Shown one piece after another: positions 1-64,000 of a stretch of DNA of 64,000 nt. Under the pieces are notes generated by a model. It was not told the DNA's origin and searched no databases. It worked only from the letters and a program-made list of their open reading frames with translations. The translations under genes were made by a program, and so were the position numbers. Source of the DNA: Jiangella alba (GTDB lineage: Bacteria > Actinomycetota > Actinomycetes > Jiangellales > Jiangellaceae); assembly GCF_900106035.1 (NCBI RefSeq), contig NZ_FNUC01000004.1:496001-560000 (forward strand), in the 5' to 3' direction. The stretch's first letter is position 1, and every line of letters begins with the position of its first letter.

Positions 1-216
1 GACGGCGGTCCCGTGCTGCCGGCGCAGGTGATCGTGCAGGCCGGCGCACGCGCTGACCGGGTCGCTCGCCGTCAGCTCGAGGCGGCTGTCGCGCACGCGA
101 TGCCGGAACCCGCGGCCGAGGCCGGGATCCCAGCGGATCGCCAGCCGGCGGGCGAACCCGGCGCCCGCGACCCGCTCGGCGAGCTCGCGGACGGCGGCTT
201 CGTGGGCACCGTTCAT
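1..216 (-). CDS. alpha-N-acetylglucosaminidase (GH89), N-terminal fragment
   Basis: The gene starts at ATG 216 on the minus strand and runs off the left edge, so only about 72 residues are visible. They read as an alternating alpha/beta segment ending in SACAGLHDHLRRQHG, which resembles the N-terminal domain of NAGLU-type alpha-N-acetylglucosaminidases, where a conserved 'A.GL..YL' stretch occurs at this point. GH89 enzymes cleave terminal alpha-linked GlcNAc from heparan- or mucin-type glycans. No secretion signal is visible at this start. The gene is divergent from a ROK regulator and a sugar ABC importer, which fits a glycan-utilisation cluster. The assignment rests on a short N-terminal match and the context; the catalytic domain lies outside the window. 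Confidence 0.6.
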   Translation of the reverse strand, partial: MNGAHEAAVRELAERVAGAGFARRLAIRWDPGLGRGFRHRVRDSRLELTASDPVSACAGLHDHLRRQHGTAV

Positions 217-228
217 CACGCCTCCAAG

Positions 229-253
229 ATAGTTACGTACGGCCCGCAACTAT
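229..253. promoter_or_regulatory. inverted repeat between divergent GH89 and ROK genes, likely operator
   Basis: ATAGTTACG (229-237) and CGCAACTAT (245-253) form a 9-bp inverted repeat with one mismatch and a 7-bp spacer. It lies in the short AT-rich gap between ATG 216 and GTG 291. Binding of the adjacent ROK protein to this site is inference from position and symmetry. Confidence 0.6.
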
Positions 254-290
254 ATGCTACGGTGACGCGCACTGACAGAGGGAGGCACCG

Positions 291-1526
291 GTGACCACGC
301 ACACCGTCGCGGTCGACACGCAGATCATGCGGGGTATCAACGCGGCCGCCGTGCTGACCGTCCTGCGCGACGCGAGCCCGCTCGGCGTCTCGACCATCGC
401 GAAGCGCACCGGCCTCTCCCGCCAGGCCGTCACCCGCGCCATCGCCGGTCTCGAGCAGCTCGGCCTGGCCGAGTTCCGCGCCCCCGACCCGCAGGCCACG
501 CGGGCCGGACGGCCCGCCCAGTCGGTCGTGTTCCGCGGCGACGCCGCCGTCGTCGTCGGCGTGGCCATCGCGCCCGACGTCGTCACCGTCGCGACGGCCG
601 ACCTCGCCGGCGAGCTGCTGGACCGGCGCGACCTGCCGCTCACCGAGCCGTCGTCCGTGCGCGACCAGGTCGGCGCCGGCATCCGCGCCGCCCTCGACGA
701 GCTGTCGGTCCCACGCGAGCGGGTCTGGGCGGCCAGCGTCGCCGTCCCCGGCATCGTCGACGTCGCCACCGGCACCGTGGTGCTGAGCTCGAGCATGGCG
801 CACCTGCACGGCGACGGGCTGCGGTCGGCGGTCGCGGAGCTCCTCGACTGCACGGTCTACGTCGACAACGACGTCAAGCTGGCCACCGAGGGCGAGCAGT
901 GGCGCGGCACGCCGCACGAGACGTCGTCGCTGGTCCTCGTCGAATGGGGCGAGCGGGTCGGCGCCGGCCTCATGCTCAACGGCACCCTGTACCGCGGCGC
1001 GTCGAACGACTCCGGCGACATCGGCTTCCTCCGCCTCGAGCCCGCGTCGCGGCCGAACGAGGCCGACCGCGCCGACGTCCTCGGCCCCTTCGAGCGGACG
1101 GTGGGCGGCGCGGCGCTGACCCAGCTGGCGATGGACGCAGCCGGCCGGCACGGCGACCACGAGTGGCTCGCGACGCTCGCGTCCGCGCCCGCCGACACCC
1201 GGCTCGACCTGGTGATCGCCGCCGTGCGAGACGGCCGGGCCCCCGCCGTCGAGGCCATGCGGACCGTGGCCGCGCGGTTCGCCCGCGGCATCGCCGCGGT
1301 CCGCGCGCTGCTCGACCCCGAACTGGTGATCATCGGCGGCCCGATGGCCCGCTGCGGTGAGGAGCTGCTGGTCACGCTCCGGGCCGAGCTGGAGGGCGAG
1401 ACCCTCAACCAGCCGTCCATCGAACTCTCGACGCTCGGCGGCGACGCCGTCGTCCAGGGGGCGCTGCATCACGCCCTCGCCATCGTCGAGGCGGAGCGAC
1501 TCGCACCGAGCGCGCTCTCGGAGTAG
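291..1526 (+). CDS. ROK-family transcriptional regulator
   Basis: This is a 411-residue protein with the normal length and layout of ROK repressors: an N-terminal winged HTH (about residues 20-75, SRQAVTRAIAGLEQLGL) followed by a sugar-kinase-like ROK domain. Visible ROK elements are the DND motif (YVDNDVKLATEGEQ) and a glycine-rich strand (GAGLMLNGTLYRGASNDSG). The usual C-x-C-G-x-x-G-C zinc motif is absent, and the canonical AGEIGH is SGDIGF, so it is a sensor rather than a kinase. GTG 291 was chosen because AGAGGGAGG (277-285) is a good ribosome binding site. The gene is followed after 49 bp by a sugar ABC importer and is divergent from the GH89 gene, so it probably controls both through the inverted repeat at 229-253. 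Confidence 0.88.
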   Translation: MTTHTVAVDTQIMRGINAAAVLTVLRDASPLGVSTIAKRTGLSRQAVTRAIAGLEQLGLAEFRAPDPQATRAGRPAQSVVFRGDAAVVVGVAIAPDVVTVATADLAGELLDRRDLPLTEPSSVRDQVGAGIRAALDELSVPRERVWAASVAVPGIVDVATGTVVLSSSMAHLHGDGLRSAVAELLDCTVYVDNDVKLATEGEQWRGTPHETSSLVLVEWGERVGAGLMLNGTLYRGASNDSGDIGFLRLEPASRPNEADRADVLGPFERTVGGAALTQLAMDAAGRHGDHEWLATLASAPADTRLDLVIAAVRDGRAPAVEAMRTVAARFARGIAAVRALLDPELVIIGGPMARCGEELLVTLRAELEGETLNQPSIELSTLGGDAVVQGALHHALAIVEAERLAPSALSE

Positions 1527-1575
1527 GCCCCGCCCACCCCACCGTCCTGCGTCACAGCAACGAGAGGAGCAGCAC

Positions 1576-2895
1576 ATGCTCACCACCCGGAGATCCGCTG
1601 CGCTGGTCGCGGCCGGAGCGGCGGCGCTCGCCCTGACGTCGTGCGGGAGCGACTCGGCCGACACGCCCGCCGGCGCCGCCCCGACCGAGGTCTCCACCGA
1701 GATCACCTCCGATCCGGTGACGCTCACGCTCGCCTACACCGACGAGCCGCCGACGCAGGCGCTCGTCGACGGCTTCACCGCGCTGCACCCGAACGTCACC
1801 ATCGAGACCCAGCAGACGCCGTTCAGCGACTACGTCAAGTCGGTGCAGCTCGCGATGTCGTCGGAGACGCCGCCCGACATCGCGCAGTACAACCCCGGCG
1901 CCATGCGGTCGCTCGTCCCGGCCGGGCTGATCCTCGACCTGTCGGCCTGGAGCGACGCCTACGGGTGGGACGAGAGCTTCCCGCCGTCCAGCCTGGAGGT
2001 GCTGACCTCCGACGACGAGGCGAAGCAGTACGGCGAGGGCGGCCTCTACGCGGTGCCCGGCGCGCTGTCCGTGCTCGGCGTCTACTACAACAAGGACCTC
2101 GTCACGGCCGCCGGCGTCGACGGCCCACCGGCGACCCTGGACGAGTTCGAGGACGACCTCGCCGCGGTGGCCGCGAGCGGCGTCGACCCGCTGACCGTCC
2201 CGTCCCTCGAGGTCGGCGGCCTGCACCTGTGGGGCGCGCTGCTGAACCGCCTCGGCGACATCCAGGACTACAAGGACTGGGTGTACGGCGTCGACGGCGC
2301 CACCATCCAGACGCCGGCGGCCGAGGAGGCCACCGACACCCTGGTCGACTGGATCGCCAAGGGCTACATCCCCGAGTCGTCGAACGCGGTCGGGTACGCC
2401 GACGCGATCGGCGAGTTCACCGCCGGCGACGCCGCCTACCACGTCACCGGCAACTGGGCCGCCGCCGCGATCGAGGCGGAGCTGGGCGACAACGTGGGCT
2501 TCTTCCTCATGCCGGGGCCGACGGCGGACGCACCGGTGGTCGCCTCCGGTGCGAGCGTCGCGTACTCGATCTCGGCGAAGACCGAGCACCCGGACGTCGC
2601 GGCCGCGTTCCTCGACTACCTCGGCTCCGCCGACGCCGCGCCCGTGCAGTTCGAGAGCGGCTTCATGCCCGTCAACGTCGACGCGACCGTCGAGGCGACC
2701 GGCCTGAAGGCCGACATCGCGACCGGGTTCTCCGAGGTGGTGGCGGTCGACGGCATCGTGCCGTTCGCCGACTTCGCGGCGCCGGCCATGCTCGACCAGC
2801 TGGTCTCCGGCATCCAGGGCCTCATCAGCCAGCAGTCGACGACCGACCAGTATCTGGAGGGCCTGCAGAGCGTCTGGTCCTCCTACCATGGCTGA
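1576..2895 (+). CDS. sugar ABC transporter substrate-binding lipoprotein
   Basis: This 439-residue extracellular solute-binding protein (family 1, MalE/UgpB-like) begins at ATG 1576 behind GAGAGGAG. The first 23 residues form a lipoprotein signal with lipobox LTSC, so it is lipid-anchored on the outer face of the membrane. The body has the two-lobe fold features VTLTLAYTDEP..., PPDIAQYNPGA and YYNKDLVTAAGVDGPPATLDEF. It delivers an oligosaccharide to the two permeases that follow; its stop overlaps the first permease gene by 8 bp. The cargo is not determined by the sequence, but the GH89 neighbour suggests a GlcNAc-containing glycan fragment. Confidence 0.93.
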   Translation: MLTTRRSAALVAAGAAALALTSCGSDSADTPAGAAPTEVSTEITSDPVTLTLAYTDEPPTQALVDGFTALHPNVTIETQQTPFSDYVKSVQLAMSSETPPDIAQYNPGAMRSLVPAGLILDLSAWSDAYGWDESFPPSSLEVLTSDDEAKQYGEGGLYAVPGALSVLGVYYNKDLVTAAGVDGPPATLDEFEDDLAAVAASGVDPLTVPSLEVGGLHLWGALLNRLGDIQDYKDWVYGVDGATIQTPAAEEATDTLVDWIAKGYIPESSNAVGYADAIGEFTAGDAAYHVTGNWAAAAIEAELGDNVGFFLMPGPTADAPVVASGASVAYSISAKTEHPDVAAAFLDYLGSADAAPVQFESGFMPVNVDATVEATGLKADIATGFSEVVAVDGIVPFADFAAPAMLDQLVSGIQGLISQQSTTDQYLEGLQSVWSSYHG

Positions 2896-3829
2896 ACCCC
2901 GCACCATGCTCACCCGGAGCCGCGCCGTCGCCCCGCCCGCCGCGGGGCCGCGGCGCGGCCGGCCCGCACCGCGACGCCGGTGGTCCGGGTGGCTCTACAT
3001 CCTGCCCGCGGCCGTGGTCTACCTGGCCTTCGCGATCTGGCCGACCATCGCGACGGCGCGGCTGTCGTTCTTCGAGTGGAACGGGATCCTGCCGCCGCGC
3101 TGGGTCGGGCTGGACAACTACCGGGAGATCTTCGAGACCCCGGCCCTGTACGGCGCGGTCGGGCACAGCCTCGTCCTGGTGGTCTTCTTCTCCGTGATCC
3201 CCGTGGCGTTCGGGCTGTTCCTCACCGCGCTGCTGAGCGGGCGGGTCCGCCGGGGCATGGCGTTCTTCCGCGTCGTCTTCTTCCTCCCCCAGGTGCTGCC
3301 GCTCGTGGCCGTCGGCATCACCTGGCGCTGGCTGTACAGCGACGACGGCGTCGTCAACGAGGCGCTCACCGCCGTCGGGCTCGGCGGCATCACCCGGGCC
3401 TGGCTCGGCGACTACGGCGTGGCGCTGTTCGCGCTCGGGCTGATCGGCACCTGGGTGATGAGCGGGCTGTGCATGATGCTCTTCCTGAGCGGCGTCCAGA
3501 AGATCGATCCGTCGCTCTACGAGGCCGCCGTCCTCGACGGCGCCGGCGCCGTGCGGCAGTTCTTCGCCGTCACCCTGCCCGGGCTGCGCGGCGAGGTCTC
3601 CATCGCGGCCGTCATCACCACCATCGCCGCGCTCGCCAGCTTCGACCTCGTCTACGTGACGACGAACGGCGGGCCGGCGAACCAGACCACCGTGCCAGGC
3701 CTGCTCGTCTACCGCCTCGCCTTCACCCAGGGCGACATCGGCGGAGCGGCCGCCCTCGCCGTCGTGCTCGCGGTCATCGTGATCGGCCTCGTGACCGTCA
3801 TCCGCTGGCTCACCAAGGAGCGATCGTGA
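2888..3829 (+). CDS. sugar ABC transporter permease (MalF/UgpA type)
   Basis: This 313-residue inner-membrane permease has six predicted membrane spans after a positively charged N-terminus. The EAA loop that docks with the ATPase is visible as EAAVLDGAGAVRQFFAVTLP, about 80 residues from the C-terminus. The gene overlaps the binding-protein gene by 8 bp and the next permease gene by 4 bp (GTGA), so the three are translationally coupled. No ATPase gene follows. Like many actinomycete sugar importers of this class, the complex probably uses a shared MsiK-type ATPase encoded elsewhere (inference). Confidence 0.93.
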   Translation: MAEPRTMLTRSRAVAPPAAGPRRGRPAPRRRWSGWLYILPAAVVYLAFAIWPTIATARLSFFEWNGILPPRWVGLDNYREIFETPALYGAVGHSLVLVVFFSVIPVAFGLFLTALLSGRVRRGMAFFRVVFFLPQVLPLVAVGITWRWLYSDDGVVNEALTAVGLGGITRAWLGDYGVALFALGLIGTWVMSGLCMMLFLSGVQKIDPSLYEAAVLDGAGAVRQFFAVTLPGLRGEVSIAAVITTIAALASFDLVYVTTNGGPANQTTVPGLLVYRLAFTQGDIGGAAALAVVLAVIVIGLVTVIRWLTKERS

Positions 3830-4647
3830 GAGTCAGACCAGCCGCGACCGGGCTGCGCTACGGCGTCCTGTTCGCCCTCGCCGCCCTGGTGCTGATGCCG
3901 TTCATCGGCATCATCCTGGCCTCCGTCCACCCGCCGGACCAGGCGGTGTCGGGGCTGAGCCTGCCCGACCGCATCTCGTGGGAGAACTTCTCCGTGGCGT
4001 GGAACCAGGCGCATTTCGGCAGCCTGGTGAAGTCCAGCCTCATCATCGCCGCCGGCGTCGTGCCCACCGCCGTCATCCTCGCCACCCTCGCCGGCTACGG
4101 GCTGACCGTCCTGCGCGCACCCGGCAGCCGCCCCGTCACCGGCGCGTTCGTGCTCGGCCTCACCATCCCCGTCGAGCTCGTCGTCGTCTCCCTCTACTTC
4201 AACCTGCGCGACGTCGGCCTGTCGAACTCGTACCTCGCGATCATCATGGCCGAGGTCGCCCTGTTCCTGCCGTTCGGCGTGTACTGGATGTCGGCGCACT
4301 TCTCCCAGGTCCCGGTCGAGCTGGTCGAGGCCAGCCGCATCGACGGCGCGCGCGACCTGATCGTGCTGCTGCGCGTGCTGCTGCCGATCTCGTGGCCGGC
4401 CATCACGACGCTCACGGTGCTGATCTTCATGTGGTCCTGGAACCAGTTCCTGCTGGTGCTCGTGCTCATGCAGGACCCCGAGAAGCGCACCGCCCCCGCC
4501 GGCCTCGGCTACTTCGTCGGGCAGTACTCCACCAACATCCCCCTGCTGTCCGCCGCCAGCCTGATCGTCATCCTCCCCATCGTCGCCGTCTACCTCGCCT
4601 TCCAGCGCAACTTCGTCAGCGGCCTCACCCAGGGAGCGGTCAAGTAG
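3826..4647 (+). CDS. sugar ABC transporter permease (MalG/UgpE type)
   Basis: This is a 273-residue partner permease. GTG 3826 was chosen because it overlaps the previous stop as GTGA and because the upstream extension in this frame is a low-complexity shadow of the previous gene. It has six predicted spans and the EAA-loop sequence EASRIDGARDLIVLLRVLLP. It forms a heterodimer with the preceding permease. The stop lies only 3 bp from the end of the convergent MFS gene, leaving no room for a separate terminator. Confidence 0.93.
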   Translation: MRVRPAATGLRYGVLFALAALVLMPFIGIILASVHPPDQAVSGLSLPDRISWENFSVAWNQAHFGSLVKSSLIIAAGVVPTAVILATLAGYGLTVLRAPGSRPVTGAFVLGLTIPVELVVVSLYFNLRDVGLSNSYLAIIMAEVALFLPFGVYWMSAHFSQVPVELVEASRIDGARDLIVLLRVLLPISWPAITTLTVLIFMWSWNQFLLVLVLMQDPEKRTAPAGLGYFVGQYSTNIPLLSAASLIVILPIVAVYLAFQRNFVSGLTQGAVK

Positions 4648-4650
4648 GCC

Positions 4651-5973
4651 CTAGACCGCGCGGACGGACGAGCACTGGCAGGCGGCGAGGACGCCTTCCG
4701 CGGCCTCGGCATCGTCGCGCAGCAGGGTCGCGACGGCCCCGCCTCGTGCCGCGGCGGGGGCCGGCGCAGCGGCCGGCGCCGCTTGCGCGCGCGGCCACAC
4801 CACCACGGCCGTCACCAGGCCGGCGACGGCGAGTGCGCCGAGGATCGCCCAGGCGAGGGTGAAGCCGGAGCTGGTGCCGATCCATCCGGCGATCGGATAG
4901 GTGACCAGCCACGCCAGATGGGAGAGGGAGAACTGGGCGGCGAAGGCCCCCGGAAGCTGGCTGCTGTCGACGGACGATCGGATCACGCGCCCGGTCGGGG
5001 TGACGATCAGGGCCATGCCGCCGCCGATGAGTCCCCAGATCGGTGCGGTGACGCCCCAGCTGGCGACCCCGGTGGCGGCCATCGCGACCGCCGCGCCGAC
5101 GCCGGTGAGCAGGACTCCGGCGCCGGTCATCATCACGGTGCGGTCGGCGACGCGGTCGAGCACGCGCGGCAGCAGCAGCGCGACCACGAGCGTCCCGCCA
5201 CCGGAGGCGGCGAGCATCCAGGACACGTCGGCCTGCGTGCCGCCGAGTTCGTCGCGGACGTAGTTGACGGTGTTGACCACCACGATCGACCCGGCGGCGG
5301 CGACCACCAGGTTCAGCGCCATGACGCCCCGCAGCCGCGGTGTCCTGGCGAAGGTCGTGATGCCCGAGGCGACGCGATCCCAGACACGGGTGTGGCCGCT
5401 CGGCCGCGCGTTCGGGATGCGCGTCGAGAGCACCAGCAACGCGGACACGACGAACCCGATGGACGTGCCGGCGAACAGCCAGTCGAAGGTCATGAAGGTG
5501 AGCGCCACCGCGGCGAGCACCGGGCTGAGCAGGCTCTCCATCGTGTAGGCGACCTGCGACGCGGACAGGGCGCGGGTGAAGTCGGACTCCTCCGTCACGA
5601 TGTCGGGGATGACCGCTTGGAACGTGGGCGTGAACGCCGCCGACGTGGCTTGCAGGACGCCGATGAGGACGTAGATCTGCCACACCTCGGTCACGAACGG
5701 CAGCGCCAGCACGACCCCCGCGCGGACGACGTCGAGCAACGTCAGGAACGCCCGCCGCGGCAGCCGGTCGGCATACGCGCCGACCACGGGCGCCACCAGC
5801 ACGTACATGACCATCTTGATCGTCAGCGCGGTCCCGAGGACCGCCCCGGCACTGGAACCCGCCAGGTCGTAGGCGAGCAGCCCGAGCGCAACGGTGGCCA
5901 GCCCGGTGCCGAACAGCGCGATCACCTGCGCGCCGAACAGGTGGCGGTAGTCGCGGATCGCGAAGAGGCGCAT
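4651..5973 (-). CDS. MFS transporter (MFS_3/EntS-like), possibly metal or thiol stress related
   Basis: This 440-residue protein has 10-12 predicted spans and begins MRLFAIRDYRHLFGAQVIAL, the pattern of the EntS-like exporter group. Loop motif A-like YADRLPRRAFL lies between spans 2 and 3. The C-terminal cytoplasmic tail is Ala-rich and ends with a short DDAEAAEGVLAACQCSS segment. Its CQC pair is unusual for this family and could bind metal or react with thiols or persulfides. Upstream is a perfect 17-bp palindrome of the CsoR/RcnR operator type. A copper, nickel/cobalt or sulfur-stress-responsive exporter is therefore plausible. The substrate is unknown, and no CsoR gene is seen in this window. 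Confidence 0.85.
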   Translation of the reverse strand: MRLFAIRDYRHLFGAQVIALFGTGLATVALGLLAYDLAGSSAGAVLGTALTIKMVMYVLVAPVVGAYADRLPRRAFLTLLDVVRAGVVLALPFVTEVWQIYVLIGVLQATSAAFTPTFQAVIPDIVTEESDFTRALSASQVAYTMESLLSPVLAAVALTFMTFDWLFAGTSIGFVVSALLVLSTRIPNARPSGHTRVWDRVASGITTFARTPRLRGVMALNLVVAAAGSIVVVNTVNYVRDELGGTQADVSWMLAASGGGTLVVALLLPRVLDRVADRTVMMTGAGVLLTGVGAAVAMAATGVASWGVTAPIWGLIGGGMALIVTPTGRVIRSSVDSSQLPGAFAAQFSLSHLAWLVTYPIAGWIGTSSGFTLAWAILGALAVAGLVTAVVVWPRAQAAPAAAPAPAAARGGAVATLLRDDAEAAEGVLAACQCSSVRAV

Positions 5974-6017
5974 GACGGTCTCCCCTGGTCTCGGGTATCT
6001 CGACCCCTAGAGAAACC

Positions 6018-6034
6018 ATACCCCCCGGGGGTAT
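6018..6034. promoter_or_regulatory. CsoR-family-type palindromic operator
   Basis: ATACCCCCCGGGGGTAT is a perfect 8-1-8 palindrome 44 bp upstream of the MFS start codon (5973, minus strand). G/C-tract palindromes flanked by ATA/TAT are the known form of CsoR/RcnR/CstR operators. No CsoR-family gene is encoded nearby, so the regulator would act in trans. Confidence 0.65.
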
Positions 6035-6072
6035 GTCAAGTCGTACCCCCTCGCCCTCCTCGAGAGTCCGGC

Positions 6073-6104
6073 GTTCGGTGTTCGGTGTTGACCGAACACC
6101 GAAC
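6073..6104. promoter_or_regulatory. long inverted repeat upstream of AbiEi-like gene
   Basis: The 14-bp arm GTTCGGTGTTCGGT (6073-6086) is perfectly repeated in inverse as ACCGAACACCGAAC (6091-6104) around a GTTG loop. Each arm itself contains two TTCGGTGT-like units, giving four half-sites. It ends 18 bp before ATG 6123. Negative autoregulation through inverted repeats is documented for AbiEi antitoxins, so this is the likely operator. Confidence 0.7.
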
Positions 6105-6122
6105 ACTCGCCATGCTGGTCTC

Positions 6123-7175
6123 ATGCCCGCCAGTGCGGCTGCTCAACGAGGGCTCGACGGCAAGGCAGCGTTCATCGAGGCTGCCAACGCCCTCGGCCTG
6201 CGCACTGCTGAGCCCACGGACGAGTCCGCCGATGTGCGGGTGGACGTCAACGGTCGCTGGCTGGCGGTCGACCTGAAGCGATTCTCGACCGTGGGCAGCG
6301 ACGACGTTCCTCGATTGGTGTCCCGGCATCGAGACCCGCCGGATGGTGAGGCGCCGCAGCTTCGAGTACTCGTAGCGGACCGGGTCCTCGGCGAGGCTCG
6401 AGACGTACTGAAGGCCCATGGCTGGGGCTGGCTCGACCTGAGAGGCCATCTCTTCCTGTCGGCGCCGGGTGTGCTGGTCGACGCCGAAGTCCCAGCATTT
6501 CGCCCGCGTCCTGACCGGATGTCTCCGTTCTCCGGAAGCGTCGGCCTGGAAGTCGCCTGTGCGCTGCTCCTGGAGCCCGACGTTGCTCCGACCGTGAGAG
6601 GTCTGGCTCGAACGTTGTCACGAGCGCCGAGCACCGTGTCCGACGTGCTCAAAGGACTGCGCTCCGAGGCCTTGCTGCTACGAGCTGGGACCCCGGCGAC
6701 GCCGGAGTTGTTCTGGGCGACCGCAGAGGCGTGGCCGAGCCGGGCGGTGCCGCTCGCCGCGTCGCCGGCAGCAGTCGATTCCAGGTATGCGGCCGCTCTG
6801 CGGATTGGATTGGACGACTTCGACAGCGAAGCTGGTTGGGCGCTGACTGACACCCTGGCGGCTGCCGCTTACGGCGCACCCGTAGGTGCCCGTAGCGACC
6901 ACCCTCCGGACTTCCACGTTCCCGACGAACAGACGTTGCGCCGAGCTGTCCAAGTCCTCGGACAGGCTGAAACGTTCGACAGTCGCCGAGCGTCCGTACG
7001 GGTCGCCCCGGTGCCGGCGGTGTGCACGAACCGCGTCGATCTCCGAAGCTCGAACCAACCTTGGCCTCTGACCCGCCCGTTGTTCGTCGCTCTGGACCTC
7101 GCCGCCGACCGCGACCGCGGACGGCAGGTCCTCGAAGCGTGGCAGCCAAGGAGCCCATGGCACCGTGTCTGGTAA
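6123..7175 (+). CDS. AbiEi-like type IV antitoxin / HTH regulator
   Basis: This 350-residue protein is the first gene of a two-gene overlapping unit. The N-terminal half contains DVRVDVNGRWLAVDLKRF, which resembles a PDDEXK-like D...D-x-K strand pair. It is followed by a GWGWLDLRGHLFLSAPG segment and then a winged HTH (about residues 150-200: TVRGLARTLSRAPSTVSDVL). The layout resembles the COG4861/AbiEi antitoxin group, which represses its own operon. ATG 6123 was chosen over 6033 because the longer form would begin inside the CsoR-type palindrome and read through the inverted repeat. No strong ribosome binding site is visible, so a leaderless mRNA is possible. The stop overlaps the toxin gene start by 11 bp. 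Confidence 0.65.
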   Translation: MPASAAAQRGLDGKAAFIEAANALGLRTAEPTDESADVRVDVNGRWLAVDLKRFSTVGSDDVPRLVSRHRDPPDGEAPQLRVLVADRVLGEARDVLKAHGWGWLDLRGHLFLSAPGVLVDAEVPAFRPRPDRMSPFSGSVGLEVACALLLEPDVAPTVRGLARTLSRAPSTVSDVLKGLRSEALLLRAGTPATPELFWATAEAWPSRAVPLAASPAAVDSRYAAALRIGLDDFDSEAGWALTDTLAAAAYGAPVGARSDHPPDFHVPDEQTLRRAVQVLGQAETFDSRRASVRVAPVPAVCTNRVDLRSSNQPWPLTRPLFVALDLAADRDRGRQVLEAWQPRSPWHRVW

Positions 7176-7928
7176 CGCGCCGCCCACCGTCAGCCTCGCC
7201 GGCGAATCGATGTACCAGGTCGTGCAGGCCATCCCCGAGGTCGAGCGACGAACCGGCCGACCCGTCACCGTCGTCGGTGGACTCGCCGTCATGTGCAGGC
7301 TCACCCGGGCCTACCGGGCGACCACCGATCTCGACACGTCAACCGGCGCGCAGACGGCGAACCAGCACAACTCGAGGTCCTCATCGCCGCGGGAGGCGAA
7401 CAGGTCGGGCCGGTCGGCGTGTACCTGCCGACACCCATGGGACTGGTACAAGTCGACGTCCTCGAGGTTTCCGACTGGGAGCTCGAGAACCTCCCCGAGG
7501 ACCGCACCGACCGACTCCACGTGACCGCCCATGCATGGGGCGCACAGACGGCGTCACCCGTGCGGGTCCGGGCGTCCGGCCTTTCCGCCGAGCAGGACAT
7601 CGAGGTCACCACCAAGATCGCCGAACCCGGTCCGCTGGTCGCCATGAAACTCCAAGCCGTCATGAACCGACCAGCAGCCAAGGAAGGCACCGACCTGCTC
7701 GACATCGTCCGGCTCGTACTCGACCCGATCACTGGACCCGCAGCCCTCGACCAGCTGGCCACCGGCGACGACCAGCTCGCGTCGGATGCCCAGGACCACG
7801 TCGGCCTCTGGTTCGTCACCAACTCGGAGAGATCATTGCGGCGGATCCGCGCAGTGGGTGGAGCTGACGTCGACCTGGACACGCTCAGCCTCGTCGGCGC
7901 TCTGCTCAGCGAATCACTGAGACGATGA
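7165..7928 (+). pseudogene. AbiEii-like nucleotidyltransferase toxin, frameshifted
   Basis: From GTG 7165 the first frame gives the nucleotidyltransferase start VVGGLAVMCRLTRAYRATTDLD, whose GG...TxDLD pattern matches AbiEii-type toxins. That frame then turns to nonsense after about 58 codons. A second frame resumes exactly at 7338 with VNRRADGEPAQLEVLIA and continues for about 196 codons to 7928 (KIAEPGPLVAMKLQAVM, ...TDLLDIVRLV). Restoring one base between 7337 and 7338 (ACACG to ACACCG) joins the two halves. No slippery heptamer is present. The toxin is therefore inactivated by a 1-bp deletion, unless this is a sequencing error. The upstream antitoxin gene is intact. Confidence 0.75.
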
Positions 7929-7945
7929 CCTCGAAAGCACAGGGG

Positions 7946-7984
7946 GTGGGCCCCCAGGGGATCGAACCCTGAACCCGCGGATTA
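7946..7984. repeat. attL: 39-bp direct repeat of the tRNA-Lys 3' end
   Basis: Positions 7946-7984 are identical over 39 bp to 17170-17208, the 3' part of tRNA-Lys from the anticodon stem to the discriminator base. The copy here is not followed by the rest of a tRNA. This is the usual outcome of integration by a tyrosine recombinase into a tRNA 3' end. Confidence 0.9.
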
Positions 7985-8240
7985 GCGAGCCGGCCTTCTC
8001 GTCGTCTCTCGTCCACTCACTCGCGCCGCTCTGGCCAGCGATGATGCCGATCCGGACTTGTCGAGCCTTCTCGTCGATTCGAGCCGGCATCGCTTCAATT
8101 CCATGGGCCAAACCGTGGGCCCCGGGGCCGGCGCGGGGTCCGCCGTGAGGCGTGCTGGACCTCATCCCTAGTCGCCCCCGGCCGGTGCGCGAACACCGGG
8201 CCGGGGACTTGATCCCACCTGAGCATGCAGGAGGAGACCC

Positions 8241-8792
8241 ATGGTCACCGTACCGAAGCCGAAGACGCGAGAGATCATCACCCGCGCTCCGTTCGTGCAT
8301 CCCGACGTCGGCGAGATCGTCGCCTTCCACGACGAAGAAGGCCCGACCATCGATGTGACGATCCGCCCGGAGGGCAGCGAGGAGTACGCGCACTTCGGTC
8401 TCACCGCGGCCGACGCGCATGAGCTGGCGGACGAGATGCACCGCATCGGCACCATCGTTCAGCGGGCCGGCTGGACCCCGGCCCTCTTGTCCGACGCGCG
8501 GACGTATCTGCCGGGCATGACCGATGAGCAGATCATCGAGCGACTGGACCGGCTCTACCGCCGGTGGGGCGGGCTCGTGATCGGCTACCGCGGCCGGCTG
8601 GATCGTGCCGCCGGTCGAGCGCTCGCCGTCGAGGTCCACATGGAGACGCTGGAACGCTCGGCCGCGCTGGTCGAGCAGCACGCCGAGAGCCTGTCCGGGG
8701 TCCCGGAGCTGGCCGACCGACTGGCGGAGCTGCGTTCGTCGTTGGAGGACGTGCGCCAGCTGTACATCGCTGAGCAGGAGCGCCGCCCGTGA
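8241..8792 (+). CDS. hypothetical island protein (183 aa)
   Basis: ATG 8241 is preceded by AGGAGGAG at a good distance. The product has an N-terminal beta-rich part (GEIVAFHDEEGPTIDVTIRP) and a helical C-terminal half rich in Arg/Glu/Leu (about residues 90-180) that may form a coiled coil. I do not recognise a family. The next gene starts inside its stop codon (GTGA), so the two are coupled and probably work together. Paired small proteins like these are common near the ends of actinomycete integrative elements. Confidence 0.75.
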   Translation: MVTVPKPKTREIITRAPFVHPDVGEIVAFHDEEGPTIDVTIRPEGSEEYAHFGLTAADAHELADEMHRIGTIVQRAGWTPALLSDARTYLPGMTDEQIIERLDRLYRRWGGLVIGYRGRLDRAAGRALAVEVHMETLERSAALVEQHAESLSGVPELADRLAELRSSLEDVRQLYIAEQERRP

Positions 8793-9082
8793 CCGGGCCG
8801 GTCGACCGCAATGCGGCGTGCTCGGTGAAGTGGTGTGACGAGACCGGCACGCACACGGTGCACCGCAAGTACCTCGCATCAGTCAAGGGTGGGATCAACG
8901 GCGGCGGCCTGGTCGGCGTCAACGTCGCGCAGCGAGTACAGCCGCGGGCGTCAGTGTGCGTCGAGCTGACGGTGACCACCCCGTGGGCGTCGACGGCCGG
9001 CTACCTGCTCGCGGCGCCGAGCGTGCCCGACATCGCGGCCGCGCTGACCGAGGCCGCCGAACGAGCCACGGAACTGGGATGA
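8789..9082 (+). CDS. hypothetical island protein (97 aa) with paired cysteines
   Basis: GTG 8789 overlaps the previous stop by 4 bp. The N-terminus contains CSVKWCDETGTHTVHRKYL, with a C-x4-C pair and His residues suggesting a small metal site. The C-terminal half predicts helices (APSVPDIAAALTEAAERATE). No family is recognised. The coupling to the upstream gene is the only functional hint. Confidence 0.7.
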   Translation: MTGPVDRNAACSVKWCDETGTHTVHRKYLASVKGGINGGGLVGVNVAQRVQPRASVCVELTVTTPWASTAGYLLAAPSVPDIAAALTEAAERATELG

Positions 9083-9116
9083 GGCCGGCTGACAGGAACG
9101 ACCGATGACGACTGTC

Positions 9117-9128
9117 ACTACTCGTAGT
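9117..9128. promoter_or_regulatory. short dyad upstream of BrnT-like gene
   Basis: ACTAC-TC-GTAGT (9117-9128) is a perfect dyad followed by further GTAGTAG motifs (9124-9130 and 9135-9141) ending one base before ATG 9142. Clustered half-sites of this kind over the promoter are typical of RHH-autoregulated toxin-antitoxin operons. No ribosome binding site fits between it and the start codon. Confidence 0.5.
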
Positions 9129-9141
9129 AGGGTTGTAGTAG

Positions 9142-9429
9142 ATGAACGTGGACTGGACACACGGTGCCGCACACATGTGGGAGCAGCACCAGGTGACCGA
9201 GCAGGAGGCGAACGAAGCACTGGCCGACCCGCAGGCCGCGGTGCTCGATCCGGACACCAAGAGCAAGTCCGGGAAGAGCATCCGGGTCATCGGGATGTGC
9301 CGGTCACGGGAGGAGCTGTTGACGGTGATCCTGGTCCGCGACCCGCGAGTGTCGTGGCTGTGGGGCGCGAACGCCTGGCCGTCGAACAGCACCGACCGGC
9401 GCGAGTATATGAAGAGGAGCAGGAGATGA
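9142..9429 (+). CDS. BrnT-like toxin (RelE/BrnT superfamily)
   Basis: This 95-residue protein begins VDWTHGAAHMWEQHQVTEQEANEAL, the pattern of BrnT (DUF497) toxins: an acidic-aromatic start followed by a 'HxV...EA' helix. It then has central strands with SIRVIGMCRSREELLTVILVRD. BrnT proteins are RNA-cleaving toxins. The gene precedes its partner and overlaps it as ATGA, the toxin-first order seen in BrnT/BrnA. The C-terminal extension after WLWGANAWP is basic. Identification is by pattern only and the catalytic set is not confirmed. Confidence 0.65.
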   Translation: MNVDWTHGAAHMWEQHQVTEQEANEALADPQAAVLDPDTKSKSGKSIRVIGMCRSREELLTVILVRDPRVSWLWGANAWPSNSTDRREYMKRSRR

Positions 9430-9749
9430 GCGGGATCGAGGAGACGATCAAACAGATCCAGGCCGAGTCCGAGGCCACGAGGGACGAGCCGTATCCGGAG
9501 GGCACGACGTTCACCCAGCCGAACCTGGCCGAGTCGGTGGTGCAGTCGGTGCGGTTGCCGGCGGCGGAGTTCGCGAAGATCGAGCAGATCGCTCGTGAGG
9601 CCGAGCTGCCGGTGTCGGCGCTGATCCGTGGATGGGTGCTCAACGCCCTGGCGGCTCGGGAGAACGCCACGTTGAAGGACGCGGTGAACCGGCTCATCTC
9701 CGACGCCGACGAACTGCGCCGCTTCATCGACAGCGACCCAGCCGCATAG
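9426..9749 (+). CDS. BrnA-like ribbon-helix-helix antitoxin
   Basis: This 107-residue protein is encoded from ATG 9426, inside the toxin's stop, with AGGAG immediately upstream. Residues about 36-75 (VVQSVRLPAAEFAKIEQIAREAELPVSALIRGWVLNAL, described in two parts: a strand then two helices) are a ribbon-helix-helix DNA-binding module. The acidic N-terminal 30 residues could wrap the toxin. It probably represses the operon at the 9117-9141 repeats and neutralises the BrnT-like protein. Confidence 0.72.
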   Translation: MSGIEETIKQIQAESEATRDEPYPEGTTFTQPNLAESVVQSVRLPAAEFAKIEQIAREAELPVSALIRGWVLNALAARENATLKDAVNRLISDADELRRFIDSDPAA

Positions 9750-10215
9750 GCCGGGCAGCTCGAGGCCGTGACCACTCTCCGGCGTCGTCCTCGTAACTGC
9801 CGCCTCTAGGCCGAAGCGAAGCGTGTCCAGGGTCGACGCAGTCGATCGCGGAGCGACACGGAGCGCAGCGCAGTGCCCTTGACTCGCGCAGTGCAGGCCG
9901 GATCATGGCGGCGTGAGGGGGACGCCCCTGACAGGCAGACCCGGTTCACGGTTGGCCGGCGACGGTGGAACGACTCCGCTGTCGCCGGCCTTCTGCATGC
10001 CGAGCGGCCGCCGGCCGGGCCGCGGGAGGGACCGGCCGCCAGGCCGCATGCCCGACCCGGCCCGCAGCCGAGCGGGCCGCGCGGCGAGCGCAGCGAGCCG
10101 CCTTGACGGAGTAAAGAAAGTTCTCACCACGCCCTGTCCCGGCCGGGTGTCCTGTCACGGGTGATGCTCGACAGTCGCGTATCAGTTGATGCTTGACACC
10201 CGACCGAGAGCGCCG
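9750..10215. other. non-coding stretch after the BrnT/A-like pair
   Basis: I see no supportable gene here. A perfect hairpin GGCCGGCGAC (9954-9963) / GTCGCCGGCC (9981-9990) could terminate the toxin-antitoxin transcript. A 12-bp imperfect direct repeat TGATGCTYGACA occurs at about 10162 and 10187. The rest is GC-rich spacer, probably decayed island DNA. Confidence 0.5.
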
Positions 10216-10468
10216 CTAGTTCAGGTCACAGCTGGTCGCTTCGAAGCCGCCGTCCACGGCCCAGATCAGGTCGATGGATGCGGAACGTACGAGCTTCTCA
10301 AGATCTGCTCGCACCCGCGATGGGAGCAGGATCGCCTTGCGAGCCGTCGGCACGAACCGGACGTAGTCGGCGAGCTGGCCGATCGCCCGCGGTCTCGTCG
10401 TAGAGGTCGGTGAACGGCTCGATGACGGCGTACCCCGCGCCGTACGACGCACCACCACCTAGGGTGGA
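10216..10468 (-). pseudogene. truncated, frameshifted remnant of a nuclease-like protein
   Basis: On the minus strand one frame encodes GAGYAVIEPFTDLYDETA and the next frame carries on with AIGQLADYVRFVPTARKAI down to a stop at 10216. Joining them needs a single base near 10390. Together they look like the C-terminal 75-80 residues of a real protein. The 'AIGQL..Y' helix and following strand are common in PDDEXK-type proteins. The upstream part is missing, cut off by the start of the ATPase gene at 10506. It is a relic of an earlier island cargo gene. Confidence 0.5.
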
Positions 10469-10505
10469 TCTTGTGCTGTCCGGGTAGGGGCCCTATTGTC
10501 GCCAC

Positions 10506-12701
10506 ATGTCTCGATTGACCAGCCTCGGATCATTCGCATCGAATCGCCCTATGGGCGCATCTCTGGAACTTGTGGAGGATGGTTCGGATGCGTCCTTCAC
10601 GCTGAAGGCGGTGCCGCCCGTGGGCTATGTCTGGCCAGACATCCGACTGGACAAGCAAGACGCTCAATCGCCGATCATTCTAGTGACGGCACCGGGCGCG
10701 ATGGGAAAATCTGCGGCGGCGCAGGCAATCGCTGCGCGTACGAACGCTCCGTTTGTTGACCTTGCGAGGTTGGCGATCGGCAGCAATAGCCTTACTGGCT
10801 TGCTCACGACAGTCCTTGGCTGGGGTCAGGCGTCATCGCTAGTTGCGGGCCTCCACAGTGGTAAAATGTCACTCGTACTAGACAGCCTGGATGAAGCGCA
10901 CCTCGCAGCCGGGAGTACGCATTTCTCCGCTTTCATGCGCAACATCGCTGATCTCGCCAGGGGCGCTGAGCCGAGAAATCAGTTTCTTATATTTGGTCGC
11001 CGCGACACCTTGGAAACCGCATACCTCGCGCTTGCCGACCAGGGAATAGAACCAGACCAAGCCACGATCGCGAGCCTTACCTATCAGCAGAGTTGCGATC
11101 TGATCAATCTCGTACTTGATCAGACGATTGTCGACGGCCATGAGTATACGAACCACAGGACCCACGCACAGCCGTTCGCAACTCATCGGGACGGGACGCT
11201 TCAAGATATGGCTGCGGCGCTTGGGAGCGACAAGTCGACAGCGGCTCAGGCATGGCCGGAGGTTGGGTCGTTTCTCGGATATCCGCCTGTTCTCCTTGTG
11301 CTCTCCAAACACCTTGCGGTTGACAACTTCGCGGCAACGCTCGCGAGCCGAGTTAAAGACGGTGCCCTCGCGGAGCGATCAGTAAAAGGGACCCTCCTCC
11401 GGGAGGTGGTGGAAGGGATTCTCGATCGCGAGAGCGCGAAGGTCCGGAGCCAATTGCCTGATGCCCTCGGATATTCAAGTCTGGATCCAGAAATTGGCCT
11501 TCTGTATTCGCGGGACGAACAGGTGCGCCGGATCGCGAACTATGTATTCGATACTCCACTCAAGATTGATCTCCCCAACTCGCTGCCCGAGTCGACGCGC
11601 ATTATCTACGAGGACCAGATTAGCTCCTTCCTGCCGGATCACCCGTTCCTGGATGGGCGGAACATAGGAAACGTGGTATTCAGGGACTATATCTATGCGT
11701 TTATGGCAACCTCGCCCCATTATGGCCTCCACGGCGAAGCGCGCCACCTGGTCGCCAGTATGCAGCCTGGGCCGTTTCTGGTCCACTTCGTTGAGGCGAT
11801 GGCTGCGAGAGAGAACGATCTCGGTTCTGCATTTCTGCGAGAAGAGATGATCGACGCGGTAATTAAGTCGCACAATGCGGGCACGGCAAAGCCTGGCCCG
11901 TTTCTATATTCGCAGTTTGGGGATCGCGCACACCTTGTTCTTTCGGACAATCCGAACCTTGCAGCGAGTGATCTCTCCTCGATCTCCTTCGAGATTGAAG
12001 ACGTGTCAGGGGTAATTGAGCTACGTAGCCCGATCGCTCGTGGTTACGTCTTCTCCACTGATGGCGGGTTGACTATTTCCAGCGGGACTGACGAGATACT
12101 CCTAGGTCCAGAGTTTATGGTGGTCGTGGCAGTACTGGAGATGCGCGCAAAGAACCTCCTTGCGACGTCCCATGACGGCCAGAAAGGAATGACGGAGGGC
12201 CTGGGTGCCGTACTTATTGTTCGAGATTCGATTGACCATGACCCTGAAATGAAGGTCAGGGCTGTTCCGTTGGGTGCGTTGAACGTGTCCTTCCCTGAGA
12301 TATGGCACCAGTTTAGGCAGTATCGGATGGAGAGCGGACTCGCGCCGGTTCCATCGGTGGATGAGAACGTTTCGTGGCAGGTAATGTTCGGGATTAGGCG
12401 AATCCTTAGCGTGTTTCAGTCGAGCGTGAAGGCTGATCCAAGTATCTACCGCGAGCGCATCGACCGAATCACCGTGGGTAGCAACCCTGTGTTTAGGGCC
12501 ACCCTTGATGCGCTTATCGAAATAGCTGTAATTTCAGTAGAAACCAATCTCTACCGACTAAATCTTGCGAAATTGGCGGAATTTGGCGTCAACTACGCAG
12601 CGGTGCGAGGGACAGACTTTGCCTCAAAATTGAAGCAGTTGCACGCCGAAGTTTGCAAAAAAGCACCTGTTCTCGCGCTACTTCGCGGGGACGCCACGTG
12701 A
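10506..12701 (+). CDS. STAND/NACHT-like P-loop ATPase, putative defence protein
   Basis: This 731-residue soluble protein has a complete P-loop core near its N-terminus: Walker A APGAMGKS (62-69), NACHT-like Walker B LVLDSLDE (123-130) and a sensor strand FLIFGRRD (160-167). After a winged-helix-like region come about 400 residues with no recognised domain, probably helical then beta-rich. There is no signal peptide or membrane span. Single-NTPase-core proteins of this size in genomic islands are often STAND-type phage sensors or switch proteins. Its partner is probably the gene at 13307. Codon use is much richer in A/T than the flanking chromosome (TTA, ATA and AAT are common), indicating recent transfer. 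The specific function is unknown. Confidence 0.75.
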   Translation: MSRLTSLGSFASNRPMGASLELVEDGSDASFTLKAVPPVGYVWPDIRLDKQDAQSPIILVTAPGAMGKSAAAQAIAARTNAPFVDLARLAIGSNSLTGLLTTVLGWGQASSLVAGLHSGKMSLVLDSLDEAHLAAGSTHFSAFMRNIADLARGAEPRNQFLIFGRRDTLETAYLALADQGIEPDQATIASLTYQQSCDLINLVLDQTIVDGHEYTNHRTHAQPFATHRDGTLQDMAAALGSDKSTAAQAWPEVGSFLGYPPVLLVLSKHLAVDNFAATLASRVKDGALAERSVKGTLLREVVEGILDRESAKVRSQLPDALGYSSLDPEIGLLYSRDEQVRRIANYVFDTPLKIDLPNSLPESTRIIYEDQISSFLPDHPFLDGRNIGNVVFRDYIYAFMATSPHYGLHGEARHLVASMQPGPFLVHFVEAMAARENDLGSAFLREEMIDAVIKSHNAGTAKPGPFLYSQFGDRAHLVLSDNPNLAASDLSSISFEIEDVSGVIELRSPIARGYVFSTDGGLTISSGTDEILLGPEFMVVVAVLEMRAKNLLATSHDGQKGMTEGLGAVLIVRDSIDHDPEMKVRAVPLGALNVSFPEIWHQFRQYRMESGLAPVPSVDENVSWQVMFGIRRILSVFQSSVKADPSIYRERIDRITVGSNPVFRATLDALIEIAVISVETNLYRLNLAKLAEFGVNYAAVRGTDFASKLKQLHAEVCKKAPVLALLRGDAT

Positions 12702-13306
12702 CCGAGGTACCAAACACGGCATGGATCCCTATGGCAGATCCGTCTCGTCGCACTCGCGCACGAACGGACCACCACGCCGAACCTCAGAACGCCGGGCCAA
12801 GCCTCACTGCCTACCACCCCGGAGCCGCCGCCGACGTTGTTTGAGCACGGCCGTCTAGCCATGCGCAGAACGCTGCGGGGGTTCTCGGTAGGCCGTATCT
12901 TGTGCTCGCGCACGTACGCATCGAAGGCCTGGGCGATGGCCTGCGCCCCATCCGGCGACAGCCGGACCCTCGACCTGCGATGACGAGCCATAGAGCCGCA
13001 GTACCCACGCCGCGAAGCCTCACACGCCAGCCAAACCCACTCGACACTTGCGAGACTGCGCCGCCGGCCGATCGCACGGCGGCCTGCGAGAATGCGATGG
13101 CTTGCCGTGGGTCACCGAGCGCCAACGATTGGTTGACCAGTGGAGCCAGCACATAGGCCGTGGGCCTCCAGACGCTAACGAAGACCACCGGGAGGTGCGG
13201 AGCTCCGCAACCATCGCATCGCACGCAGACGATCGAGACGTAGTGTCCGCCCCAGATGCAACGATGTCGAGTCTGAACGCTTGGGATCGGTGGGGGAGCG
13301 ACTTCA
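12702..13306. other. 605-bp spacer between ATPase and nuclease-like genes
   Basis: No confident gene. A minus-strand reading frame with ATG near 12991 starts MARHRRSRVRLSPDGAQAIA and runs plausibly for about 50 residues before becoming low-complexity, and it would overlap the ATPase 3' end. It may be a gene remnant. The sequence is GC-richer than both neighbours, suggesting a different origin. A ribosome binding site, GGGGGAG, lies at the right end for the gene at 13307. Confidence 0.4.
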
Positions 13307-15136
13307 ATGCCGCGCGACGAGGCCGAACGACTTCGGCGACTCTTTGGGGCTCATGAGCCGGAGGAACTGCGCACGTACCTTGCGGTTGCTGACGGCCGCA
13401 AGTACATTGCGGGCTCGACGGTGCGCGCGCTTGGCCAGTTTAAGCGCCTTCTGAGCGGCCTATATGTCCCCGAGAAGGTCGCGACGAGTACGGCGCCAAT
13501 GGACCTTGTTGCCGTATACGTAACGCTCCGAGAGCTGTCTAATGGCCGAGTGAATGCCGAACAAACCACCGCCGCAATATCGCGTTTCTCAAAGAGCGCA
13601 CTGATTCGCACGTGCGCACTCTTCATGGCTAACTATCGTGCCGATCCAAAGCATTTGGACAACTGGAACTCATTGCTCCTAGAGTCGCTCAACGATGGCC
13701 CTCGCGAACGCGCCATGAACTTGCTGCGGCAGGGTCGCGTCCTCTTAACACCCCAGGGGGCGCTTGTGCTGGCAAAACTGGCTTTGGCGTATGCCCAGCC
13801 CGAGCCTCAACGTATGGATCCTCTCGCGGCCAACTGGTTTGGCGTGCTGGTTATCGGCATACACGACCTCCTGGAAAGCACGAGCGCAGCTAGAGCCGAC
13901 GGCGACTCCGACACGGAAAGGGCTTCGCTCTCGCAGTGCTTGGAGCTATCAGCGAACACATGGTTTAATAGAATGCTAGACGATGTTACTAACATTCTTG
14001 CGCTATATGAACGGCGTTGGGCTAATCCCCGCCGTAGAAGTGCTTTTCGAGCGGCCGAGGCTTTCGAGCGGACTCAGGGCTTTCCCATCGAGGCTCAGGC
14101 TAGGGTGGCCATAGCTCTATGGGCAAGCGCTTACGCAAGCAAGCGGCCCACAGTGCAGCGGGCATATCTATCAAGTCTTGGGATTGACGAGCAAACGATG
14201 ACACGGATCCTCGACCTAATATCGGTCTCGATAGTTGACGCCGAGGCTTCAGTGAATGTGGAGATTGCGCCATCCTCATTCGCATGGAACTTTGACACAT
14301 TCGAACGATATCCCGTGCTTCGTGATACAGATGACTCGCTAATAGTCATGGACCCAGCACTCTTGCTACGTCGGTGCCTCGGTTGGGCGCCGGTCTATGA
14401 CCTGGCAGAGGCGGGCACCGCTACCAGGCATGGTCTTGCCCGCGTTACTGAGGATTACGCGCTGGAAATTCTCCAGGAAATGTATCCGCATGAAGGGGTT
14501 AACAAGCGCCTCTATGTCGAGGCTGAGTTGCGCAGCGCCTTTCCAGAAGGGCAGATTGCCGACGCTGCGGTTGACTTCGGCACTTCGTGGGTGGTTTTTG
14601 AGTTGACGTCTCGCATACCGCTGCGCGGCGTCGTGCACGGTGAGAATACCGACGACCTCGAACAGCAGATCGATATCGTGCTTGAAGAGCTTGAGCAGAT
14701 TTCGTCCACCATAGTGAATATCTCTGACGGAGCACATCGCCTGGTCGAGCACGCGGCTGGGCCTACACGAGAACGGCTTCGCTTCTATCCCGTGGTGGTA
14801 TTTACGGAAGGCTTTCCCACCAACCCAGTCTTGCTGGCTGAGATTCGCGACCGAGTTCGGACGAGGCGGCTATTTGACGGCCACGACGTCGCTCCAGTTG
14901 AAGTTATTGACATTACCGAACTTGAGCTACTGGAGTCCGTAGTTGAGCATGGCGGACCAACGATACCCGAGCTGCTAGAGGACAAAGCCGCGTCGAGCTT
15001 CTGGTCAGACTCTTTGAACAACTATCTTATATCCGGCTCACGACTAAGGCTCGTTCGCGCTTCTCGCATTGATTCACTCTTTAATGCCCCACTTGATCGG
15101 ATTATTGCGCTGCTTGAGCAGAGAGAAGCGAGATAG
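13307..15136 (+). CDS. large protein with PDDEXK-like core, putative defence effector
   Basis: This 609-residue protein starts at ATG 13307 behind GGGGGAG. Residues 1-380 are mainly helical with no recognised domain (ERTQGFPIEAQARVAIALWA, LRRCLGWAPVYDL). Residues about 385-480 resemble a restriction-endonuclease-like fold: helix YALEILQEMYPHE, then D419 (ADAAVDFG), then E432-L-T434 (WVVFELTS), followed by a helical EELEQI segment. The last catalytic position is Thr instead of the usual Lys, so activity is uncertain. The AT-rich codon use matches the ATPase at 10506, which suggests that the two arrived together. A sensor-ATPase plus nuclease-type defence pair is the working inference. No named system is recognised. 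Confidence 0.6.
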   Translation: MPRDEAERLRRLFGAHEPEELRTYLAVADGRKYIAGSTVRALGQFKRLLSGLYVPEKVATSTAPMDLVAVYVTLRELSNGRVNAEQTTAAISRFSKSALIRTCALFMANYRADPKHLDNWNSLLLESLNDGPRERAMNLLRQGRVLLTPQGALVLAKLALAYAQPEPQRMDPLAANWFGVLVIGIHDLLESTSAARADGDSDTERASLSQCLELSANTWFNRMLDDVTNILALYERRWANPRRRSAFRAAEAFERTQGFPIEAQARVAIALWASAYASKRPTVQRAYLSSLGIDEQTMTRILDLISVSIVDAEASVNVEIAPSSFAWNFDTFERYPVLRDTDDSLIVMDPALLLRRCLGWAPVYDLAEAGTATRHGLARVTEDYALEILQEMYPHEGVNKRLYVEAELRSAFPEGQIADAAVDFGTSWVVFELTSRIPLRGVVHGENTDDLEQQIDIVLEELEQISSTIVNISDGAHRLVEHAAGPTRERLRFYPVVVFTEGFPTNPVLLAEIRDRVRTRRLFDGHDVAPVEVIDITELELLESVVEHGGPTIPELLEDKAASSFWSDSLNNYLISGSRLRLVRASRIDSLFNAPLDRIIALLEQREAR

Positions 15137-15156
15137 TCGACGTCGTTAGGAACCGT

Positions 15157-15816
15157 TTATATGTGCTGCAAGGCGGGCACAAGGTCGCTCATCGCGTAAA
15201 TGACGGTGGAAGCGCCTGCTTTTTTGAGGCGCGCGTCCTTGCCGACTTTGTTCGCGTATCCGATGGCGGGTACACCGGCGTTTCGGCCCGCCTCAATGTC
15301 AGTCACCGAGTCACCCACGAGGACGCACTCAGCTGGCACCACGTCGAGGGCTGACGCGGCTTCAACAAGATAGAACGGGTCGGGCTTCATCAACCTCGGA
15401 TCCGGCGTACGTCGTGCGGCGATGTGATCGATGAACTCCATCAAGCCGTGCCGATCCGCGTACGCCTCGACAGCCGCCGCGGAGTTGTTGCTGACCACCG
15501 CGACCTGGCGCCCACTTCGACGCGCGGCCAGCATGACATCGACGGCTCCAGGTGTCGGGTCGGCCGAGGCGGCGGATTCCACTTCTGAGGCCACTAGGTC
15601 GTCGGAGATCTGCTTCGTGATCACGAGACCTAGGGCTTTGCTGTGATGGTAGATCGACAGTGGGTCGTTGTCGTCTGCGAGCTCTGGCCCGATCTCCACG
15701 CCCAGTTGACGGAGTGATCGTCGAAGCCGATCGGCAACAGCCCTCGCCGGGAGGCCGGCGAAGACGCTACAGATGGGGCCGTCGAAGTCGAGCATCAGGA
15801 GCTTGACTCCGGACAT
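15157..15816 (-). CDS. HAD-superfamily phosphatase
   Basis: This 219-residue protein starts MSGVKLLMLDFDGPICSVF, with the nucleophile and acid/base aspartates of HAD motif I (DFDGP). Motif II is VVSNNS, motif III is the Lys in LMKPDPF and motif IV is VGDSVTDIEAG. The length and cap position match phosphoglycolate-phosphatase-like HAD proteins. It is convergent with the nuclease-like gene (20 bp between stops) and divergent from the integrase. HAD proteins of this group occur widely in actinomycete accessory DNA; the substrate is unknown. Confidence 0.8.
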   Translation of the reverse strand: MSGVKLLMLDFDGPICSVFAGLPARAVADRLRRSLRQLGVEIGPELADDNDPLSIYHHSKALGLVITKQISDDLVASEVESAASADPTPGAVDVMLAARRSGRQVAVVSNNSAAAVEAYADRHGLMEFIDHIAARRTPDPRLMKPDPFYLVEAASALDVVPAECVLVGDSVTDIEAGRNAGVPAIGYANKVGKDARLKKAGASTVIYAMSDLVPALQHI

Positions 15817-15924
15817 TAGCTGGGCGAGCTGTTCGCTCGTGCCGGCCGCTCGTGTGGGTCGTGGGTTGCGGTACGTGCGCGCTGATGTCGAGGCGTGGTT
15901 TGCGGCGCAGATCGAGGCTGCGTG

Positions 15925-17116
15925 ATGGGCCGCGCACCGCTGCCGATCGGCACGTGGGGCAAGATCCGCACCTACGTCGACAAGGTCGACGACAAGGGGA
16001 AGCCGATCCGGCACCGTGCCATCGCTCAGTTCCGCGACTTCGACGGTCACACGAGGCCGGTCGAGGCCCACGCCAAGACTCCGACGGCGGCCGCCAACGC
16101 CCTGCGGCAGAGGCTCAGCGAACGGTCCAAGGCCGGCCGCACAGGCGAACTCACAGCATTGCACCGCTTCGCCGAAGCGATCGACCTCTACGTCGCGAAG
16201 TTCAAGGAACGCGTCGAGGCTGGCAAGCGGTCCGCAGGCACGTTGGAGCTCTACGAACGGCACATCAAGAACCACGTGCGGCCGGCGCTCGGGGAGGTCC
16301 GTCTTGGCGAGATCTCGACGCCGCTGCTGGACAGGGTCATCGGGAAGATCAAGAAGAAGTCCGGCGCGGCGACTGCGAAGACCTGCCGGAGCATCATCTC
16401 CGGGATCATGAAGCTGGTCGTCCGCTACGGCGTCATGTCGGTCAACCCCACGCGCGAGGTCGACAGCATCGAGTCCGAGCCGAAGAAGTCGCCTCGTGCG
16501 CTCACGGACGCCGAGCTGACGATGTGGCTCGACCAGCTCCGCACTGAGCCCATCGCCATACGGTGGGACTTGCCCGACCTCACCACGTTCATGCTCCGCT
16601 ACCGGCTGCCGCATCGGCGAAGCGCTGGCCGTGACGTGGGAGCAGATCAACCTTGAAGCCGGAACCGTCGAGCTGACGCACACCGTGATCCGGCTGACCG
16701 GCATCGGTCTGATCCGGAAGAAGACCAAGACCAGTGCCGGTGAGCGCCTGCTACAGCTCCCGCTGTTCGGCATCGTCATGCTTCGTCGCCGGTTCGCCGA
16801 GGGCGTCCGACTCGATCAGCCGGTCTTCGCGAGCACAGTAGGTGGACTGCGCGATCCGTCGAACGTTCGGAAGGTGCTCCGTCAGGTGCGTGGCGACGGA
16901 GCCTTGGCGTGGATCACGTCGCACGCGTTCCGTAAGACGACGGCGACCGTTCTCGACGATGCGGGCCAGTCCGCGCGTCAGGTGGCGGATCAGCTCGGGC
17001 ACTCGCGACCGTCGATGACGCAAGATGTCTACATGGCGCGGCGTGTTCTGAACCCGACAGCCGCGGGCCTGCTCGATGACGCTCTACAGACGACGGTGGT
17101 GGAAAACCATGGGTAA
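15925..17116 (+). pseudogene. tyrosine recombinase (integrase) with a 1-bp frameshift
   Basis: From ATG 15925 the first frame gives an N-terminal Arm-type domain (GTWGKIRTYVDK...), the SAM-like core-binding domain (about residues 75-170) and the start of the catalytic domain up to DLTTFML. It then goes out of frame at 16597. One extra C in the CTCC run at 16594-16597 separates it from the second frame, which continues ATGCRIGEALAVTW (catalytic Arg), SHAFRKT (H-x-x-R), LGHSRPSM and VYMARR (nucleophile Tyr) to 17116. Without the extra base the protein would be about 396 residues, normal for the family. The gene ends 54 bp from the tRNA-Lys 3' end, its likely target. Confidence 0.85.
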
Positions 17117-17169
17117 AGCATGGGCTCTGCTGTTGGTCGCTCTGAGTCGATTCGCTGACCTGCTCGTTT

Positions 17170-17208
17170 GTGGGCCCCCAGGGGATCGAACCCTGAACCC
17201 GCGGATTA
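17170..17208. repeat. attR: 39-bp direct repeat within tRNA-Lys
   Basis: Identical to 7946-7984. It covers the 3' half of the intact tRNA-Lys gene, so integration regenerated a functional tRNA on this side. Confidence 0.9.
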
Positions 17209-17243
17209 AAAGTCCGCTGCTCTGCCAATTGAGCTAGAGGCCC
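17171..17243 (-). tRNA. tRNA-Lys (anticodon TTT)
   Basis: A 73-nt cloverleaf is visible. The acceptor GGGCCTC pairs with GGGGCCC including one G-T pair. The D stem is GCTC/GAGC, the anticodon stem GCGGA/TCCGC with loop CTTTTAA, the T stem CAGGG/CCCTG with loop TTCGATC, and the discriminator A. CCA is not encoded. It is the integration site of the island to its left. Confidence 0.95.
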
Positions 17244-17454
17244 CGCGGACAGGCTACCCAGTACCCGCGCCCCCGGCCGAACCGGCGCGAGCGGCGACGC
17301 GGGCTGTCTATGCGGGGCCGCTGACAGAACGCTGACGGTACGTGGCGGAAAAACGTGCGGACTCTGTCAGTGCGCACGGGTTGAATGGGTCTTCCACGCC
17401 GCACGGGCACACCTTCCGGCCCCGGCGTGGTGACCTCGAAGGAGAACCGCCCTC

Positions 17455-18822
17455 ATGACCACGCTCGACGTCTCCGCAGTTCGTACTCGCTTCACCGGCC
17501 AGGTCGTCGCCCCCGGCGACGACGGCTACGACGGCGCACGTGCGCTGTTCTACGGCGGCCACGACCCCCGGCCCGCCGTCGTCATCCGCCCGGCCGATCC
17601 GGCCGAGGTCGCCTCCGTCGTCAGGCTCGCCCAAGAGACCGGCCTCGAACTCTCCGTCCGCTGCGGCGGGCACAGCCCCGTCGGCCACAGCGTCGTCGAC
17701 GGCGGCATCGTCCTCGACCTCGCCCACCTGCGCGCCATCGCCGTCGACGTCGAGGAGCGCACGGTGTGGGCGCAGGCCGGCCTGACGGCGGGCGACGTCA
17801 CGAAGGCGCTGGCCGAGCACGGGCTGGCCGTCGGCTTCGGCGACACCGGCACCGTCGGCATCGGCGGCATCACCACCGGCGGCGGCGTCGGCTTTCTGTC
17901 GCGCAAGTACGGCATGACCATCGACAACGTGCTCGCCGCCGAGGTCGTCACGGCCGACGGCGAGATCCTGCAGGTCGACGACACCCACCACCCCGACCTC
18001 TTCTGGGCCATCCGGGGCGGCGGCGGCAACTTCGGCGTCGTCACCCGGTTCAAGTACCAGCTGCACGAGGTGCCCGGCGTCGTCGGCGGCATGATCCTGC
18101 TCCCGGCCACGCCCGAGGTCATCCACGGCTTCCTCCGCGAGGCGGCCGCGGCGCCCGAGGAGCTGTCCGTCATCGTCAACGTCATGCCGGCGCCGCCGAT
18201 GCCGTTCATCCCGGCCGAGCACCACGGCTCCATGGTGGTCATGGGGCTGGTCTGCTACGCCGGCCCGGCCGAGGAGGGCGAGAAGGTGCTGGCGCCCATC
18301 CGCGCGCTGGCCGAGCCCATCGCCGACTTCGTCCGGCCCATCACCTACGCCGAGATGTTCATGGAAGAAGGCGACGACGAGTACCACCCCACCGCCACCG
18401 CCCGCACCATGTACGCCGACGAGCTCGACCTCGGCCGCGTCACCCAGATCGTCGAGCAGCTGCGCACGGCGCCGGCCCCCATCCGGGTCGCGCAGTTCCG
18501 GCCGCTCGGCGGCGCCGTCGACCGCGTCGCCGCCGACGCCACGGCGTACGCGCACCGCGGCCGGGCGTTCATGGTGAACATCGCCTCGTTCCTCGACGGC
18601 CCCGACACCCGGGCCGAGCGCGAGCAGTGGGTCCTCGACACCTCCGCCGTCGCCGAGAACGGCGTCCCCGGCGCGTACGTCAACTTCCTCACCGAGGACG
18701 GCGCGACGCGGGCGCGCGAGGCCTACCCGGGCGCCACCTGGGACCGGCTCACGCGGGTGAAGCAGCAGTACGACCCCGGCAACCTGTTCCGCCGCAACGT
18801 CAACATCCCGCCCGCGGGCTGA
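17455..18822 (+). CDS. FAD-binding oxidoreductase, berberine-bridge/FAD_binding_4 type
   Basis: This 455-residue enzyme begins at ATG 17455 after GAAGGAGAA. The N-terminal FAD domain has RCGGHSPVGHSVVDGG, where the His of GGHS is the normal site of the 8-alpha covalent FAD link. It is followed by GIGGITTGGGVGFLSRKYG. The second attachment Cys found in bicovalent members is absent (GDTGTVGIGG at that place), so only single attachment is expected. The C-terminus ends in the BBE motif YDPGNLFRRNVNIPP. It oxidises an unknown alcohol, sugar or aromatic substrate using O2. There is no signal peptide. The gene stands alone between the tRNA and a convergent sialidase-like gene. Confidence 0.88.
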   Translation: MTTLDVSAVRTRFTGQVVAPGDDGYDGARALFYGGHDPRPAVVIRPADPAEVASVVRLAQETGLELSVRCGGHSPVGHSVVDGGIVLDLAHLRAIAVDVEERTVWAQAGLTAGDVTKALAEHGLAVGFGDTGTVGIGGITTGGGVGFLSRKYGMTIDNVLAAEVVTADGEILQVDDTHHPDLFWAIRGGGGNFGVVTRFKYQLHEVPGVVGGMILLPATPEVIHGFLREAAAAPEELSVIVNVMPAPPMPFIPAEHHGSMVVMGLVCYAGPAEEGEKVLAPIRALAEPIADFVRPITYAEMFMEEGDDEYHPTATARTMYADELDLGRVTQIVEQLRTAPAPIRVAQFRPLGGAVDRVAADATAYAHRGRAFMVNIASFLDGPDTRAEREQWVLDTSAVAENGVPGAYVNFLTEDGATRAREAYPGATWDRLTRVKQQYDPGNLFRRNVNIPPAG

Positions 18823-18833
18823 GTCGCACCGCT

Positions 18834-18861
18834 GGGGTGGCCGGCTGCGGCCGGCCACCCC
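18834..18861. terminator. bidirectional hairpin terminator
   Basis: GGGGTGGCCGGC (18834-18845) and GCCGGCCACCCC (18850-18861) pair perfectly around a 4-nt loop between two convergent genes. Confidence 0.75.
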
Positions 18862-18874
18862 GGTGCGCTCCTCG

Positions 18875-20494
18875 TCAGCGGGCGAGGTTCAGCTCGGCCA
18901 GCATCGACGCTCCGTCCGACGCGGTGATGACGATCTTGACGTGCCGGGCCGTGCTGCGATCGATCTCGGCCCAGGCGATCTCGCCGGCCACGGAGACGTG
19001 CCCGGTGCGCACGTCGACGGGGTCACCCCAGGTCACGCCGTCGGACGAGAGGTAGACCGACGCCGTCTCGGCGTAGCCGGGCTTGAGGTTCAGCCCGATC
19101 CACGAGATCCGCTGCGGCGCGGCGAAGCTGAGGGTGAACTGCCGCGGCGCCTCGGCGGTGGCGACGGGGCCGAGCGAGGAGTACCAGTACTCGGCCACGC
19201 CGTCGACCGCGCCGCCCGGCTGGGCGGTCGGGTGGTTCCGGTGGCTGCTGGTGAGGTCGGTCGTGTAGGTGGCCTCGCCTGCGGCGACCATGGCGGGAAG
19301 GTCCAGGACGGCGTCCGGTGCGGGCGCCTCGGGCTCCGGCGTCTGGATGCCGAGGTAGTCGCCGAGCGAGCTGAACGTGCCGACCACGGCGTGCAGGTTG
19401 GTGTCGTAGCTGACCGTCAGGAACCGGCCGCCGCGCACGACGGCGGTGCTCGGGTCGCCCTGGTCCACGTTCTGCTGCGACATGTACAGCAGGACGGGGT
19501 CGGTGTCGGTCCAGGCCTGGTTCTGGCGGCGCAGCCGGCCCACGACCGGCTCGTTCGAGCCGTAGTCCCGCCCGCCGTAGGTGAGCAGCACCCGGCCGCC
19601 CGGCAGCGTCATCAGGTCCGGGGCCTGCATGCTCCACGGCACCTTGCTCGCGACGCTCCAGGTGCGGCCGCCGTCGTAGGAGTCGCTGACGAATCCCGGC
19701 CGGATCACGGCCGTCACGTGCCCGCCGGGGAGGACGGCCAGCTCGGTCTCGGACAGCGCGACGCCCGGCTCCGCGGGCAGCATGACCTCGTTCTCCAGCG
19801 GCCAGGTGCGCCCGCCGTCGGTGCTGCGCACGACGCTGGCGCGGCCGAGCGTGGCGTCCGGGCGCGTGCCGTAGAGGGGGATCAGCAGGTCGCCGTCGTC
19901 CAGTTCGACGACCTCACCGGACTCCGCCGCCCAGCCCAGGTGGTACGCGCCGCTGCGCACACCGCACCCGCAGCTCATCGACGACTCCACCAACGCCGGC
20001 TCCGACCACGTCTGCCCGCCGTCCTCGGAGCGCACCACGTAGGTGCCTCGGATCGTTGCGGCCGCGTCGGGATATCCGGTCCAGTCGGTCTGGAACCAGG
20101 TGATCACGATGGTCCCGTCGCGAAGCTGGGTGATCTGCGCGTCACGGTCGTCGTACGAGGTGTCGATCACCACCCGCGCCTCGGACCACGTCGTCCCGCC
20201 GTCCGTGCTCTCCGTCCACCGCACCTGGCCGTCGTGATCGCCACCGGGGATGCCGGCGGAGTGCTCGTTGTTCCAGTAGTAGACCGTGACCAGCCGGCCG
20301 TCGTCGAGGTGCACGATCTCGGGGAAGAACGGCTTCTGGTCGCCCTCGGGCGTCGCGATGAGCACGTCGGGCTGGGTGGGGTCGTCCGGTCCGGCGCCGG
20401 CGGGCGCCCCGGCAAGGCCGCTGACGACGAGGGCCGAACCCGCGATCAGGGCGCCGAGCAAGCCCTTGCGGCGGTTCCGGGGAAGTCTGGTCAT
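18875..20494 (-). CDS. secreted sialidase-like BNR-repeat protein
   Basis: This is a 539-residue protein. ATG 20494 was chosen because GAAAGGAGCAGTC precedes it and a signal peptide follows directly (RRKGLLGALIAGSALVVSGLAGAPAGA). Four Asp-box motifs (S-x-D-x-G-x-x-W: STDGGTTW, SEDGGQTW, STDGGRTW, SYDGGRTW) identify the six-bladed sialidase/BNR propeller. The last 150 residues resemble a discoidin/F5-8C-type carbohydrate-binding domain (RISWIGLNLKPG, SVYLSSDGVTWG). It probably acts outside the cell on glycan ends. Substrate specificity (true sialidase or another exo-glycosidase) is not decided by the sequence. It is divergent from another secreted glycosidase-like gene. Confidence 0.85.
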   Translation of the reverse strand: MTRLPRNRRKGLLGALIAGSALVVSGLAGAPAGAGPDDPTQPDVLIATPEGDQKPFFPEIVHLDDGRLVTVYYWNNEHSAGIPGGDHDGQVRWTESTDGGTTWSEARVVIDTSYDDRDAQITQLRDGTIVITWFQTDWTGYPDAAATIRGTYVVRSEDGGQTWSEPALVESSMSCGCGVRSGAYHLGWAAESGEVVELDDGDLLIPLYGTRPDATLGRASVVRSTDGGRTWPLENEVMLPAEPGVALSETELAVLPGGHVTAVIRPGFVSDSYDGGRTWSVASKVPWSMQAPDLMTLPGGRVLLTYGGRDYGSNEPVVGRLRRQNQAWTDTDPVLLYMSQQNVDQGDPSTAVVRGGRFLTVSYDTNLHAVVGTFSSLGDYLGIQTPEPEAPAPDAVLDLPAMVAAGEATYTTDLTSSHRNHPTAQPGGAVDGVAEYWYSSLGPVATAEAPRQFTLSFAAPQRISWIGLNLKPGYAETASVYLSSDGVTWGDPVDVRTGHVSVAGEIAWAEIDRSTARHVKIVITASDGASMLAELNLAR

Positions 20495-20702
20495 GACTGC
20501 TCCTTTCGATGCGTGGCCGTGCGGCACTGCCGTTCGAGAGAGCGCTGACGCAATGGCGGAACTCAACCTGGCATAGCGTTCCGTGTCAAGAGTCAGACGT
20601 GGTGAGCGGCCTGCCAGCCGTGGACGGGCATTGACATGGAACGTCATTTTGCGCTTTCTTCAACGCAACGCGACGTCGGTCCGATCTCCGTGGAGTGATC
20701 AG
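20495..20702. promoter_or_regulatory. 208-bp divergent promoter region between secreted glycosidase genes
   Basis: It must hold promoters for both flanking genes. TGAC-N7-GTCA (in the segment GCATTGACATGGAACGTCA) and TTGCG-N10-CGCAA occur close together near 20630-20670 and could be operator half-sites. I cannot assign a regulator. Confidence 0.35.
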
Positions 20703-22727
20703 ATGAGGCTGTCTCGACGACTGTCCGCCCCCGCCGCCCTGGCCGCCGCGTCCGCCGTCATCGGCGCCGCGCTGACCCTCGCCCTGGAGCCCGCCGAGCC
20801 CGCCGAGCTCGCCGGGCCGGGTAGCGCCGCCCCACCGGGGCCCTTCGGCGCCGCATCTGCCGTCCTGACGAGCGACGCCGCCGCCGAACCCGTCGAGGTC
20901 GAGGTGCCCAACGCCGGCTTCGAAGAGGTCGACGGGGACGGCTGGGCGACCGGCTGGCGGCTCGATCCCGCCCGCGCCCAGACGGCCACCGTCGTCGAGG
21001 GCGACGCACACGCCGGCGAGCGCAGCCTGGAGGTCGTCGACCCGCCGGGCAGCGGCATCGCGATCTGGTCCAGCCCGGTCGAGTCCGTCCGCGACGGCGA
21101 GTACGAGGCGTCGGCCTGGATCCGCACCGTCTCGGGCGTGCCGGCCTGGCTCTACCTGGAGTTCTACGACGCCAACGGGCGGCGGGTGAGCGAGACCCAC
21201 GTGACGCCCGAGGCGTCGGCGACGTGGCAGCGCGTCACGGTCGCGGGCACGGCGCCGGCGGCGGCCACCACGCTCAAGCTGCTCGTCTACGGCTCCAACA
21301 GCTCGGCCGGCACGAGCTACGTCGACGACGTCGCGCTGCGGCTGCTGAACCCGCCCCCGCCGTACGACCCCGTGATCGGCCAGCGGACGCAGCTCTTCCA
21401 CGACCTCGACCGCGTCGACACCCTGACGCACGTCGGCCGCGTCGTCCACGAGGGCGAGCTCACCGACCAGCCGATCCTCAGCCCGGACCGGCCGTGGGAG
21501 GCCAACAACGTCTACCTCTACGGCAGCGTGCTCTTCGACGAGGACGAGCAGCTGTACAAGATGTGGTACCACTCGTACAACTGGGACCTGGGCGAATACC
21601 TGAACCTGTACGCCACGTCGCGCAACGGGCGCACCTGGGACAAACCCGAGCTCGGCGTCTACGAATTCGACGGCTCGACGGCGAACAACATCGTCATCGG
21701 CGACAACATCCACAGCCCGTCGGTGCTGAAGGACCCGTTCGAGGACGACCCGGCCCGCCGCTACAAGATGATGGCGATGGACTACGAGCAGGGCTACGTG
21801 GTCTATTTCTCCCCCGACGGCGTCCGCTGGACCGCCTGCGGGTGCAACCCGGTGAGCACCGGCGCCGACGTCGCCAACATCTTCCAGGACCCCGAGACCG
21901 GGGAGTTCGGCGTCATGTGGAAGCAGCCCGACCTGCGGCCGGTCCCGAACATCCGGTACGCCTTCCTGTCCACCAGCGCCGACTTCGAGACGTGGAGCGA
22001 GCCGGAGTTGGTGCTCGCCGCCGACCAGCGCGACCAGCTCATGGCCACGGCCGACGGCCACACCAACGCGCAGATCTACGGCTTCCCGGTCACCGCGTAC
22101 CAGGGCGGCTGGGTCGGTTTCCCGTGGATCTACAAGCCAGGCGGCGGCACGCCGGGCATGGCCGGTTCCGGCCCGGTCGACGTGCAGGTGGCGTTCAGCG
22201 ACGATCTGCGGACCTGGACGCGCGACGACCGCCGCAGCGTGATCCCGCGCGGCGTCCCGGGCTCGTGGGACGCCGGCATGATCTACACCGCCAGCTCCCT
22301 GGTGCAGACCGGCCGCGACCTGCGCCTGTACTACTCCGGCTGGGACGGCTTCCACGACGGCTCGCCGAACCGCGGCGCCGCCATCGGCATGGCGACCTGG
22401 CGGGTCGACGGCTTCGCCTCACTGGCCAACGGCGGCGACCAGCCCGGTGTCGTCACGACCAGGCCGCTGGTGTTCGACGGCCGCGCCCTCAGCGTCAACG
22501 CCGCCCTGGCGCCCGGCGGCACGTTGCGGGTCGAGATCCTCGACGCCGACGGCGAGCCGATCCCCGGCTTCACGCTGGAGGAGAGCCGCAAGGTCATGGG
22601 CGACCGCACCGACCACCGCATCCGCTGGTCCGGCGCCCACGACCTCAGTGCCCTGGCCGGGACGCCCGTCCGGCTGCGCTTCCACCTCGACGACGGCGAC
22701 CTGTACTCCTACCGGTTCCACGGCTAG
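20703..22727 (+). CDS. secreted glycosidase-like five-bladed propeller with CBM-like domain
   Basis: This 674-residue protein starts at ATG 20703 with a short basic segment and a hydrophobic stretch (SAPAALAAASAVIGAALTLAL), so it is probably secreted. Residues about 60-220 form a jelly-roll carbohydrate-binding module (VPNAGFEEVDGDGWATGWRL ... SYVDDVALR). Residues about 225-580 carry GH32/GH43/GH68-type propeller features: GSVLFDEDEQLYKMWYHSY, SRNGRTWDKPELG, FQDPETGEFGVMWKQ and YSGWDGFHDG. The last 100 residues are beta-rich. It probably hydrolyses a terminal sugar, but the exact family and catalytic carboxylates are not assigned. It shares a promoter region with the sialidase-like gene, so the two may be co-regulated. 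Confidence 0.7.
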   Translation: MRLSRRLSAPAALAAASAVIGAALTLALEPAEPAELAGPGSAAPPGPFGAASAVLTSDAAAEPVEVEVPNAGFEEVDGDGWATGWRLDPARAQTATVVEGDAHAGERSLEVVDPPGSGIAIWSSPVESVRDGEYEASAWIRTVSGVPAWLYLEFYDANGRRVSETHVTPEASATWQRVTVAGTAPAAATTLKLLVYGSNSSAGTSYVDDVALRLLNPPPPYDPVIGQRTQLFHDLDRVDTLTHVGRVVHEGELTDQPILSPDRPWEANNVYLYGSVLFDEDEQLYKMWYHSYNWDLGEYLNLYATSRNGRTWDKPELGVYEFDGSTANNIVIGDNIHSPSVLKDPFEDDPARRYKMMAMDYEQGYVVYFSPDGVRWTACGCNPVSTGADVANIFQDPETGEFGVMWKQPDLRPVPNIRYAFLSTSADFETWSEPELVLAADQRDQLMATADGHTNAQIYGFPVTAYQGGWVGFPWIYKPGGGTPGMAGSGPVDVQVAFSDDLRTWTRDDRRSVIPRGVPGSWDAGMIYTASSLVQTGRDLRLYYSGWDGFHDGSPNRGAAIGMATWRVDGFASLANGGDQPGVVTTRPLVFDGRALSVNAALAPGGTLRVEILDADGEPIPGFTLEESRKVMGDRTDHRIRWSGAHDLSALAGTPVRLRFHLDDGDLYSYRFHG

Positions 22728-22741
22728 GGCCCCGCGACGGA

Positions 22742-22775
22742 GGTCTCGCTGCCGTTCCGCAGTGGCAGCGAGACC
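22742..22775. terminator. hairpin terminator between convergent genes
   Basis: GGTCTCGCTGCC (22742-22753) and GGCAGCGAGACC (22764-22775) are a perfect 12-bp stem with a 10-nt loop, 14 bp after the glycosidase-like stop and 15 bp from the nitrilase-fold stop. Confidence 0.8.
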
Positions 22776-22790
22776 CCGCCGGTGAGGCCG

Positions 22791-23744
22791 TCAGAGACTG
22801 ACGCGGTCGCGGGTGCGGCGGCGCCAGTCGCGGGCGTACGGGCTGAGCTCGTCGTCGCGGTGGACGCCGGCGACGGCGACGGCGGGAGTGCCGTCGGGCG
22901 GGCAACTGGCGGACCAGCCGCCGCGCGGGCCGATGATGCCGGCGTGCGGGCCCGACGCGTCGGCGGGGACGGCGAGGCTGATCCAGTAGCTGTTCGCCGC
23001 CGCGTAGCCGCGGGCCTCGGTCGTGACGGTCTCGCGGCCGGGCACGCCGCCGGTCTCGTACGACACCAGCACGCCGTCGACGTCGAGGCGTTCGTACTCG
23101 GTGAACAGCTCCGGGAAGTGCACGTCCATCCCGAGCGCGAGCCCGAGCCGGTACCCGTCGACGGTGACGGTGACGGGCGCGGCGCCGGGCTCGTACAGGA
23201 AGCTGAGCTTGGTGTTCGACAGGGTCCGCTCGTCGTAGCGGGCCACCACCGCGCCCTCGTCGGAGACGACGTACAGGCTGTTGTGCGGACGCGACGGCGC
23301 CGGGCGTCGGTGCGGCGCGGCGAGCACCGTCCAGATCGCCAGCTCATCCGCCAGCCGGGCGACCTGCCCCAGCTCGTCCTCCAGCACCGTCCACGCGGCC
23401 CGGCTCCAGTCGGCCGGCCCCGCCTCGTCCGGGCCCAGTTCGGAGAGGGCGTACTTGTCCGGGAAGCAGATCGCCCCCTCGGTGAAGTGCACCAGCCGCG
23501 CGCCCGCCGCGGCCGCGTCCGTCATCAGCCGGCGCACCTCGGCGCCGCTGGCACGCAGGCCGTCGGCGTCGGCGGGGTCGGTGCGGACGGTCGACTGCGC
23601 GACGGCGATGGGCAGCGGCGCCGCCCTCGGTGGCTCGTCGGCGGACGGCTCCGGGCGGACGTTGCGCAGCGCGGCCGTGTACGACTCGCCGGTCTTGGCG
23701 GCGCGGGCACGGACCCGTCGTTTGAGGTTTCGGTCGGTTGTCAT
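22791..23744 (-). CDS. nitrilase-superfamily protein lacking the catalytic Cys and Lys
   Basis: This is a 317-residue protein from ATG 23744, with GGGAGG upstream. The first 30 residues (TDRNLKRRVRARAAKTGESY) form a basic segment resembling a ribbon-helix-helix N-terminus seen fused to various actinomycete enzymes. Residues 45-310 have the carbon-nitrogen hydrolase fold. The catalytic Glu is present (HFTEGAICFPDK, E89). The expected Lys position reads YDERTL (E172) and the expected nucleophilic Cys position reads LALGMDVHFPEL (G205). Relatives have a YDKR-type and a LCI.hHFPEL-type sequence at these points. By sequence it is a pseudo-enzyme or uses another chemistry, possibly a binding or regulatory role. 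A MerR regulator gene lies 194 bp upstream on the same strand. Confidence 0.8.
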   Translation of the reverse strand: MTTDRNLKRRVRARAAKTGESYTAALRNVRPEPSADEPPRAAPLPIAVAQSTVRTDPADADGLRASGAEVRRLMTDAAAAGARLVHFTEGAICFPDKYALSELGPDEAGPADWSRAAWTVLEDELGQVARLADELAIWTVLAAPHRRPAPSRPHNSLYVVSDEGAVVARYDERTLSNTKLSFLYEPGAAPVTVTVDGYRLGLALGMDVHFPELFTEYERLDVDGVLVSYETGGVPGRETVTTEARGYAAANSYWISLAVPADASGPHAGIIGPRGGWSASCPPDGTPAVAVAGVHRDDELSPYARDWRRRTRDRVSL

Positions 23745-23938
23745 CGCTGGCCTCCCACGCACTCGCACGTGATCCCCCAGCGATCCCGTCCGAGGCGGTC
23801 GACCAGGACGAGCGGCTCGAGATCAGAAGTCCCTTTGCCTTCAGGTGCGAGGCCGGGCTGGGGCCGGCCGGCGAAGGTGAGGCGGGAGCCACGCCAGGCT
23901 CACAGCCTGTCGCACCGGCTCGGGCCGCGTCAACAGGA

Positions 23939-24337
23939 TCAGGCCGCCCCGTGCGCCGCGACCCAGGCGTCGTACTCGGCGTCGTCGTCGGGGGTGCGGT
24001 CGATCAACGCGACCAGCTGCGCCCGCGCCGTCGTCAACTGCTCGATCGCAGACGTCAGGCGGTCGCGCTCGGACTCCAGCGGCGGCAGCATCGACCGGCA
24101 GCCGGGCATCAGCCCCTCGCCGGTGTCGACCATGCACGGCAGCAGGTCGGCGATCAGGTGGCTCGGCAGCCCGGCCGCGAGCAGGGACCGCACGTGCCGC
24201 ACCGCATCGACGTCGGACGGGGCGTAGTCGCGGTAGCCACTGGGCAGCCGGGCCGGACGCAGCAGGTTCTGCTCCTCGTAGTAGCGCAGCGCGCGCTCCG
24301 TCACGCCGGTCCGCCGGGCCAGTTCGCCGATCCGCAT
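23939..24337 (-). CDS. MerR-family transcriptional regulator
   Basis: This 132-residue protein starts at ATG 24337 with the typical MerR start MRIGELARRTGVTERALRYY, then RLPSGYRDY, and a C-terminal dimerisation coiled coil (residues about 75-120). Cys residues in LPCMVDTGEGLMPGC could serve as a sensor, although the pattern is not that of metal-binding MerR proteins. It is divergent from an imine-reductase-like gene. The gap contains an overlong-spacer promoter with a dyad, the standard MerR target. Confidence 0.9.
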   Translation of the reverse strand: MRIGELARRTGVTERALRYYEEQNLLRPARLPSGYRDYAPSDVDAVRHVRSLLAAGLPSHLIADLLPCMVDTGEGLMPGCRSMLPPLESERDRLTSAIEQLTTARAQLVALIDRTPDDDAEYDAWVAAHGAA

Positions 24338-24353
24338 CGCATCCTCCGTCGAC

Positions 24354-24385
24354 TTGACTCTCACGTCAGCGTGAAGGTTTAGCGT
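24354..24385 (+). promoter_or_regulatory. MerR-type promoter with dyad in a long spacer
   Basis: TTGACT (24354-24359) and TAGCGT (24380-24385) are separated by 20 bp, longer than the usual 17. The dyad ACTCTCACG (24357-24365) / CGTGAAGGT (24370-24378), with two mismatches, lies mostly in this spacer. ATG 24393 follows 7 bp after the -10, so the mRNA is probably leaderless. Activation by DNA twisting by the adjacent MerR protein is the family mechanism. Confidence 0.65.
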
Positions 24386-24392
24386 ACCCGCC

Positions 24393-25286
24393 ATGACGAC
24401 ATCTCCGCAGGTCACGGTCCTTGGACTCGGCAAGATGGGGCAGGCGCTCGCCCGTGCCTTCCTCGCCCACGGCCACCCGACGACGGTCTGGAACCGCTCC
24501 GCGGCGAAGGGCGACGCCCTGGTGGCGGCCGGCGCGAGGCGGGCCGCGAGCGTCGCCGACGCGGTCGCGGGCGCCGGCCTCGTCGTGGTGTGCGTAGTCG
24601 ACTACGCGGCCGCGCGACAGCTGCTCGAGCCGGCCGCCGCGGCGCTGCGCGGGCGCACCGTCGTGAACCTCACCGCCGACACGCCCGACGCAGCGCGCGC
24701 CATGGCCGCCTGGGCCGCCGATCACGGCGTCGACTACCTCGACGGATCGATCATGACGCCGACGATCACCATCGACACGCCGGACGCCGCGCTGATCTAC
24801 AGCGGGCCGGGCGACCTCTACCGCCGCCACGCGGCGACGCTGGCCGCACTCGGCGGGACGCAGCGCCACCTCGGCGCCGACCCCAGCCGGGCCGCCGCCT
24901 TCGACGTCGCGCTGCTGGACCTGTTCTGGACGGCGGCCGCCGGCATGACGCACGCGTTCGCGCTGGCCAAGGCCGAGGGCATCGACGGCGCGGACCTCGT
25001 CCCGCTGGCCGAGGACATGGCCGGCCTGCTGAAGGCCTCGATGGCCGAGCACGGCGCCCGGCTGGACGCGGATCGCTACGACGCCGACATCGCGGAGCTG
25101 AGCACGATCGCCGCCGGCCTCGAGCACGTCGTCACGGCATCGGAGCGGCGCGGCCTCGACACCGCCGTCCAGCGTGCCGCGCTCGCGCAGATGCGGCGGG
25201 CCATCGAGGCCGGGCACGGCGGGGACGACCTCTCGGTGCTCAGCGCCGCGCTGCTCGCCGAGCGGGAGGCGGTCAGCCGGGCCTGA
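24393..25286 (+). CDS. NAD(P)-binding oxidoreductase, imine reductase-like
   Basis: This 297-residue protein has an N-terminal Rossmann domain (VTVLGLGKMGQALARAFLAHG, then WNRSAAK for NADP(H) phosphate binding). The C-terminal domain is all-helical, as in beta-hydroxyacid dehydrogenases and imine reductases. DGSIMTPT and LIYSGPGDLY match the imine-reductase branch rather than 3-hydroxyisobutyrate dehydrogenase. It is probably an NADPH-dependent reductase of cyclic imines or ketones. It is controlled by the divergent MerR gene through the long-spacer promoter, so it may respond to a toxic amine or aldehyde-type inducer (inference). Confidence 0.85.
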   Translation: MTTSPQVTVLGLGKMGQALARAFLAHGHPTTVWNRSAAKGDALVAAGARRAASVADAVAGAGLVVVCVVDYAAARQLLEPAAAALRGRTVVNLTADTPDAARAMAAWAADHGVDYLDGSIMTPTITIDTPDAALIYSGPGDLYRRHAATLAALGGTQRHLGADPSRAAAFDVALLDLFWTAAAGMTHAFALAKAEGIDGADLVPLAEDMAGLLKASMAEHGARLDADRYDADIAELSTIAAGLEHVVTASERRGLDTAVQRAALAQMRRAIEAGHGGDDLSVLSAALLAEREAVSRA

Positions 25287-25436
25287 CCAGCGGCATCTTT
25301 GCGCCAATGGCGCCTACCGGCCACGCCTAGTCCTTCCGCGCCGGGCCGCGGCGATGCCAGATTGGCCGGACCGGACATCCGGCCCATCTGGGACGGACCA
25401 CGTCTCGTCCCGCCCCCGCCGAGAGAGAACGACGCG

Positions 25437-28400
25437 ATGCCCCCGAGCGCGCCCGTGCCCCGATCCCGCCGACGACGACCGGCCGCCTGGACCGCCACCA
25501 CACTGGCCGTCGCGCTGGCCGCCACCGCCGGCGCCACCGCCCCCGCGACGTCGGCGCCCGGCACCGCCGAAACGGACGCGGACACCGCGGCCGCCGCCGG
25601 CGACACGTCCGGGGCCACCACCCGGGTCACGCTGGTCACCGGCGACATCGTCGACATGACCACCGTCGGCGGGAAGACGTCGGTCGCGGTCGCCGCCGCG
25701 GGCGGCGGCGCGGTCGAGGCGTACGAGCTGGACGGCGACACCTACGTCGTCCCGGCCCGGGTCGCGCCGCAGGTCCGTGCCGGCACCGTCGACGACCAGC
25801 TGTTCAACGTGACGCGGCTGATCGAGAGCGGGTACGCCGACGACGCGGCGAGCGAGCTGCCGGTCATCGTCACCTATGACGGCGCCGCCGCGCGGTCCGC
25901 GTCCTCTGTCGCCGCCCGCGCCGAGAACCTGCCGGCCAGCGACGCCACGCTGCCGCTGCCCAGCATCGACGGCGCCGCGGTCGAGGTCGCGAAGGCCGAC
26001 GCCGGCACGTTCTGGGACGCCGTCGAGGCCGACGGCTCCGTCGGCGGCGTCTGGCTGGACGGCACGGTGGCCGCGACCCTCGACGTCAGCGTGCCGATGG
26101 TCGGCGCGCCCGCGGCCTGGGAGCAGGGGTTCGACGGCACCGGCAGCACGGTCGCCGTCCTCGACACCGGCATCGACCCCGCGCACCCGGATGTCGCCGG
26201 CCAACTCACCGTTCAACAGGACTTCACCGGTGGGAACAACCCGGTCGACGGGCACGGCCACGGCACCCACGTCGCGGCGACGGTCGCCGGCACCGGCGCG
26301 GGCTCCGGCGGCGCTCGTCAGGGCGTCGCGCCGGGCGCCGACCTGATGATCGGCAAGGTGCTCGACGACGGCGGCAACGGGCAGGACTCGTGGGTGATCG
26401 CCGGCATGGAGTGGGCCGCGCGGAACGGCGCCGACGTCGTCAGCATGAGCCTCGGCGGATGGCCGACCGACGGCACCGACCCGCTCAGCCAGGCCGTGAA
26501 CGAGCTGACCGCCGAGACCGGCGCGCTGTTCGTCATCGCCGGCGGCAACTACGGGCCCAGCGCCTACTCGCTGACCAGCCCGGGCGCCGCCGACGCCGCG
26601 CTCACCGTCGGCAACGTCACGAAGACCGACGACCTGGCGTCGACGTCCGGCCGCGGCCCGCGGGTCGGCGACCACGCCGTCAAGCCCGACCTCACCGCGC
26701 CCGGCACGAACATCGTCGCCGCCCGGGCCGCCGGCACCGCCATGGGCACGCCGGTCGACGAGCTGTACACGAGCGCGTCCGGCACCTCGATGGCCACGCC
26801 GCACGTCGCCGGCGCCGCCGCGATCGTCCGCCAGCAGCACCCGGACTGGACGCCCGAGCAGGTCAAGGCGGCCCTGGTGTCGACGGCGATCCCGCGCGAC
26901 GGGCTCACCGTCTACCAGCAGGGCGGCGGCCGCCTCGACGTCGCGACCGCCGTCGCACAGGGCGTCTACGCCGGTCCGGCGCCGCTGAACTTCGGCTACC
27001 TGCCCTACCCGCAGACCGCGCTGGAGCCGATCGTCCGCACCGTCACGTTCAACAACGTCACGGCGGCGCCGGTCACGCTGGACCTCACCGCGGCCGCCAC
27101 CGCCGGGACGACCCCCGCGCCGGCCGGCATGCTGGCGCTGGGCGCGCCGTCGGTCACCGTCCCCGCGAGCGGCACCGCCACCGTCGACGTCACGCTCGAC
27201 CCGTCGCTCGGCGCGGCCGGCCTGTACAGCGGCTTCGTCACCGGGACCGGCCCGGACGGGGTGAGCGTCGTGCTGCCGCTCGGGCTGAACAAGGAGCCGG
27301 AGGTGTACGAGCTGACCGTCACCGTCCTGGACCGCCAGGGCAACCCGAACCGCGGCGCCACCGTCCAGGTCGGCAACGTCGACGACTCGTCCAAGCACGT
27401 GTCGTTCCCGAACCTGGACGCACGCGGCCAGGCGACCGTCCGCGTCCCACCGGGCACGTACAGCGCGCTGAGCATCATGAGCGAGCTGGACGGCGAGCGG
27501 TACACGTACACGTTCGCCGGCGACCCGCAGATCGAGGTCGGGCCGGGCGGCGCGAGCGCCGTGCTGGACGGCCGCACCGCGGTCCCGGTGACCGCCGACG
27601 TCGGCCGGACCGTCGAGGGCGTGTCGGCGAAGCTGGAGTTCTGGCGGTTCCCGCTGGCCGGCGAGGCCATGCACTACCGGTACCTGCTCGGCGAGCCGTT
27701 CACCGACGTGTACGCGGCGCCGACCGAGGAGGTCACCGAGGGCGGGTTCCACCTCGTCACGCAGTTCTCGCTGGCCGAGCCGGACCTCGTCGTCGACGGC
27801 GCCGGGCTGGCGTCGTTCGAGCCGGAGTACTTCACCTACGCGCCGAAGCTGCCGGACGGCCGGTTCCGCCACGACGTCGCCGACGCCGGCGCCGCGACCC
27901 CGGCCGAGCTGGCCGCCGTCGACCTCGACGGGAAGATCGCGCTGGTCGAGGCGACCGGCGGGCAGTGGAGCGAGCAGATCCGGGCGGTCGCGGCGGCGGG
28001 CGCCGAGGTGGCGTTCCTCTACAGCCGGAACGGCTACCCGTTCGCCGGCGCGGTCGAGCGCGGGCTGCCGATCCCGGCGGCCGCGCTGGACCTCAGCGAG
28101 GCCGAGACGCTGCTGGCCCGCGGCGGCGGCACCGTCACCGTCCATTCGACGCCGGTCAGCGACTTCCTCTACGACCTGCGCTTCGACGAGGACGGCGCGG
28201 TCGGGACCGACCTCGCGCACGTCGTCGAGACCGACGACCTCGCCACCGTGACCAGCACCTACCGCGCGGACGCGCCGGAACGCACCGTCTCCGACGTCAA
28301 CCCGTCGTTCGCGCCCTGGCAGGTGTCGTCGTTCGACTCCTACCGCTACTTCCGGGCGCCGCTGGAGCGGACGGAGTACGTGCTGACCACGCCGGACATG

Positions 28401-29252
28401 CTCTGGTTCAAGCAGCTCTCCGGCTACGAGACCGACGAGGTGACGCTGGCCCGGCACGCCCGCGACCGGCTGCGGACGCTCGAGCCCGGCGACGAGCTGG
28501 AGGACACCTGGTTCGGCGCGCCGTTCGTGCCGACGCCGCGGCGCGAGGTGCTCGAGCAGGACCGGATGGCGATCCCGTGCCCGGCCTGCCGCGACGACGA
28601 CGAGCTGTTCTTCTGGATCGAGGACCTCGCCGACTCCGGCGACGGCCACTACGGCGCCTGGGACACCCGCTGGGAGAACTCGGCGACCCGCCTGTACCGC
28701 GACGACGAGCTGGTGGTGAGCCGGCGGACCGGGCGTGGCGTGCTGGCCGCGGTCCCGGCGGACTCGGAGTACCGGCTGGAGATCGACGCCTGGTCCGACG
28801 CGCCGTGGAGCTTCGGGACGCGGTCGTCGACGGCGTGGACGTTCCAGTCGGCCGCCCCGGCGTCCGACGTCGGCGACCTGCCCGTGCAGTACGCGTGCAC
28901 CGACCGCGGGCACCGGAACTGCGCGTTCCTGCCGCTGCTGTTCGCGTCGTACGACGTGCCGCTGGACGGGCTGAACCGGGCGCCGTCCGGGCGGACGTTC
29001 CGCTTCGACCTCACCGTCGGCGGGCAGGTCGGTGCGGAGTCGCCGACGGTCCGGCGGGTGCGGGTCGAGGTGTCCTACGACGACGGCGCCACCTGGCGGC
29101 CGGCGGTGGTGCGGGCGAGCGGCGACGACGGCGAGTACTCCGTCACCGTCCGGCACCCGAAGGACGCCGAGCACGTCTCGCTGCGGATCGACGCCCAGGG
29201 TGACGGCACCCGGCTGGAGCAGGAGGTGATCCGGGCCTACCGGCTCGGCTGA
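25437..29252 (+). CDS. large secreted subtilisin-like serine protease (S8) with PA domain
   Basis: This is a 1271-residue protease. ATG 25437 is chosen because a basic segment and hydrophobic signal (SRRRRPAAWTATTLAVALAA) follow at once; an in-frame start at 25299 would bury it. A pro-region spans about residues 60-220. The catalytic triad is D in VAVLDTGID (about 242), H in GHGTHVAA (about 278) and S in SGTSMATPHVAG (about 451). Residues about 820-905 form a protease-associated domain (DGKIALVEATGG, AAGAEVAFLYS), which lies after the catalytic domain and a Fn3-like region. The C-terminal 300 residues are beta-rich. Closely similar large subtilases are common in soil actinomycetes and degrade extracellular protein. 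Confidence 0.92.
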   Translation: MPPSAPVPRSRRRRPAAWTATTLAVALAATAGATAPATSAPGTAETDADTAAAAGDTSGATTRVTLVTGDIVDMTTVGGKTSVAVAAAGGGAVEAYELDGDTYVVPARVAPQVRAGTVDDQLFNVTRLIESGYADDAASELPVIVTYDGAAARSASSVAARAENLPASDATLPLPSIDGAAVEVAKADAGTFWDAVEADGSVGGVWLDGTVAATLDVSVPMVGAPAAWEQGFDGTGSTVAVLDTGIDPAHPDVAGQLTVQQDFTGGNNPVDGHGHGTHVAATVAGTGAGSGGARQGVAPGADLMIGKVLDDGGNGQDSWVIAGMEWAARNGADVVSMSLGGWPTDGTDPLSQAVNELTAETGALFVIAGGNYGPSAYSLTSPGAADAALTVGNVTKTDDLASTSGRGPRVGDHAVKPDLTAPGTNIVAARAAGTAMGTPVDELYTSASGTSMATPHVAGAAAIVRQQHPDWTPEQVKAALVSTAIPRDGLTVYQQGGGRLDVATAVAQGVYAGPAPLNFGYLPYPQTALEPIVRTVTFNNVTAAPVTLDLTAAATAGTTPAPAGMLALGAPSVTVPASGTATVDVTLDPSLGAAGLYSGFVTGTGPDGVSVVLPLGLNKEPEVYELTVTVLDRQGNPNRGATVQVGNVDDSSKHVSFPNLDARGQATVRVPPGTYSALSIMSELDGERYTYTFAGDPQIEVGPGGASAVLDGRTAVPVTADVGRTVEGVSAKLEFWRFPLAGEAMHYRYLLGEPFTDVYAAPTEEVTEGGFHLVTQFSLAEPDLVVDGAGLASFEPEYFTYAPKLPDGRFRHDVADAGAATPAELAAVDLDGKIALVEATGGQWSEQIRAVAAAGAEVAFLYSRNGYPFAGAVERGLPIPAAALDLSEAETLLARGGGTVTVHSTPVSDFLYDLRFDEDGAVGTDLAHVVETDDLATVTSTYRADAPERTVSDVNPSFAPWQVSSFDSYRYFRAPLERTEYVLTTPDMLWFKQLSGYETDEVTLARHARDRLRTLEPGDELEDTWFGAPFVPTPRREVLEQDRMAIPCPACRDDDELFFWIEDLADSGDGHYGAWDTRWENSATRLYRDDELVVSRRTGRGVLAAVPADSEYRLEIDAWSDAPWSFGTRSSTAWTFQSAAPASDVGDLPVQYACTDRGHRNCAFLPLLFASYDVPLDGLNRAPSGRTFRFDLTVGGQVGAESPTVRRVRVEVSYDDGATWRPAVVRASGDDGEYSVTVRHPKDAEHVSLRIDAQGDGTRLEQEVIRAYRLG

Positions 29253-29262
29253 TCCACCGCCG

Positions 29263-29307
29263 CTCGGGGGTGTGTCTGACGGTTTTTCCGTCAGACACAC
29301 CCCCGAG
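29263..29307. terminator. 20-bp perfect hairpin terminator
   Basis: The left arm 29263-29282 and right arm 29288-29307 are perfectly complementary over 20 bp (arm ends CTCGGGGG / CCCCCGAG) around a TTTTT loop, 10 bp after the subtilase stop. It insulates the subtilase from the TetR gene. Confidence 0.85.
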
Positions 29308-29332
29308 GTCTGGACGCCCTGAGCTGCACCGT

Positions 29333-29347
29333 GATACACCTTGTATC
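29333..29347. promoter_or_regulatory. TetR operator abutting the start codon
   Basis: GATACA (29333-29338) and TGTATC (29342-29347) form a perfect dyad with a CCT spacer, ending directly before GTG 29348. The position implies autorepression by the TetR protein, with a leaderless or very short leader mRNA. Confidence 0.7.
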
Positions 29348-29923
29348 GTGAGTGAAGCGACGGTGTCTCAGGACGTCCTGGCCGCGGCCAAGCGGCTGGC
29401 CGAGCGGCAGCAGCTGGGCGGCGCCTCGATGGCCGACATCGCCAAGGAGGCCGGCATCACCCGCGTCACGCTGTACCGGCGCGGCGAGACGCGCGCGGCC
29501 ATCCTGGTCGCGCTGCGCGACGAGCTGGCCCGCGAGGAGCGCGAGCGGCTGCTCCCCGTCCTCGCCGGCCCCGGCGACGCCCGCACCCGGCTGACCGCGG
29601 CGTTCGAGGTCTTCTGTGCGATCACCGACGAGCGGGCCGATCTCATGGCCGGGCTCGACGACCCGACGCTGAACGCGATCTACCACGATCCCGGCGACGA
29701 CTCGCTCACCCGCACCGAGTTCACCGCGCCGATCGTCCGGCTGCTGCGCGACGGCGCGCTGGACGGCTCGCTGCGTCCCTTCACCGATCCGGACGAGACC
29801 GCCACCGTCCTCTACGTCCAGGTCTGCGAGACCTACCGCCACCTGCGCCGCGAACACCGCTGGCCGGCGAAGCGCGCCACGGACGCCGTCCTCGGCCTCG
29901 CGCTGCACGGGCTACTGCCATGA
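29348..29923 (+). CDS. TetR-family transcriptional regulator
   Basis: This 191-residue protein starts at GTG 29348; the longer reading frame would begin inside the terminator hairpin. The HTH is ASMADIAKEAGITRVTLYRR (residues about 26-45), followed by a helical ligand-binding domain. It overlaps the next gene by 4 bp (ATGA) and probably represses both genes through the dyad at 29333-29347. The ligand is likely a substrate of the adjacent exporter. Confidence 0.9.
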   Translation: MSEATVSQDVLAAAKRLAERQQLGGASMADIAKEAGITRVTLYRRGETRAAILVALRDELAREERERLLPVLAGPGDARTRLTAAFEVFCAITDERADLMAGLDDPTLNAIYHDPGDDSLTRTEFTAPIVRLLRDGALDGSLRPFTDPDETATVLYVQVCETYRHLRREHRWPAKRATDAVLGLALHGLLP

Positions 29924-31089
29924 CGGCCCTGCTCGAGCGGGTCATCCCCGGGCAGGACGTCGACCGCGGCAAGGTCGCCCGGCTCACCGTCGCGCACGCC
30001 GGCGCCGACCTGTTCCAGGCCGCCGTCCCCGCGCTGATCCCGTTCTTCGTCGCCGAGCGCGGCATGTCCTACGCCGACGCCGGGCTGCTGGTGCTGGCCG
30101 GCAGCCTCGCGTCGTCGGTCATGCAGCCGCTGGCCGGCGTCGTCGGCGACCGCGTCCGGGCGGCGTGGCTGCAGCCGCTCGGGCTCGCGTTGACCGGCGG
30201 CGGGCTGCTGGCCGCGACCCTGCTCGACTCGTTCGCCGCCATCGCCGTCGCGCTGCTGCTCGGCGGCCTCGGCGTCGCGATCTTCCACCCCGAGGCGTTC
30301 CGCGCGACCCGCGCCGCGGCCGCCGCCAGCCCCGGCGCCGCACTGGGCGTCTTCGCGCTCGGCGGCAACATCGGCTTCGCCCTCGGCCCGTCGCTGGTCG
30401 TCCCGCTCGGCGCGGCGTACGGCATCGAGGCGGCCGGCGCGGTCGCCGTCATCCCGCTGGTCGGCGCGCTGCTGCTGGGCCGCGGCGTGCCGTCCGACCT
30501 GGCGGCGCCGGGCGACGCCGCCGGCTCCGTCGAGCTGCCCGACGACTGGCGCACGTTCGGGTTCGCGACGCTCGGCGCGACGGCGGCCGCGGGCGTGCTG
30601 TTCGGGCTGATGGCGTTCGCGCCGGTCTGGTTCGACGAGACCCTCGGCGCCGGCGTCGGCCTGGGCAGCGCGGCCGTCACCGGCATGCTGCTGGCCGGCG
30701 CCGTCGGGACGTACGCGGCCGGCGCGGTCGGCGACCGGCACGGGCGGCGGCCGGTGGTGCTGGTGTCGGTGCTCGCGCTGGTGCCGCTGTCGGCGGTGCT
30801 GCCGCTGACCGGGCCGCTGCTGGCCGTCGTGCTGCTGATCGTGATCGGGCTGGTGATCGAGGGGATCTTCTACCCGCTGGTCATCGTCGCGCAGGACGGC
30901 CTGCCGCGGCACGCCGGGCTGGCGGCGGGGATGGCGCTCGGCGTCAGCGTCGGCGTCGCAGCCGGCACGACCAGCCTGCTCGGCGTCCTCGTCGACGCGA
31001 ACGGGCCGGTCGCCGCCCTCTGGGGCTGCGCCGTCATGGCCGTCGTCGCGCTGGCCGCCGGAGCCCTCGCCGTCCGCCGTCCGCACTGA
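29920..31089 (+). CDS. MFS exporter, fosmidomycin-resistance (Fsr) group-like
   Basis: This is a 389-residue protein with 12 predicted spans. LFQAAVPALIPFFVAERGMSY at span 1 and AIFHPEAFRATRAAAA between spans 4 and 5 match the Fsr-type drug exporter pattern, in which a 'HP.a...' sequence is conserved. Motif A-like GDRHGRRPVV occurs after span 8. It is coupled to the upstream TetR gene, forming a classic repressor-exporter unit. Substrate unknown. Confidence 0.85.
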   Translation: MTALLERVIPGQDVDRGKVARLTVAHAGADLFQAAVPALIPFFVAERGMSYADAGLLVLAGSLASSVMQPLAGVVGDRVRAAWLQPLGLALTGGGLLAATLLDSFAAIAVALLLGGLGVAIFHPEAFRATRAAAAASPGAALGVFALGGNIGFALGPSLVVPLGAAYGIEAAGAVAVIPLVGALLLGRGVPSDLAAPGDAAGSVELPDDWRTFGFATLGATAAAGVLFGLMAFAPVWFDETLGAGVGLGSAAVTGMLLAGAVGTYAAGAVGDRHGRRPVVLVSVLALVPLSAVLPLTGPLLAVVLLIVIGLVIEGIFYPLVIVAQDGLPRHAGLAAGMALGVSVGVAAGTTSLLGVLVDANGPVAALWGCAVMAVVALAAGALAVRRPH

Positions 31090-31164
31090 CCCCAGCGCTG
31101 GGGCGTCAGGTCTGTTGTTCCGGCCGGTTGACCTCAGCGCCAACAGTTGGCTCTGACGTCAACC
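31090..31164. repeat. two adjacent palindromes between convergent genes
   Basis: CCCCAGCGCTGGGG (31090-31103) is a perfect palindrome starting right after the MFS stop. A 39-bp imperfect palindrome follows at 31126-31164 (17 of 19 arm pairs, centre GCCAACAGTTGGC). The second closely resembles the 47-bp palindrome at 53549-53595. Both can form terminator-like hairpins. Confidence 0.65.
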
Positions 31165-31171
31165 CCCCGGC

Positions 31172-32200
31172 TCAGCCTCGCCGGGTCCAGGCCAGCAGCT
31201 CGTCGACCGGCCAGGTGTTGACGATCTTCTCGATCGGCACGCCGCAGGCGGCCGCCCGCTCGCACCCGTACGGCTGCCAGTCCAGCTGGCCGGGCGCGTG
31301 CGCGTCGGTGTCGAGCGCGAACGAGCAACCCGCCTCGACCGCCAGCCGGAGCAGCCGCTTGGGCGGGTCCAGCCGCTCCGGCCGCGAGTTGATCTCGACG
31401 GCGACGCCGAACCGCGCGCACGCGGCGAACACGATCTCCGCGTCGAACGTCGACTCCGGCCGGGTGCCGCGCCCGCCCGTGATGAGGCGGCCGGTGCAGT
31501 GCCCGAGCACGTCCGTGTGCGGGTTGGCGATGGCCGTCACCATGCGCTCGGTCAGCTCGTCGGACGCCATGCGCAGCTTCGAGTGCACGCTCGCCACGAC
31601 GACGTCGAGCCGGCCGAGCAGCTCGTCGCTCTGGTCCAGCGAGCCGTCCTCGTTGATGTCGACCTCGATGCCGGTGAGGACGCGGATGCCATTGCTCCGG
31701 CTGTTCACCTCCGCGACGACGTCGAGCTGTTGCCTCAGCCGCTCCGCCGACAGGCCGTTCGCGACGGTCAGCCGCGGCGAGTGGTCCGTCAGCGCGACGT
31801 ACTCATGGCCCAGCTCGGCGGCGGCCGCGACCATCTCCGGGATCGGGCTGCCGCCGTCGGACCAGTCCGAATGCGTGTGCAGGTCGCCGCGCAGCGCCGC
31901 CCGGATCTCCGCGCCGCCCTCCGCGACCGGCCGGCCGCCGGTCGCCTCCAGGCGGCGCAGGTACACCGGCACCTCCCCGGCCAGCGCCTCGCTGATGACC
32001 GTCGCCGTCACCTTGCCGATGCCGGGCAGCTCGGTCAGCGTGCCCTCCTCCACCCGCTCCACCAACTCCGCGATCCCCACCTCGTCGACGGTCGCGGCGG
32101 CCGTGCGGAAGGCGCGCACCCGGTAGGTGGGTTCGCGGGCCCGCTCGAGCAGGAACGCGATGCGCCGCATCAGGTCGCCCGGCGTGGGATCGGCAGTCAC
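31172..32200 (-). CDS. PHP-domain protein with helix-hairpin-helix N-terminus (PolX-like)
   Basis: This is a 342-residue protein. GTG 32200 is chosen because GGGAGAG lies 7 bp upstream. Residues 1-85 resemble the helical and HhH part of PolX-type proteins (LPGIGKVTATVISEAL). Residues 95-335 are a PHP metal-dependent phosphoesterase with HTHSDWSDG, LTDHSP, GIEVDI, SVHSKL, GHCTGR and DTDAHAPGQ ligands. The nucleotidyltransferase domain of PolX is missing. A DNA end-processing 3'-phosphatase or exonuclease role is likely. It is divergent from an MFS gene. Confidence 0.85.
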   Translation of the reverse strand: MTADPTPGDLMRRIAFLLERAREPTYRVRAFRTAAATVDEVGIAELVERVEEGTLTELPGIGKVTATVISEALAGEVPVYLRRLEATGGRPVAEGGAEIRAALRGDLHTHSDWSDGGSPIPEMVAAAAELGHEYVALTDHSPRLTVANGLSAERLRQQLDVVAEVNSRSNGIRVLTGIEVDINEDGSLDQSDELLGRLDVVVASVHSKLRMASDELTERMVTAIANPHTDVLGHCTGRLITGGRGTRPESTFDAEIVFAACARFGVAVEINSRPERLDPPKRLLRLAVEAGCSFALDTDAHAPGQLDWQPYGCERAAACGVPIEKIVNTWPVDELLAWTRRG

Positions 32201-32273
32201 GGACCCAGTCTCTCCCGGACGGGCGTCGACGTCGGGTTGACCCCGACGCGACGTCATAGTTTTCGCTGGACGC

Positions 32274-33524
32274 ATGAGGCTGATCCCGGTCGCGTACCTC
32301 GCGTCCTACACGCTGAGTCTGCTCGGCAACTCCGTCGCCGGCGTCGCGCTGCCGCTGATCGTGCTGCAGACCACCGGCAGCGCGCTCGGCGCCGGCTGGG
32401 TGGCCGCGGCGACGGCGGTGCCCGCGGTGCTGGCCGGCCTGTTCATGGGCGTCGTGATCGACCGGATCAACCGGCGCACGTCGTCGGTGGTCACGGACCT
32501 GGTCTCGGCCGGGGCGGTCGCCGCGCTCCCCGTCGTCGACGCGGTCAGCGGGCTGGAGCTGGGCTGGTTCGTGCTGTTCGGGATCGTCGGCTCGCTCGGC
32601 GACGTGCCGGGGATGACGGCGCGCGACGCGCTGCTGCCGGCGATCGTCCGGCACAGCGGCGTCTCCGCGGAACGGCTCATGGGCGCCCGCGAGGCACTGG
32701 GCGCCGTCGCGCTGCTGGCCGGGCCCGCGGCGGCCGGAACGCTGATGGCGCTGTTCGACGGGTCGACGGTGCTGTGGCTGACGGCGGCGACGTCGCTCGG
32801 TGCGGCGCTGATCACGCTGGCGATCCCGCATCGGGTCGGCGTCATCGACACGGCGACCGACGGCGGGAGCGCCCGGCCCGCGGGCTCGTCGTGGCGGCAG
32901 TTCGTGGCCGGCTGGCGGGTGCTGACCGGGTCGCGGTTCCTCACGACCGTCACCCTGATCTCCGTCACGTCCGTGTTCGTCCTGGCCGCGCTGCAGGGCC
33001 TCGTCCTGCCGGTGTACTTCCTCGACGCCGGCCGCCCGGAGCAGGTCGGGTTCGTCCTCACCGCGATCGCCGCGGGCATGCTGCTCGGCGCCGGAACGTA
33101 CGCGATGGCCGGGCCGCGAGCGTCGCGGCGGTTCTGGCTGCTCACCGGTGTCGCCGGGACGACCGCCGGGTTCGCCGTCGTCGCCGGCCTGGTGGCGCCG
33201 TGGACGGTGTTCGCGGGAGCGTTCCTGGTGGGCGCGTTCAGCGGAGTGTCCGGCAGCCTGCTCGGCGTCCTCATGATCGAGCGGGTGCCCGAGGCGTTCC
33301 GCGGCCGCGTCATGGGCACGCAGAACGCCATCACGACGGCCGCGCCGCCGGCCGGGATCATGCTCGCGGCGGTGCTCACCGAGTACGGCTCCGTGCGGGT
33401 GGCGGCGGTCGCGGTGGCCGCGGTGTGGCTGGTGGCGGCGATCGTCACACTGCGTTCACAGGCGCTGCGTACCGTTGATTCCACGAGCGCGCCGTCCGAG
33501 GAGGTGTCCATGAGTGCGCAGTAG
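32274..33524 (+). CDS. MFS transporter
   Basis: This is a 416-residue protein with 10-12 predicted spans of the MFS_3/EntS-like type (YLASYTLSLLGNSVAGVALP, DRINRRTSSVVTD after span 2). It ends beyond the start of a MerR regulator gene, overlapping it by 11 bp, which suggests co-transcription. An efflux function under that regulator is inferred; the substrate is unknown. Confidence 0.85.
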   Translation: MRLIPVAYLASYTLSLLGNSVAGVALPLIVLQTTGSALGAGWVAAATAVPAVLAGLFMGVVIDRINRRTSSVVTDLVSAGAVAALPVVDAVSGLELGWFVLFGIVGSLGDVPGMTARDALLPAIVRHSGVSAERLMGAREALGAVALLAGPAAAGTLMALFDGSTVLWLTAATSLGAALITLAIPHRVGVIDTATDGGSARPAGSSWRQFVAGWRVLTGSRFLTTVTLISVTSVFVLAALQGLVLPVYFLDAGRPEQVGFVLTAIAAGMLLGAGTYAMAGPRASRRFWLLTGVAGTTAGFAVVAGLVAPWTVFAGAFLVGAFSGVSGSLLGVLMIERVPEAFRGRVMGTQNAITTAAPPAGIMLAAVLTEYGSVRVAAVAVAAVWLVAAIVTLRSQALRTVDSTSAPSEEVSMSAQ

Positions 33525-34269
33525 CGAGCTGGCCGCGCTGGCCGGCGTCACCGTCCGCGCGTTGCGGCACTACCACCAGGTCGGGGTGCTCGACGAGCCG
33601 CCGCGGTCGGCCAACGGGTACCGCAGGTACGACGTGCACCACTTGATCCGGCTGCTGCGGATCAAGCGGCTGACGGCGCTCGGCTTCCCGCTGGCCGCGC
33701 TGCCGGATCTCCTCGACCAGCCCGACGCCGAGGCCGTCGAACTGCTCGATCAGCTCGACGACGAGCTGGCGGCGCAGATCCAGCGGCTGGAGGCACGCCG
33801 GGCCGTCGTGGCAGAGCTGCGCCGCGACCGCGGCGCGCCCGACCTGCCGCACGAGCTGGCCCGTCACTTCGCGGCGTGGGCCGACGCCGACGCCCCGGCC
33901 ACGCTGGCCCGGGTCGACCGCGAGCAGACGATTCTCGTCGCGCATCTCGTGGGCGAGGAGCGGCTGCCGCGGCTGGCCCAGCTGTACGAGCGGATGACCG
34001 ACCCGGGGGTCATGGCGGCGAGCCGGAAGCTCTACGCGCGCATGGACGAGCTCGGGCCCGGCAGCGACGACGCGGAGATCGAGCGGCTGGCCGACGACCT
34101 CGCGGCCATGGTCGCGCCCATCGTGGCGGAGTTCCAGGCCGCGGGCGACGACGATCTCGATCTCGATGCGGTGGCGCCGCTGCTGTCGGCGTACACCGGC
34201 GACGTGCTGAACGAGGCGCAGCGGCGGGTGCTGGCGCGGGTGGAGTCGCGGCTCAGCGCGCCGGCGTGA
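33514..34269 (+). CDS. MerR-family regulator with helical effector domain
   Basis: This 251-residue protein starts at GTG 33514 within the 3' end of the MFS gene. The MerR HTH is MRSSELAALAGVTVRALRHY and RSANGYRRYDV. A coiled-coil segment follows (about 85-110), then a 130-residue helical domain similar to TipA-S-like effector domains but not clearly assigned. It probably senses a compound exported by the upstream MFS protein. The 3' end overlaps the convergent arginase-fold gene by 17 bp. Confidence 0.85.
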   Translation: MRSSELAALAGVTVRALRHYHQVGVLDEPPRSANGYRRYDVHHLIRLLRIKRLTALGFPLAALPDLLDQPDAEAVELLDQLDDELAAQIQRLEARRAVVAELRRDRGAPDLPHELARHFAAWADADAPATLARVDREQTILVAHLVGEERLPRLAQLYERMTDPGVMAASRKLYARMDELGPGSDDAEIERLADDLAAMVAPIVAEFQAAGDDDLDLDAVAPLLSAYTGDVLNEAQRRVLARVESRLSAPA

Positions 34270-35143
34270 ACACCGCGGCGACTGCCTCGGCCAGGCGCCC
34301 GGCCGTGGAGCCGTCGGGTTCGCCGTGGTCGGGGTTGAACTCGGTGAGCACCAGACCGGCGAACCCGGGGTGGCCCACCATCACCGTCACCGCGCTGGTC
34401 ACCTGCGCCAGCGTGAGGCCGCGGTACTGCGGCACGTCGGCCGCCGGGAGGTCGAGGAAGTTGACGACGTCGACGTCGAGGTGAACGACGAACCGGCTGG
34501 TCACCGACGCGACGGCGGCGAGCGCGAGCCGGGCGGCGGCGGGCGGGTCGGGCGCGACCGACGCGACGGGGAACCGCCAGCTGGGCACGCGCCCGTGCAC
34601 GTCCTCGTCGTGGTCGGCGTAGCCGAAGAAGCAGACCTGGTCGGCGGTGAGCAGCGGACGGCGCGGACCGAAGCCGCTCAGCGCGGGCGCGGTGCCGGGG
34701 AGGTCGAGCAGGTGCGCGACGCCCATGCCGTCGGCGATCAGTTCGTGCGGGTGGTCGGCCGGCGTCTGGAGATCCTGCCCGCCGTCGACGTACACGAGCC
34801 CGACGTCCTGCCCGGCGGTGGCGAACGCGCTGACGACGGCGATGGTCAGCGTGCACTCTCCCCCGACGACGACCGGTGTCTCGCCGGCCTCGATGACGGC
34901 GGCGACGGCCCTGCGGGTGTCGTCGAGCACCTCGACCACGCCGCCGAGGTTGTTCGGCTCGCCGTCCGCCGGGTGCGCGGCCCAGCGCCGGACCGGGCGG
35001 TCGCCGTGATCGTGCACCTCGTGGCCGGTCTGCCGCAGCCGCTCCACCAGCCCGGCGGCCCGCAGCGCCGCCGGCGCCTGTTCCTGGCCCGGCCAGTGCG
35101 CCGCCACACTCGACGGCACCCCCACCAACCCCAGCGTCGTCAT
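34253..35143 (-). CDS. arginase/ureohydrolase-fold protein with altered metal ligands
   Basis: This 296-residue protein has the arginase-fold order of motifs, but two of the six manganese ligands differ. GGDHS of true ureohydrolases is GGECT, and DAHxD is DGGQD (VYVDGGQDL). The third site keeps its aspartates (HLDVDVVNF), and the late LTEFNPDH sequence is also conserved. Only a reduced or mononuclear site seems possible. Arginase-like proteins with GG-x-C and DG-type replacements are frequent in actinobacteria, so this is a subfamily trait rather than random decay. Substrate unknown. Confidence 0.75.
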   Translation of the reverse strand: MTTLGLVGVPSSVAAHWPGQEQAPAALRAAGLVERLRQTGHEVHDHGDRPVRRWAAHPADGEPNNLGGVVEVLDDTRRAVAAVIEAGETPVVVGGECTLTIAVVSAFATAGQDVGLVYVDGGQDLQTPADHPHELIADGMGVAHLLDLPGTAPALSGFGPRRPLLTADQVCFFGYADHDEDVHGRVPSWRFPVASVAPDPPAAARLALAAVASVTSRFVVHLDVDVVNFLDLPAADVPQYRGLTLAQVTSAVTVMVGHPGFAGLVLTEFNPDHGEPDGSTAGRLAEAVAAVFTPAR

Positions 35144-35260
35144 CGCATCACCTCAGCACGCCGGCCGACAGCCCACACCGGCCGCCTCGCACCCGTAACC
35201 TCACGCGCGCCGGCGGCCACCTCACCGTCGTCGCCCCACCGGCCAGACGTCGTCATCGCA

Positions 35261-35956
35261 TCAGTCCCGTCCCTGCCAGGTGCAGATGCAGATCTCGTTC
35301 CCCTCGGCGTCGGCCAGCACCCAGAACGCCGGCGCCCGCCCGTCGTTCACCAGCCGTCCGCCGGCGTCGAGCGCCGCCGCGAGCCGTCGCCGGGCCTCGT
35401 CGTGCGGGACGCTGAGGTCGATGTGGATGCGGTTGCGCTGCGGCCGCGGCGCGTCCATCTGCTGGAACCAGACCGCCGGCCCCTGCCCGAGTGGGTCGAC
35501 CAGCGCGTCCGTCGGGCCGTCCAGCCCGGGTTCGTCGTCGTACGCCAGCACGGCCTTCCAGAACGGCCGGACGGCCGGGATGTCGAGCGCGTCGATGGCG
35601 ATCTCGAGCGACTGCTCCGACCGCGGCCGCCCGCCGACCGCGGGGTCGGCCTCGCGCCCGGCCGCCCGCAGCGCCGTCGTGATGCGCGCCGCGGCGTCGA
35701 CGTCGACGCTGGTGACGTTCGCCAGCGCGGCGTCCTGCAGGCTGAGCAGCACGCGTCCCGGCCGCAGGTCGGCCTGCAGGTGACCCTCGGCCGCCGGTCC
35801 CGCCGCGCGCACCGCCGTGGCCGTCACCTCGACCGCCTCGGCCGGCGACTCCACCGCCACGCCGGTGTGGAAGCGCGCCAGGAGGTACCGCCAGCCCAGG
35901 TGCTCGACGGCGACGGACGCCTCGGGCCGGCGCAGCGGTCGCGCGGTGTCGTCCAT
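35261..35956 (-). CDS. fusion of pterin-carbinolamine-dehydratase-like and glyoxalase/VOC domains
   Basis: This is a 231-residue protein from ATG 35956. Residues 1-105 follow the fold pattern of 4a-carbinolamine dehydratases (LGWRYLLARFHTG, then GHLQADLRPGRVLLSL, then TSVDVDAAARITTAL), but the catalytic HHP-type motif is replaced by GHLQ. Residues 115-230 form a glyoxalase-like domain (IAIDALDIPAVRPFWKAVL, NRIHIDLSVPHDEA, WVLADAEGNEICICTW). The combination is typical of an actinobacterial VOC subgroup with no known reaction. It is divergent from a phosphotransferase gene, with 70 bp between. Confidence 0.75.
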   Translation of the reverse strand: MDDTARPLRRPEASVAVEHLGWRYLLARFHTGVAVESPAEAVEVTATAVRAAGPAAEGHLQADLRPGRVLLSLQDAALANVTSVDVDAAARITTALRAAGREADPAVGGRPRSEQSLEIAIDALDIPAVRPFWKAVLAYDDEPGLDGPTDALVDPLGQGPAVWFQQMDAPRPQRNRIHIDLSVPHDEARRRLAAALDAGGRLVNDGRAPAFWVLADAEGNEICICTWQGRD

Positions 35957-36026
35957 CGGGCCATGCTCGCACGTGGGTCCGACAGCATGACTACCATGCG
36001 GTCCGACCCACCTGGGGAGTCCGAGC

Positions 36027-37208
36027 GTGCACCATCCACTGACCGCCGCGCGACGAGACGCCGTCCTGCACGGGTTGACCGCGATCTGCGGGCGACGACC
36101 GGTGGTCGTGGCGGCGGACGGAGTCGGCCACCACTGGGCGCCGGTGACCCGGCTGGTGTTCGACCGCGACCTGCCCGGGGTGGGCGGCTCGGTCATCGTG
36201 AAGACGAGGCGCGTCGACGGTGCGGGGCACGGCGGGCCGGCGTACCTGCGGCGCGAGGTCGCCGGGTTGCGGACGCTCGGGCGGAGCGAGATCGCCGCGC
36301 GGGTGATCCTCGCCGACGACGAGGCCGGCGTCGTCGTGCAGTCCGACCTCGGGACGTGGCCGACGCTGGAGCAGGTGCTCCTCGGCGACGACCGCGCACG
36401 AGCGGCCGCGGCGATGGTGGCGTACGGCCGCGCCGTCGGGCGGCTCCACGCGAGCACGTCGGGACGCCGCGCCGACCACGAGGCGGCCCTGGCCGAGTTC
36501 GGCGCGGCCGACGTCACGACCGGCGGCGACTCCGGGACGCGCGGCACGCGTCGCTGGTCCGCGGTCGAGGCTGCCTGCGCCGACCTCGGCCTCCCGGACG
36601 CCCGGATCGCGCGGGACGACCTCGCGTTCGTCCGCTCGCAACTCGACGACCCGGGCGCCTTCGCGGCCCTGGTGCACGACGACCTCAACCCGACCAACGC
36701 GCTCGTCACCGAGCACGGCGTGCGGCTGGTCGACTTCGAGGGCAGCCGCTACGGGCACATCGGCTTCGACGTCTCGTTCCTGCACTACCCCTTTCCTCAC
36801 CACAGCCCGAACTGGTCGGTCCTGCCGGTCGACGTCGTCGATGACGCCGACCGCGCGTACCGAGCGGTGCTGGCGGAGTCGCTTCCGGCCGACGTGTGGC
36901 CGGCGTACGACGAGATGCTCGCGGTCGGCGCGGCCACCGCGCTGGCGGGCCGGGTGACCCGCCTTCCGCTGATCGCGCAGACGGACCAGTCGGCGTACGA
37001 CAGCTGGCGGCGGCGCGCCCAACTGGTTCAGCAGCTCGGGGTGTTCCGGCGGCTCGCCGCCCGGGCCGGCATCCTGCACGACCTCGCGGTCTGGTCCGCC
37101 GAGTTGGCCGATGCGATGGTGCGGCGCTGGCCGGACGCCGGCGCACCGCCACCTCGCCTCTATCCGGCGTTCGCGGGGACGCGCTCGGCTTCCGCCTCCT
37201 CCGGCTGA
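36027..37208 (+). CDS. aminoglycoside-phosphotransferase-like kinase
   Basis: This is a 393-residue protein from GTG 36027. The kinase-like lobe has VIVKTRR (ATP-binding Lys), the catalytic loop VHDDLNPTNAL (H-D-D-L-x-x-x-N) and the metal-binding LVDFEGSRYG. This places it in the APH/choline kinase group, which phosphorylates small hydroxylated or amino compounds. The substrate cannot be told. It stands alone. Confidence 0.85.
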   Translation: MHHPLTAARRDAVLHGLTAICGRRPVVVAADGVGHHWAPVTRLVFDRDLPGVGGSVIVKTRRVDGAGHGGPAYLRREVAGLRTLGRSEIAARVILADDEAGVVVQSDLGTWPTLEQVLLGDDRARAAAAMVAYGRAVGRLHASTSGRRADHEAALAEFGAADVTTGGDSGTRGTRRWSAVEAACADLGLPDARIARDDLAFVRSQLDDPGAFAALVHDDLNPTNALVTEHGVRLVDFEGSRYGHIGFDVSFLHYPFPHHSPNWSVLPVDVVDDADRAYRAVLAESLPADVWPAYDEMLAVGAATALAGRVTRLPLIAQTDQSAYDSWRRRAQLVQQLGVFRRLAARAGILHDLAVWSAELADAMVRRWPDAGAPPPRLYPAFAGTRSASASSG

Positions 37209-37352
37209 CCCACCGCGTCGGCGGCTGACGACGTCACGCGGTCGCCGCCGGGCCGTGCCCTTTTCGAGCCCTCGGGCGATGGCACCGGTGAACGTCGTCG
37301 CGCAACGAGGATGGAGGGGCACGATGGACGCGGCTCGGTTGACGGGTCAGGG

Positions 37353-37574
37353 GTGAGACCGGTGCCCTCCGAGGGCCAGAGCGCCGATGCGCGCCCGGCG
37401 CCGTCGTACCGGGCGTTCTGCCCGGTCTGCAACACGTCCGGCCGCAGGTTCTCGTCCTACGGCAGCGCTGAGCACGTAGCCCAGGGACACGCCGACAAGT
37501 ACGGCCACCCCACCCACGTCATCGACCAGTACGGCATTCGCGTCGTCGGCTCGGACCGGACGCCGGGCCGCTAG
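37353..37574 (+). CDS. small zinc-ribbon-like protein
   Basis: The 73-residue reading frame contains YRAFCPVCNTSGRRF and then HVAQGHADKYGHP, a CPVC knuckle plus three histidines that could bind zinc. GTG 37353 overlaps, as GTGA, the stop of a 10-codon leader frame (ATG 37324, preceded by GGAGGGG). This frame may therefore be translated by coupling. An in-frame ATG at 37311 is an alternative start. The 3' end overlaps the convergent MFS gene by 4 bp. Function unknown. Confidence 0.55.
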   Translation: MRPVPSEGQSADARPAPSYRAFCPVCNTSGRRFSSYGSAEHVAQGHADKYGHPTHVIDQYGIRVVGSDRTPGR

Positions 37575-38953
37575 CTCGCCGCCGGGACCGCGTCGCCGGC
37601 CGGACCGCGGACGGCGGCGTCGAGGTCCGTCCGGAGCGCGAACGGCACGAACGCCGCCAGCACCGCCACCCCGAGCACCGTCGCCGCCACGAACGCCGTC
37701 CGCAGCCCCCACACCTCCGCGATGACGCCGGCCAGGGCAGCGCTCGCCGGGATGACGCCCCAGCTGATCATCCGCGACGCCGAGTAGATGCGGCCGAGCA
37801 GTTCAGGCGGCGACAGGTTCTGCCGGATCGTGCCCGCGAGGATGCGCCAGATGCTCGACCCCGCCCCCGCGACGACGGCGCCGCCCGCGACCGCCCAGAT
37901 CCCGGCGTCGAACGCGACCGGCGCCACGAACAGGACCGTCCCGACGGCGTCGGCGATCATCAGGCGGGTGGTGCCGACCCACCGGCGCAGCGGCTCGACC
38001 AGCACCGACGCGATCAGCCCGCCGACCGCCATCCCCGTCAGCAGCAGCCCGTACTGCGCGGCCGTCAACCCCAGCGGTCCCGGCTCGACGACGTAGACGA
38101 CGAGCAGCGCGGTCGCCACCGCCCAGACCACGTTCATGGCCGCCGTGAACAACGTCAGGGTCCGCACGACCGGCTCGCGCCACAGGAACCGGAACCCGGC
38201 GACCAGCTCGCCCCGCCTGCGGCCGGCCGACGGGGCCGCTTCGGTGCTGCCGGCGCCGGCGGACGATCCGGGCGACGCCCCGGGGCCGGCGGCTTCGGCC
38301 CGGGCCGCGACGATGGAGCCCGCTTCGGCCGCGAGGGGGTCCGCTCCGGCCGGTGCGGCGGGAGCGGGCGCCGGGCGGTGCAGCGTCATCATGAGCACCC
38401 CGGCGACGGCGACGAGGTAGAGCGCCGCGCTGGCGCCGGTCGCCAGGGCGAGGGTCGCGCCGGCCAGCAGACCGGCGAGCGGCGGGCCGGCCAGCTGGTT
38501 CGTCACGTTGATGGTCGCCTCGATGCGCGCGTTCGCCCGGCTTCGCCCGGCCGGCTCGACGACCAGCGGGATGGTCGAGGTCAGCGCGGTGTCGACCAGC
38601 GTCTCGGCCACGCCGAGCAGCACCGCGGCGACCAGGATCAGCGGCAGCGTCAGCGCGTCGATCAGGAAAGCGGCCGTGACCCCGCCCAGCACCAGTCCGC
38701 GCACCACGTTCACCGTGGTCAGCAGCGCTCGCCGGTCGACGCGGTCGACGATCCAGCCCGCGTGCAGCCCGAACACCGGCCACGCGAGCGTCAGCGCCGC
38801 CGTCACCGCCGCGACGCCACCGGCGGACGCGTCGACGGCGATCGCCAGCAACGGCAGCACGAACAGCGCCATGCCGTCGCCGAGGTTCGCCGCCCCGGTA
38901 CCGAACCACAGCCCGTTGAACGACCGGCCCAACGAGACCGGGAGCGCACGCAT
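37571..38953 (-). CDS. MFS transporter
   Basis: This is a 460-residue MFS_3-type protein. ATG 38953 is chosen over 38971 because GGGTGAG lies 8 bp upstream. It has 12 predicted spans (LPVSLGRSFNGLWFGTGAAN; VDRVDRRALLT after span 2) and a long Ala/Gly/Pro-rich central loop of about 60 residues. It is divergent from a CGNR regulator gene 99 bp away, a common arrangement in which the regulator controls the exporter. Substrate unknown. Confidence 0.85.
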   Translation of the reverse strand: MRALPVSLGRSFNGLWFGTGAANLGDGMALFVLPLLAIAVDASAGGVAAVTAALTLAWPVFGLHAGWIVDRVDRRALLTTVNVVRGLVLGGVTAAFLIDALTLPLILVAAVLLGVAETLVDTALTSTIPLVVEPAGRSRANARIEATINVTNQLAGPPLAGLLAGATLALATGASAALYLVAVAGVLMMTLHRPAPAPAAPAGADPLAAEAGSIVAARAEAAGPGASPGSSAGAGSTEAAPSAGRRRGELVAGFRFLWREPVVRTLTLFTAAMNVVWAVATALLVVYVVEPGPLGLTAAQYGLLLTGMAVGGLIASVLVEPLRRWVGTTRLMIADAVGTVLFVAPVAFDAGIWAVAGGAVVAGAGSSIWRILAGTIRQNLSPPELLGRIYSASRMISWGVIPASAALAGVIAEVWGLRTAFVAATVLGVAVLAAFVPFALRTDLDAAVRGPAGDAVPAAS

Positions 38954-39052
38954 CGGATTCTCACCCTTCATCGCCGTTTGACTGGTAGTAGTTCTGGCAC
39001 ACGTCGTTCTTACCTGTCAACGCCTGATGAACGGTGAGATATTCTGGCCTGC

Positions 39053-39622
39053 ATGACCGACGTCGAACTGGTCGGCAACGCGCTCTGCCTCGACTTCGCG
39101 AACACCGTCAACGCGCGCCCGGTCGCCCGGCGCGACTGGCTGGCGTCGCCGGACGAGGTCGTGACGTGGGCGCGCGCCGTCGGGCACCCCGTCGACGGCG
39201 ATCCGAGTCTGCGGTTCACGCTCCCGGTCGCCCGCGAGCTGCGCGAGACCGTGTTCCGGGTGTTCCAGCCGCTGGCGCACGGCGAACGGCCGGCGCCCGA
39301 CGATCTGGACGTGGTGCACGGCATGCACACGGAGGGCATCGCGCGCGGCCGCTTCGTCGACGACGGCGAGACGTTCCGGATGTCGTGGGCGCAGCCGCAG
39401 ACGTTGCGCGTGCTGATCTGGGAGGTCGCGGCGTCGGCGATCGGGCTGCTCACGCAGGGACCGCTGCACCGCCTCGGCGACTGCCCGTCGTGCCACTGGC
39501 TGTTCCTCGACACCAGCAAGAACGGCCGGCGCCGCTGGTGCAGCATGGCCACCTGCGGCTCGCGCGACAAGTCACGCCGCTACTACGCCGCCCACGGCTC
39601 CGGAGACGACGCCGACGGCTGA
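39053..39622 (+). CDS. CGNR zinc-finger (stress-induced) transcription factor
   Basis: This 189-residue protein has the ABATE domain (LVGNALCLDFANTVNARP, DWLASPDEVVTWA). It is followed by a C-terminal CGNR-type zinc finger: C-x2-C in DCPSCHWLFLD, then RRRWCSMATCGSRDKSRRYY, with the usual CGNR spelled CGSR. These proteins bind DNA. Divergence from the MFS gene suggests control of that exporter. Confidence 0.9.
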   Translation: MTDVELVGNALCLDFANTVNARPVARRDWLASPDEVVTWARAVGHPVDGDPSLRFTLPVARELRETVFRVFQPLAHGERPAPDDLDVVHGMHTEGIARGRFVDDGETFRMSWAQPQTLRVLIWEVAASAIGLLTQGPLHRLGDCPSCHWLFLDTSKNGRRRWCSMATCGSRDKSRRYYAAHGSGDDADG

Positions 39623-39828
39623 GATCTGGGGCTTGCTGGCTGCCGTTCCGACCGCTGGGCACCAGAGCGGCAGCGGCCCGCGCCCGGCAACCGAACGTGA
39701 CGGCGGCTCCGGCAGCATCCCGACGGTCGGGGCCAGCGCGGCAAGACCGCCGGCATCCCGGCAGCTGGGCCAGCGCGCCTAGACCGGGGCGGCATCCCGG
39801 CGGAGGGTCGAAACCTGCTGACCGCCGT

Positions 39829-39855
39829 TGGGGCCCGGCACGGCGCCGGGCCCCA
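39829..39855. terminator. hairpin terminator between convergent genes
   Basis: TGGGGCCCGGC (39829-39839) and GCCGGGCCCCA (39845-39855) pair perfectly around a 5-nt loop. The rest of 39623-39828 holds no gene. Confidence 0.75.
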
Positions 39856-39865
39856 GCGGACTACG

Positions 39866-41233
39866 TCACGGCCGCGACCGGTGGAAGTCGCGGCGGCACT
39901 CCTTGAGGTCGACGGTGACGGTTTCGCCGAGGTCGACGTTGACGGGGACGGTCTGGAGGACGGTGCCGTCGGGGCGTTCGCAGGTCAGGATCCACGGCTC
40001 CTCGTAGAACCCGGTCTGGAACCCGTGCACCCCGTCCTCCTGGTACGCCGGGATCGGCCGGTACGACGGGTTCACGGCCCACTCGAACTTGCCGTTCCGC
40101 CCGAGCGCGAGGTCAGACGTCAGCGTGGTCGTGAACGACGACGGCCGGGTGGCGCCGTCCGGCTGGGCGTAGGGGCTGGTGTACATGTCGAACGCCTTCG
40201 TGATGCGCAGCACGGCGCCCTTCGGCCCCTTGCCGTCGATGACGGCGTACTGGTCGGGGTCGGCGGCGGTCGCGAGCATGGTCGTCATCGCCTCGCGGTG
40301 CTCGTCGTACACGTCGAGCACCTGGGTCTCGTACGTCCGCGCGACACCCGCGTCGGGGCAGGTCTCGGTGGTCAGCGCGAGCCCGCGGGTGGCGTAGTAG
40401 GCCCAGTCGATCGCCTCACCGGTCGTCTCGTAGTCCTCCGCCGACGGCAGCGCCTTGTAGCCCGGGCCGTAGATCGACGCGACCTCGGACGCGAGCGCAT
40501 GCAGCCGGTCGACGTCCTGGGCGGGCCCGGCGGCGAGCTGCAGCGGCGGGTACAGGACGACCTGGATGCAGGTGTGCTGGGTGTTGAACACCGTCGCCTG
40601 CCGAGTCGACAGCAGCCACTCGATGTTCCGCGACTCCGGCTCCGACCACGCGGCCGCGCCGCCGGTCGAGATCGGCAGCCAGCCCAGGCCGTAGTTGCGG
40701 TTCATGTCGACGTTGGTGTCGGTCTGGCGGCGACCGCGCACGAACCCGTCGACGTTGACGATCGGCACGACGACGACGCGGGCGCGGTCGAGCAGCCGGG
40801 TGACCTCGCGGTCGCCGGCGGCGGCGCGCTGGACGAGGTCGATGGCGAACTCCATGGTCAGCTCGCCGCTCGGGAACTCGTTGCCGTGGTGCATGCCGAC
40901 GTCGACGAAGGTCGGCTTGCCGTCGTCGGCGTTGACGTTCGTGCTGATCTCGACGCCGCGGACGGTGCGCCCGGACGTCGTCGGGTAGGGCAGCGTGATC
41001 GGTTTGACGAGGTCGGGGTGGTCGGCGACCAGTTCGGCCAGGTCGGCCTCGTAGTCGGCCAGCGTGCGGTAGGCGGTGTTGCCGCTGGGCAGATCGGCGG
41101 CCGCGGTGGACGGCGCCGACGGCGACGCCGCACCCACGGCGGCGGGGACGGCGACCGCGGGGACGGCCAGGACGGCGGCCGCGGCCAGCATGACGGTGCG
41201 ACGACTCGAACGGGAGTGACCGGTACGTCTCAT
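39866..41233 (-). CDS. secreted M14 zinc carboxypeptidase
   Basis: This is a 455-residue protein with an N-terminal signal (RRTVMLAAAAVLAVPAVAVPA). The M14 zinc ligands are H and E in GMHHGNEFPSGE and a later H in FNTQHT. NVDGFVRGRR and NMNRNYG supply substrate-binding Arg/Asn, and the catalytic Glu is in LTTETCPDAG. A C-terminal domain of about 120 residues is beta-rich. It trims C-terminal residues from extracellular peptides or acts on peptidoglycan peptides. Confidence 0.9.
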   Translation of the reverse strand: MRRTGHSRSSRRTVMLAAAAVLAVPAVAVPAAVGAASPSAPSTAAADLPSGNTAYRTLADYEADLAELVADHPDLVKPITLPYPTTSGRTVRGVEISTNVNADDGKPTFVDVGMHHGNEFPSGELTMEFAIDLVQRAAAGDREVTRLLDRARVVVVPIVNVDGFVRGRRQTDTNVDMNRNYGLGWLPISTGGAAAWSEPESRNIEWLLSTRQATVFNTQHTCIQVVLYPPLQLAAGPAQDVDRLHALASEVASIYGPGYKALPSAEDYETTGEAIDWAYYATRGLALTTETCPDAGVARTYETQVLDVYDEHREAMTTMLATAADPDQYAVIDGKGPKGAVLRITKAFDMYTSPYAQPDGATRPSSFTTTLTSDLALGRNGKFEWAVNPSYRPIPAYQEDGVHGFQTGFYEEPWILTCERPDGTVLQTVPVNVDLGETVTVDLKECRRDFHRSRP

Positions 41234-41386
41234 GAAGGCGTTCCTCTCCGCAGAACCGACAGGGGGGCAGGACCAGTCAAGATCGACCGATGTCCGCCGA
41301 GGTTATCGTTTTGTGACGTTTCGCACGAGAGGTATGGCATGTCACGTGGTGGGGATTGAGTCCGGACCCGGCGCTACATTGCGGCC

Positions 41387-42187
41387 ATGTCCGAGCCCGA
41401 GGCGCCGACCCCGCCGGCCGAGCGGAACCCGTACGCCACGCCCACGCCCGGGCCGCCCTCCTACGGTGAGCACCGCGCCGCCGCCGCGCGCCGGCCGATG
41501 CCGTACGCCCCCGCCGGAACGCCGTACGGCCCGCCGAGCCCCTGGCCGGTCGCACCGCCGCCGGAACCCGTGCCGGGCACGAGCGGCATGGCCACCGCGG
41601 CACTCGTGTTCGGCATCATCGGCGGCATCCCGCTGGCGATCATCTTCGGCGTCATCGCTCTCGGCCGCACGGCGAACGGCCGTCAGCAGGGCCGCGGGCT
41701 GGCCATCGCGGGCCTGATCTGCGCCGGCCTCTGGCTGGCGGGTCTCGTGACGGCCGGGGTCTACGCCACGGTCAGCGAGCCCGACCGCGACGACGCCGGC
41801 CAGATCACCGACGAGGGCTCGCTGTCGGCCTTCGACGTCGAGATCGGCGACTGCGTCAACGGCGTGCGCGACATCGAGGCCGACAGCTACGTCAGGTCGC
41901 TGCCGGCCGTCCCGTGCTCCGAACCGCACGAGGCCGAGGTGTACGCACAGTTCGACCTCACCGGCGACGCCCACCCGGGTACCGACGGCGTCGTCGCCCA
42001 GGCGGACCAGCGCTGCGCCGACGCGCTGTACACCTACTCGACCCGGGCCTACGACGACCCGAACGTCGGCCTCTTCTACCTGTATCCCGACGAGCGCGCC
42101 TGGCCGCAGGACCGATCGGTGGTCTGCATCGCCGTCGCCATCGAGGGCACGCTCACCGGCAGCCTGGCGGAGCAGACGGGGACCTGA
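41387..42187 (+). CDS. DUF4190 membrane protein with septum-formation-like extracellular domain
   Basis: This is a 266-residue protein. Residues 1-65 are Pro/Ala-rich and cytoplasmic. Two membrane spans follow (MATAALVFGIIGGIPLAIIF and AIAGLICAGLWLAGLVTAGV), separated by GRTANGRQQGRG as in DUF4190 proteins. Residues 140-260 form an extracellular domain with four cysteines (GDCVNG, VPCSEPHEAEVYA, QRCADAL, VVCIAVA), the pattern of actinobacterial septum-formation-type domains. It ends 21 bp before the iron box, and nothing in it suggests a role in siderophore synthesis. Confidence 0.8.
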   Translation: MSEPEAPTPPAERNPYATPTPGPPSYGEHRAAAARRPMPYAPAGTPYGPPSPWPVAPPPEPVPGTSGMATAALVFGIIGGIPLAIIFGVIALGRTANGRQQGRGLAIAGLICAGLWLAGLVTAGVYATVSEPDRDDAGQITDEGSLSAFDVEIGDCVNGVRDIEADSYVRSLPAVPCSEPHEAEVYAQFDLTGDAHPGTDGVVAQADQRCADALYTYSTRAYDDPNVGLFYLYPDERAWPQDRSVVCIAVAIEGTLTGSLAEQTGT

Positions 42188-42208
42188 CCAGATCGCTTGC
42201 AGTCTGGG

Positions 42209-42227
42209 TTAGGTTAGGCAAACCTAG
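42209..42227. promoter_or_regulatory. DtxR/IdeR/DmdR iron box
   Basis: TTAGGTTAGGCAAACCTAG is a near-perfect copy of the 19-bp iron box recognised by DtxR-family repressors (consensus TTAGGTTAGGCTAACCTAA). It lies 37 bp upstream of the siderophore operon start codon. The operon is therefore expected to be repressed by iron-loaded regulator. Confidence 0.92.
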
Positions 42228-42264
42228 TTGACTGTCGATCATTCCCCGTGAAAGGACCGCGCCC

Positions 42265-43653
42265 GTGGCGTACCACGAGGGTCTCAGGCTCGCCGAACCG
42301 CCGGCAACCGGAACCGCCGAAACCGCCGATGACCTGCTGGAACGCCAGCGCCACCGAGAATCCTCCGCCCGCTCCTACCCGCGCCGGCTGCCCGTCGCGC
42401 TCGCGTCGGCCCAGGGGTCCACCGTCCGCGACCACCACGGCCGCGAGTACCTCGACTGCCTCGCCGGCGCCGGTGCGCTGGCCCTCGGCCACCACCACCC
42501 GGTCGTCGTCCAGGCGCTGCGGGACGCGCTCGACGAGGGAACGCCGCTGTCGACGCTGGACCTGCCGACGCCGGTCCGGGACCGGTTCGTCGAGCAGCTG
42601 TTCGCCGTCCTGCCCGAGCACCTGCGCGACGGGCGCGTCCTGTTCTGCGGCCCGACCGGCGCCGACGCCGTCGAGGCCGCGGTCAAGCTGGCCCGCACCG
42701 CCACCGGCCGCTCCGGCCTGGTCGCGTTCGGCGGCGCCTACCACGGTATGACGCAGGGCACGCTCGCGCTCACCGGCCGCAAGTCAGTGAAGGAGCCGCT
42801 GGGCACGCTCCTGCCCGACGTCCATCATCTGCCGTTCCCGACGGCGTTCCGCTCGCCCTTCGGCCTCGAGGACGGCGCCGCGATGGCCGGCCGGCTGGTC
42901 GAGTGGGCGCTGACGGACGACCTCAGCGGCATCGCGACGCCGGCCGCCGTCATCGCCGAGCCGGTGCAGGGCGAGGGCGGCGTGCACCCCATGCCCGCGA
43001 CGTTCGCCGCGACCGTCCGGCGCAGCACCCGGGCCACCGGCACCGTCCTCATCGCCGACGAGGTGCAGACGGGGCTCGGCCGCACCGGCGACCTGTGGGC
43101 GAGCGACGCGATCGGGCTGGACCCGGACGTCCTGGTGCTGTCGAAGGCGATCGGCGGCGGCCTGCCGCTGGCGGTCATCGTCCACCGTGGCGAGCTGGAC
43201 GGCTGGCAGCCGGGCGCGCACGCGGGCACGTTCCGCGGCCAGACGCTGGCGCTGGCGGCGGGCGCCGCCACGATCCGCGAGGTGGTCCGCGCCGGGCTGG
43301 CGCAGCGGGCCCGCGAAGCCGGCCGCCGTCTGACCGAAGGGCTGCTCACCGTCGCCGCGGACGACCCGCGGGTCGGGCACGTGCGCGGCCGCGGCCTCAT
43401 GGCCGGCGCCGAGCTGGTCGACCCGGGCGTGGTCGACGCCGACGGGGTCCCGGTGCCGGACGGCTGGCTGGCCGGCCGCGTCCAGCGGGCGATGCTCGAC
43501 CGAGGCGTCATCGTCGAGGTCGGCGGCAGCCACGACGCCGTCGTCCGGTTCCTGCCGCCGCTGGTCATCACCGACGAGGAGATCGACCGCGTGATCGACG
43601 CGTTCGGCGCGGCGCTGCGGGCCGTCCACGCCGAGGACGGGTCCGAGCGGTGA
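42265..43653 (+). CDS. rhbA: diaminobutyrate-2-oxoglutarate aminotransferase (RhbA-like)
   Basis: This is a 462-residue class-III PLP aminotransferase from GTG 42265. It has PTGADAVEAAVKLARTATGR, the PLP-contacting DEVQTGLGRTG and the Schiff-base Lys in LVLSKAIGGGLPLAV. The closest functional group is the 2,4-diaminobutyrate aminotransferases, which make L-2,4-diaminobutyrate from aspartate semialdehyde. It is the first gene of a six-gene operon behind an iron box and is coupled by a GTGA overlap to a decarboxylase. Together they give 1,3-diaminopropane. The assignment is firm on family and strong on pathway because of gene order. Confidence 0.87.
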   Translation: MAYHEGLRLAEPPATGTAETADDLLERQRHRESSARSYPRRLPVALASAQGSTVRDHHGREYLDCLAGAGALALGHHHPVVVQALRDALDEGTPLSTLDLPTPVRDRFVEQLFAVLPEHLRDGRVLFCGPTGADAVEAAVKLARTATGRSGLVAFGGAYHGMTQGTLALTGRKSVKEPLGTLLPDVHHLPFPTAFRSPFGLEDGAAMAGRLVEWALTDDLSGIATPAAVIAEPVQGEGGVHPMPATFAATVRRSTRATGTVLIADEVQTGLGRTGDLWASDAIGLDPDVLVLSKAIGGGLPLAVIVHRGELDGWQPGAHAGTFRGQTLALAAGAATIREVVRAGLAQRAREAGRRLTEGLLTVAADDPRVGHVRGRGLMAGAELVDPGVVDADGVPVPDGWLAGRVQRAMLDRGVIVEVGGSHDAVVRFLPPLVITDEEIDRVIDAFGAALRAVHAEDGSER

Positions 43654-45098
43654 CCGCGCCGCTCTTCCTCGACGGCAGCCCGGCGGCGCACGACGCGCTG
43701 CGCGACGCCGTCACCGAGGTGCTCGCCGTCCTGGCCGCGACGGACGAGCGCGGCCCGTTCCCGTCCGCCGGACCGGCGCGGCTGCGCGAGACCGCCGAGG
43801 CGATCGAGCCGCTGCCGGACGACGCCGAGCCGCTCGGCGAGGTGCTGGCGGACGTCGGGCGGACGGTACTCGCGCAGGGCGCGCGGGTCACGGACCCGTG
43901 GTGCGCCGCCCACCTGCACCCGCCGACGCTGCTGACGGCGGTCGCGGCGGAGCTGGCGATCGCCGCGACGAACCAGTCGATGGACTCCTACGACCAGGCG
44001 CCGATGGCGACGTACGTCGAGGACCGCCTGGTCGCCCGGCTGGCCGCGCTGATCGGGCTGCCGGCGGCCGCGTCCGGGGTGCTGACCTCCGGCGGGACGG
44101 CGTCCAACCTGCTCGGGCTGCTGCTCGCCCGCGACCACGCCGCCGGCGGGGCGAACGTCAACGGGCTGCCGGCCGGCGCCGCGCGCTGGCGCATCCTCGC
44201 GTCGGCCGGCGCGCACGTCAGCATCCGGCAGGCCGCCGCCGTGCTGGGGCTGGGCCGCGACGCCGTCGTCGCCGTCGGCACCGACGACGACGGGCGCATG
44301 GACGTCGCCGCACTGGACCGGACGCTGTCGCAGCTGGACCAGACCGGCGGCGTGCCGATCGCCGTCGTCGGGACCGCCGGCACCACCGACACCGGCGCCG
44401 TCGACCCGCTGACCGCTTTGGCCGACCGCGCCGCCGCTTGTGGCGCGTGGTTCCACGTCGACGCGGCCGTCGGGTCGGCGCTGGTGCTCAGCGACCGGCT
44501 GCGGCCGCTGGTGGCCGGGCTGGAGCGGGCCGACTCCATCACCGCCGACCTGCACAAGCTCTGGTGGCAGCCGATCGGCGCGAGCGCGCTGCTGGTCCGC
44601 TCCGCGGCGTCGCTGGGCAGCGTGCGCGAGCCGGCCGACTACCTCAACCGCACCGAGGACGACGACGTGCTCAACCTGGTCGACCGGTCGCTGGACACGT
44701 CGCGCCGGTTCGACGCGCTGAAGATCCTGGTCTCGCTGCGCGCCACCGGACGGCGGCGGCTGGCCGGGCTGGTCGAGCACCTGGTCGACCTCGCGGCGAT
44801 GGCCGGCGAGGCGGTCCGCCGCCGGCCCGGCCTCGAGCTGATGGCGCCGCCGCAGACGGTGACCGTGCTGTTCCGCTGCCGCCCCGACGGCGTCGACGAG
44901 TCGCGGCTGGACCAGCTGAACGTCGACGTCCAGCGCCGCTTGCTGACGTCGGGCCGGGCCGTCGTCGGCCGCACCCGTCACCGCGGCCGCGTCGCCCTGA
45001 AGCTCACCTTCACCAACCCACTGACCAGCCACGACGACGTCGCCGCCCTGCTCGCCGCGGTCGCGGCCGAGGCGACGGCGGAACGGGAGGCGGCATGA
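43650..45098 (+). CDS. rhbB: L-2,4-diaminobutyrate decarboxylase (RhbB-like)
   Basis: This 482-residue group-II PLP decarboxylase starts at GTG 43650, within the previous stop. Visible motifs are WCAAHLHPPTLL, SGGTASNLLGLLLAR, HVDAAVGSALVLS and the PLP Lys in SITADLHKLWWQP. It would convert diaminobutyrate to 1,3-diaminopropane, the diamine of schizokinen-type siderophores. A lysine decarboxylase (desferrioxamine pathway) is less likely, because an aminotransferase of the Dat type precedes it. Confidence 0.87.
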   Translation: MTAPLFLDGSPAAHDALRDAVTEVLAVLAATDERGPFPSAGPARLRETAEAIEPLPDDAEPLGEVLADVGRTVLAQGARVTDPWCAAHLHPPTLLTAVAAELAIAATNQSMDSYDQAPMATYVEDRLVARLAALIGLPAAASGVLTSGGTASNLLGLLLARDHAAGGANVNGLPAGAARWRILASAGAHVSIRQAAAVLGLGRDAVVAVGTDDDGRMDVAALDRTLSQLDQTGGVPIAVVGTAGTTDTGAVDPLTALADRAAACGAWFHVDAAVGSALVLSDRLRPLVAGLERADSITADLHKLWWQPIGASALLVRSAASLGSVREPADYLNRTEDDDVLNLVDRSLDTSRRFDALKILVSLRATGRRRLAGLVEHLVDLAAMAGEAVRRRPGLELMAPPQTVTVLFRCRPDGVDESRLDQLNVDVQRRLLTSGRAVVGRTRHRGRVALKLTFTNPLTSHDDVAALLAAVAAEATAEREAA

Positions 45099-47089
45099 CC
45101 GGCCTGCTCGAGACCGCCGCCCCGACGCCCACCCAGGCCGCCGACGACGCGACGGCGCACGCGCTGCTGGCGTGCTGGCTGCGCGAGGTGCCGGGCTGGA
45201 CGCTCGAAGCCGCCGGCGGCGAACTGGGCGGGCCAACCCACGGCGGGCCAACCCACGGCGGGCCAACCCATGGCGGGCCACCCCATGGCGAGCGAACCCC
45301 TCCCGGCCGGGTGGGCCATTCACTCTACGGGCGCGCACCGACAAACTCCGCCGCGACCGGCGACGCGGCGGTCGCGAGCACGAGCAACGCCGCGGGGACA
45401 GGCCCGGGCGACACAGCGGAGGCGAACACCGACCGGCCGCGCATCGTCATCCCGCTGCCGCGCTGGAACGCTCGCCTGCTGGTCGGCGTCCGGCGCGTCT
45501 CGGCGACCTACCGGCACCAGCTGGAACTGCCCGCGCTGCTCCAGCTCGGCGACGGCGAGCCGCGCCCCGTCGGGCTCGCCCAGCTGGCCGTCCTGCTCGC
45601 CGACACCCTGCCCGGCAGCGGCCTGCGGATCGAGCCGCTCCTCACCCGGGTCCTCGACAGCGCCGCCGCCGTCGCCGGGTACCTCGACGGCCGGGCGGAC
45701 GAGATCGACCGGCTGTGGTCGGCCGAGCCGCTGCCGTTCGCCGCCACGGAGCAGGCGCTGCTGCTCGGGCACCTGGTGCACCCGACCCCGAAGAGCAGGG
45801 GCGAGCTGGGCGCCGTCGCGCGGCAGCGGTTCTCCCCCGAGACCGGCGGCCGGTTCGCGCTGCGCTGGCTGGCAGTCGACCGCGACCTCGTCCGGCACGG
45901 CAGCGCCCTCGGCACACCGGCGCCGGAGCTGGCGGAGGCGCTGCTGCGCGACGATCCGGCGGTCGACCAGGCCGCCCTGCGAGCGACCCGCGACGCCGTC
46001 GGCGCAGATCGCGTCCTGATCCCGGCGCACCCGTACGAGGCCGACCGGCTGGCCGCCGACCCGCTGACGGCGGACCTGTTCGACACCGGCGCGGTGGTCG
46101 ACCTCGGCGCCTGGGGCGCGCCGTTCCTGCCCACCACGTCGGTGCGCACGGTGTACCGCGCCGACGCGGCATGGCAGCTGAAGTTCAGCCTGCACGTGCG
46201 CGTGACGAACTCCATGCGGGTGACGCTGCCGAAGGAGCTGGACCGCGCGGTCGAGTCGGCGGCGCTCGCGCGCACCCTCGTCGGCGCTCGCACGCGCGAG
46301 GCCGCACCGCACTTCGACCTCGTCCAGGACCCCGCCTACCTGACGCTGGCCCGCGACGGCGCCACCCTGGACGGCTTCTCCGTCCTGCTCCGGGAGAACC
46401 GCTGGGACCGCCACGGCCCGTCCGACGTCAGCGCGCTCACCACGCTCTGCCAGGACCACCCGTACGGCGGCCGCAGCCGGCTGGCCGCCATCATCGCGGC
46501 CATCAGCAATCGCGAACACCGGGCCGAGCACGTCGTCGCCCGCGAGTGGTTCGGCCGGTTCTGCGACGTCGTGGTGCGGTCGCTGGTCCGGCTCTACCTC
46601 GACGTCGGCCTGTGCTTCGAGGCGCACCAGCAGAACACCCTGGTCGAGCTCGAGAACGGCTGGCCGGTCCGCGGCGTGTACCGCGACAGCCAGGGCTACT
46701 TCCACCGCGCCGCCGCGCACGACGACCTCGTCGCCGTCGTGCCCGGGCTGGGCGAGGTGACCGAGTCGATCTTCCCGGAGGACCTCGCCGACGAGCGGCT
46801 GGTCTACTACCTGTTCGTCAACCTCACGCTGGGGGTGATCAACGCGCTCGGCCCGACGGCCGACGAGTCCGTCCTCCTCGGCGACCTGCGCAGGGTGCTG
46901 ACGGACGAACGTTCGCGCGGCGGGCGCTACCCGGCCACGCTGCTCGACCGGCTGCTCGACGACGACCGCTGGCCGTGCAAGGCCAACCTGCTGACCCGCG
47001 CGCACGACCTCGACGAGCTGGTCGGCGACATCTCGACCCAGTCGGTGTACGTGTCGCTGCCGAACCCGCTGCTGGGGGTGGGCGCATGA
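45095..47089 (+). CDS. rhbC: NIS siderophore synthetase, IucA/IucC family (RhbC-like)
   Basis: This 664-residue protein overlaps the decarboxylase gene by ATGA. It carries the IucA/IucC core: IPAHPYEADRL, LPTTSVRTVYR (ATP site), WQLKFSLHVRVTNSMR, and LCFEAHQQNTLVELENG in the FhuF-like C-terminal part. It condenses citrate with an N-hydroxy-N-acetyl-diaminopropane arm using ATP. Residues about 44-110 are a Gly/Pro/Thr/His-rich linker not typical of the family, encoded in part by a 15-bp minisatellite (45226-45300). Confidence 0.9.
   Translation: MTGLLETAAPTPTQAADDATAHALLACWLREVPGWTLEAAGGELGGPTHGGPTHGGPTHGGPPHGERTPPGRVGHSLYGRAPTNSAATGDAAVASTSNAAGTGPGDTAEANTDRPRIVIPLPRWNARLLVGVRRVSATYRHQLELPALLQLGDGEPRPVGLAQLAVLLADTLPGSGLRIEPLLTRVLDSAAAVAGYLDGRADEIDRLWSAEPLPFAATEQALLLGHLVHPTPKSRGELGAVARQRFSPETGGRFALRWLAVDRDLVRHGSALGTPAPELAEALLRDDPAVDQAALRATRDAVGADRVLIPAHPYEADRLAADPLTADLFDTGAVVDLGAWGAPFLPTTSVRTVYRADAAWQLKFSLHVRVTNSMRVTLPKELDRAVESAALARTLVGARTREAAPHFDLVQDPAYLTLARDGATLDGFSVLLRENRWDRHGPSDVSALTTLCQDHPYGGRSRLAAIIAAISNREHRAEHVVAREWFGRFCDVVVRSLVRLYLDVGLCFEAHQQNTLVELENGWPVRGVYRDSQGYFHRAAAHDDLVAVVPGLGEVTESIFPEDLADERLVYYLFVNLTLGVINALGPTADESVLLGDLRRVLTDERSRGGRYPATLLDRLLDDDRWPCKANLLTRAHDLDELVGDISTQSVYVSLPNPLLGVGA
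45226..45300. repeat. 15-bp minisatellite inside the rhbC-like gene
   Basis: Five tandem 15-bp units (CGGCGGGCCAACCCA and variants) encode four GGPTH-like repeats plus a diverged fifth. Units 2 and 3 are identical, and units 4-5 are diverged. As the unit is a multiple of three, copy-number change keeps the frame. Confidence 0.85.
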
Positions 47090-47655
47090 CGTGGTCCGTC
47101 ACGCTGCCGGGCGCGACGACGGAGTTGACGTTCGCGCCGGTCCGGGCGTCCGCCGACACCGAGCTGATCCACGACTGGATGAACCGCTCGCACGTCGTGC
47201 CGTGGTGGCAGCTGGGCGTGTCGGCGCCGGAGATCCACGCCTACCTGGCCGGGCTGACGCACCTGCGGCCGTGGCTGGTGTCGGCCGGCGAGGTCCCGTT
47301 CGGCTACGTCGAGACGTACGTCGTGGCGGACGACGCGCTGGCGCGGCACTACCCGGCCCGGCCCGGCGACGTCGGCTTCCACCTGCTGGTCGGGCCGCTG
47401 TCGATGATCGGCACCGGTGTGCCGCGGCTGATGGGCCGCGCCGTGCTGGCCTGGCTGCTGAACCATGGCGAACGCGCCGTATGCGAGCCCGACGTGCGCA
47501 ACGGGCGCATGCTGGCCTACTGCCGGCGGCTCGGGCTGACGTCGCTGGGCGAGGTGGAGCTGCCGGAGAAGCGGGCGGCCGTCCTGGCCTGCGAGCGGAC
47601 GGAGTTCGACGCGCGGTGGCCGGGCGACCGCGCCGCGGTGGGGGTGCTCAAATGA
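47086..47655 (+). CDS. rhbD: N-acyltransferase, GNAT/IucB-like (RhbD-like)
   Basis: This 189-residue protein overlaps the previous gene by ATGA. It has the siderophore acetyltransferase pattern: HDWMNRSHVVPWWQ (substrate loop), PFGYVETYVV, GDVGFHLLVGP and an acetyl-CoA loop IGTGVPRLMGRAV. It ends with CEPDVRNGRMLAYCRRLGL. It acetylates the hydroxylated diaminopropane, producing the hydroxamate. AcylCoA length preference (acetyl or longer) cannot be told from sequence. Confidence 0.87.
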   Translation: MTWSVTLPGATTELTFAPVRASADTELIHDWMNRSHVVPWWQLGVSAPEIHAYLAGLTHLRPWLVSAGEVPFGYVETYVVADDALARHYPARPGDVGFHLLVGPLSMIGTGVPRLMGRAVLAWLLNHGERAVCEPDVRNGRMLAYCRRLGLTSLGEVELPEKRAAVLACERTEFDARWPGDRAAVGVLK

Positions 47656-48950
47656 CCGGCCACGACGTCATCGGCGTCGGCCTGGGGCCGTTCAACCTGG
47701 GCCTCGCGGCCCTGCTCGACCCGGTCGGCGACGTCGACGCGGTGTTCTTCGAGGCGGCGCCGCGGTTCGCCTGGCACCCGGGCCTCATGCTGCCGGGCAC
47801 CACGCTGCAGGTGCCGTTCCTGGCCGACCTCGTGACGCTGGCCGACCCCACCAGCCGGTGGTCTTTCCTCAACTACCTGCACGAGCGCGGCCGGCTGTAC
47901 CGGTTCTACTTCTACGAGCGGTTCCACGTGCCGCGAGCCGAGTACGACGCGTACGCCCGCTGGGTCGCCGAGTCGCTGCCGTCGTGCCGGTTCGGGGCCC
48001 GGGTCACGGCGGTCGAGCCGGACGGCGACGGCTGGCGGGTCAGCGTCGAGACCGCCGCCGGCGTCGAGGACCATCGGGCCCGATCCGTCGTGTTCGGCGT
48101 CGGCACCCGGCCGGCCGTCCCCGCCGTCGCCCGGCCCGTGCTGGGACAGGACGTCTTCCACACCGAGGACTACCTGACGTACCGCGAGAAGGCCGTCACC
48201 GCGTCCGCCGTCACCGTCGTCGGATCCGGGCAGAGCGCCGGCGAGGTCGTCGCCGACCTGCTCGAGGCCGGGCTGCCCGGCGGGCTGCCCGGCGGGCTGA
48301 CGGTGGACTGGTTCACCCGGTCGCGCGGGTTCCTGCCGATGGAGTACTCCAAGCTCGGGCTCGAGCACTTCACGCCCGAGTACACGGCGTACTTCCACGG
48401 CCTGCCGCCGTCGACGAGGGACGAGCTCCGCGCCGGGCAGGACCTGCTCTACAAGGGCCTGTCGGCCGAGACCAGCGAGCGCATCTACGACCTGCTGTAC
48501 GAGGCGACGGTCGACCGCGCCGACCCTCCGGTGGTGTACGCGGGCGCGTGCGAGCTGCGCTCGATCGAGCCGTCGCCGCTGCCCGGACGGCGCTGGCGAC
48601 TGCACTGGCACCACCGCGACCAGGACCGCGCGTTCACCCGCGACACCGACGTCGTCGTGCTGGGGACGGGGCACGAGCCGGCGCCGCTGCCGGTGCCGTC
48701 CGGGCTGGTCGCACTGGACGGCGCCGGGCGCCCGGAGGTCGCGCTGGACTACCGGCTGACGCTGGCCTCCGGCGCGCCGTCGACGCTGTTCGCGCAGAAC
48801 GCCGAGCTGCACACGCACGGCGTCGGCGCACCCGACCTCGGGCTCGGCGCGCACCGCAACTCCGTCATCGTCAACGCGCTCGCCGGCCGCGAGGTCTACC
48901 CGGTCCGCGACCGCACCGTCTACCAGAGCTTCGGAGGCCCGCTCGCATGA
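47652..48950 (+). CDS. rhbE: N-hydroxylating flavin monooxygenase (RhbE-like, IucD/SidA family)
   Basis: This is a 432-residue protein, again overlapping by ATGA. It has an FAD-binding GVGLGPFNLGLAALL, LQVPFLADLVTLADPTS (typical of IucD/PvdA), an NADPH-binding VVGSGQSAGEVVADLLEA, and NAELHTHGVGAPDLGLGAHR near the C-terminus. It hydroxylates one amine of 1,3-diaminopropane using NADPH and O2. A short direct duplication (GLPGGLPGGL) sits after the NADPH motif. Confidence 0.92.
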   Translation: MTGHDVIGVGLGPFNLGLAALLDPVGDVDAVFFEAAPRFAWHPGLMLPGTTLQVPFLADLVTLADPTSRWSFLNYLHERGRLYRFYFYERFHVPRAEYDAYARWVAESLPSCRFGARVTAVEPDGDGWRVSVETAAGVEDHRARSVVFGVGTRPAVPAVARPVLGQDVFHTEDYLTYREKAVTASAVTVVGSGQSAGEVVADLLEAGLPGGLPGGLTVDWFTRSRGFLPMEYSKLGLEHFTPEYTAYFHGLPPSTRDELRAGQDLLYKGLSAETSERIYDLLYEATVDRADPPVVYAGACELRSIEPSPLPGRRWRLHWHHRDQDRAFTRDTDVVVLGTGHEPAPLPVPSGLVALDGAGRPEVALDYRLTLASGAPSTLFAQNAELHTHGVGAPDLGLGAHRNSVIVNALAGREVYPVRDRTVYQSFGGPLA

Positions 48951-50689
48951 CCGCACCTGACCTGGAGCACTGGGAGCGGGCGAACCGCGAGCTGATCGCG
49001 AAGCTGCTCACCGAGTTCGGCTACGAGGAGATCCTGACGCTGTCCGGCGCGGTGTCGGTGCCGTTGCCGGGCGCGACGCTGACGGGACGGGCGGTGCGGC
49101 GGGAGCTGGGCTGGTGGCGCGTGCTGCCGTCGTCGCTGGCGGTCGAGGGCGGCGGGCCGCTGCCCGACGCCGCGGCCGTGTTCACCGCGGTGCTGGGCGC
49201 CGCGGGAGCCGAGGCGTCCACCGTCGCCGGAGCCGTGGCGGAACTGTCGTCCACCCTGCTGACGGACGCGCGGCAGCTGGCGGCCGCGCGGCCCGCGGCC
49301 GAGCTCGTCGACCTCGAGCCGGTGCTGGTCGAGGCCGAGCTGACCGGGCATCCGTGGATCGTCGCGAACAAGGGCCGGGTCGGGTTCGGCGCCGGCGACC
49401 TCGCGGCGTACCCGCCGGAGGCCCGCGCCGACGTGCGGCTGCTGTGGCTGGCCGCGTCGCCGGATGTCGCGGACGCCGCCGGGCCGGACCACCACGCGGT
49501 GGTGCGCGAGCAGGTCGGGGACGCGGCGTTCGAGGCGCTGCGGGCCGGGGCGCAACTCGGCGGGCTGGACCCGTCGACCTGCGTGTTCGTGCCCGTGCAC
49601 CCGTGGCAGTGGGAGCACCGCATCCTGCCGCTGCACGCGCCGCAACTGGCCCGCGGCGAGCTGGTGTTCCTGGGCGAGGGTCCGGCGCGGTACCGGCCGC
49701 AGCTGGCCATCCGCACCATGACCGACCTCGACGACCCGGCCCGGCGCTACCTCAAGCTGCCGCTGTCCATCCTCAACACGTCGGTCTACCGCGGGCTGCC
49801 GCGTGAGCGGACGCTGGCCGCGCCGGCGTTGACGTCCTGGCTGTCGTCGGTCGTCGACGGCGACGCGTTCCTGCCCGAGACCGGGCTGATCCTGCTCGGC
49901 GAGCTGGCCGGCGTCAGCGTCGCGCACCCGGTGTACGCGGGCCTGCCCGGGGTGCCGTACCAGTACACCGAGCTGCTCGGGGCGATCTGGCGCGAGCCCG
50001 TGCAGCCCTACCTCCGGCCCGGCGAACAGGCCGTCTCGCTGGCCGCGCTACTGCACGTCGACCCGTCCGGCGGGACGTTCGCGCAGGCGCTGGTAGACCG
50101 GAGCGGGCTGCCGGCGTCGGAGTGGGTGGCGCGGCTGCACGCGGCCGTGCTGCCGCCGCTGCTGCACGTGCTGTACAAGTACGGCGCGATGTTCTCGCCG
50201 CACGGGCAGAACTGCATGATCGTCCACCGTGACGGCGTGCCGACGCGGCTGGTCGTCAAGGACTTCGTCGACGACCTCGCGATCTGCTCCGAGTCGCTGC
50301 CGGAACACGCCGGCCTGCCGCCTGCCGTGCGCTCGGCGCTGGCCGATGTCGTCCTGGACGGCAAGACGCTGCGGAAGTACCTGCAGAACGGGCTGCTGAT
50401 CTGCGTGTACCGGTATCTGGCGGAGATCTGCGCCGACCGGCTGGACGTGCCCGAGGCGACGTTCTGGGGGTCGGCCCGCTCGGTGCTGGCGGCCTACCAG
50501 GACCGGTTCCGCGGTGAGCTGGCCGACCGGTTCACGCTGTTCGACCTCGAGTCGCCGACGTTCCCGAAGCTGTGCCTCAATCGGCTGCGGCTGTTCGAAC
50601 GCGGCTACACCGACGACCCCGAACGCCCCGTCATCTCCGCCGTCGGCACCGTCCCCAACCCCCTCTCCCCCTCGTTCGCCAAGGCGTAG
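48947..50689 (+). CDS. rhbF: NIS siderophore synthetase, IucC-like (RhbF-like)
   Basis: This is a 580-residue protein, overlapping the monooxygenase gene by 4 bp. It begins ERANRELIAKLLTEFGYEEI, as in IucC-type enzymes. It has VPVHPWQWEHRI (ATP site), YLKLPLSILNTSVYRGL, and FSPHGQNCMIVHRDG in the C-terminal metal-transport-like part. It would join the second hydroxamate arm to the citrate half-product. No exporter or uptake gene follows, so transport is encoded elsewhere. Confidence 0.92.
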   Translation: MTAPDLEHWERANRELIAKLLTEFGYEEILTLSGAVSVPLPGATLTGRAVRRELGWWRVLPSSLAVEGGGPLPDAAAVFTAVLGAAGAEASTVAGAVAELSSTLLTDARQLAAARPAAELVDLEPVLVEAELTGHPWIVANKGRVGFGAGDLAAYPPEARADVRLLWLAASPDVADAAGPDHHAVVREQVGDAAFEALRAGAQLGGLDPSTCVFVPVHPWQWEHRILPLHAPQLARGELVFLGEGPARYRPQLAIRTMTDLDDPARRYLKLPLSILNTSVYRGLPRERTLAAPALTSWLSSVVDGDAFLPETGLILLGELAGVSVAHPVYAGLPGVPYQYTELLGAIWREPVQPYLRPGEQAVSLAALLHVDPSGGTFAQALVDRSGLPASEWVARLHAAVLPPLLHVLYKYGAMFSPHGQNCMIVHRDGVPTRLVVKDFVDDLAICSESLPEHAGLPPAVRSALADVVLDGKTLRKYLQNGLLICVYRYLAEICADRLDVPEATFWGSARSVLAAYQDRFRGELADRFTLFDLESPTFPKLCLNRLRLFERGYTDDPERPVISAVGTVPNPLSPSFAKA

Positions 50690-50717
50690 CGCAAGCTGCG
50701 GCACCCAGCGGAGCGAG

Positions 50718-50801
50718 CGGGAGGGGGACGCCGGCAGGGGTAGGCTGCGGGCGTCCGAGCGAGGAACGAGCGAGGCGGGCGGAGCCGGCGTCCCCCTCCC
50801 G
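50718..50801. terminator. long-range 18-bp inverted repeat downstream of siderophore operon
   Basis: CGGGAGGGGGACGCCGGC (50718-50735) is perfectly inverted as GCCGGCGTCCCCCTCCCG (50784-50801), with 48 nt between. The arms extend outward by another 5 bp with one mismatch. It can form a large hairpin after the operon and before the convergent gene at 50824. A repeat-element origin is also possible. Confidence 0.6.
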
Positions 50802-50823
50802 TTCGCGGACCGCAGGTAGCGAC

Positions 50824-51432
50824 CTAGTGGAGGTCGTCCCGCCGCCACAACGCCGCAGCGCGTTCGAGCTCCTCCGCCATGCGCAGGTTGCCCCGCGCCA
50901 GGCGGGTCTGCCGCTGACCGTCCTCGTGCGCCATGTCGTCGGCGGAGTGGGCCCGGCCGGCGGCGACGACGCGGCAGAACGCGGCCGCACGTTCCAGCGC
51001 GACCGCGAAGTCGCCGGTGAACGCGCTGGTCAGCACCGCGTCACCGAGGGCGGCGACCTCGGCGGGGCCGGGCGGGTGCGCGACGCCCGCGACGGCCGTC
51101 GACACCTCGGCGACCCGCTCGCCGACGGCGAAGACGCGGGCCGCCCCGGCGCCGTTGCGGTGCACCCAGCTGCGCAGCAGGTAGAGCGACCACAGCGTGC
51201 CGGGCAGCGTGTCGGCGCCGGAGCCGCGCCACAGCTCGGCCATCTCGTCGAGGCCGAGGCGGTCGGCGAGGTCCAGCAGCCGCGGCGCGGCGCCGGGTTC
51301 GGACCGGGCGGCCTGCAGGACGGCGGCGGCCGTGGCGTGCGCGACGGCGGTGCGGTCGGCCGGATCGGGGTCGCCGAGCAGTTCGGGCATGTCGGGCCGC
51401 AGCTGGGGGCGTCGGTGGCTGCCTTCGGTCAC
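50824..51432 (-). CDS. conserved hypothetical actinobacterial protein
   Basis: This 202-residue all-helical protein has no signal or membrane span. Recognisable stretches are TLPGTLWSLYLLRSWVHRNG and AVLTSAFTGDFAVALERAAAF, which I associate with an uncharacterised actinobacterial family. It is the last of three same-strand genes with the MBL-fold and adenosyltransferase genes, in a group with short spacers. Function unknown. Confidence 0.7.
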   Translation of the reverse strand: MTEGSHRRPQLRPDMPELLGDPDPADRTAVAHATAAAVLQAARSEPGAAPRLLDLADRLGLDEMAELWRGSGADTLPGTLWSLYLLRSWVHRNGAGAARVFAVGERVAEVSTAVAGVAHPPGPAEVAALGDAVLTSAFTGDFAVALERAAAFCRVVAAGRAHSADDMAHEDGQRQTRLARGNLRMAEELERAAALWRRDDLH

Positions 51433-51457
51433 GTCTCCATTGTCCCTTGTCGTGGGG

Positions 51458-52087
51458 TCAGGCCTCGAACGTGCCGCCGGGAGCCACGACGCGCAGCTCC
51501 GTCTCTTCCGGCGCGAGCTTCTCGTACAGGTTGTAGAAGAAGCCCGGCACGGCCAGCAGCGCCTCGTGGATCGGGATCGCGACGTTCGGCGTCAGCGCCC
51601 GCAGGTAGTCGGCCGACTCGCTCGCCTTGAGCCACGGCGCCGCGGTGGGCAGGCCGAGGATCTCGACGTCGACGTCGGGGATGGTGAAGGAGTCGCCGGG
51701 GTGCAGGAACCGGCCGCCGATCAGGTACGCGACGTTCGGGATGACCGGCACGTCGGGGTGGATCACCGCGTGCTGGCCGCCGAACACGTCGACGCTGGTG
51801 CCGGCGTGCAGCCGCTCGCCCGGCTGGACGGCGGTGGCGGCGATGCCCGACTCGGCGAGGACGGCCGCGCTGGCGCCGTCGGTGTACAGGGTGGCGTCGG
51901 GGTTGGCCGCGAGCAGCGCGGGCAGCCGGTCGACGTCGAGGTGATCGGGATGCTGGTGGGTGACCAGCACCGCCGTCAGGCCGGTCAGCGTCTCGAAGCC
52001 GTGCGAGAAGCCGCCGGGATCGATGAGGATGCGGGCGTCGCCGTCGTCGACGAGGACGCAGGAGTGCTCGAACTTCGTCAGCCGCAT
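51458..52087 (-). CDS. metallo-beta-lactamase-fold hydrolase (UlaG/YcjN-like)
   Basis: This is a 209-residue protein from ATG 52087. It starts MRLTKFEHSCVLVDDGDARI, with the metal site VLVTHQHPDHLD (H-x-H-x-D-H) and later histidines in FLHPGDSF and IPIHEALL. It belongs to the small cytoplasmic MBL group that includes L-ascorbate-6-phosphate lactonase-like proteins. Substrate unknown. It is 10 bp downstream of the adenosyltransferase gene and probably co-transcribed. Confidence 0.85.
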   Translation of the reverse strand: MRLTKFEHSCVLVDDGDARILIDPGGFSHGFETLTGLTAVLVTHQHPDHLDVDRLPALLAANPDATLYTDGASAAVLAESGIAATAVQPGERLHAGTSVDVFGGQHAVIHPDVPVIPNVAYLIGGRFLHPGDSFTIPDVDVEILGLPTAAPWLKASESADYLRALTPNVAIPIHEALLAVPGFFYNLYEKLAPEETELRVVAPGGTFEA

Positions 52088-52097
52088 GATCTCGAGG

Positions 52098-52724
52098 CTA
52101 ACCCCGTTCCGGCGCTTCCGCGCGCCCACCGCCCGGCTGCCAGAGCACGTCGCCCGCGTCGCGGTTGGCGTAGCGGGACAGGATGAACAACAGGTCCGAG
52201 AGCCGGTTCAGGTACTTCGCGGTGAGCGGATTGACGCCGTCGACGTCACCGGTGCCGTACTGCTCGACCGCCGCCCACGCCGACCGCTCGGCCCGCCGCA
52301 CCACCGTCGTCGCGACGTGCAGCTGCGCGGCCGCGACACTGCCACCGGGCAGGATGAACGACGTCAGCTTCGGCACCTCGGCGTTGTACCGGTCGCAGTC
52401 CGCCTCCAGCTCGTCGATCCAGGCCGGCTGCACCCGCAGCGGCGGATACTCGTACTCGGCCTTCAACGGCACACAGAGATCGGCACCCACGTCGAACAGG
52501 TCGTTCTGCACCCGCAGCAGCACGGCCAGCACCTCCGGGCCGAGGCCACCGCCCCCGCCGCCGGACCGCTCCAACGCGACCACCACACCGATCGCCGCGT
52601 TCGCCTCATTGGCATCGGCATAGGCGACCAGACGCGGATCGGTCTTACGGGTGCGGCTGAAGTCGCCCAGCCCGGTGGAGCCGTCGTCGCCGGTGCGGGT
52701 GTAGATCTTCGTCAGCCTCACCAT
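52098..52724 (-). CDS. PduO-type ATP:cob(I)alamin adenosyltransferase
   Basis: This 208-residue protein carries the family signatures IYTRTGDDGSTGLGD (ATP site) and a helical bundle with FILPGGSVAAAQLHVA, VRRAERS and LNRLSDLLFILSRYAN. It makes adenosylcobalamin from cob(I)alamin. The poly-Gly insert (RSGGGGGGLG) is a species-specific loop. Confidence 0.95.
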   Translation of the reverse strand: MVRLTKIYTRTGDDGSTGLGDFSRTRKTDPRLVAYADANEANAAIGVVVALERSGGGGGGLGPEVLAVLLRVQNDLFDVGADLCVPLKAEYEYPPLRVQPAWIDELEADCDRYNAEVPKLTSFILPGGSVAAAQLHVATTVVRRAERSAWAAVEQYGTGDVDGVNPLTAKYLNRLSDLLFILSRYANRDAGDVLWQPGGGRAEAPERG

Positions 52725-52746
52725 GTCCCCACACTACGGTGACGAG

Positions 52747-53490
52747 ATGTCGTCGACACTGCTGCCGGTCGGGCCGGGCCTGGCCGTGGCGATGGCGGTC
52801 CTGGTCGTGGCCGCCGTCGTGGTGAGCGCCGTCGCCCGGCTCGGGTACGACCGCGGCATCGTGACGGCGGCGCTGCGGGCCGTGGCCCAGCTCGCGGCCG
52901 TCGCCCTGGTGCTCGCCGCCGTCGTCCGGGTGGCGCCGCTGACGGCCGCGTTCCTGCTGGTCATGCTGGCGACGGCCACCGTCACGGCCGGGCGGCGGAT
53001 GACCCGGCACCGGTCCTGGGCCTGGGCCGTCGTCCCGGTCGCCGCCGGACCGCTGCTGGTCGTGACGACGCTGCTGGCGGTGGGCGTGCTGCCGGCGACG
53101 CCGCTGGCCGTGATCGCCGTCGCCGGGATCCTGATCGGCGGCGCCATGACGGCGGCCGGGCTGGCCGGGCGGCGGGCCCTGGACGAGCTGGCCGCCCGCC
53201 GCGGCGAGGTGGAGGCCGCGCTGTCGGTCGGACTGCTGCCGCGCGACGCCGCGCTCGAGATCGCCCGTTCGCAGGCGGCGACGGCGCTGATCCCGGCGCT
53301 CGACCAGACCCGCACCGTCGGCCTGGTCGTCCTGCCTGGCGCGTTCGTCGGCATGCTCATCGGCGGCGCCGAGCCGATCCAGGCCGGCGCCGTGCAGCTG
53401 TTCGTGCTGATCGGGCTACTGGCGGTCGAGACCGCGGCGGTCGCGCTGACGATCGAGCTCATCGCCCGCGGCGTGATCGTCCGGCCCTGA
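52747..53490 (+). CDS. FetB/YbbM-like ABC-type permease
   Basis: This is a 247-residue protein with seven predicted membrane spans and no ATPase domain. ALDQTRTVGLVVLPGAFVGMLIGG and QAGAVQLFVLIGL match the UPF0014/FetB family, which in E. coli pairs with the ATPase FetA and helps iron homeostasis. No ATPase partner gene adjoins it here. It is divergent from the adenosyltransferase gene. Confidence 0.85.
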   Translation: MSSTLLPVGPGLAVAMAVLVVAAVVVSAVARLGYDRGIVTAALRAVAQLAAVALVLAAVVRVAPLTAAFLLVMLATATVTAGRRMTRHRSWAWAVVPVAAGPLLVVTTLLAVGVLPATPLAVIAVAGILIGGAMTAAGLAGRRALDELAARRGEVEAALSVGLLPRDAALEIARSQAATALIPALDQTRTVGLVVLPGAFVGMLIGGAEPIQAGAVQLFVLIGLLAVETAAVALTIELIARGVIVRP

Positions 53491-53548
53491 GCCGGCCTCC
53501 TCAGGCGGGCCGTCACCTGGTGGCCGCGCGGGCCGGGGCTTGTCTTCG

Positions 53549-53595
53549 GGCGTGGTGACACCAGTGCCAACTGTTGGCGCTGATGTCACCACGCC
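53549..53595. repeat. 47-bp imperfect palindrome
   Basis: The arms 53549-53571 and 53573-53595 pair at 21 of 23 positions around a single T. The centre is GCCAACTGTTGGC, almost the same as the palindrome at 31126-31164 (GCCAACAGTTGGC). It follows the FetB-like gene and may terminate it. Confidence 0.7.
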
Positions 53596-53757
53596 GAAAA
53601 GCACTCACCCACCCCGCGGCGGGCCCGGCGCGTCTCATCGATGCGCTGACGCGTCAGACACGCGGAACTCGAGGCCGTTTCGGGACGGCTATGAGGACGA
53701 CACCTGTCGCGAGGTCGCTGCCTCGGCCCGCCGACGAGACCGGGTCCGGACATGAAA

Positions 53758-53785
53758 ACAGCTCAGAGGATGGCCTCTGAGCTGT
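53758..53785 (-). terminator. rho-independent terminator of the tRNA-Glu/Asp operon
   Basis: ACAGCTCAGAGG (53758-53769) and CCTCTGAGCTGT (53774-53785) pair perfectly around a 4-nt loop. On the minus strand the stem is followed by TTTTC. It lies 12 bp after the 3' end of tRNA-Asp. Confidence 0.85.
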
Positions 53786-53797
53786 GGGTATTGCTGG

Positions 53798-53872
53798 CGG
53801 TCCTGACGGGACTTGAACCCGCGACCTCCGCCTTGACAGGGCGGCGAGCACTCCGAGCTGCTCCACAGGACC
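53798..53872 (-). tRNA. tRNA-Asp (anticodon GTC)
   Basis: A 75-nt cloverleaf is visible: acceptor GGTCCTG/CAGGACC, D stem GAGC/GCTC, anticodon stem CCGCC/GGCGG with loop CTGTCAA, T stem GCGGG/CCCGT with TTCAAGT, discriminator G. Confidence 0.95.
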
Positions 53873-53913
53873 TTGCTTGTACTGCCTTACTCACCCCGCC
53901 GGAACGGGTACCG

Positions 53914-53986
53914 CATCCCCAACGGGATTCGAACCCGCGTTGCCGCCTTGAAAGGGCGGAGTCCTAGGCCGCTAGACGATGGGGAC
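53914..53986 (-). tRNA. tRNA-Glu (anticodon TTC)
   Basis: A 73-nt cloverleaf is visible: acceptor GTCCCCA pairs with TGGGGAT (first pair G-T), anticodon stem CCGCC/GGCGG with loop CTTTCAA, T stem GCGGG/CCCGT with TTCGAAT, discriminator G. It is the first gene of a two-tRNA transcript. Confidence 0.95.
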
Positions 53987-54052
53987 CAGATCTGACGACA
54001 TGGCCCATGGCTCGTCGCCGTTCGGGACGTTGAAAGCATAGGGGTGGCCCGC

Positions 54053-55600
54053 TCAGTTCTCCAAATCGGGAGCTGGGGACGGGTCCTCAGGTCCCTGGGC
54101 TGCGCCGTTGCCCTCGTCGGCCTGGTGGCGGTCGATCTCGGCGCTGGTCCGGCCGAGGCCGCCGAGGGTGAGGTCGTCCCACGCGACCAGCTCTTTCGTC
54201 TCCGGATTGAAGTAGAGCACCGACAGCGCGACCGGAGTGGGATCTTCGTCACGTAGGCCGCGCAGCCCGGCGCCGCCGGTGGAGCCCTGGACCATCACCC
54301 GGGTGCCGTCGTCGAGGACGTAGGTGTCGCGTTTGTGGGCGTGGCCGGACAGCACCAGCGGGGCGATGCCGTCGAACAGCTCGGCGTTGCTGGGGTCGTG
54401 GTAGACGATGATGTCGGGCGGCGGATCGACGTCGGCGGCTTCGTCGGCGAACTCTTCGCTGCCCTCGCGCAGCACCTCGTCGGGGACGCCGCGGACGGAC
54501 TTGTCCGGCGTGAACCGCGGGTCCGGCGCGCCGAGGAAGCGCAGCCCGGCCACCTCGACCGGCTCGCCGTTCAGGACGACGGCGTTGGGTGCGGCGGCGA
54601 CGGCGGCCGCGGTGGCGACGGAGTCGTGGTTGCCCTTGACGAACACGTAGGGCCGGCCGAGGTCGGCGATGGGGCGCACGTAGGAGTTCTCCAGCGGCGT
54701 GCCCTGGTCGACGATGTCGCCGCTGTCGACGATGGCGTCGACGGAGTACTGGTCGGCCACCGCGCCGATGATGTCCCACGCCGCCGGGTTGAGGTGCAGG
54801 TCGGACACGTGCAGGACGCGGATGGTGTCGTCGTTGGGCTGGAACGTCTGCAGGTTGAGCGTGGTGTCGTAGACGGCGGCCACGTTGGCGACGAAGCCGG
54901 CCAGCTGATCCGCGTAGGCGTCGAAGTTGTTCGCGATGTCCTCGGCGTTGCCGATCAGCTGCGGCGCGGCCGCCAGCGGGCCCGTGTACGCGGGCTCGCG
55001 CACGGCGTCGGAGTTGTACGTCAGCGCGACCATCCCGTAGCTGCCGAGCACCGCACCGGCCGCCACGCCGGCCGCCAGCGCCGTCCGCCGCACCGACCGC
55101 AGCACCAGCGCCGCCGCCAGCGTGCCGCCGATGAGGGCCGTGAGCGCGGCCCGGATCGCGGCGTCGACCAGCACGTCCTCGATGCCGGCCGCGATCTCGT
55201 CGTCGAGGGTCGACAGCGAGTACGGGTCGGCGACGTAGCCGTTGAGGCCGTCGAGGTCGACCTGGCGCACGGAGATGTCCAGCGTGACCGGCCCCGAATG
55301 GGTGTCGAGCACGACGGCGCCGACGGGGTCGAGATGGATGACGGACTCACCCGTCAGCGTCGGCCGGAACGCGACGTCGATGGCCAGCGGCCCGACGTAG
55401 GTCTGCGTCGTGCCGGCGATGACCAGCGCCACCCAGGCGCCGGCGAGCGCCAGCACGGCCGGGCTGAGCAGCGCGAACGTCCGGCGCAGCCACGACGGCC
55501 AGGTCGCCGGGCGCGCGTAGTCGCGCCACGCCCGGCGCTGCGCCGGTCCGCCCGGCGGGCTCGTCTCCGTCACCACGTCCACGCCTCGTTGGTAACACAT
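54053..55600 (-). CDS. membrane-anchored metallophosphoesterase
   Basis: This is a 515-residue protein. The N-terminal third has two membrane spans (LLSPAVLALAGAWVALVIAG and ALTALIGGTLAAALVLRSV...), with a third near LAAGVAAGAVLGSYGMVAL. The calcineurin-like catalytic domain (about 270-460) shows HVSDLHLN, DSGDIVDQG, VKGNHDS, VYHD and LSGHAHKRD, the complete two-metal ligand set. The start is uncertain: GTG codons at 55582 or 55576 fit better with ACGAGG. Actinomycete proteins of this type are conserved near tRNA-Glu/Asp; the substrate is unknown. Confidence 0.88.
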   Translation of the reverse strand: MCYQRGVDVVTETSPPGGPAQRRAWRDYARPATWPSWLRRTFALLSPAVLALAGAWVALVIAGTTQTYVGPLAIDVAFRPTLTGESVIHLDPVGAVVLDTHSGPVTLDISVRQVDLDGLNGYVADPYSLSTLDDEIAAGIEDVLVDAAIRAALTALIGGTLAAALVLRSVRRTALAAGVAAGAVLGSYGMVALTYNSDAVREPAYTGPLAAAPQLIGNAEDIANNFDAYADQLAGFVANVAAVYDTTLNLQTFQPNDDTIRVLHVSDLHLNPAAWDIIGAVADQYSVDAIVDSGDIVDQGTPLENSYVRPIADLGRPYVFVKGNHDSVATAAAVAAAPNAVVLNGEPVEVAGLRFLGAPDPRFTPDKSVRGVPDEVLREGSEEFADEAADVDPPPDIIVYHDPSNAELFDGIAPLVLSGHAHKRDTYVLDDGTRVMVQGSTGGAGLRGLRDEDPTPVALSVLYFNPETKELVAWDDLTLGGLGRTSAEIDRHQADEGNGAAQGPEDPSPAPDLEN

Positions 55601-55650
55601 TTCCGCCCCCGCGATCGGCGCGCACCGCTCCGGCAGGCGAGACTGGTGCC

Positions 55651-56001
55651 GTGCTGGAGCTGACCGAGGCGGAGTTCGAACGGCTGGTGTCCGAGGCGAT
55701 CGACGAGATCCCGCCGGAGCTGGCCCAGATGATGGACAACGTGGTGATCCTCATCGAGGACGAGGCCCCGGACGACGTCCCCGACGTGCTGGGACTGTAC
55801 GAGGGCACCCCGCTCACCGAGCGCGGCGAGTGGTACTCCGGCGTGCTGCCCGACACCATCAGGCTGTTCCGGCTGCCCATCCTGCGCATCTGCGACACCC
55901 CCGACGATGCCGTCGAAGAGGTGCTGATCACGGTCGTGCACGAGGTGGCGCATCATTTCGGTATCGACGACGAGCGGCTGCACGAGCTCGGCTGGTCGTG
56001 A
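55651..56001 (+). CDS. small minimal metalloprotease (zincin, DUF1025 family)
   Basis: This 116-residue protein from GTG 55651 is the normal length for the family. It ends in VVHEVAHHFGIDDERLHELG, an HExxH zinc motif with a downstream His/Glu pair. These minimal zincins are widespread in actinobacteria and their substrate is not known. It is divergent from the metallophosphoesterase gene. Confidence 0.9.
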   Translation: MLELTEAEFERLVSEAIDEIPPELAQMMDNVVILIEDEAPDDVPDVLGLYEGTPLTERGEWYSGVLPDTIRLFRLPILRICDTPDDAVEEVLITVVHEVAHHFGIDDERLHELGWS

Positions 56002-56713
56002 CGGAAGAGGGATGGTTCGGGCGCCGGGCCGGGAACGCCTCTCGGCGCAACGGCCGCTCGTAGCGGCTATAAGTGGGACCCGGGGTTACCACGGCCCGCC
56101 GCCCAGCGAGAGCCCCGAAAGGCTGTCGCCAGTACCTGAAACTACCCGATGTCTGTGGTTGTTCCCAGCGTTGTCGCGTGGGAAGGATCACCTTGACGAC
56201 GAGCGGCTGGGCGGTTCCTCCCGCTTGCGGGGCCTCTTCGTCGACCCGCGCACCCTGTGCTGAGCGTCGCCCTCGCCCGCGCGTTTCCTCACCACGCCGT
56301 GCTCGGCGCTTGACGGGCACACGCCGGAAGCCCAGCCGGGTCGAGCGCGAGTGGCGCAGGGTCATGGAACCCGCCCACCCGGCGAGCACCTCCGAGACAG
56401 CAGCGACCTCCCGTCTCGCCGGATCACACGGCTGGTATGGCGTAATTCGGTCCACCACGCTGCGTGTCATTCCGCCCAGATTGACGCAGGGCTCCGTCCG
56501 AACGGGACACCGTGAGCGCCGGGTGATTGCCCGCCCCAGTCGCGCGGGAGTTGACAGTGCTCACGCTGGGCATCGCACTATCCGCAATCGACGCTCGCTC
56601 ATCGCAGGACGAGGTTTGTCGGGCGGGTCGCCTCGCGCCGCAATCTCGTGCCTTGGACTGCGGTTGACCAGCCGTATCGGGCGGGGCAGGCTGCCGTCAG
56701 CCCTGGCTCGCGT
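56002..56713. other. 712-bp region without a confident gene
   Basis: No reading frame here has convincing protein features on either strand. Short hairpin-forming stretches occur (for example CTCCCGCTTGCGGGG near 56218-56232). A possible promoter TTGACA...CACTAT sits near 56550-56582. It marks the junction between the housekeeping genes and the accessory locus to the right, and may be decayed mobile DNA. Confidence 0.5.
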
Positions 56714-57337
56714 TCACGATGAGTCCATGAGCGAGTACTCGGTCAGTCGGACGAGGTACGGCGCGACCAAATCGGCCATGAACGAGACCGTGTAGGTCGA
56801 TGGTGTCAGGCCAGGCGCGAACGCGGTCCGACGTACGACCGACGTGACCTGCGAAGCGCCGACCTTGGAGCCTGACCGCAGGTTCAGGACGTGGGTGGAT
56901 GCGAAGGATTGGCTTGGATGGACGTTGACGCTGAGCGGCTCCTGGCTGCGACAAACCAGAGCATAGTGGTGGCCCCTAGTAGGACTGATCCGGCTCGTGA
57001 CATACGAGTGCTCCGGGAGTTCGAATGGCTCTCCGTCGAGCGCGATGCCGCGATGCCACACGGCGATCTGCGCGGGCGCAACATCCCGGGCAGCGGGTCG
57101 TGATCGCATCGGCGTGAAGACGACCTGGGGATCAGGAGCTTGCGCGAGGAGGGCTTCGACCGACGGACCGATGGCGTTGCCGATTCCCCATAGGAACGTG
57201 CCGCCGCTTGCCAGACGCTCGGCTTCCTTGCGAGCAAGGATCGTGGCGCTGTCTTCACCGGCCTCGGTGCCGTACTTCGTCCAGCAGAAAAGATCCGGCA
57301 ACTCTGTCGTAGTGTCCGTCTCGACATCGTGGAGCAT
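56714..57337 (-). CDS. unrecognised family protein, paralogue A of the ImmA/PIN locus
   Basis: This is a 207-residue protein; ATG 57337 is preferred over 57409. I do not recognise the family. It is clearly related to the protein at 59085-59633. Shared blocks are ARKEAERLASGGTFLWGIGN / GRKRAEIEAEGMAFWGYGGN, PQVVFTPMRS / PIVLAMQPMTS, YALVCRSQEPL / YALLVDSLDEV and a C-terminal ADLVAPYLVRL / ANLVAPHAVFL. The alternating strands suggest a compact alpha/beta or PUA/EVE-like fold, which is inference. It is divergent from the ImmA/IrrE-type gene, with only 84 bp between them, so the two may be co-regulated. Confidence 0.7.
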   Translation of the reverse strand: MLHDVETDTTTELPDLFCWTKYGTEAGEDSATILARKEAERLASGGTFLWGIGNAIGPSVEALLAQAPDPQVVFTPMRSRPAARDVAPAQIAVWHRGIALDGEPFELPEHSYVTSRISPTRGHHYALVCRSQEPLSVNVHPSQSFASTHVLNLRSGSKVGASQVTSVVRRTAFAPGLTPSTYTVSFMADLVAPYLVRLTEYSLMDSS

Positions 57338-57421
57338 GACCCAAACAATAGGGACGTAGCCGGTGCCGGAGGGGCACCAGAGCCGGGCGTGTCCGGTCGT
57401 CGTGGGCATCGAGGAGGAGTC

Positions 57422-58426
57422 GTGGCGCTTTCTCCAGGAGCTCTACGCGTCGAACTGCGTCGCGCCGGTATAGCTAACGCCGCTGTCGACGCCGTTTGGC
57501 CGCAGTGGTGGAGCTCAGAGGCGGAATCGTCCCTGTCGGCCACGGCGGAGCTGACGTTCACCATCGCCCGTCGCCTGGGGCTCTCGCCGCAGGACCTGCT
57601 GGAGGGCGAAGCTCGCTTCGTTTGGCGCGATGAGGCCAAGTTCAAGCTCCTTGCCGCGACGGTATCCGCTGAGGAGCAAGCGCTGTCGTCCTTCGGCTGC
57701 GCTGTCGCTCGGGCAGCCGTCGCGGGTGTACCTGCGACTGGCTCGGCGGCGAGTTACAACGCCGGCGAAATTCGCGATGCGATCCTTCGCGAGGCTCCGT
57801 TCGTTCACGCCGAGGCGTTGCTCGCGTTCGCCTGGGGCGTCGGAATCCCAGTGCTGCAACTGCGCATCTTTCCGTTGGCTCAGAAACGGATGCACGCGAT
57901 GACCGCGGCAGTCGGTGGTCGCTCAGCCGTGCTCCTGGCGCGCGACTCGTCCTACCTCGCACCGATGACGTTCACCCTGGCGCACGAGATCGGTCACGTG
58001 ATGCTCGGCCACCTGACCGGCGCAACCGCGGTTGTGGATGTCGAGGATCCGTTCGTCTCGCCTGAGTCGGACGACGCCGAGGAAGCCGCAGCTGATCGAT
58101 TCGCGCTGGAGCTGCTAACTGGCGAACCGAGACCTACCGTGTTGACCAATATAGAGAGCTTTTCAGCGACCCAACTCGCAAGCGCAGTTTCGGAACAGGG
58201 TCCACGTCTCGGCATAGAGCCCGGGTTCCTTGCCATGTGCGTCGGACATAGCACCAAGCAGTGGGAAAAGGTGTATGGCTCGCTGAAGATCATCGCCCCC
58301 GGCTATCAGGACGTGCCGGGGTGGCTGAACTCGATCGCAGAGCGGCAACTGGACTGGTTAGCGATGACGGAGGACAGTCAAGACTACCTCCGTGTAGTGA
58401 TGGGATTGCCGCGCGACGATGTGTGA
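57422..58426 (+). CDS. ImmA/IrrE-type metallopeptidase
   Basis: This is a 334-residue protein. GTG 57422 is chosen because GAGGAGGAG lies just upstream. Residues 1-60 may be a degenerate HTH (ELTFTIARRLGLSPQDLLEG). Residues about 185-260 carry the zinc motif TLAHEIGHVMLGHL (H-E-x-x-H) with downstream EEAAADRFALELL, as in ImmA/IrrE proteases that cleave phage or stress repressors. It overlaps the PIN-like gene by 8 bp. Protease-antitoxin/PIN-toxin pairs of this arrangement are known among toxin-antitoxin systems. Confidence 0.82.
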   Translation: MALSPGALRVELRRAGIANAAVDAVWPQWWSSEAESSLSATAELTFTIARRLGLSPQDLLEGEARFVWRDEAKFKLLAATVSAEEQALSSFGCAVARAAVAGVPATGSAASYNAGEIRDAILREAPFVHAEALLAFAWGVGIPVLQLRIFPLAQKRMHAMTAAVGGRSAVLLARDSSYLAPMTFTLAHEIGHVMLGHLTGATAVVDVEDPFVSPESDDAEEAAADRFALELLTGEPRPTVLTNIESFSATQLASAVSEQGPRLGIEPGFLAMCVGHSTKQWEKVYGSLKIIAPGYQDVPGWLNSIAERQLDWLAMTEDSQDYLRVVMGLPRDDV

Positions 58427-59096
58427 ACTCCTTCTCGACGTCGACGTCGTCATCAAGTTGGCCGCCTACGACCTGCTTGACGTGATCGCACACCCGGGCT
58501 GCGGGTCCGACTGCGGCGGGCGTCGTGGGGTGATCGCCACAACCCGTTTCGTGGCATACAAGCGCTTGAGACGAAAGTCTCCTGATCCTCAAGCGACCCA
58601 AGCACGACTCGCGATCTTTCTTGATGACGCCATCGAGCTTGAGCCGACCGAAGATGAGCTCCGGCAGGCCGCCGTCATCGAGGCGCAGGCGGTCACAGCC
58701 GGGCTCGAACTCGACTCTGGCGAGAGCCAGCTCTGTGCTATCTCGATTGCGCGCACCATTCCCATCCTGCTTACCGGCGACAAGCGAGCTATAGCAGCAG
58801 CCGAGGCGCTCCTCGAGACGGTCGCCGATTTGACAGCCCTGACCGAGCGCATCGCCTGCCTTGAACAGGCGATGACGCTGGCGGTGGAGCGGCTCGGCGC
58901 GCTGTCTGTGCGGGCACGGGTGCTCGCCGAGTTGAACATGGACACGGCGATCAACATCTGCTTCCAAGTCACCAATCCGGATGTCGACGCGACCTTTGAG
59001 CCGACTGGCCTCTCGAGCTATATCAACAGCGTTCGCGCCAGCGCTCCGACGCTGCTGATCCCGGGCGATAGATTGGAGCTCGCATCAGTTGCGTAG
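58419..59096 (+). CDS. PIN-like ribonuclease domain protein
   Basis: This is a 225-residue protein from ATG 58419. It starts MCELLLDVDVVIKLAAYDLL with the first PIN Asp, then has DSGESQLCAISIA (acidic pair in the helix) and PILLTGDKRAIAAAE (the 'TxDK' strand). This is the order of catalytic acids in PIN nucleases. A C-terminal 80-residue extension is helical, then beta. It overlaps the ImmA/IrrE gene, so the two are translated together. It is probably the RNA-cleaving toxin of the locus; the 3' end overlaps the convergent gene by 12 bp. Confidence 0.75.
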   Translation: MCELLLDVDVVIKLAAYDLLDVIAHPGCGSDCGGRRGVIATTRFVAYKRLRRKSPDPQATQARLAIFLDDAIELEPTEDELRQAAVIEAQAVTAGLELDSGESQLCAISIARTIPILLTGDKRAIAAAEALLETVADLTALTERIACLEQAMTLAVERLGALSVRARVLAELNMDTAINICFQVTNPDVDATFEPTGLSSYINSVRASAPTLLIPGDRLELASVA

Positions 59097-59633
59097 AAAC
59101 ACAGCGTGCGGCGCGACAAGATTTGCTCTTAGCTTGATTTCAACTATCTTAGGCTGGCCCGTAGACTCATCGGTTACCTCCAAGCATGCCTTATCAACCC
59201 GGCCCTGAATGTAGTTCGCGCCGGACTTCCCGAGGCTCGGACCTACAGCAACGCGTGTCCGTGACAAGTCTAAAACATCATCAACCTCATCGAGTGAATC
59301 AACTAGGAGGGCGTACCGCGACCCGACGCAGTTGATACCTTCAGGGATCTGCCTCCACTTAATGCCGTCTTCCGAGTACTCCTCAGCGCGCACGGGCTCG
59401 GCGAAGTGTTTGGAAGTCATCGGCTGCATTGCCAGCACGATCGGCCCGGTGCTCCCCAAGGCGAAGGGCCGAACCATGGAGGCCGGGTGACAAGTGTTGC
59501 CGCCGTAACCCCAGAACGCCATGCCCTCGGCCTCGATCTCGGCCCGCTTTCGGCCGATAATGTCGGCCAGTTCCTCGCTGGCGTGGGTGCCAACCTTCAT
59601 GTACAGGATGTTGTCGCCGGGCTGGATGGCCAT
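59085..59633 (-). CDS. unrecognised family protein, paralogue B of the ImmA/PIN locus
   Basis: This is a 182-residue protein. ATG 59633 is chosen because it follows GAGGTGTGAG and directly follows the stop of the upstream gene; ATG 59651 is an alternative. It shares with paralogue A the blocks R-K-x-A-E, FWGYGGN, QPMTS, RYALLVDSL and NLVAPHAVFL. The order and spacing of the blocks are the same, so this is homology over the whole length. It is coupled to the BpsA-like gene on the same strand. Function unknown. Confidence 0.72.
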   Translation of the reverse strand: MAIQPGDNILYMKVGTHASEELADIIGRKRAEIEAEGMAFWGYGGNTCHPASMVRPFALGSTGPIVLAMQPMTSKHFAEPVRAEEYSEDGIKWRQIPEGINCVGSRYALLVDSLDEVDDVLDLSRTRVAVGPSLGKSGANYIQGRVDKACLEVTDESTGQPKIVEIKLRANLVAPHAVFLRN

Positions 59634-59634
59634 C

Positions 59635-60468
59635 TCACACCTCGTCGTCAATCAGTTCAAACTCGTACTCGTTGGTGTTGGCCCTGCCGTAGTCGACGCG
59701 CTGACGCTCGCGGACGAAGCGTACATACGGGCTGGCTGACCTCCCGTAGAAGTTGTCCAACTGATCTCCGCCACGGATCGCCTCGCTGTGTATCGCGCGC
59801 TTGTTTTCGGAAAGGGAAGCGATCATCAAGTTGCAGGACTTCAGATTCGGGGCATCGTCGAGGTGGTATGCGTGCAGCCGAGGCATCATGCGGCTTACAT
59901 AGAATTGCTGCTCGACCGCGAAGCGCTGAATGCGATGCAGGACTTGCTTGGGCCACAGCAGTTCAAGGTCGTCGGCGATCACTATCATGCCCTCGCCACT
60001 GTAGTGCATCGCTTCCATGCCACGCCGCGTGAAGACCTTAACGCTCTCGCCCGCGTTACTCGCGCCCCACGGCGGGTTAGTGTAGAAGCGGTCGTAGGGC
60101 TCGGCATGCGGAAAGGCATCGAGACAGTTGTAGAGCACAGCATCGAGATTGTCGAGACGCTCTCTGTCAGCGAAGCGCGTCACCGCCTTGACGATGCGCT
60201 CGTCGAAGTCGAACACGGTGATGTGCGCCGGCCCCGTGTCGATGATCCCCTTGGCCGACAAGTAGGCCGTGCACACGCTGATAGCGTCGCCGTCTCCAAT
60301 GAAGGCGAGTCGCTTACCGTCGGCCCAGCGCGAGACGAGTTCACTCTGCATAACCATGTCGCCGGTCTTCATGTAGATCTGGTCGAACTCACGCAAGGGC
60401 CGAGGGCGGTTCTGCACCACGTCGGAGACCGCATTGATAGCCGCCTTCAGGTCGATCTCAACCGCCAC
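59635..60468 (-). CDS. BpsA-like (branched polyamine synthase/MTase-fold) enzyme with NPPW motif
   Basis: This is a 277-residue protein with a Rossmann methyltransferase-type domain: RLAFIGDGDAISVCTAYL (nucleotide-binding loop), TVFDFDERIVKAVTRF and the active-site FYTNPPWGASNAGESVKVF. The pattern matches the N4-bis(aminopropyl)spermidine synthase family, and the (N/D)PP(Y/W) motif is also used by N6-adenine and exocyclic-amine methyltransferases. In this setting a polyamine role is not obvious. Modification of a nucleic acid or nucleotide by a transferred group is an alternative. Its TGA is followed one base later by the next start codon. Confidence 0.75.
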   Translation of the reverse strand: MAVEIDLKAAINAVSDVVQNRPRPLREFDQIYMKTGDMVMQSELVSRWADGKRLAFIGDGDAISVCTAYLSAKGIIDTGPAHITVFDFDERIVKAVTRFADRERLDNLDAVLYNCLDAFPHAEPYDRFYTNPPWGASNAGESVKVFTRRGMEAMHYSGEGMIVIADDLELLWPKQVLHRIQRFAVEQQFYVSRMMPRLHAYHLDDAPNLKSCNLMIASLSENKRAIHSEAIRGGDQLDNFYGRSASPYVRFVRERQRVDYGRANTNEYEFELIDDEV

Positions 60469-60762
60469 ACGATCACCACCCTCCGGGAGCCCGCCGCCTG
60501 GAGACGAGCCATGCCTTGGACGATAGTGCGGACCCCGGACAAATCCACCGATCGATGTGAGCCCCTACATGTGCCGGTCTGGCCACGTCCTGAGTCATTC
60601 CGCCGCGTCTGCCGCATCTCCAATGCGCACAAGCCATGTCGCTGTGACCCGCTCGGGGAGATCTCTCCTCTGCCATGTGCGGGCCCGGTGCGCATGCCGC
60701 GCCGTGCCGTGGGCTGGGGACGTATGTAGTCCCGATCGATGGATCGGGACACCTCCCACCGG
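60469..60762. other. 294-bp spacer at the right end of the accessory locus
   Basis: I see no gene. It must hold the promoter of the BpsA-like gene. A short stretch GATCGATGGATCG (60732-60744) is partly palindromic. Confidence 0.4.
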
Positions 60763-61671
60763 TCAGCTCAGGTGCGGGATGACCGACGTCCCGAAGCGGC
60801 GCAGTTGGGTGATCGGGTCGGCGACCGGCCAGATGAAGACCGTGTCGACGCCGGCGTCGGCGTAGCGAGCCAGCTTTGCGGCGCACGCCTCGGCGGGCCC
60901 GATGAGCACTTGGTCGGCGAGGGCGACCGGGTCCCGTCCGAGCATGCGAGCCAGCGCGTCGAGTCTCGTCCGCGACTCGGCCTCGGAATCGGTCAGGTAG
61001 GTCCACATGGTCGCGAGGGCGATCGGGAAGGGGCGCGCGCCTCGCCCGGCGGATTCCAAGGCGCGGTGCAGGACGTCGCGGCCGGCGGAGATCTGGTCGG
61101 GTGTCGTGTTGTACGCCGACGCAAGCCAGCCATCGCCGAGGCGGGCCACCCGGCGAAGCCCGGCCGCAGAGCCCCAACTGCCGATCCAGATCGGGATCGG
61201 CCGCGCCGGCCGGGGTTCCAGGGCGGGCGTGCCGTAAGAACCGTCCGATGCCGGTGCCGGATCGTCGGTGAGCGAGGCACGGAGCACCCGCACCGCTTCA
61301 TCGAACCGCGGCCACCGCTGTTCGAACGGTACCCCGGCCGCGTCGTAATCGGCGGCCGAGGATCCCGCACCGACACCGAGCACGAAACGACCACCGGACA
61401 GCGCGTCCAACGCCGCGGCCGCCTTCGCCAGCGCCACCGGCCCCCGGACCACCGGCAGGGCCACGGTCGTCGCCAAGGTCAGGTCGGCACTGCGATCCAC
61501 GACGGTGGACAGCGCAACGATCCCATCCAGCCATGGTCTCTGGAACACCAGATGGTCATTGGCGCTGATCGCGCTGAACCCCGTGTCGCGCGCAGCATCC
61601 ACGTAGCCGGCCAACGAGGGGATCCCCGAACCGTCGAAGTCGATCAGCGGCAGATGCGCACCGAACCTCAC
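60763..61671 (-). CDS. LLM-class flavin/F420-dependent oxidoreductase
   Basis: This is a 302-residue TIM-barrel luciferase-like protein. It begins MRFGAHLPLIDFDGSGIP and has FSAISANDHLVF, GGRFVLGVGAGSS and PIPIWIGSWGSAAGLRRVARLGDGW, the standard LLM pattern. In actinomycetes this group usually uses F420H2. Substrate unknown. Confidence 0.9.
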   Translation of the reverse strand: MRFGAHLPLIDFDGSGIPSLAGYVDAARDTGFSAISANDHLVFQRPWLDGIVALSTVVDRSADLTLATTVALPVVRGPVALAKAAAALDALSGGRFVLGVGAGSSAADYDAAGVPFEQRWPRFDEAVRVLRASLTDDPAPASDGSYGTPALEPRPARPIPIWIGSWGSAAGLRRVARLGDGWLASAYNTTPDQISAGRDVLHRALESAGRGARPFPIALATMWTYLTDSEAESRTRLDALARMLGRDPVALADQVLIGPAEACAAKLARYADAGVDTVFIWPVADPITQLRRFGTSVIPHLS

Positions 61672-61716
61672 AATCGGACCCTAACGGCCCGCCCAGCCAC
61701 GATCCGTGCTTGGCGC

Positions 61717-62199
61717 CTACGGCCGCGCGCCTCGGAGCCAGGTTTCGATGAACGCGATGTCCGCCGCGGTCAGCCCGACAGCAGGGTCGACCTTGTGGAG
61801 GAGCGCCGGCCCGGGGTGCTCGAACTCGATCCACCAGCGGTCAGCAGGTTCGATGACATCGTCGACCCAGATGAAGGGGCGGCCGGAGGCGATGCGGACC
61901 AGGGCCTTCGTCTTCCACTGCAGGGTGTCGGGCCCGTCATCGCCGTCGTCGGCGAGGTCGGCCACCGGCAGGCGCGGCAGGCCGAGGAGGGGACCGATGA
62001 CCTCGTTCGCCTCGTCCATCCAGGCCGTCGCCCACACCAGATCGCACCCCAGGCCCATGAGCTGCGGACCGAGCGTCCGGTCGATTCGCGCCAGGTACGG
62101 GTTCGACGCATCGGGAGCCGGGGGTAGGCCGGAGCCGCCGAACGGCAGGATCGTCCCGTCGACATCGAGGAAGAGGAGCGGGCGCGACGCGGAGGTCAT
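61717..62199 (-). CDS. HAD-like hydrolase domain protein
   Basis: This is a 160-residue protein. It begins RPLLFLDVDGTILPFGGSG, with the DxDGT nucleophile motif, then LVWATAWMDEANEVIG (motif II-like Thr), a Lys in LQWKTKALVRI (motif III-like) and FIWVDDVIEPAD (motif IV acids). It is short, with no cap domain. Actinomycete proteins of this length and pattern are common and uncharacterised. Confidence 0.82.
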   Translation of the reverse strand: MTSASRPLLFLDVDGTILPFGGSGLPPAPDASNPYLARIDRTLGPQLMGLGCDLVWATAWMDEANEVIGPLLGLPRLPVADLADDGDDGPDTLQWKTKALVRIASGRPFIWVDDVIEPADRWWIEFEHPGPALLHKVDPAVGLTAADIAFIETWLRGARP

Positions 62200-62316
62200 T
62201 CCCGCACGGTAGCGGCGAGCCGGGCGGTACATGTCAGCCGACCGAGAAACGGAATGTCGAGAATCTGGAGGTGGCTCCGTCCCTGGGTCACAACCACCGA
62301 ACAGGAGATGGCAGCC

Positions 62317-62757
62317 ATGACACACATACGGCGTTTCGACCACATCGGCATCACCGTCGCGGACCCGAAGACGGCGACGGAGTTCTTCGTGGGGCTGGGG
62401 CTCGAGGTCGAGGGCACCGGATCCGTGGAGGGCGAGTTCGTGGAGGCCGTGTGCGGCATCCCGGACGCCCGCTGCGAGATCACGATGCTGCGCGTGCCCG
62501 CCGGCGGACCACGGCTGGAGCTGTCGAGCTTCGTCACGCCCGACCACGTGCCGGGATCACCGGCGGCGATGGCGAACGAGCTGGGGCTGCGCAACGTGTC
62601 GTTCGAGGTGGGAGACCTCCAGGCGGCCGTCGACGCGGTGGCGGCGGACGGGTATGGGCTCGTGGCCGGGATCGGCGAGTACGCGGGCAGCGTCCGGATG
62701 GCGTACGTCCGGGGACCCGAGGGGATCGTCGTGTCGCTGTTCGAGCAGCTCAGCTGA
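62317..62757 (+). CDS. glyoxalase/VOC-family protein
   Basis: This is a 146-residue protein from ATG 62317, with AGGAG 9 bp upstream (ATG 62308 is an alternative). It begins [20 protein letters not shown] (metal His) and ends [13 protein letters not shown] (metal Glu), the two-repeat VOC layout. It may act as a small dioxygenase, epimerase or resistance protein. Its end overlaps the convergent dehydrogenase gene by 8 bp. Confidence 0.88.
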
Positions 62758-64000
62758 CCGTCGGGAAGGCGAGCGGCGCGGGCGTCGCCTCCCGGACCCG
62801 GGGCCAGCGCGTGGTCACCACCTTCGCGCGCGTGTAGAACGCCACCCCCTCGGTGCCGTGGACGTGATGGTCGCCGAAGAGGGACTGCTTCCAGCCGCCG
62901 AAGGAGTGGAACGCCATCGGGACGGGGACCGGGACGTTCACGCCGATCATGCCGACCTCGACGCGGCGCTGGAACTCGCGCGCCACGTGGCCGGACGAGG
63001 TGAAGACGGCGGTGCCGTTGCCGTACGGGTTGGCGTTGATCACGTCGATGGCCGCGTCGAGCGTCGGGACCCGCAGGACGGCGAGGACGGGGCCGAAGAT
63101 CTCGTCCCGGTAGACGTCCATCGACGGCGTAACGTGGTCGAGCAGGGTCGGGCCGATGAAGAAGCCGTCCTCGTGACCGGCGACGACGAGGTCGCGGCCG
63201 TCGACGACCACGGTGGCCCCGGACTTGCCGCCCTGCGCGACGGCGCCGGCGATGCGGGAGCGGGCGGCGGCCGTCACGACCGGGCCCATCTCGACGCCGT
63301 CCGCGCCACCGGGGCCGACGGCGATGTGCAGGGTCCGCTCGCGGATCCGCTCGACGAGGTCGTCGGCAGCCGAGCCGACGGCCACCACGGCCGAGATCGC
63401 CATGCACCGCTGGCCGGCCGACCCGTACCCGGCCGCGACGATGTGGTCGGCGGCGAAGTCGAGGTCGGCGTCAGGGAGAACAACGGCGTGGTTCTTCGCG
63501 CCGCCGAGCGCCTGCACCCGCTTCCCGGCCGCACCGGCGCGTCCGTGGACGTACCGGGCGATCGGCGTCGAGCCCACGAACGACACCGCGTCGACACCGG
63601 GGTGGTCCAGCAGCGCGTCGACCGCCACCTTGTCGCCGTGCACCACGTTGAACACGCCGTCGGGCAGCCCGGCCCGCTGGTACAGCCGCGCGACCAGGTC
63701 GGAGGCGCCGGGCACCCGCTCGGACGGCTTCAGCACGAACGCGTTGCCGCACGCGATCGCGAGCGGATGCATCCACAGCGGCACCATCACCGGGAAGTTG
63801 AACGGCGTGATGCCGGCGACGACGCCGAGCGGCTGGCGGAAGGAATAGGAGTCGACGCCGCGGGAGACCTGGTCGCTGAACGCGCCCTTGAGCAGTTGCG
63901 GGATCCCGCAGGCGAACTCCACCACCTCGCGGCCGCGCACCACCTCCCCGCGCGCGTCGTCGAGGGTCTTGCCGTGCTCGGAGGAGATGACGGCGGCCAG
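62750..64000 (-). CDS. mmsA: methylmalonate-semialdehyde dehydrogenase, partial
   Basis: The visible 416 residues lack the N-terminus, which lies beyond the right edge. The frame is open to position 64000 ([17 protein letters not shown] visible upstream). Motifs are [37 protein letters not shown], the catalytic Cys in [11 protein letters not shown], and [15 protein letters not shown]. The FNFP and GGAKNH signatures identify the CoA-acylating class used in valine and inositol breakdown, giving propionyl-CoA from methylmalonate semialdehyde. Confidence 0.92.

Follow-up and report, generated by a model that had tools for sequence, protein, structure and literature searches.

A recurrent five-gene locus of Jiangella alba, probably for defence or addiction, with a predicted writer, two predicted readers and an ImmA-PIN-like pair

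Introduction

The closest described systems are predicted ones. Operons of the (PIN)-GNAT-EVE type, accompanied by ASCH and AAA_17 components, were presented by Bell, Wolf and Koonin in 2020 (PMC7641849), and the sections of that paper devoted to EVE/ASCH systems mention no part of them as characterised at that date. A second precedent, as outlined in the relevant section of Makarova 2009 (PMC2701414), is the association COG2856(ImmA)-Xre-PIN, a predicted three-component toxin-antitoxin. The locus analysed here shares parts with both, and a description of its five-gene unit was not found among open-licence PMC papers.

Layout of the locus

The window, a stretch of 64,000 nucleotides of Jiangella alba DNA, contains five genes between positions 56714 and 60468. 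The first-pass annotation had described them as tightly packed, with overlaps of 8 and 12 bp, and recomputed ORF coordinates bear this out. Protein A (207 aa; 56714..57337, minus strand) is followed on the plus strand by an ImmA/IrrE-like metallopeptidase (334 aa; 57422..58426) and a PIN-like putative nuclease (225 aa; 58419..59096), whose genes overlap by 8 bp. The PIN-like gene converges with that of protein B (182 aa; 59085..59633, minus strand), the overlap being 12 bp, and one base lies between the start of B and the end of the gene for a BpsA_C-like enzyme (277 aa; 59635..60468, minus strand). A longer ATG is available for A at 57409 (231-aa version); 57337 is taken as the start because homologues back it, the database twin P0121 having 207 aa and none of the best 120 of 267 matches covering >90% of a 231-aa query.

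The GC content dips across the genes (60-68% per 2 kb versus ~71-72% on both sides). DNA similarity to the nearest genome of the same genus (G405), where the module is missing at the corresponding site, ends at 56206 and restarts at 60762, and similarity to a second one (G404) ends at 56485; the strain-specific block defined in this way has approximate limits of 56486..60761. The only structured RNAs in the flank are two tRNAs.

Recurrence as a unit

The five-gene cluster is a real recurrent unit. The survey of neighbourhoods of B homologues, suggested at the outset as a check, gave recurrent linkage: all five genes occur in 71 of 79 genome loci, in identical order in 71/71, and six of the eight incomplete loci are truncated by contig ends. 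The homologues are not scattered. The BpsA-like gene is coupled to B in 79/79 loci. Since these loci were gathered with two seed peptides of B, copies that lack B or are strongly diverged go unseen. Six genes are found in 4/4 plasmid loci examined, with a rearranged order in one (Pseudomonas). An AAA_17 kinase, absent from the window copy, is an extra gene in 30/79 loci, and Pfam confirmed AAA_17 in all four kinases scanned. The proteins are also co-inherited: the distance matrices of the five correlate with r 0.54-0.91 across 68 loci, compared with ≤0.31 in 500 shuffles per pair, after removal of six near duplicates. Near duplicates among the 79 loci, with B ≥95% identical, are L012/L013/L014, L030/L032/L033/L035, L049/L054, L050/L053 and L070/L072.

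Distribution and mobility

The hosts are drawn from many phyla, but occurrence is rare and patchy. The module is present in 0/98 other relatives, in 0/395 other genomes of the phylum and in 0/288 other genomes sampled from the alphaproteobacterial class (8 or 11 candidates scored per genome in the phylum and class surveys), and a common chromosomal gene set is rejected. Copies are also carried by plasmids. A phage origin is rejected: B and the ImmA-like and PIN-like proteins have no match in 50,697 phage records, and only two IMG/VR contigs hold near-copies, those of rhodobacterial loci L012-L014. Horizontal movement of the module is part of the favoured explanation. The flanks hold known defence genes, including DndC, a type III REase, AbiEi, GajA and others. 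Flank scans took in 124/255 near ORFs, 124/210 far ORFs and 122/204 ORFs of 19 host stretches (L128 was excluded because it overlaps the L063 locus); the families reported are the first 25 of 51, 67 and 48, respectively, and several possibly represent one protein, so that no enrichment factor is given.

Proposed mechanism

We favour, tentatively and with slightly less than even confidence, a horizontally moving writer-reader-effector module in which a toxin is released when a mark is lost. The BpsA-like enzyme, as a SAM-dependent amino-methyltransferase of the BpsA superfamily, would put a methyl mark on nucleic acid, RNA being likelier than DNA. Protein B, encoded beside this writer, and its diverged paralogue A would bind the marked base via a YTH/EVE-like aromatic pocket, and the ImmA-type metallopeptidase and PIN-like nuclease would constitute a protease-regulated toxin pair. 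As long as host nucleic acid is marked, the readers would be occupied and the toxin pair held off; upon infection or loss of the element, the mark would be depleted or swamped, the protease would act, and the PIN-like nuclease would then cleave RNA, stopping growth. Gene content and order, recurrence, co-inheritance, patchiness, the homology of A with B and the conservation of catalytic-type residues are observed; methylation, reading and PIN activity are inferred, and most of all so are the way in which the signal runs and what the protease cuts. The role of the five-gene kit is probably defence or addiction. A more specific form, in which a BpsA-derived methyltransferase writes a self-made m6A-type mark, two diverged prokaryotic YTH-like paralogues serve as its readers and the protease-gated PIN fires on its loss, seems possible but doubtful.

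Proteins A and B as candidate readers

A and B are full-length paralogues of each other: 39 aa align with 46% identity, and comparing the two profiles gives a probability of 97.1 with E 4.7e-11 over 166 columns. Five comparisons that set B or A against PIN, Imm or BpsA-like profiles reached a probability of ≤2.9. This agrees with the initial view that A and B are related to each other and lie outside known families: neither has a Pfam match, nothing substantial appeared in NCBIfam, PHROG or PADLOC, and no known housekeeping family is matched. Homologues of B number 2379 at E≤0.01 out of 2492 candidates. In Pfam, YTH, EVE and ASCH are missing among the ten weak families obtained at E≤1 with 96 A/B members, and hhalign comparisons of A/B with nine EVE proteins gave a probability of ≤0.2, hence no sequence link. 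Antibody and other PDB sequence matches of the A and B profiles were discarded, all having E >0.6.

The predicted models (pLDDT 92.5 for A and 93.2 for B) weakly resemble YTH/EVE modified-base readers. YTH domains were top-ranked, with weak scores, in fold searches with both models, which derive from separate A and B alignments; the VIA-align lists are full of YTH for both, and that for A also contains the McrB N-terminal domain 6n0s and THYN1 5j3e. Two Trp residues are invariant in 96/96 A/B proteins (W41/W93 in B, W50/W94 in A). Compared by spacing alone, they lie 52 (B) and 44 (A) residues apart versus 51 for the aromatic cage pair of YTHDC1, given as W377/W428 in the pertinent part of PMC6112328. 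A C-terminal strand pair extends beyond the YTH-matched range, past about residue 155 in B and past 171 in A.

The same likeness could serve a mechanism of opposite sign, in which the readers bind nucleic acid that carries a modification, whether foreign or a self-mark, and recruit the PIN-like nuclease there, in a type IV-like, RNA-directed restriction where the methyltransferase makes the target or a masking mark. EVE/YTH-like domains are usually targeting modules in the McrB and CoCoNuT systems, according to the portions of PMC7641849 and PMC11090510 that deal with them, and the defence genes in the flanks are consistent with restriction. However, a writer that accompanies reader B at every locus is ill-suited to a detector of foreign marks alone, and restriction needs no dedicated protease; we regard this sign as rather unlikely.

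The ImmA-like and PIN-like proteins

The toxin pair of the favoured writer-reader-effector module is putative. The ImmA-like protein scores 21.2 bits with Peptidase_M78, slightly below the 22-bit cut-off; its HExxH (188-192) is invariant in 26 aligned sequences, and D218/E221 are also conserved. Its PDB matches are CapP 7t5t (E 0.016) and 9vzy (E 0.031); with 32 bits for PADLOC capP, kinship with CapP/CapH is weak only and was not retained. The PIN-like protein has no Pfam match and no PDB sequence match, and matches PHROG 15597, a family without known function, at E 8.8e-12. The basis of its putative PIN label is a set of conserved acidic residues within D7, D9, D99-x-G-E102 and G120-D121-K-R; across 33 aligned sequences, D7, D9, E102 and D121 are invariant and D99 is conserved in ≥90%.

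Imm and PIN-like genes occur together in 73/79 loci, and an Xre gene stands upstream of Imm in L009. Together with the known, predicted COG2856-Xre-PIN association, this would suit a plain three-component toxin-antitoxin to which the BpsA-like enzyme, A and B add a layer of antitoxin function or regulation that involves no writing or reading of bases. Such a layer is unlikely, given that these three genes never fail in the complete loci and that the bare Imm-PIN pair is absent among B-seeded loci (an unfair test, because the loci were collected via B); moreover, the phage collection lacks Imm or PIN-like matches, though PHROG families match both.

The BpsA-like enzyme as a candidate writer

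The enzyme contains a BpsA_C domain (Pfam, 65.1 bits versus a cut-off of 27). Among characterised proteins its best relatives are BpsA, 5xnc and 6j27, and plasmid copies bear the RefSeq name bis-aminopropyl spermidine synthase family, which is probably misleading for this branch. Its motifs are GDGD (58-61), FDFDER (86-91) and NPPWG (131-135). The essential GDDD of BpsA (Asp159/Asp160) reads GDGD, 98% of 82 sequences having Gly in place of Asp159, and DPP is replaced by NPPWG in 97% of 82 sequences, invariantly in 18 aligned ones. The motif (D/N/S)PP(Y/F/W) is the catalytic signature of SAM-dependent amino-methyltransferases. In a survey of draft genomes confined to the PF02675 family, AdoMet decarboxylase was found in 16/35 hosts and was absent in 19/35, the genome of the window included. 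Because of GDGD, NPPWG and these 19 hosts, the enzyme is probably not an aminopropyltransferase; an amino-methyltransferase fits its motifs better. The first-pass annotation had supposed that the enzyme and A/B make or read a chemical mark: this gains support from the amino-methyltransferase-type NPPWG and the weak YTH/EVE likeness of the A/B models, while aminopropyl transfer of the BpsA type becomes unlikely. For the same reasons a polyamine system, in which a branched or aminopropylated product is sensed by A and B, is highly improbable in spite of the characterised relatives and the RefSeq name. Kinship with MADS was rejected, the mad2 match (34.7 bits) being limited to residues 32-167 around the methyltransferase motif.

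Significance and comparison with known systems

Two unnamed protein families, A and B, gain a context and a testable function. If the reader assignment is true, the locus offers a small bacterial model of how methyl-mark readers come to control RNA-cutting toxins; if the m6A-type circuit is also true, it would represent a compact prokaryotic writer-reader-executioner and would extend YTH-like readers beyond McrB-type restriction.

Compared with N4-bis(aminopropyl)spermidine synthase, as treated in the relevant sections of PMC12979288, the enzyme shares superfamily and BpsA_C domain, but it has GDGD for GDDD and NPPWG for DPP, is shorter (277 aa, where the solved chains have 371-375 aa) and often occurs in hosts devoid of AdoMet decarboxylase. 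Proteins A and B show a weak likeness to YTH/EVE (PUA-like) readers and the YTH-like domains of McrB/CoCoNuTs, within the descriptions of these folds in PMC11090510 and PMC6112328, in the order of their predicted folds and in having a pair of invariant Trp that may form an aromatic cage; they depart from them by the lack of a sequence-profile match, weak structural scores and the extra strand pair. With COG2856-Xre-PIN, in its published outline, the locus shares a metallopeptidase gene overlapping a PIN-like gene in one operon, to which three further genes are always added in the 71 complete loci.

A further parallel is with the (PIN)-GNAT-EVE operons, as portrayed in the sections that describe them: a putative PIN-type effector, an enzyme of a putative nucleotide-modifying class, two predicted base readers, often an AAA_17 P-loop protein and sometimes an Xre HTH, together with mobility, defence-gene neighbours and a predicted toxin-antitoxin role. 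The differences are a methyltransferase-like enzyme of the BpsA superfamily in place of GNAT (no GNAT family matched any of the five window proteins in Pfam), a separately encoded PIN-like protein, an ImmA-type protease in the core, and A and B as mutual paralogues without EVE or ASCH profile matches. Collectively, the best reading of this comparison is that the module would function like the predicted PIN-GNAT-EVE systems without being a member of them.

Layout and recurrence of a five-gene module

The five-gene module is genuine and recurrent. Recomputed ORFs agree with the positions proposed in the first-pass annotation: A (56714-57337, minus strand), an ImmA-like metallopeptidase gene (57422-58426, plus), a PIN-like gene (58419-59096, plus), B (59085-59633, minus) and a BpsA-like gene (59635-60468, minus). 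The 8-bp ImmA-like/PIN-like overlap and the 12-bp convergent overlap at B are likewise as described there; a single base separates the BpsA-like gene from B. Judging from its homologues, A more likely starts at 57337 than at 57409.

Pfam gives no family at E<=1 for A, B or the PIN-like protein. The ImmA-like protein reaches 21.2 bits against Peptidase_M78 (cut-off 22), and the BpsA-like protein 65.1 bits against BpsA_C (cut-off 27). In PADLOC, capP and others match the ImmA-like protein weakly, and mad2 matches the BpsA-like protein at 34.7 bits; NCBIfam matches are weak and all below cut-off. In PHROGs, the ImmA-like and PIN-like proteins fall into two families of unknown function, 18577 (E 4.7e-43) and 15597 (E 8.8e-12), respectively. 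The suspected kinship of A and B is borne out over almost their full length (hhalign probability 97.1, E 4.7e-11, 166 columns), with five profile comparisons involving the module's other families at probability <=2.9.

A search of a 5.8-billion-protein database for relatives of both proteins returned 2379 B homologues among 2492 candidates at E<=0.01, and 267 A homologues among 776. Scanning 84,980 species genomes with the B alignment yielded 79 loci, some of them near duplicates, in actinobacteria, alpha-, beta-, gamma-, zeta- and deltaproteobacteria, acidobacteria and cyanobacteria, and on individual MAG contigs bearing Chloroflexi, Bacteroidales and Planctomycetota labels. Scored with one profile per family, BpsA-like and B genes occur in 79/79 loci, PIN-like in 75, ImmA-like in 75 and A in 72; all five are found together in 71. 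Gene order is identical in all 71 complete loci (BpsA-B facing PIN-Imm, A beyond Imm), with A oriented divergently in 41 of them and co-directionally in the other 30. Pairwise distance matrices of the five proteins correlate over 68 complete loci (r 0.54-0.91; highest r after 500 shuffles per pair, 0.31).

Six of the eight incomplete loci are cut by a contig end (L035, L047, L048, L068, L080 and L081). The seventh, L069, lies on a contig of 5.3 kb that bears a BpsA fragment and no PIN-like gene. This Bacteroidales MAG contig carries A, ImmA-like, B and the short fragment at 1397-4463; the fragment's best match shares 81% identity with the window protein, an unusually high value given so distant a label. 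In the eighth, L079, BpsA-B is preceded by an M78 protein of another kind and a protein of 146 aa, and neither A nor a PIN-like gene follows within 8 kb; this locus is possibly a version of the module with another effector. On this Planctomycetota contig (464-2967), the M78 metallopeptidase scores 83.6 bits. Additional copies lie near the main module in three loci: a BpsA-B pair (L043:4942-6416), a BpsA-like gene (L048:5697-6512) and an ImmA-like gene (L023:14005-15135).

Accessory genes and genomic setting

In 30/79 loci, the module has nearby an AAA_17-type P-loop kinase of about 195 aa, most often immediately upstream of the BpsA-like gene; by eye we take it to resemble archaeal-type adenylate kinase. 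The four plasmid loci fetched all carry it with all five families. The Pseudomonas plasmid order is BpsA-B-kinase, A on the opposite strand (two ORFs), a DNA-binding-annotated gene, Imm and PIN; in the Pseudomonas koreensis plasmid (L085:10163-10934), the two minus-strand ORFs of A lie between the kinase and DNA-binding genes. In locus L009, an Xre HTH gene is located between Imm and A. The window copy has neither kinase nor Xre HTH gene. In L010, a kinase-free locus, a MazG-like gene (6754-7086) immediately precedes the BpsA-like gene, and an MraZ-like protein (about 180-205 aa) adjoins A in six alphaproteobacterial loci (e.g. L025:11175-11711; L007:11044-11655).

In the closest genome, of the same genus, the flanks are 92-98% identical to the window, and 2.5 kb of different DNA replaces 56207-60761. 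B was found in none of 98 other relatives, 395 other genomes of the phylum or 288 other sampled genomes of one alphaproteobacterial class, and in five of 72,556 plasmid records. A PADLOC scan (E<=1e-20) of a sample of flank ORFs gave DndC, type III and methyl-directed restriction enzymes, an Argonaute-associated REase, PD-Lambda-5_A, AbiEi and candidates in near flanks, and GajA, a type III methyltransferase, PD-Lambda-5_B, SoFic, a 2TM effector and MzaA in the more distant flanks. The matches listed for random host-genome stretches include methyltransferase, DruM/DrmM and mad3. On plasmids, ABC-three-component and AbiEi/AbiEii genes are among the module's neighbours. This setting fits a defence island, with no enrichment factor claimed.

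Beside the module, the intergenic stretch 56008-56217 is >92% identical in some same-genus genomes, its distance to the neighbouring gene is changed in two, and it has no Rfam match. A second GC dip (59-60%) at 10001-16000, ending near tRNA-Lys (17170-17243), is possibly another acquired block.

The BpsA-like enzyme

Solved structures among relatives of the BpsA-like protein are those of BpsA. According to a review (PMC12979288), Gly157-Asp158-Asp159-Asp160 of BpsA is indispensable, the aminopropyl group being positioned by its last two residues, Asp159 and Asp160. Whereas BpsA has GDDD and DPP, the module enzyme has GDGD and NPPWG; of 82 sequences, 98% carry Gly in place of Asp159 and 97% have NPPWG. 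PF02675 AdoMet decarboxylase, the source of decarboxylated SAM, was not found in the window's own genome; among 35 hosts, several of which are represented by draft or MAG assemblies, it was found in 16 and not in 19. Because of these motif changes and the missing PF02675 in many hosts, we infer that the protein is a predicted SAM-dependent amino-methyltransferase.

Proposed mechanism and comparison with known systems

The first-pass annotation had proposed that the BpsA-like enzyme and A/B make or read a chemical mark whose loss lets ImmA release PIN activity. This idea is partly supported, by the recurrent five-gene unit, the A-B homology and, through its motif, a predicted mark writer. The BpsA-like protein would write the mark, A and B would be its two readers, the PIN-like protein the effector and the ImmA-type protease a gate on the system, serving defence or addiction. 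Given that the putative writer is coupled to reader B in all 79 loci, we lean towards mark loss, rather than presence, as what fires the putative effector.

No description of the five-gene module was found in the open-licence PMC literature, by which measure it is apparently undescribed. It contains the ImmA-PIN pair of Makarova 2009. Its parts parallel (PIN)-GNAT-EVE operons, which, according to PMC7641849, almost always encode a second PUA-like protein, ASCH, and often an AAA_17 ATPase. We place the module among modification-based conflict systems, as a predicted variant form.
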